Part shown: positions 1 to 16,155 of the stretch, one piece after another
How the letters are laid out: every line of letters starts with the position of its first letter
Numbering within the stretch: the first letter of the stretch is position 1
Source: an uncultured Blautia sp.
GTDB taxonomy: Bacteria > Bacillota > Clostridia > Lachnospirales > Lachnospiraceae
NCBI GenBank assembly: GCA_900765525.1
Contig: CAAFRY010000115.1
Span: 1 to 16,155, forward strand
Reading direction: 5' to 3'
Length of the DNA: 16,155 nt
Made by a program: the position numbers and the translations under genes
Notes under the pieces: generated by a model
The model's input: only the letters and a program-made list of their open reading frames with translations
What the model was told of the DNA's origin: nothing
The model's database searches: none

Positions 1-35
1 GAATAAGCAGCGGCCCTAAAAGCCGCTGCTTATTC
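1..35 (+). repeat. Perfect 14-bp inverted repeat (RNA hairpin) upstream of scfB
   Basis: Bases 1-14 are exactly complementary to bases 22-35, with a 7-base loop (CCTAAAA). The stem is GC-rich in its centre. No run of T follows, so it is not a textbook intrinsic terminator. In Clostridia the SCIFF precursor gene scfA normally lies directly before scfB, so this hairpin probably sits between the two. There it could attenuate read-through or protect the 3' end of a short, abundant scfA mRNA. The role is inferred from position; the repeat itself is seen directly. Confidence 0.8.
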
Positions 36-63
36 CATGCCTTCCTGTCAGTAGGAAATTTGG

Positions 64-70
64 AAAGGGG
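64..70 (+). promoter_or_regulatory. Ribosome binding site that decides the scfB start
   Basis: AAAGGGG ends 7 bases before the TTG at 78. It lies inside the longer reading frame that would begin with the TTG at 60, and nothing comparable precedes that earlier TTG. The site therefore supports translation from 78. Confidence 0.7.
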
Positions 71-77
71 AAACAAG

Positions 78-1460
78 TTGATTCACTGTTATAAGAACAA
101 TGGCTACAATATTGTACTGGATGTGAACAGCGGCTCCGTACATGTGGTGGATGAGCTGGTTTTTGACCTGATTCAGCAAATAGATGAAGGGAAAAACAGA
201 GAAGAGATTCACCAGGCCATGGAAAAAACTTATGGGAAAGAGGAGATTGACCAGGCTTTGTCTGAGATTGACCAGCTGAAAGACCAGGAAATGCTCTTTA
301 CCCAGGATATTTATCGAAATGCCATTGAGCATTTTAAAAAGAGAGAAACCGTTGTAAAGGCATTATGCCTTCACATAGCCCATGACTGCAATCTGGCCTG
401 CCGCTATTGCTTTGCGGAGGAGGGAGAATACCATGGGCGCAGAGCCCTGATGTCCTATGAAGTAGGAAAACAGGCTTTGGATTTTTTGATTGCAAATTCC
501 GGAAACCGGAGAAATCTGGAGGTGGATTTCTTTGGAGGGGAGCCTCTAATGAACTGGGATGTGGTGAAACGCCTGGTTCAGTATGGAAGAGAGCAGGAGA
601 AGCTTCATCATAAGAATTTCCGCTTTACTCTTACCACCAACGGAGTGCTGCTGAATGATGAGATTATGGAATTTGCCAATAAGGAAATGGCCAATGTGGT
701 TCTGAGTATTGACGGACGCCGGGAGGTTCATGATTATATGCGTCCCTTCCGCAAAGGGGCCGGCAGCTATGACCTGGTGGTACCAAAATTTCAGAAATTT
801 GCTGCTAGCAGAGGTGAGAAAAGCTATTACGCCAGAGGGACTTTTACCCGCCATAACCTGGATTTCTCCCAGGATGTGCTGCACCTGGCAGACTTAGGCT
901 TTGACCAGATTTCCGTGGAGCCGGTAGTTGCAGATGAGAAAGAGGAGTATGCTCTGAAATGGGAGGATGTTCCCAAAATCTGTGAAGAATACGATAAGCT
1001 GGCCCGGGAGATGATTCGCCGCAGAAGAGAGGGAAAAAGCTTTAACTTTTTCCATTTCATGATTGATTTAACAGGAGGCCCCTGTGTGTACAAGAGGCTT
1101 TCCGGATGCGGTTCCGGAACAGAGTATCTGGCGGTAACGCCTTGGGGAGATTTGTATCCCTGCCACCAGTTCGTAGGGGAAGAAAAATTCCTTATGGGTA
1201 ATGTGTGGGATGGTGTGAAAAGACAGGACATCTGCGAAGAATTTAAGGAATGCAATGTATATGCAAAGGAAAAATGCCAAAAGTGCTTCGCCAGATTTTA
1301 CTGCAGCGGCGGCTGTGCGGCCAATTCCTACAATTTCCACGGTTCTATCAACGATGTCTATGATTTAGGCTGTGAGCTGCAGAGAAAGCGTGTGGAATGT
1401 GCCATTATGCTGAAAGCCGCTGAGGCGGAGGACGCAGAAAGAAGGAGTAAAGAATCATGA
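78..1460 (+). CDS. scfB: SCIFF peptide maturase, radical SAM/SPASM enzyme (TTG start)
   Basis: Radical SAM enzyme that installs a Cys-to-Thr thioether cross-link in the small cysteine-rich SCIFF peptide (CteB/ScfB family). With the TTG start at 78 the protein has 460 residues and begins MIHCYKNNGYNIVLDVNSG, the usual start of the family. Residues 1 to about 85 match the PqqD-like leader-recognition domain. The radical SAM core follows, with CNLACRYC giving C104, C108 and C111, then FFGGEPL (about 152-158) for SAM binding. The C-terminal SPASM region is rich in Cys (C336, C344, C362, C392, C400, C403, C409, C413, C432), as expected for two auxiliary Fe-S clusters. The stop overlaps the secDF start (ATGA), so the two are probably translationally coupled. 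The precursor gene scfA is not in the window; it is expected just upstream. Confidence 0.93.
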   Translation: MIHCYKNNGYNIVLDVNSGSVHVVDELVFDLIQQIDEGKNREEIHQAMEKTYGKEEIDQALSEIDQLKDQEMLFTQDIYRNAIEHFKKRETVVKALCLHIAHDCNLACRYCFAEEGEYHGRRALMSYEVGKQALDFLIANSGNRRNLEVDFFGGEPLMNWDVVKRLVQYGREQEKLHHKNFRFTLTTNGVLLNDEIMEFANKEMANVVLSIDGRREVHDYMRPFRKGAGSYDLVVPKFQKFAASRGEKSYYARGTFTRHNLDFSQDVLHLADLGFDQISVEPVVADEKEEYALKWEDVPKICEEYDKLAREMIRRRREGKSFNFFHFMIDLTGGPCVYKRLSGCGSGTEYLAVTPWGDLYPCHQFVGEEKFLMGNVWDGVKRQDICEEFKECNVYAKEKCQKCFARFYCSGGCAANSYNFHGSINDVYDLGCELQRKRVECAIMLKAAEAEDAERRSKES

Positions 1461-3703
1461 AGAAAAGCAGAGGTGTACTTATTTTAGTGCTGACCGTACT
1501 GGTAACCGCATTTCTGATTTTTACATCAGCAGTGGGAATCGGCCCTACGGGAACAGGAGCTGCCGAGCACATAAAGACAGGTTTGGATTTGGCCGGCGGT
1601 GTCAGCATTACCTACGAGGCTTCTGAGGAGTCTCCCAGTGAAGAGGACATGGCAGATACTATCTACAAGCTGCAAAAGCGTGTGGAGCAGTACAGCACAG
1701 AGGCTCAGGTTTACAAAGAGGGTGACAACAGGATTGTTGTGGAAATCCCCGGTGTTACAGATGCAAATGCAATTTTAGAGGAGCTGGGTAAGCCGGGTTC
1801 TCTGTATTTTATCGCTCATAAGGATTCAGAAGGAAATGAAAATTATTCTCTGAACAGCCAGACCGGAGCTTATGAGCTGACCAAAACCATTGAAGAGATT
1901 GAAGCTGACGGCGGTATTGTTCTTACGGGAACAGATATTAAGGATGCTAAGGCTGCAGTTGCCACAGACGAGCTGAAAAATAATGAGAATGTGGTAAGCC
2001 TTTCCATGACAGAGGAGGGGGCCGAGAAATTTGCTGTGGCCACTAAAGAAGCAGTGGAGGCCGGCAATGATACCATTGGTATTTATTACGACGGAAGCTT
2101 TGTCAGCGTTCCTCAGGTACAGGTGGAAATCACAGATGGAAACGCTCAGATTGACGGTATGGCAGATGCACAGGAAGCCCAGACCTTAGCTTCCACAATT
2201 CGTATCGGCGGACTGAAGCTGGAGCTGTCCGAGCTGCGTTCCAGCGTAGTTGCGGCCCAGTTGGGAGAGGAAGCTATTTCCACCAGCTTATTGGCAGCAG
2301 CTATTGGACTGGCCCTGATTATTCTGTTTATGATTGTGGTATACAGGATTCCGGGCTTGGTTGCAGGCATTGCCCTGGTGATTTATGTGTGCCTGGATTT
2401 GATTGCCCTTAATGCCTTTGATTTAACCCTTACTTTACAGGGTATTGCAGGTATTATTTTATCTATCGGTATGGCGGTGGATGCTAACGTTATTATTTAT
2501 GCCCGTATACAGGAAGAGATTGCAGCTGGAAAAACTGTGCGTACGGCTCTCCAGAATGGCTTCCAGAAAGCATTTTCTGCTATTTTTGACGGAAACATCA
2601 CTACCCTGATAGCTGCTTTCGTATTGAATTGGCTGGGTTCCGGTACCATCAAGGGCTTTGCTCAGACACTGGCTCTTGGTATTGTGTTGTCCATGTTCAC
2701 AGCTCTGGTGATTTCCAGATTCCTCATATATGCTATTTATGCAGCAGGAGTAAGGAATCAGAAATTCTACGGAATGCGCAAAGAGAGAACGCCAATACGG
2801 TTCCTGCAGAAAAAGAAACTGTTTTTCGCTATTTCTATTATTATGGTATTATGCGGCCCTGTGGCTATGCTGGCCTATAACGGAGCCGTGGGAAGTCCCT
2901 TGAAGTACAGCCTGGAGTTCCAGGGAGGTACCTCTACCACCGTAACCTTTGAGGAAGAAATGTCTGTAAAGGATATTGATTCCAAGGTAACCCCTTTGGT
3001 AGAAGAAGTTACAGGGGATAACAATGTACAGGCCACTAAGGTAGTGGACAGCAATCAGGTGATGATTAAGACCATTACTCTGGACGTAAGCCAGAGAGAA
3101 GCCCTGGAGGAGGCTTTGGTGGATGAGTTCGGCGTTAACCCGGACGAAATTACTTCAGAAAGTATTTCCTCCACAGTCAGCAGTGAAATGCGGGCAGATG
3201 CAGTAAAGGCTGTTATCGTGGCCACAGTTCTCATGCTGCTGTACATTTGGTTCCGGTTTAAGGATATTCGTTTTGCCAGCAGCGCTGTAATTGCCCTGTT
3301 GCACGACGTACTGGTGGTGTTGGCCTTCTATGCGTTGGCCAGAGTTTCCGTGGGCAATACCTTTATTGCCTGTATGCTGACTATTGTAGGTTATTCCATC
3401 AATGCTACAATCGTTATCTTTGACCGTATCCGTGAGAACCTTGCAACAACCAAGGTGAAGAATAACGAGGCTCTGGAAACACTGGTAAATGCCAGCATTA
3501 CCCAGACCCTTACCAGAAGTATCTATACTTCTCTCACAACCTTTATCATGGTATTTCTTCTGTTCCTGCTTGGAGTTTCCTCCATACGGGAATTCGCCCT
3601 GCCTCTTATGGTAGGTATTGTCTGCGGAGGATATTCTTCTGTTTGTATCACAGGCGCACTGTGGTATGTAATGAAAACCAGGATAAAGAAAGGGAAAAAA
3701 TAA
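1457..3703 (+). CDS. secDF: Protein translocase subunit SecDF (fused SecD-SecF)
   Basis: Membrane pump of the RND superfamily that uses the ion gradient to finish Sec-dependent export. At 748 residues it matches fused Bacillus-type SecDF. SecD half (about 1-435): TM1 at 7-27; GLDLAGG at 42-48; extracytoplasmic P1 region about 60-265; LRSSVVAAQLG at 260-270, the likely counterpart of the conserved Arg of other SecDs; then five TM segments, with AVDANVIIYARIQEE at 340-354 carrying the conserved TM4 Asp (D342). SecF half (about 445-748): TM at 455-474, LEFQGGT at 486-492, five C-terminal TMs, and GYSINATIVIFDRIREN at 645-661. Most SecFs have Asp where this protein has A650 (SIND-T motif). A GGAG lies 9 bases before the ATG. 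The start overlaps the scfB stop. A hairpin terminator follows the gene. Confidence 0.95.
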   Translation: MKKSRGVLILVLTVLVTAFLIFTSAVGIGPTGTGAAEHIKTGLDLAGGVSITYEASEESPSEEDMADTIYKLQKRVEQYSTEAQVYKEGDNRIVVEIPGVTDANAILEELGKPGSLYFIAHKDSEGNENYSLNSQTGAYELTKTIEEIEADGGIVLTGTDIKDAKAAVATDELKNNENVVSLSMTEEGAEKFAVATKEAVEAGNDTIGIYYDGSFVSVPQVQVEITDGNAQIDGMADAQEAQTLASTIRIGGLKLELSELRSSVVAAQLGEEAISTSLLAAAIGLALIILFMIVVYRIPGLVAGIALVIYVCLDLIALNAFDLTLTLQGIAGIILSIGMAVDANVIIYARIQEEIAAGKTVRTALQNGFQKAFSAIFDGNITTLIAAFVLNWLGSGTIKGFAQTLALGIVLSMFTALVISRFLIYAIYAAGVRNQKFYGMRKERTPIRFLQKKKLFFAISIIMVLCGPVAMLAYNGAVGSPLKYSLEFQGGTSTTVTFEEEMSVKDIDSKVTPLVEEVTGDNNVQATKVVDSNQVMIKTITLDVSQREALEEALVDEFGVNPDEITSESISSTVSSEMRADAVKAVIVATVLMLLYIWFRFKDIRFASSAVIALLHDVLVVLAFYALARVSVGNTFIACMLTIVGYSINATIVIFDRIRENLATTKVKNNEALETLVNASITQTLTRSIYTSLTTFIMVFLLFLLGVSSIREFALPLMVGIVCGGYSSVCITGALWYVMKTRIKKGKK

Positions 3704-3710
3704 AACACAT

Positions 3711-3770
3711 AGGGACTGCCGGGAAAACCTCACATATTACAGGTTTTCCCCGACGGTCCCTTTCTTACTT
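3711..3770 (+). terminator. Hairpin terminator after secDF
   Basis: AGGGAC (3711-3716) and GGGAAAACCT (3721-3730) pair with AGGTTTTCCC (3741-3750) and GTCCCT (3756-3761). A small internal loop lies between the two stems and a 10-base apical loop closes the hairpin. A T-rich tail (TTTCTTACTT) follows. It begins 8 bases after the secDF stop and ends shortly before the recJ ribosome binding site, leaving almost no room for a separate recJ promoter. It may be leaky. Confidence 0.75.
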
Positions 3771-3787
3771 ACCAAGGAGAACAATAA

Positions 3788-5503
3788 ATGGAAAAATGGG
3801 TGGTAGCCGCCAAACGGGCGGACTTTCAGGACATAAGCCGGAAATTTGGCATAGACCCGGTAATAGCCAGGCTAATCCGAAACCGGGACGTTATAGGGGA
3901 TAAGGAGATTGATACCTATCTGCACGGGAAGCTTTCCCAGCTCCATTCCTGGAAACTTCTCATGGGAATGGAAGAGCTGCTGGATATATTAGAGAAAAAA
4001 ATCAGAGAAAACCAGAAAATCCGTATTATAGGCGATTATGATATTGATGGAATCTGCTCTACTTACATACTTTTAAAGGGCCTGGAAAGAGCCGGTGCCC
4101 ATGTGGATGTGGATATTCCCGACCGGATGAAGGACGGATATGGTATCAGCCGGGAGCTTATTGATTTAGCCCATGATGCAGGGGTGGATACTATTCTTAC
4201 CTGCGATAATGGCATCAGCGCCATAGAACAGGTGGCCTATGCCAGAGAGTTGGGCATGACGGTGCTGGTAACAGACCATCATGAAGTGCCTTATGAGGAG
4301 CAGGAGGACGGAAGTGTCTTGAAATTTCTTCCCTCTGCCCAGGCTATTGTAAATCCCAAGCAGGAGGATTGTTCCTATCCATTCAAAGGAATATGCGGGG
4401 GTATGGTGGCCTTTAAGGTGATTCAGGGTCTGTATGAAACCATGGGAATTTCAGGAAGAGAAGCGGAGTCGCTGATTCCTTTTGCTGCCATTGCCACAGT
4501 AGGGGATGTGATGGACTTGACAGATGAAAACAGGATTCTGGTTCGGGAAGGGCTGCGGCGGCTGCAGAATACAGATAACCCAGGTTTAAAAGCCCTGATT
4601 CGTGTCAATAATCTGGAAAACAGAGAAATCACAGCCTATCATATCGGATTTATCCTGGGGCCCTGCCTGAATGCCAGCGGCAGGCTCAGTACGGCAAAAC
4701 GGGCCCTGAATCTGCTTTTGTGCCGGGAGGAGAGAGAGGCCGCTCTTTTGGCCCAGGATTTAAAGGCTTTAAACGACAGCCGTAAGGACATGACAGCCAA
4801 AGGTGTGGAGGAAGCCGTAGATTTAGTAGAGAACACTGATTTAGGAAAGGACAGAGTGCTGGTTATATACCTGCCTCATTGCCATGAAAGCCTGGCGGGA
4901 ATCATTGCTGGAAGAATCCGGGAGCGGTATACCAAGCCTGCCTTTGTGCTGACAGACGGAGAGGAAGGGGTAAAGGGTTCCGGCCGTTCTATTGAGGCCT
5001 ATCATATGTTCCGGGAGCTGGTAAAGTGCCGGGAGCTGCTTACAAAATTCGGCGGCCATCCCATGGCGGCAGGATTATCACTTCCCAGGGAGAATGTAGA
5101 AGCCTTCCGCAGGCTGCTGAATGAGAATTGCTCCCTGACCCCGGAGGATATGGTGGAAAAAATTGTCATCGATGTGCCGATGCCCCTGTCTTATGTGACC
5201 ATCCCTCTGATACGCCAGCTTTCTCTTCTGGAACCCTTTGGAAAAGGAAACACAAAGCCTGTATTTGCTCAAAAGCAGGTGCGGCTGCTCCAATGCAGAG
5301 TGCTGGGGAAAAACAGGAATGTGGTGAAGATGAAGCTGGCAGACCAGTATGGTTTCCAAGGAGAAGGGGTCTGGTTTGGAGACGGAGACCTGTTTCTGGA
5401 AAAAGCGGCCCAAAAACAGACCTGGGATTTGCTGTATTATCCCTCTATAAATGCCTATATGGGGCGGGAGAGTATAGAGTTTGTCATTCAGAGTCTACGG
5501 TAG
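3788..5503 (+). CDS. recJ: Single-stranded-DNA-specific 5'-3' exonuclease RecJ
   Basis: DHH-family, metal-dependent exonuclease that degrades 5' single-stranded DNA in recombination and repair. In order: DYDIDG at 83-88 (motif I), TCDNG at 138-142 (motif II), DHHE at 163-166 (motif III), GDVMDL at 239-244 (Asp ligand), GPCLNASGRL at 291-300. The DHHA1 domain follows with HESLAGIIAGR (366-376), GSGRS (397-401) and FGGHPMAAG (421-429). An OB-type nucleic-acid-binding tail makes up about 460-571. At 571 residues it is close to the E. coli length and lacks the long extra C-terminal extension of Bacillus RecJ. AAGGAG lies 8 bases before the ATG. It is 84 bases downstream of secDF across a hairpin, so its transcription relies either on read-through or on a promoter inside secDF. 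Confidence 0.96.
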   Translation: MEKWVVAAKRADFQDISRKFGIDPVIARLIRNRDVIGDKEIDTYLHGKLSQLHSWKLLMGMEELLDILEKKIRENQKIRIIGDYDIDGICSTYILLKGLERAGAHVDVDIPDRMKDGYGISRELIDLAHDAGVDTILTCDNGISAIEQVAYARELGMTVLVTDHHEVPYEEQEDGSVLKFLPSAQAIVNPKQEDCSYPFKGICGGMVAFKVIQGLYETMGISGREAESLIPFAAIATVGDVMDLTDENRILVREGLRRLQNTDNPGLKALIRVNNLENREITAYHIGFILGPCLNASGRLSTAKRALNLLLCREEREAALLAQDLKALNDSRKDMTAKGVEEAVDLVENTDLGKDRVLVIYLPHCHESLAGIIAGRIRERYTKPAFVLTDGEEGVKGSGRSIEAYHMFRELVKCRELLTKFGGHPMAAGLSLPRENVEAFRRLLNENCSLTPEDMVEKIVIDVPMPLSYVTIPLIRQLSLLEPFGKGNTKPVFAQKQVRLLQCRVLGKNRNVVKMKLADQYGFQGEGVWFGDGDLFLEKAAQKQTWDLLYYPSINAYMGRESIEFVIQSLR

Positions 5504-5548
5504 AGGGACTTTTTTCAGAAAAACGAGAAACAAAACACGAAATAAAAT

Positions 5549-5577
5549 TTGCGTATGCAGAAAAAAGATGATATACT
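5549..5577 (+). promoter_or_regulatory. Extended -10 sigma-A-type promoter for apt-rel
   Basis: TTGCGT (5549-5554) and TATACT (5572-5577) are separated by exactly 17 bases, and a TG lies one base before the -10, making it an extended -10. Transcription would start near 5584, about 50 bases before the apt ATG. The surrounding 133-base gap is strongly AT-rich, and the site sits well placed between recJ and apt. This is a prediction from sequence only. Confidence 0.65.
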
Positions 5578-5636
5578 AAAATCTACACAAAAATCAGAGA
5601 ATTGACAATATTCGAAAAATAAAGGATGGAGATAGC

Positions 5637-6176
5637 ATGGGAAGTTGTGAAAAGAAAAAAATTGAAGATTATGTAAGAAGCATTCCGGACTTTCCGGAAG
5701 AGGGGGTTATTTTCCGTGATGTGACCAGTATCCTTCAGAATGCAGACGGTTTTGCCCTTGCCATAGATTCTTTGCAGGAACTTTTAGACGGACTGGATGT
5801 GGATGTGATTGCAGGCACAGAGTCCAGAGGATTTATTTTTGGGGCGCCTATTGCATACAATTTACATAAGCCTTTGGTTTTGATAAGAAAAAAAGGAAAG
5901 CTTCCCTGTGAAACTATCCAGCAGGAATATGATTTGGAATATGGAAGCGCCGTAATCGAGATGCACAAGGATTCTATTTTGCCGGGACAAAAAGTAGCGA
6001 TTGTTGATGATTTGATTGCCACGGGAGGAACCGTGGAGGCAGCGGCAAAGATGATTGAGCAGCTGGGCGGCCAGGTGGTTAAGATTGTTTTCCTTATGGA
6101 ATTAGCGGGATTAAAAGGGAGAGAAAGGCTTGCAAAATATGATGTGGCATCTGTAATCCGGTATGAAGGTAAATAG
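5637..6176 (+). CDS. apt: Adenine phosphoribosyltransferase
   Basis: Cytoplasmic purine-salvage enzyme: adenine + PRPP gives AMP + pyrophosphate. The 179 residues match the usual length of the family (about 170-185). The N-terminus has the family pattern IPDFPEEGVIFRDVT (16-30). The hallmark AGTESRGFIFG is at 59-69, the flexible-loop region IRKKGKLP at 83-90, and the PRPP-binding motif VDDLIATGGT at 123-132. GGAG lies 5 bases before the ATG. Only 17 bases separate it from rel. This apt-rel pairing is common in Firmicutes and links AMP supply with (p)ppGpp control. A good promoter lies about 60 bases upstream. Confidence 0.97.
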   Translation: MGSCEKKKIEDYVRSIPDFPEEGVIFRDVTSILQNADGFALAIDSLQELLDGLDVDVIAGTESRGFIFGAPIAYNLHKPLVLIRKKGKLPCETIQQEYDLEYGSAVIEMHKDSILPGQKVAIVDDLIATGGTVEAAAKMIEQLGGQVVKIVFLMELAGLKGRERLAKYDVASVIRYEGK

Positions 6177-6193
6177 AAAGCAGGTGGTGTCAT

Positions 6194-8503
6194 ATGGAAG
6201 AAAAAAGAGAATCAACCCTGCGGGAAGATGAGATTGAGAAAATTAAAAAGGCTGATGCCAGTGTAAAGGCCATGGAGGATTTTACCAGTCCGGAGGTGCT
6301 GTATGACGAGCTGATTGCCAGCGTAAAGAAATACCATCCGTCCACGGACATTTCCATGATAGAAAAGGCCTTTAATATAGCAAATAATGCCCATAAGGGC
6401 CAGGTGAGAAAATCAGGAGAGCCCTATATCATACATCCACTGTGTGTGGGCATTATTCTGGCGGATTTGGAGCTGGATAAAGAGACTATTGTGGCGGGTC
6501 TGCTCCATGATGTAGTGGAAGATACGGTAATGACCGGCCAGGAAATCTGTCAGGAGTTCGGAGCTGAGGTGGAGCTGCTGGTGGACGGTGTTACCAAGCT
6601 GGGACAGTTGAGCTACTCTGCAGATAAAGTAGAGGTCCAGGCGGAAAATTTAAGAAAAATGTTCCTGGCTATGGCTAAGGATATTAGAGTTATCCTTATT
6701 AAGCTGGCCGACCGTCTGCATAATATGAGGACTCTGAAATATATGACTCCGGCCAAGCAGAAGGAAAAGGCCAGAGAAACCATGGACATCTATGCACCCA
6801 TTGCCCAGAGGCTGGGTATTTCCAAGGTGAAGATAGAGCTGGATGATTTGTCCCTGAAATATCTGAAGCCTGAGGTGTATTACGATTTAGTAGAGAAGAT
6901 AAACCTGAAGAAAAGCGAGCGCCAGGCTTTTATTGACCAGATTGTAGGGGATGTGAGAAAGCACATTGAAAATGCCGGCATCCATGCCCAGATTGACGGC
7001 AGGATTAAGCATTTCTTCAGCATATATAAGAAGATGGTAAACCAGGATAAGACCCTGGAACAAATATATGATTTATTTGCGGTCCGCATCATTGTGGACA
7101 CGGTAAAAGACTGTTATGCCTGTCTGGGAATCATCCATGAGATGTATAAGCCAATACCAGGGCGGTTTAAGGACTATATTGCAATGCCAAAACCCAATAT
7201 GTACCAGTCACTTCATACTACCTTGATTGGCCCCTCAGGACAGCCTTTTGAAATCCAGATTCGTACCTTTGACATGCACAGAACGGCTGAATACGGTATT
7301 GCCGCCCATTGGAAGTATAAAGAGGTTTCCAATAACGGGAAGGTCAATGTGACCCAGTCTGAGGAAGAAAAGATGAGCTGGCTCCGTCAGATTTTGGAAT
7401 GGCAAAGGGACATGTCTGATAACAAAGAATTTTTAAGTCTGTTAAAAAGTGACTTGGATTTGTTTTCAGAGAGTGTCTACTGCTTCACTCCTGCAGGAGA
7501 TGTGAAGACACTGCCAAACGGCTCCACACCCATTGATTTCGCTTACAATGTTCACAGTGCTGTGGGAAATAAAATGGTAGGGGCCAGAGTCAACGGCAAG
7601 CTGGTTCCCATTGAATATGTGATTAAAAATGGAGACAGGGTGGAAATCATTACTTCCCAGAACTCCAAAGGCCCCAGCCGTGACTGGCTGAAGGTGGTAA
7701 AAAGCACCCAGGCCAAAAATAAGATTAACCAGTGGTTCAAGCAGGAACTGAAAGAAGATAACATACTGAAAGGCAAGGATATGCTTTCTCAGTATGCAAA
7801 GGTAAAAGGCGTGAATCTGGGAGTTATCCTGAAGCCCAAATATCAGGAAGCAGTCATGAAAAAATACGGTTTCCGGGACTGGGATTCTGTGCTGGCTGCT
7901 TTAGGACACGGGGGCCTGAAGGAGGGCCAGATTCTCAATAAACTCCAGGAAGTTTACAATAAGGAACACAAAGCAGAGCTGACAGATGAGAAGGTGCTGG
8001 AGGCTGCTGCAGACAATAAGGAGAAGCTTCACATCAGTAAGATAAAAGGCGGCATTGTGGTAAAAGGAATTCATGATGTGGCAGTGCGCTTCTCCAAATG
8101 CTGCAATCCTATTCCGGGAGACGAGATTGTGGGCTATGTTACCAGAGGAAGAGGAGTGACTATCCACCGGACGGATTGTGTCAACGTTATCAATATGTCA
8201 GGAGATGACAGAAACCGTCTGATTGATGCAGAATGGCAGGCACCGGACAACAGCCAAGGGGAGCGGTATATTGCGGAATTGAACGTATATGCCTATAACC
8301 GCACCGGGCTGATTGTAGATATTTCCAAGATTTTTACAGAGAGGAAAATAGATATTTCCGCTTTAAATACCAGAACCAGCAAGCAGGGAACCGCAACCAT
8401 CAATATTTCCTTTGAGGTTTGCAGTAAGGAAGAGCTGAACAGCCTTATTGAGAAAATCCGTCAGATTGAAAGCGTTAAGGATATTGAGCGGACCGCAGGC
8501 TGA
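6194..8503 (+). CDS. rel: Bifunctional (p)ppGpp synthetase/hydrolase (RelA/SpoT family)
   Basis: Long RSH protein of the stringent response, which makes (p)ppGpp from ATP and GTP/GDP on stalled ribosomes and hydrolyses it again. 769 residues, family-typical. HD hydrolase domain: RKSGEPYIIHP (72-82), LLHDVVEDT (103-111) with H105/D106, and KLADRLHNMRTL (170-181), so hydrolase residues are intact. Synthetase domain: RIIVDTVKDCY (298-308), GRFKDYIAMPKPNMYQSLH (323-341) and EIQIRT (353-358), also intact. TGS domain about 425-487, helical region to about 590, zinc-finger/conserved-cysteine region with C636, C637 and C662, and a C-terminal ACT domain about 692-765. AGGTGG lies 6 bases before the ATG. 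It follows apt by 17 bases and precedes the MBL-fold gene by 19. Confidence 0.97.
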   Translation: MEEKRESTLREDEIEKIKKADASVKAMEDFTSPEVLYDELIASVKKYHPSTDISMIEKAFNIANNAHKGQVRKSGEPYIIHPLCVGIILADLELDKETIVAGLLHDVVEDTVMTGQEICQEFGAEVELLVDGVTKLGQLSYSADKVEVQAENLRKMFLAMAKDIRVILIKLADRLHNMRTLKYMTPAKQKEKARETMDIYAPIAQRLGISKVKIELDDLSLKYLKPEVYYDLVEKINLKKSERQAFIDQIVGDVRKHIENAGIHAQIDGRIKHFFSIYKKMVNQDKTLEQIYDLFAVRIIVDTVKDCYACLGIIHEMYKPIPGRFKDYIAMPKPNMYQSLHTTLIGPSGQPFEIQIRTFDMHRTAEYGIAAHWKYKEVSNNGKVNVTQSEEEKMSWLRQILEWQRDMSDNKEFLSLLKSDLDLFSESVYCFTPAGDVKTLPNGSTPIDFAYNVHSAVGNKMVGARVNGKLVPIEYVIKNGDRVEIITSQNSKGPSRDWLKVVKSTQAKNKINQWFKQELKEDNILKGKDMLSQYAKVKGVNLGVILKPKYQEAVMKKYGFRDWDSVLAALGHGGLKEGQILNKLQEVYNKEHKAELTDEKVLEAAADNKEKLHISKIKGGIVVKGIHDVAVRFSKCCNPIPGDEIVGYVTRGRGVTIHRTDCVNVINMSGDDRNRLIDAEWQAPDNSQGERYIAELNVYAYNRTGLIVDISKIFTERKIDISALNTRTSKQGTATINISFEVCSKEELNSLIEKIRQIESVKDIERTAG

Positions 8504-8522
8504 GGATAATGGAGATTAGCCT

Positions 8523-9155
8523 ATGAAAAATTTAGTATTAAGAGGAATAGTAGTTGGTCCGGTACAGACCAACTGCTATTTTCTGAAAAACAGAGAAACC
8601 GAAGAAATTATCGTGGTAGACCCGGGAGCAGAGGATGAGAGAATCCGTATGGCTCTGGAACGGCTGGGAGGCCGACCCGCAGCCATTCTCCTTACCCACG
8701 GCCATTATGACCATATATGTGCAGCCAAGGAGCTGAAAGAGCATTACCGGATTCCTATATATGCTCCAAAAGCAGAGGAAGAGCTTTTGCAGAATACTTC
8801 CTGGAACCTGTCTGCTGCCTGGTCTGGCAAGGCGTACAAGGTCCAGGGGGATGTGTGGCTGGAAGACGGGCAGGAAACGGATATTGCCGGATTTCAGGTG
8901 AAGACAATACTCACCCCCGGCCATACTGCAGGTTCTGCCTGTTATTGGCTTCCGGAGGAAGAGGTCTGCTTTTCCGGGGATACGGTTTTTGCAGGCTCCT
9001 GCGGAAGAACAGATTTGCCTACAGGAAGCATGAGCCAGATGAGAGAAAGCCTGGCCAGGATATTAGGGCTGCTTCCGGCAGGAACAGCTATTTTCCCAGG
9101 ACACGGGGAAGAGACAGATGCAGGGTTTGAGAGAAAGCACAATCCTTATCTCTAA
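8523..9155 (+). CDS. Metallo-beta-lactamase-fold hydrolase, glyoxalase II-like (YqgX type)
   Basis: Small cytoplasmic zinc hydrolase of 210 residues. The metal ligands are all present: THGHYDH at 58-64 (H59, H61, D63, H64), H134 in TPGHTAGS, D153 in SGDTVF, and H194 in FPGHGEET. The N-terminus (VGPVQTNCYFL) and the C-terminus (ending NPYL) match the YqgX/GloB-like group, which in Bacillus is linked with thioester hydrolysis and methylglyoxal handling. The substrate here is unknown. GGAG lies 8 bases before the ATG. It sits between rel and hemZ and is probably cotranscribed with them. In several clostridia a D-aminoacyl-tRNA deacylase gene occupies the slot before it; here there is none. Confidence 0.9.
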   Translation: MKNLVLRGIVVGPVQTNCYFLKNRETEEIIVVDPGAEDERIRMALERLGGRPAAILLTHGHYDHICAAKELKEHYRIPIYAPKAEEELLQNTSWNLSAAWSGKAYKVQGDVWLEDGQETDIAGFQVKTILTPGHTAGSACYWLPEEEVCFSGDTVFAGSCGRTDLPTGSMSQMRESLARILGLLPAGTAIFPGHGEETDAGFERKHNPYL

Positions 9156-9195
9156 GCCCTTTACGGAAGAAATTATAATAGAAAGAGATAATCAT

Positions 9196-10659
9196 ATGAT
9201 TGGAATCTCATTTAACGAGGAAGAATTTGAGTACGATGCCTACACCTTGGTGAAGGCTTTTTATCCCAAAGAGGATATTGAGATGTACTGTACCCAAAAG
9301 ACGGAGACCCCCAAGTCTTATGAAAATCTGGTGTCCATATGCTATGGAGAGCAGGTGGTCATCAGCCTGGACTTTCAAGGAAAACATTTGGAAGCCAGTG
9401 CGCCTTATGGGGTACAGGAAGACAGAAAGCTGCGGAAAAACCGGTTAAAACAGGTACTGTACCAGCTGCTGAGAGAAGAAAGCGGACGGAGCCTTCCCTG
9501 GGGAAACCTTACGGGAATTCGTCCTGTAAAGCTGGCTATGGGGCTGCTGGAGGAGGGTATGAGCAATGCCCAGGCCGCAGAGTATATGCGGAAGACCTAT
9601 TTCACCAGCAAGGAAAAAACAGCCCTGGCCATTACCATTGCCAATCGGGAGCGGGAAATCCTGAAGGATATAGATTATGAAAAAGGATATAGTCTGTATG
9701 TGGGCATTCCCTTTTGCCCCAGTATATGTCTGTACTGCTCCTTCAGCTCATCTCCCATGGCCAGATGGAGGGACAAGGTTGAGGAATACCTGGATGCCTT
9801 ATGCAGGGAGTTGGATTTCATTGCAGAATCCATGAAAGAATGGAATTTAGACTCTGTGTATATTGGAGGAGGCACCCCTACCACGCTGGAGCCAGAACAG
9901 CTTCGGCGGCTTTTGGGACATATCCAGGAAAAATTTCCGGTGGAGCAGGCTAAGGAGTATACAGTGGAAGCGGGACGCCCGGACAGTATTACCAGGGAAA
10001 AGCTTCTGGCTATACGGGAGTTTCCTGTTACCAGGATTTCTGTAAATCCCCAGACCATGAACCAAGGTACTTTGGACCTGATAGGCAGGAAGCATACTGT
10101 GGAGGATACACGACACGCCTTCGCTTTGGCGAGGGAATGTGGATTTGATAATATCAATATGGATTTAATCGTAGGACTTCCCGGGGAGCATAAGGAGGAT
10201 GTGAAACGTACGCTGGAAGAAGTGAAGCTTTTAGGCCCTGACAGCCTTACTATTCACTCTCTTGCGGTAAAACGTGCAGCCAGACTGAATATGTTCCGGG
10301 ACCAGTACCAGGAAATGGAGTTTGAAAACAACGAGGAAATCATGGACATGACCATGAAATATGCCTATGAAATGGGAATGGGTCCTTACTATCTGTACCG
10401 GCAGAAAAATATGTGCGGAAATCTGGAAAATGTTGGCTATGCAAAAGTTGACAAAGCCGGAATTTACAATATACTAATGATGGAGGAAAAACAAACCATC
10501 ATGGCTGCAGGAGCAGGAGCTTCCACAAAATTCGTATTCCAGAACGGGGAACGGATTGAGCGGGCAGAAAATGTAAAAGACGTGAGCAATTACATGGCCC
10601 GGGTGGAGGAAATGATGGAGCGCAAGAAGGCTGGGATTAAAACATGGCTGAAAGAATAG
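9196..10659 (+). CDS. hemZ: HemZ, radical SAM coproporphyrinogen III oxidase-like protein
   Basis: Oxygen-independent coproporphyrinogen-oxidase-like radical SAM enzyme of the HemZ branch. I chose the ATG at 9196 (487 residues): MIGISFNEEEFEYDAYTLVKAFYP is where family similarity begins, and AAAGAG lies 8 bases upstream. The frame is open back to an ATG at 9118, but that start would overlap the MBL-fold gene by 38 bases and add 26 residues without family resemblance. An N-terminal THUMP-like/HemZ-specific region is followed by the radical SAM motif CPSICLYC (C174, C178, C181), GGGTP (224-228), TVEAGRPDSI, ISVNPQTM, MDLIVGLPGE, and the HemZ hallmark YYLYRQKNM. A haem role is known for relatives, but the exact reaction is uncertain. 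No other haem genes are present here. Confidence 0.9.
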   Translation: MIGISFNEEEFEYDAYTLVKAFYPKEDIEMYCTQKTETPKSYENLVSICYGEQVVISLDFQGKHLEASAPYGVQEDRKLRKNRLKQVLYQLLREESGRSLPWGNLTGIRPVKLAMGLLEEGMSNAQAAEYMRKTYFTSKEKTALAITIANREREILKDIDYEKGYSLYVGIPFCPSICLYCSFSSSPMARWRDKVEEYLDALCRELDFIAESMKEWNLDSVYIGGGTPTTLEPEQLRRLLGHIQEKFPVEQAKEYTVEAGRPDSITREKLLAIREFPVTRISVNPQTMNQGTLDLIGRKHTVEDTRHAFALARECGFDNINMDLIVGLPGEHKEDVKRTLEEVKLLGPDSLTIHSLAVKRAARLNMFRDQYQEMEFENNEEIMDMTMKYAYEMGMGPYYLYRQKNMCGNLENVGYAKVDKAGIYNILMMEEKQTIMAAGAGASTKFVFQNGERIERAENVKDVSNYMARVEEMMERKKAGIKTWLKE

Positions 10660-11204
10660 GAAAGGTGATTCACTATGACCTGGTAACAGAAATCAACCAT
10701 GGCATTCTGGTGAGCAGCCTGGCTTCAGCAGTAGGAGAGGAGCTGGGACTTCCCAAAGAACAGTGTCATGAGCTGGCGGTTGCCGGGGTTCTTCACGACA
10801 TCGGGAAGCTGAGGCTTTCCGGCTATGTGTCGGGAGAGGAAAATCCACTGGTAGTGGAAGAAATCAAATACGTCCGCAGACATCCCCAGTTAGGCTGCGA
10901 AATACTGAAGAAACGGGGATATTCCCAGTATATTCTGGAGTGTATTTATTATCATCACGAGAATTACGATGGAAGCGGGTACCCGGAAAAATTAAGAGGG
11001 GAAGAGATTCCTCTTGGAAGCCGAATTTTAAGAGTTTGCGATACCTATGGAGCGCTGGTGGAAAAAAGGCCCTACCGGGATGCCTTTGATTCCCAGACGG
11101 CCATCCGTCTTATGATAGACGAGGTGAAAAATTTTGATATGCAGGTGTTTCTGGCTTTTATGCGGGTAGTCCATGAAAAGGACACAACAGAGGAAGAAGT
11201 TTAG
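10644..11204 (+). CDS. Single-domain HD-GYP phosphohydrolase-like protein
   Basis: A 186-residue protein made almost entirely of an HD-GYP domain, the class that degrades cyclic di-GMP or related nucleotides. Visible ligands and motifs are H19, LHDIGKL (50-56) with H51 and D52, H80 in RRHPQLG, HHENYDGSGYP (104-114) containing the HH and GYP signature, and D133 in RVCDTYGAL. No receiver, PAS, GAF or membrane segment is attached, so any sensing must come from expression or a partner. The ATG at 10644 overlaps the hemZ end by 16 bases, suggesting translational coupling, although its Shine-Dalgarno is weak. A GTG at 10665 is an alternative start that keeps the whole domain. The nucleotide substrate is unknown; a generic HD phosphohydrolase is the other possibility. 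Confidence 0.85.
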   Translation: MAERIGKVIHYDLVTEINHGILVSSLASAVGEELGLPKEQCHELAVAGVLHDIGKLRLSGYVSGEENPLVVEEIKYVRRHPQLGCEILKKRGYSQYILECIYYHHENYDGSGYPEKLRGEEIPLGSRILRVCDTYGALVEKRPYRDAFDSQTAIRLMIDEVKNFDMQVFLAFMRVVHEKDTTEEEV

Positions 11205-11286
11205 AAAACGGGAAAATTTCAGAAGATTATAAGATAAAGTGGAAGAATACCGTAAAAAGAAATAGAAAAGAGAGGAGAACAAGACA

Positions 11287-12537
11287 ATGCAGTTAAAGAA
11301 AAAACCAGTGACAGGCATGAAGGATATTCTGCCTCAGGAAATGGAAATCCGTGATTACTTAATCAGTTTAATCAAGGAAACTTATAAACAGTTTGGCTTC
11401 ACTTCTATGGAGGCTCCCTGCGTAGAACACATTGAAAATCTGACCAGTAAGCAGGGGGGAGACAATGAGAAGCTGATTTTCCGTATTTTAAAAAGAGGAG
11501 AAAAATTAAAGCTGGAACAGGCAAAATCCGAGGATGACTTGGTGGACAGCGGTCTGCGCTATGACTTGACTGTACCTCTGTGCCGGTTTTATTCCAATAA
11601 TGCCAATGAGCTTCCACAGCCCTTTAAGGCTCTGCACATCGGAAACGTATTCCGTGCGGACCGTCCCCAGAGAGGCCGTTTCCGTCAGTTTATGCAGTGT
11701 GATATTGACATTTTGGGAGACCCTACTTTCCTGGCGGAGATTGACGTTATCCTGGCTACCTCTACCCTGGTAGGTAAACTGGACTTCGATAAATTTACCA
11801 TCCGTATCAATGACAGAAGAATTTTAAAGGCAATGGCAGCCTACAGCGGCTTCCCGGAAGAATCCTTTACCCAGGTGTTTATCATTCTGGATAAGATGGA
11901 TAAAATTGGCATGGATGGCGTGGCCCAGGAGCTTATAGAGTCCGGCTTTGATAAAGAAGGCGTGGACAAATATCTGGGATTGTTCCAGGCTATGGGCTCT
12001 GGTGTAGAAGGCGTAAAATATTGCAAAGAGCAGCTGGAAGGCTTCCTGGAGCCTAAGGTAGCCGATGATTTGGTTACAGTTATTGAAAGTGTAATGGAGG
12101 CGAAGACCGCTAACTTTGACCTGGTGTTTGACCCCACTTTGGTGCGTGGTATGTCTTATTATACAGGACCTATTTTCGAAATTTCTATTGACGGTTTTGC
12201 CGGAAGCGTAGGCGGCGGCGGACGTTATGACGAGATGATTGGCAAATTCACGGGAACACCTACACCGGCTACTGGCTTTTCCATTGGTTTCGAGCGTATT
12301 GTTATGCTGCTGATGGAGAAGGGCTTTAAGGTGCCTGGAACCAAGGAGAAAAAAGCATATCTTTTGGACAAAAAATTGTCCGGAGAAAAGCTTTTAGAGG
12401 TTATGAAAAAGGCAGCAAGGGAGAGACAGGAAGGCCAGAGCGTGAATATTGTATACGCTAAGAAAAACAAGAAATTCCAGAAGGAACAGCTTACCAATGA
12501 GGGCTATTCCATTATAGAAGAAGTGTACAACGACTAA
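11287..12537 (+). CDS. hisS: Histidyl-tRNA synthetase, eukaryote/archaea-like form
   Basis: Class II synthetase charging tRNA-His. 416 residues. DLTVP is at 93-97, motif 2 FRADRPQRGRFRQF at 122-135, the catalytic-Arg motif LVRGMSYYTG at 285-294, GGGRYD at 310-315, and motif 3 GFSIGFERI at 330-338. RINDRRIL (173-180) and LDKMDKIG (201-208) resemble eukaryotic HisRS rather than the NSLG-type segment of standard bacterial enzymes. After motif 3 only about 60 residues remain for the anticodon-binding domain, shorter than usual. AGGAGA lies 8 bases before the ATG. The 82 bases upstream contain no T-box leader, which many Firmicute synthetase genes have, and no clear promoter. aspS follows after 17 bases, the usual hisS-aspS pair. 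Confidence 0.95.
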   Translation: MQLKKKPVTGMKDILPQEMEIRDYLISLIKETYKQFGFTSMEAPCVEHIENLTSKQGGDNEKLIFRILKRGEKLKLEQAKSEDDLVDSGLRYDLTVPLCRFYSNNANELPQPFKALHIGNVFRADRPQRGRFRQFMQCDIDILGDPTFLAEIDVILATSTLVGKLDFDKFTIRINDRRILKAMAAYSGFPEESFTQVFIILDKMDKIGMDGVAQELIESGFDKEGVDKYLGLFQAMGSGVEGVKYCKEQLEGFLEPKVADDLVTVIESVMEAKTANFDLVFDPTLVRGMSYYTGPIFEISIDGFAGSVGGGGRYDEMIGKFTGTPTPATGFSIGFERIVMLLMEKGFKVPGTKEKKAYLLDKKLSGEKLLEVMKKAARERQEGQSVNIVYAKKNKKFQKEQLTNEGYSIIEEVYND

Positions 12538-12554
12538 AAAGGAGAGTTTATGTC

Positions 12555-14366
12555 ATGGCAGAATCAATGAAGGGGCTGAAGAGAAGCCACAGATGTACGG
12601 AAGTGACAAAGGCAGACATAGGAAGCACCGTAACTCTTATGGGATGGGTGCAGAAAAGCAGAAATAAGGGCGGAATCGTCTTTGTGGATTTAAGAGACCG
12701 CTCCGGTATTATGCAGGTTATATTTGAAAACAGCGATATAGACCAGGAAGGATTTGAGAAAGCCGGAAAGCTGAGAAGTGAGTTTGTCATTGCAGTGACA
12801 GGCCGTGTGGAGGCCCGTTCCGGTGCGGTAAACCAGAATCTGGCTACAGGCGAGATAGAAGTGCGGGCAACCCAGCTCCGTATTCTGTCCGAGGCCGAGA
12901 CACCTCCCTTCCCCATTGAGGAGAACAGCAAGACCAGGGAAGAGGTGCGGCTGAAATACAGGTATCTGGATTTGAGAAGGCCGGATTTACAGAAAAATAT
13001 GATACTGCGTTCCAATGTTTCCACGTTGGTGCGCCAGTTCCTGGCTAAGGAAGGATTTCTGGAAATTGAGACTCCTACCCTGATTAAAAGTACCCCGGAA
13101 GGAGCAAGGGATTATCTGGTGCCCAGCCGGGTTCATCCTGGAAGCTTTTATGCGCTGCCCCAGTCTCCTCAGATTTTCAAGCAGCTTTTGATGTGTTCCG
13201 GATATGACCGGTATTTCCAACTGGCCAGATGCTACAGGGACGAAGATTTGCGTGCAGACCGTCAGCCGGAGTTTACCCAGATAGATATGGAGCTGTCCTT
13301 TGTTGATGTAGATGATGTAATTGATGTAAACGAAAGAATGTTGGCCTTTCTCTTTAAAGAGGTGCTGGGAGTAGAGGTAAGCCTGCCTATCCAGAGAATG
13401 ACCTGGCAGGAGGCTATGGACAGATTTGGTTCCGATAAACCGGATTTGCGTTTTGGCATGGAGCTTACAGATGTTTCTGAGGTAGTGAAGGACTGTGAGT
13501 TTGCAGTATTTAAGGGTGCCCTGGAAAACGGAGGCAGTGTAAGAGGTATCAATGCCAAGGGACAGGGAGCCATGCCCAGAAAGAAAATTGATAAGCTGGT
13601 AGAATTTGCCAGAGGATACGGTGCCAAAGGCCTGGCTTATATTGCCATCGGACAGGATGGGGGAGTGAAATCTTCCTTTGCAAAGTTTATGAAAGAGGAA
13701 GAGATGACTGCTCTTATCCAGGCCATGAAAGGAGAGAATGGGGATTTACTTCTCTTTGCTGCGGATAAGACAAAACTGGTATGGGATGTATTAGGCGCTC
13801 TGCGTCTGGAACTGGCAAAACAGATGGAGCTTTTAGATAAAAATGAATTCCGTTTTGTATGGATTACAGAATTCCCGCTGCTGGAGTACTCTGAAGAGGA
13901 GGACAGATTTGTCGCTATGCACCATCCTTTCACCATGCCAATGGAGGAGGATTTGCAGTATCTGGACTCTCAGCCGGGCCGTGTCCGTGCAAAAGCCTAT
14001 GATATTGTGTTAAACGGAAATGAAATTGGCGGAGGCTCTGTCCGTATTTTCCAAAATGACGTTCAGGAAAAGATGTTTGAGGTGCTGGGCTTCACAAAGG
14101 AAGAAGCTTATAACCGTTTTGGATTCCTTCTGGATGCGTTTAAATATGGTGTGCCCCCTCATGCAGGACTGGCTTACGGCCTGGACCGTCTGGTCATGCT
14201 GATGGCAAAAGAAGACTCTATCCGTGACGTAATTGCCTTCCCCAAGGTGAAAGACGCTTCTTGTCTCATGTCAGAGGCGCCGGATGTGGTGGATGAAAAA
14301 CAGTTGGAAGAGCTGGGAATCGCCATTGTAGCCCAGGAGAAAAAAGAAGAAGACCAGGGAGAGTAA
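12555..14366 (+). CDS. aspS: Aspartyl-tRNA synthetase (bacterial type)
   Basis: Class IIb synthetase charging tRNA-Asp. 603 residues, normal for bacterial AspRS. An N-terminal OB-fold anticodon-binding domain (about 24-110) is followed by the catalytic core, with FLEIETPTL (168-176) in motif 1, motif 2 around FQLARCYRDEDLRADRQPEF (221-240), the bacterial GAD insertion (about 295-430), LNGNEIGGGSVRI (486-498), and motif 3 GLAYGLDRLVMLM (538-550). GGAG lies 10 bases before the ATG at 12555. Whether it is discriminating, or also makes Asp-tRNA-Asn, cannot be decided from this window. It is the last gene of the plus-strand cluster, ending about 50 bases before a strong hairpin. Confidence 0.97.
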   Translation: MAESMKGLKRSHRCTEVTKADIGSTVTLMGWVQKSRNKGGIVFVDLRDRSGIMQVIFENSDIDQEGFEKAGKLRSEFVIAVTGRVEARSGAVNQNLATGEIEVRATQLRILSEAETPPFPIEENSKTREEVRLKYRYLDLRRPDLQKNMILRSNVSTLVRQFLAKEGFLEIETPTLIKSTPEGARDYLVPSRVHPGSFYALPQSPQIFKQLLMCSGYDRYFQLARCYRDEDLRADRQPEFTQIDMELSFVDVDDVIDVNERMLAFLFKEVLGVEVSLPIQRMTWQEAMDRFGSDKPDLRFGMELTDVSEVVKDCEFAVFKGALENGGSVRGINAKGQGAMPRKKIDKLVEFARGYGAKGLAYIAIGQDGGVKSSFAKFMKEEEMTALIQAMKGENGDLLLFAADKTKLVWDVLGALRLELAKQMELLDKNEFRFVWITEFPLLEYSEEEDRFVAMHHPFTMPMEEDLQYLDSQPGRVRAKAYDIVLNGNEIGGGSVRIFQNDVQEKMFEVLGFTKEEAYNRFGFLLDAFKYGVPPHAGLAYGLDRLVMLMAKEDSIRDVIAFPKVKDASCLMSEAPDVVDEKQLEELGIAIVAQEKKEEDQGE

Positions 14367-14416
14367 ATGGCCCCATATCCTGGCGAAGCAAAAAAACAGG
14401 AAAAGAAAAAACAAAT

Positions 14417-14469
14417 AAAATGCCCTCCATGTATAAGAGATAAAAATCTCTGTACATGGAGGGTATTTT
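14417..14469. terminator. Bidirectional terminator between convergent aspS and lipoprotein gene
   Basis: Bases 14417-14433 pair with 14453-14469 over 17 bp with a single G-T wobble; the central 11 bp (CCCTCCATGTA / TACATGGAGGG) are perfect. A second stem of 6 bp (AGAGAT / ATCTCT, 14436-14441 with 14446-14451) closes on an AAAA loop. TATTTT ends the stem on the plus strand. On the minus strand the stem is followed by a long T-rich tract (complement of the A-rich 14387-14420). It lies between two converging genes and can serve both. Confidence 0.9.
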
Positions 14470-14485
14470 GCGTCATAGAAAATTT

Positions 14486-15583
14486 TCAGGCCGCAGAGTT
14501 CACAGCTGCGGTAATATCACCCAGCACCGCTGCAGCTAAAGAGGAATCCATCTGGATTTTCCAATTTATACCATCGTTTACCAGTTCTATGGTGATTTCT
14601 TTAGAAACGGTTTTTTGATTATGTTGAATACAGGACAGCAGCAGCTCCTGCTCCTTTTGACGACGGCCCTGAGCGCCTTCGGACAGAGACTGGGAGGCGT
14701 TTTCCTTCAGCCATTGGGAAAGCTGCTCTTTGTAGGCTTCCAGAATACTTTCAAAATCAACGGTAGTGGCAAGAACCTTTACCGCTGCCTGGGAGTCTTC
14801 TGTTTGCTCCTCCAGGATTTCATAATCAAAGAATTGATGAATTTGACCTGCAAGAGCGGAGGCCAGAGCCTCACCATAAATGCTGTCTTCCTCCCCCAGC
14901 TGGTCCAGGGACAAGTAAATCATTAGCTGGTTTTGGTCAAGGTCCCGGATAGTATCCAGATGGGCAGCTACGATTTCTGAGGGGGAAAGGAGACGGGCAT
15001 CTGTAAGATAAAGGGCAAAGTCACCTGTCAAAAGACTGTCAAGCTCTGGGGTATGAATTACCTGCCAGCTCTCTCCTTCTTTTTCCAGTGAAAGAACCAC
15101 GGTTTCTTCTTTTAAAGAATAGCTGTTGTCTTTCATGACCTTTTTTAGAAGTTCACAGGAATCATGCAAAGAGAATTCGCTGTTTTCAGGGTCTGCCTGC
15201 TGCTGGATATGCTTTTTCAGCACTGCAAGGGAATAATCTTTGGCCAGAGCATGAGCATCTATAAGCTGCAGCTGGGTTTTGGCCTGGGCATGGGTCTCAT
15301 CCTGGATGTCAACTTTCTTTACCTTATAGGTAAAATCCTTATAAAAAAGGGTAAAAATTTCAGCCATTTCTCCGCCTATATCCTGGTAATCCTGGGAAGA
15401 CGGAAGCAGTTTCTGGGTATCAATGCAGTTCGCAATAGTCTGGGTATCTGAGCTTTTTAACTGCTCTAGTTCCTGATATACAGCTTCCTTTATTTCCTTT
15501 TTTTCTTTGGAACAGCCATATAATATCAAGCAGGACATACACAGGATAAGGCCCAGAAGGATTGATTTTTTTCTTCTGTTCAT
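14486..15583 (-). CDS. Predicted lipoprotein of unknown function with two similar halves
   Basis: I do not recognise a named family. The start is the ATG at 15583 (365 residues), because GGAGAAGC lies just before it; a longer frame from 15604 would add 7 residues and contain that site. The N-terminus has MNRRKKS, a hydrophobic stretch (8-22) and a lipobox LYGC with the lipid-carrying Cys at 24, so the protein should be anchored outside the membrane. The rest is acidic, helical and Gln/Glu-rich. Two halves look related: about 35-190 and 205-355 each run from a helical segment (EAVYQELEQLKSSD; AAHLDTIRDLDQNQ) to a beta segment ending with a Trp (ESWQVIHT; GINWKIQM) and a similar last helix. This resembles duplicated NTF2-like lipoprotein domains of clostridia. 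It has its own candidate promoter and the convergent terminator. Confidence 0.85.
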   Translation of the reverse strand: MNRRKKSILLGLILCMSCLILYGCSKEKKEIKEAVYQELEQLKSSDTQTIANCIDTQKLLPSSQDYQDIGGEMAEIFTLFYKDFTYKVKKVDIQDETHAQAKTQLQLIDAHALAKDYSLAVLKKHIQQQADPENSEFSLHDSCELLKKVMKDNSYSLKEETVVLSLEKEGESWQVIHTPELDSLLTGDFALYLTDARLLSPSEIVAAHLDTIRDLDQNQLMIYLSLDQLGEEDSIYGEALASALAGQIHQFFDYEILEEQTEDSQAAVKVLATTVDFESILEAYKEQLSQWLKENASQSLSEGAQGRRQKEQELLLSCIQHNQKTVSKEITIELVNDGINWKIQMDSSLAAAVLGDITAAVNSAA

Positions 15584-15586
15584 AAT

Positions 15587-15594
15587 GCTTCTCC
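15587..15594 (-). promoter_or_regulatory. Ribosome binding site that decides the lipoprotein start
   Basis: On the minus strand GGAGAAGC lies at 15594-15587; 7 bases separate the GGAG core from the ATG at 15583. It falls inside the longer frame from 15604, which supports the shorter protein. Confidence 0.7.
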
Positions 15595-15621
15595 AAATAT
15601 CCATCTTTTTAGTATGCCCCT

Positions 15622-15650
15622 AGTTTAACAGAGATAAGGAGAAGTTGCAA
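15622..15650 (-). promoter_or_regulatory. Candidate sigma-A promoter of the lipoprotein gene
   Basis: On the minus strand TTGCAA (15650-15645) and TAAACT (15627-15622) lie 17 bases apart, and a TG precedes the -10 by one base (extended -10). Each hexamer matches consensus at four of six positions. Transcription would begin near 15615 and give a leader of about 32 bases. A TATACT further upstream (AAATATACTTTAG) lacks a -35 at the right distance. Confidence 0.45.
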
Positions 15651-15710
15651 CTAAAGTATATTTCAGCGTATATCTGCTGATTTTTCTATCCGCTGTCCAT
15701 ACAGAAGATT

Positions 15711-16037
15711 TCATTCCTTAAGTCTCAGATAAAAAGACAGTATGGAAATAAATTCTCCTGTAGTTGGTTTCCTTGTCAGCGGATAACCTGCAATTTTAAT
15801 CAAAAGATTTTTGTTTCCTTCATTCCAGCAAATGGTTATGGCAGTGCGGATAGAGCGCTCCACCTTGGCGCTGGTGGTGTGAAAATGCTTAGCAATGTCG
15901 GGATAAAGCCGTTTTGTTATATAAAGAAGATATTCCTCGTCATGAAGCACTAATTCTAAAGCATAAGAAAGATAGTGATACCCGTGATAGACGGAACAGA
16001 TACCCAGCCGGTGAATTAACGTTTCGATTTTCTTCAT
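15711..16037 (-). CDS. Stand-alone Spo0A C-terminal DNA-binding-domain protein
   Basis: A 108-residue protein that aligns by eye with the DNA-binding (effector) domain of Spo0A over its whole length: IHRLGICSVYHGYHYLSYAL (8-27) matches the [20 protein letters not shown] region, ITKRLYPDIAKHFHTTSAKV (40-59) matches [20 protein letters not shown], and VERSIRTAITICW (59-71), GY and PTTGEFIS (91-98) follow in the same order. The receiver domain with its phosphorylated Asp is absent, so the protein cannot be switched by the phosphorelay in the usual way. The start is firm: AAAGGAG lies 7 bases before the ATG at 16037. The upstream region holds several 0A-box-like sites. Likely a DNA-binding regulator that competes with, or works beside, Spo0A; its targets are unknown. 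No terminator is obvious in the 127 bases after it. Confidence 0.9.
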   Translation of the reverse strand: MKKIETLIHRLGICSVYHGYHYLSYALELVLHDEEYLLYITKRLYPDIAKHFHTTSAKVERSIRTAITICWNEGNKNLLIKIAGYPLTRKPTTGEFISILSFYLRLKE

Positions 16038-16087
16038 AGAAACACTCCTTTCTCAGGCTGCTATCCAGCATACCTCAGAACCAACAA

Positions 16088-16106
16088 AACGACATTACTT
16101 TCGACA
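16088..16106 (-). promoter_or_regulatory. Proximal pair of 0A boxes in the leader of the Spo0A-domain gene
   Basis: On the minus strand a perfect 0A box TGTCGAA lies at 16106-16100, and TGTCGTT, with one mismatch, at 16094-16088. Both have the same orientation and are 12 bases apart start to start. With the promoter placed at 16127-16155 they would fall about 15-33 bases inside the transcript, a position typical of repression. Binding is predicted, not shown. Confidence 0.6.
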
Positions 16107-16126
16107 AAGAAAATCAAGTTTCGTAA

Positions 16127-16155
16127 TTTATAGATGTTTAACGACAGATTTCGAC
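16127..16155 (-). promoter_or_regulatory. Candidate promoter with overlapping tandem 0A boxes
   Basis: On the minus strand GTCGAA (16155-16150) is 17 bases from TATAAA (16132-16127), so a 0A-box-like sequence, cut by the window edge, occupies the -35 position next to a good -10. A second box, TGTCGTT, lies at 16146-16140, exactly 10 bases from the first and in the same orientation. This is the spacing known for tandem 0A boxes bound by a Spo0A dimer. Poor -35, good -10 and overlapping 0A boxes is the plan of Spo0A-activated sigma-A promoters. The outer box needs the next base to be confirmed. Confidence 0.5.

Follow-up and report, generated by a model that had tools for sequence, protein, structure and literature searches.

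A stand-alone Spo0A effector-domain gene downstream of a phased array of 0A-like boxes in Blautia

The window analysed here, a stretch of 16,155 nucleotides from an uncultured Blautia sp., carries near its end a small gene for a Spo0A DNA-binding (effector) domain that stands alone, without a receiver. This observation, first made in the initial annotation, is confirmed, and the domain, fold and missing receiver of the product (P0001), its conservation, the phased array of 0A boxes upstream, the co-occurrence of gene and array, and the synteny of the locus were established by computation. Newly observed are the phased upstream array, the synteny with a divergent exporter together with the joint absence of gene and array, and the retention of DNA-contact residues as against the change at helix-E positions. 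With about an even chance of being right, we propose that P0001 is a phosphorylation-independent, self-regulated Spo0A-type binder that acts on its own phased 0A-box operator and perhaps influences its neighbours. That P0001, rather than or besides phosphorylated Spo0A (Spo0A~P), occupies the array is something we infer, as are autoregulation, exporter control and the sign of the regulation.

Identity, fold and conservation of the small gene

The P0001 gene is a minus-strand open reading frame of 108 aa (15711..16037), with its ATG at 16037 and its stop codon ending at 15711, the strand being a detail absent from the initial annotation, and its assignment as a stand-alone Spo0A_C gene draws on Pfam, PDB matches, a structure model and Foldseek. 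The protein belongs to the Pfam family Spo0A_C (PF08769), matching profile positions 1-104 of 104 with 117 bits (E 4e-34; gathering cut-off 25), and falls outside the full-length Spo0A family, since its 96.8 bits against TIGR02875 lie below the 200-bit equivalog cut-off for whole Spo0A. Matches in the PDB (1fc3, E 5e-23; 1lq1, E 7e-23) align to effector domains nearly end to end, and the helix-turn-helix described in the initial annotation as largely conserved is so, with TTSAKVERSIRTAI of P0001 aligning to TTASRVERAIRHAI in the PDB match. An AlphaFold2 model built with 13 family members as input has a pLDDT of 94.6, and the seven Foldseek matches to it at E<=0.001 are all chains of 1lq1 or 1fc3 (TM 0.80-0.87 by query length), so the predicted fold is that of the Spo0A effector domain. 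The earlier statement that the protein covers this domain from end to end therefore holds for the fold, which is complete, and fails residue for residue: the loop after GYxL is three residues shorter in P0001 than in Spo0A.

No receiver domain with a phosphoacceptor Asp was found in P0001. Going upstream from the ATG, an in-frame stop is reached after only five codons, so that an in-frame receiver fusion is not possible, and this stop, together with a divergent HlyD-like gene upstream in 11/11 orthologous loci, rules out a receiver fused to P0001 or joined to it through a frameshift. The ribosome binding site AAAGGAG (16045..16051, minus strand) was read 7 nt before the ATG; it recurs unchanged in front of the L001 and L004-L008 genes, and those of other relatives are similar.

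A protein search with P0001, whose length rule admits about 59-189 aa, returned 17 homologues, all Spo0A_C proteins of 93-125 aa. Relatives are encoded at 11 loci of named genomes; eight are orthologues at 75-78% identity from the genus of Blautia sp. An81, and three further orthologues from the same genus, at 68% identity (G013, G016 and G017), bring the total to 11. The window itself is Blautia-like, with aspS 91-95% and hisS 92% identical to the orthologous loci. The short form is kept separately from full-length spo0A: ten of the 11 orthologue-bearing genomes also hold spo0A as a frame of 265-269 aa, and in the eleventh (G005) a contig end truncates the second copy to a frame of 120 aa. 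With dN/dS of 0.03-0.09 among orthologues (14 pairs with dS<1), a pseudogene is ruled out, and the comparison indicates a real gene under purifying selection of its own, in keeping with the designed small gene, rather than fragment, of the initial annotation.

These figures weigh against the reading of the gene as a decaying fragment of a duplicated spo0A, or as mobile-element cargo with no host role, which we consider very improbable. It would agree with the patchy presence of the small gene in the genus and with a report, in the excerpted text of PMC6907783, that Spo0A_C is enriched in gut mobile elements. Against it stand the low dN/dS, the constant position beside the exporter in 11/11 loci, and the conserved ribosome binding site and upstream array. 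A scan of viral contigs, which detects close relatives only, confirmed 0 of 43 pattern matches, and matches in phage (14 records) and plasmids (4 records) reach just 26-43% identity; on these two results a phage or plasmid origin of the P0001 subfamily was rejected. The open-access literature searched yielded no description of natural stand-alone Spo0A_C proteins.

The phased array of 0A-like boxes

The window ends 118 bp upstream of the P0001 ATG and cuts the array there. A motif scan places an exact 0A box, TGTCGAA, at 16100..16106, and further upstream at 10-bp phase, all on the minus strand, the degenerate box TGATTTT (16110..16116), the near-consensus box TTACGAA (16120..16126), the degenerate box CATCTAT (16130..16136), TGTCGTT (16140..16146) and GTCGAA (16150..16155), the last cut by the window end so that its first base lies outside. 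One more TGTCGTT on this strand (16088..16094) falls outside the phase, at 12 bp from the box that precedes it on the minus strand, and overlaps the expected -35 region. The putative -10 element TATGCT (16067..16072, minus strand), read by eye, recurs in L001 and L004-L008 and has no good -35 hexamer before it; a generic promoter scan of the window called a single site, inside the small gene, and did not call TATGCT. No match in the window attained the gathering score of an Rfam family.

Taken by itself, the window gives an array signal that is genuine though of modest strength. Three, four, five and six boxes on the gene's strand give p=0.007, 0.011, 0.0013 and 0.013; with the contact bases only, p=0.27 (n=4) and 0.037 (n=6). 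When both strands are scored the best four-box match falls on the opposite strand, and for four boxes a spacing of 12 scores as high as a spacing of 10 (z 3.2 vs 3.0).

TGTCGAA is the published core of the 0A box, contacted at G2, C4 and G5 (PMC3485338, in excerpt). An alignment of orthologous intergenic regions hinted at boxes every 10 bp, and arrays were scored as four boxes of this motif at spacings 7-15, as z against dinucleotide shuffles. Across 12 promoters (the 11 orthologues and the window), spacing 10 gave a mean z of about 5.3-5.4, with z>=3.1 in 12/12, compared with means of -0.3 to 1.5 at spacings 7-9 and 11-15, where z>=3 was reached at spacing 9 in 5/12, at spacing 12 in 1/12 and at the rest in none. 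This 12/12 array of 0A-like boxes supports the suggested link of the gene to 0A boxes. All 11 orthologues pass at z>=3 and eight have an exact box, as against 4/187 and 3/187 control ORFs; the 187 controls are ORFs of >=150 aa from the first loci, minus those that share the small gene's upstream region. Presence of an exact box was discarded as a signal, being too weak alone (none lies within 250 bp in L004, L065 and L067); what stays is the phase. Related promoters are not independent in any of these counts, and the start codons of short forms and controls were set by a simple ribosome-binding-site rule. Among six close loci, the mean pairwise difference is 0.055 from -118 to -20 and 0.133 from -200 to -119, the latter inflated by an indel in L004.

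Among the short forms tested first, z>=3 was reached by 4/25 genes of group B and 1/9 of group A, so that the array is a feature of some members of the family, clearest in those near the P0001 branch. For replication, 397 genomes of the family (which we take to be Lachnospiraceae, by way of Blautia) were searched with P0001, 96 had a match, and loci were drawn from the best 30 of the 96. Two of these, L130 and L131, repeat known orthologues, and L132-L159 were tested for the array; some loci gave two or three matches (two of those of L154 being weak, 31-38 bits), and L146 was dropped for short upstream DNA. The resulting set from the best 30 of 96 genomes comprised 31 short-form genes with enough upstream DNA, at 46-57% identity, three of which (L140, L143 and L149) were repeated from the earlier sample. 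Spacing 10 passed at z>=3 in 18-19 of the 31 and any other single spacing in 0-3; 12/31 fail at spacing 10. In a re-run, 17 of 18 passing arrays lay on the gene's strand and started 91-140 bp before the ATG. The box consensus from 88 boxes in 22 promoters (5 of the 12 orthologous ones and 17 new ones) is TGTCGAA followed by A/T-rich bases, and is biased by selection because the gene's strand was forced and the boxes were picked with the motif.

The promoters of spo0A itself served as a positive control for the motif, with an exact box in 19/20; the one miss, L020, belongs to another genus. They too show the 10-bp phase, so that the short genes are not alone in having the array, although the phase is weaker at spo0A: with four boxes z>=3 in 6/22 (mean z 2.1), and with six boxes in 10/22. 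Full-length Spo0A~P is thus a good candidate for the binder of the array, and may compete with P0001 for that role. Under this main alternative, to which we assign a probability below even, the array would be a target of Spo0A~P, and the small gene would belong to the Spo0A regulon and be switched as stationary phase begins; its product would work elsewhere, or would compete as an antagonist at other 0A boxes. A full-length-type spo0A in all 11 genomes (one contig-cut) and the boxes of the spo0A promoters are what such a regulon would lead one to expect. The stronger phase at the small gene (12/12 vs 6/22 for four boxes) would instead fit a dedicated binder.

In the abrB promoter, 0A boxes stand at 10-bp tandem spacing. 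The P0001 promoter resembles those of abrB type in holding more than one 0A box, and differs in having at least four boxes, all sharing phase and orientation, ahead of a gene for a Spo0A-type DNA-binding domain. The boxes of PabrB include non-consensus ones (PMC3485338, in excerpt).

The divergent exporter and genomes without the small gene

In 11/11 orthologous loci two genes with matches of HlyD type run divergently from the small gene (in some loci HlyD_3 and Biotin_lipoyl_2 score over the cut-off, HlyD_D23 below it). A MacB_PCD + FtsX permease comes next in 10/11, and in G003 lies on another contig. No ATPase gene was seen among the exporter genes of these loci. The operon at L004:3101-7690 and its orthologues consist of the MacB/FtsX permease and two HlyD-like genes, of which the second has a long low-complexity insert. 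Because only 118 bp of the window lie upstream of the ATG, a divergent HlyD/MacB-like exporter beyond base 16155 is predicted here rather than seen.

On the other side of the small gene comes a lipoprotein gene and, in loci with enough DNA, aspS and hisS after it; the arrangement differs in L065-L067. The downstream gene of the window (14486..15604, minus strand) encodes a lipoprotein-like protein of 372 aa with no Pfam match. This protein evolves faster than its neighbours (45-56% identity, as against 91-95% for aspS). A weak terminator-like stem (15663..15680, minus strand) parts it from the small gene, a point against the self-regulated reading; the stem is a consensus match only, found on both strands, in a search that gave 2 where 0.4 were expected. 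Read from its ORFs, the plus strand of the window from 1 to 14366 holds radical-SAM-like, SecDF-like, RecJ-like, Apt-like, RelA-like, MBL-fold, HemZ-like, HD-domain, HisS and AspS genes.

The exporter is present in 20/20 genomes of the genus, and in 11 of them the small gene stands beside it. All 11 gene-bearing genomes have the array upstream of the exporter (z4 3.4-7.3), and none of the nine gene-less ones has it (z4 0-2.6, no exact box). In this comparison, G015 offers 165 bp of upstream DNA only, and with six boxes G022 reaches z6 2.6 and G023 z6 3.0, the G023 match taking in the exporter's own TTCTGATATACTG stretch. A lipoprotein homologue is directly divergent from the exporter in 8/9 gene-less genomes, the contig of the ninth being too short. 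The array therefore follows the small gene and not the exporter, and since it co-varies with the gene it may serve just the gene's own promoter. In the exporter tree three clades contain the small gene and four lack it; with the same position and array in those three, repeated loss would be simpler than repeated gain. A -10-like TATAC/AT element of the exporter, found by pattern, is present in 8/11 loci with the gene and 3/9 without, and the array lies well upstream of it. Control of the exporter by the array would be a weakly supported proposal.

Contact and activation positions, possible function and related short forms

Two sets of positions in B. subtilis Spo0A numbering bear on function: E213, R214 and R217, which we take to be the DNA contacts of the recognition helix, and 231, 236 and 240, presumably the helix-E positions needed for sigma-A activation. 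The E, R and R of VERxxR are kept in 12/12 orthologues, window included. In the same 12/12, positions 231, 236 and 240 are L, A and L, compared with T/V/N, F and V/I in 23 full-length Spo0A proteins, so that P0001 lacks the residues presumably needed by a sigma-A activator; positions 218, 226 and 258 also differ from full-length Spo0A in 12/12. The pattern suits a DNA-binding protein whose activation properties have changed. Shared contacts alongside differences at 231, 236, 240 and 258 are also what the Spo0A~P alternative expects of a non-activating binder, an expectation that leans on the presumed role of helix E.

The similarity of P0001 to Spo0A (TIGR02875/PF08769) extends to the fold (TM 0.85 to 1lq1_D), the E-R-R contacts and the box TGTCGAA, and its promoter shares with that of spo0A the phased boxes, weaker in the latter; it departs from Spo0A in lacking a receiver, in the 3-residue loop deletion, in the replaced helix-E residues, in the stronger array and in a score under the TIGR02875 cut-off. 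A free effector domain had been said in the initial annotation to be active unphosphorylated, and for the isolated Spo0A DNA-binding domain unphosphorylated binding to its legitimate targets is published (PMC3485338, in excerpt). The purified Spo0A-DBD of that source is, like P0001, an isolated effector domain, and binds 0A boxes in that state; it is an experimental truncation, unlike P0001, which is a natural, separately evolving gene.

This precedent is what would favour P0001 as a phosphorylation-independent agonist of sporulation genes, an idea raised at first which we now regard as improbable. Replacement of the presumed sigma-A-activation residues in 12/12 disfavours a simple agonist, as do the further differences at 218, 226 and 258, the lack of the small gene in 9/20 congeneric genomes that keep spo0A (drafts), and neighbours that are export and envelope-type genes. 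According to the self-regulated reading, P0001 would instead act as a free-standing DNA-binding regulator that needs no phosphorylation; it would bind the 0A-type boxes upstream of its own gene, set 10 bp or one helical turn apart, probably as head-to-tail oligomers, and control its own transcription from there. Since the intergenic region is shared with the divergent genes, it may also influence the HlyD/MacB-like exporter operon. The comparative evidence points first to the own promoter and to neighbours, namely the exporter here, and response regulator, GH25 and ABC genes beside other short forms, ahead of the hypothetical role in a sporulation threshold that the initial annotation proposed.

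In a tree of short forms, from which listed near-duplicates and three partial-domain proteins were left out, the P0001 orthologues have support 99, a wider P0001-like group that includes L034 has 72, and a separate clade, group A, has 84. Pfam matches beside members of the P0001-like group include OmpR-type response regulators (L056, L141), GH25 (L152), an ABC ATPase (L083) and a PadR regulator (L060). Group A consists, like P0001, of stand-alone Spo0A_C proteins, and differs in its Spo0A-like helix-E residues (F236 kept in 8/9), in keeping D258 (9/9), in its glycan-type neighbours and in its rarity of arrays (1/9). Its members, L070-L078 (from G108, G053, G122, G059, G086, G134, G082, G109 and G129), lie among polysaccharide-type genes; by Pfam, L071 has a glycosyltransferase for a neighbour and L074 a mannose-1-phosphate guanylyltransferase-like gene.

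More broadly, and at somewhat less than an even chance, gut Lachnospiraceae may have turned the Spo0A effector domain into a family of receiver-less, self-regulating one-component factors. These would act cooperatively on directional one-turn 0A arrays upstream of their own genes, would have grown in number (one genome holds ten short copies) and been recruited to local operons for export, signalling and polysaccharides, and would compete or cooperate with Spo0A~P for the same boxes. If so, a family of receiver-less Spo0A effector domains, many of them with a phased 0A-box operator, would give gut bacteria a further layer, independent of phosphorylation, able to read, block or mimic the Spo0A regulon, and surveys that take bare Spo0A_C matches as spo0A would overcount.

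Multiplication of short genes is seen in G405, whose ten P0001 matches all fall in short frames (111-143 aa), and in G107, with six matches, two of them close together (G107:C1:125794 and 126281). Longer frames of 170-183 codons also carry, besides additional sequence, a Spo0A_C-like domain, C-terminal in L057-L059 and N-terminal in L061, L063 and L064.
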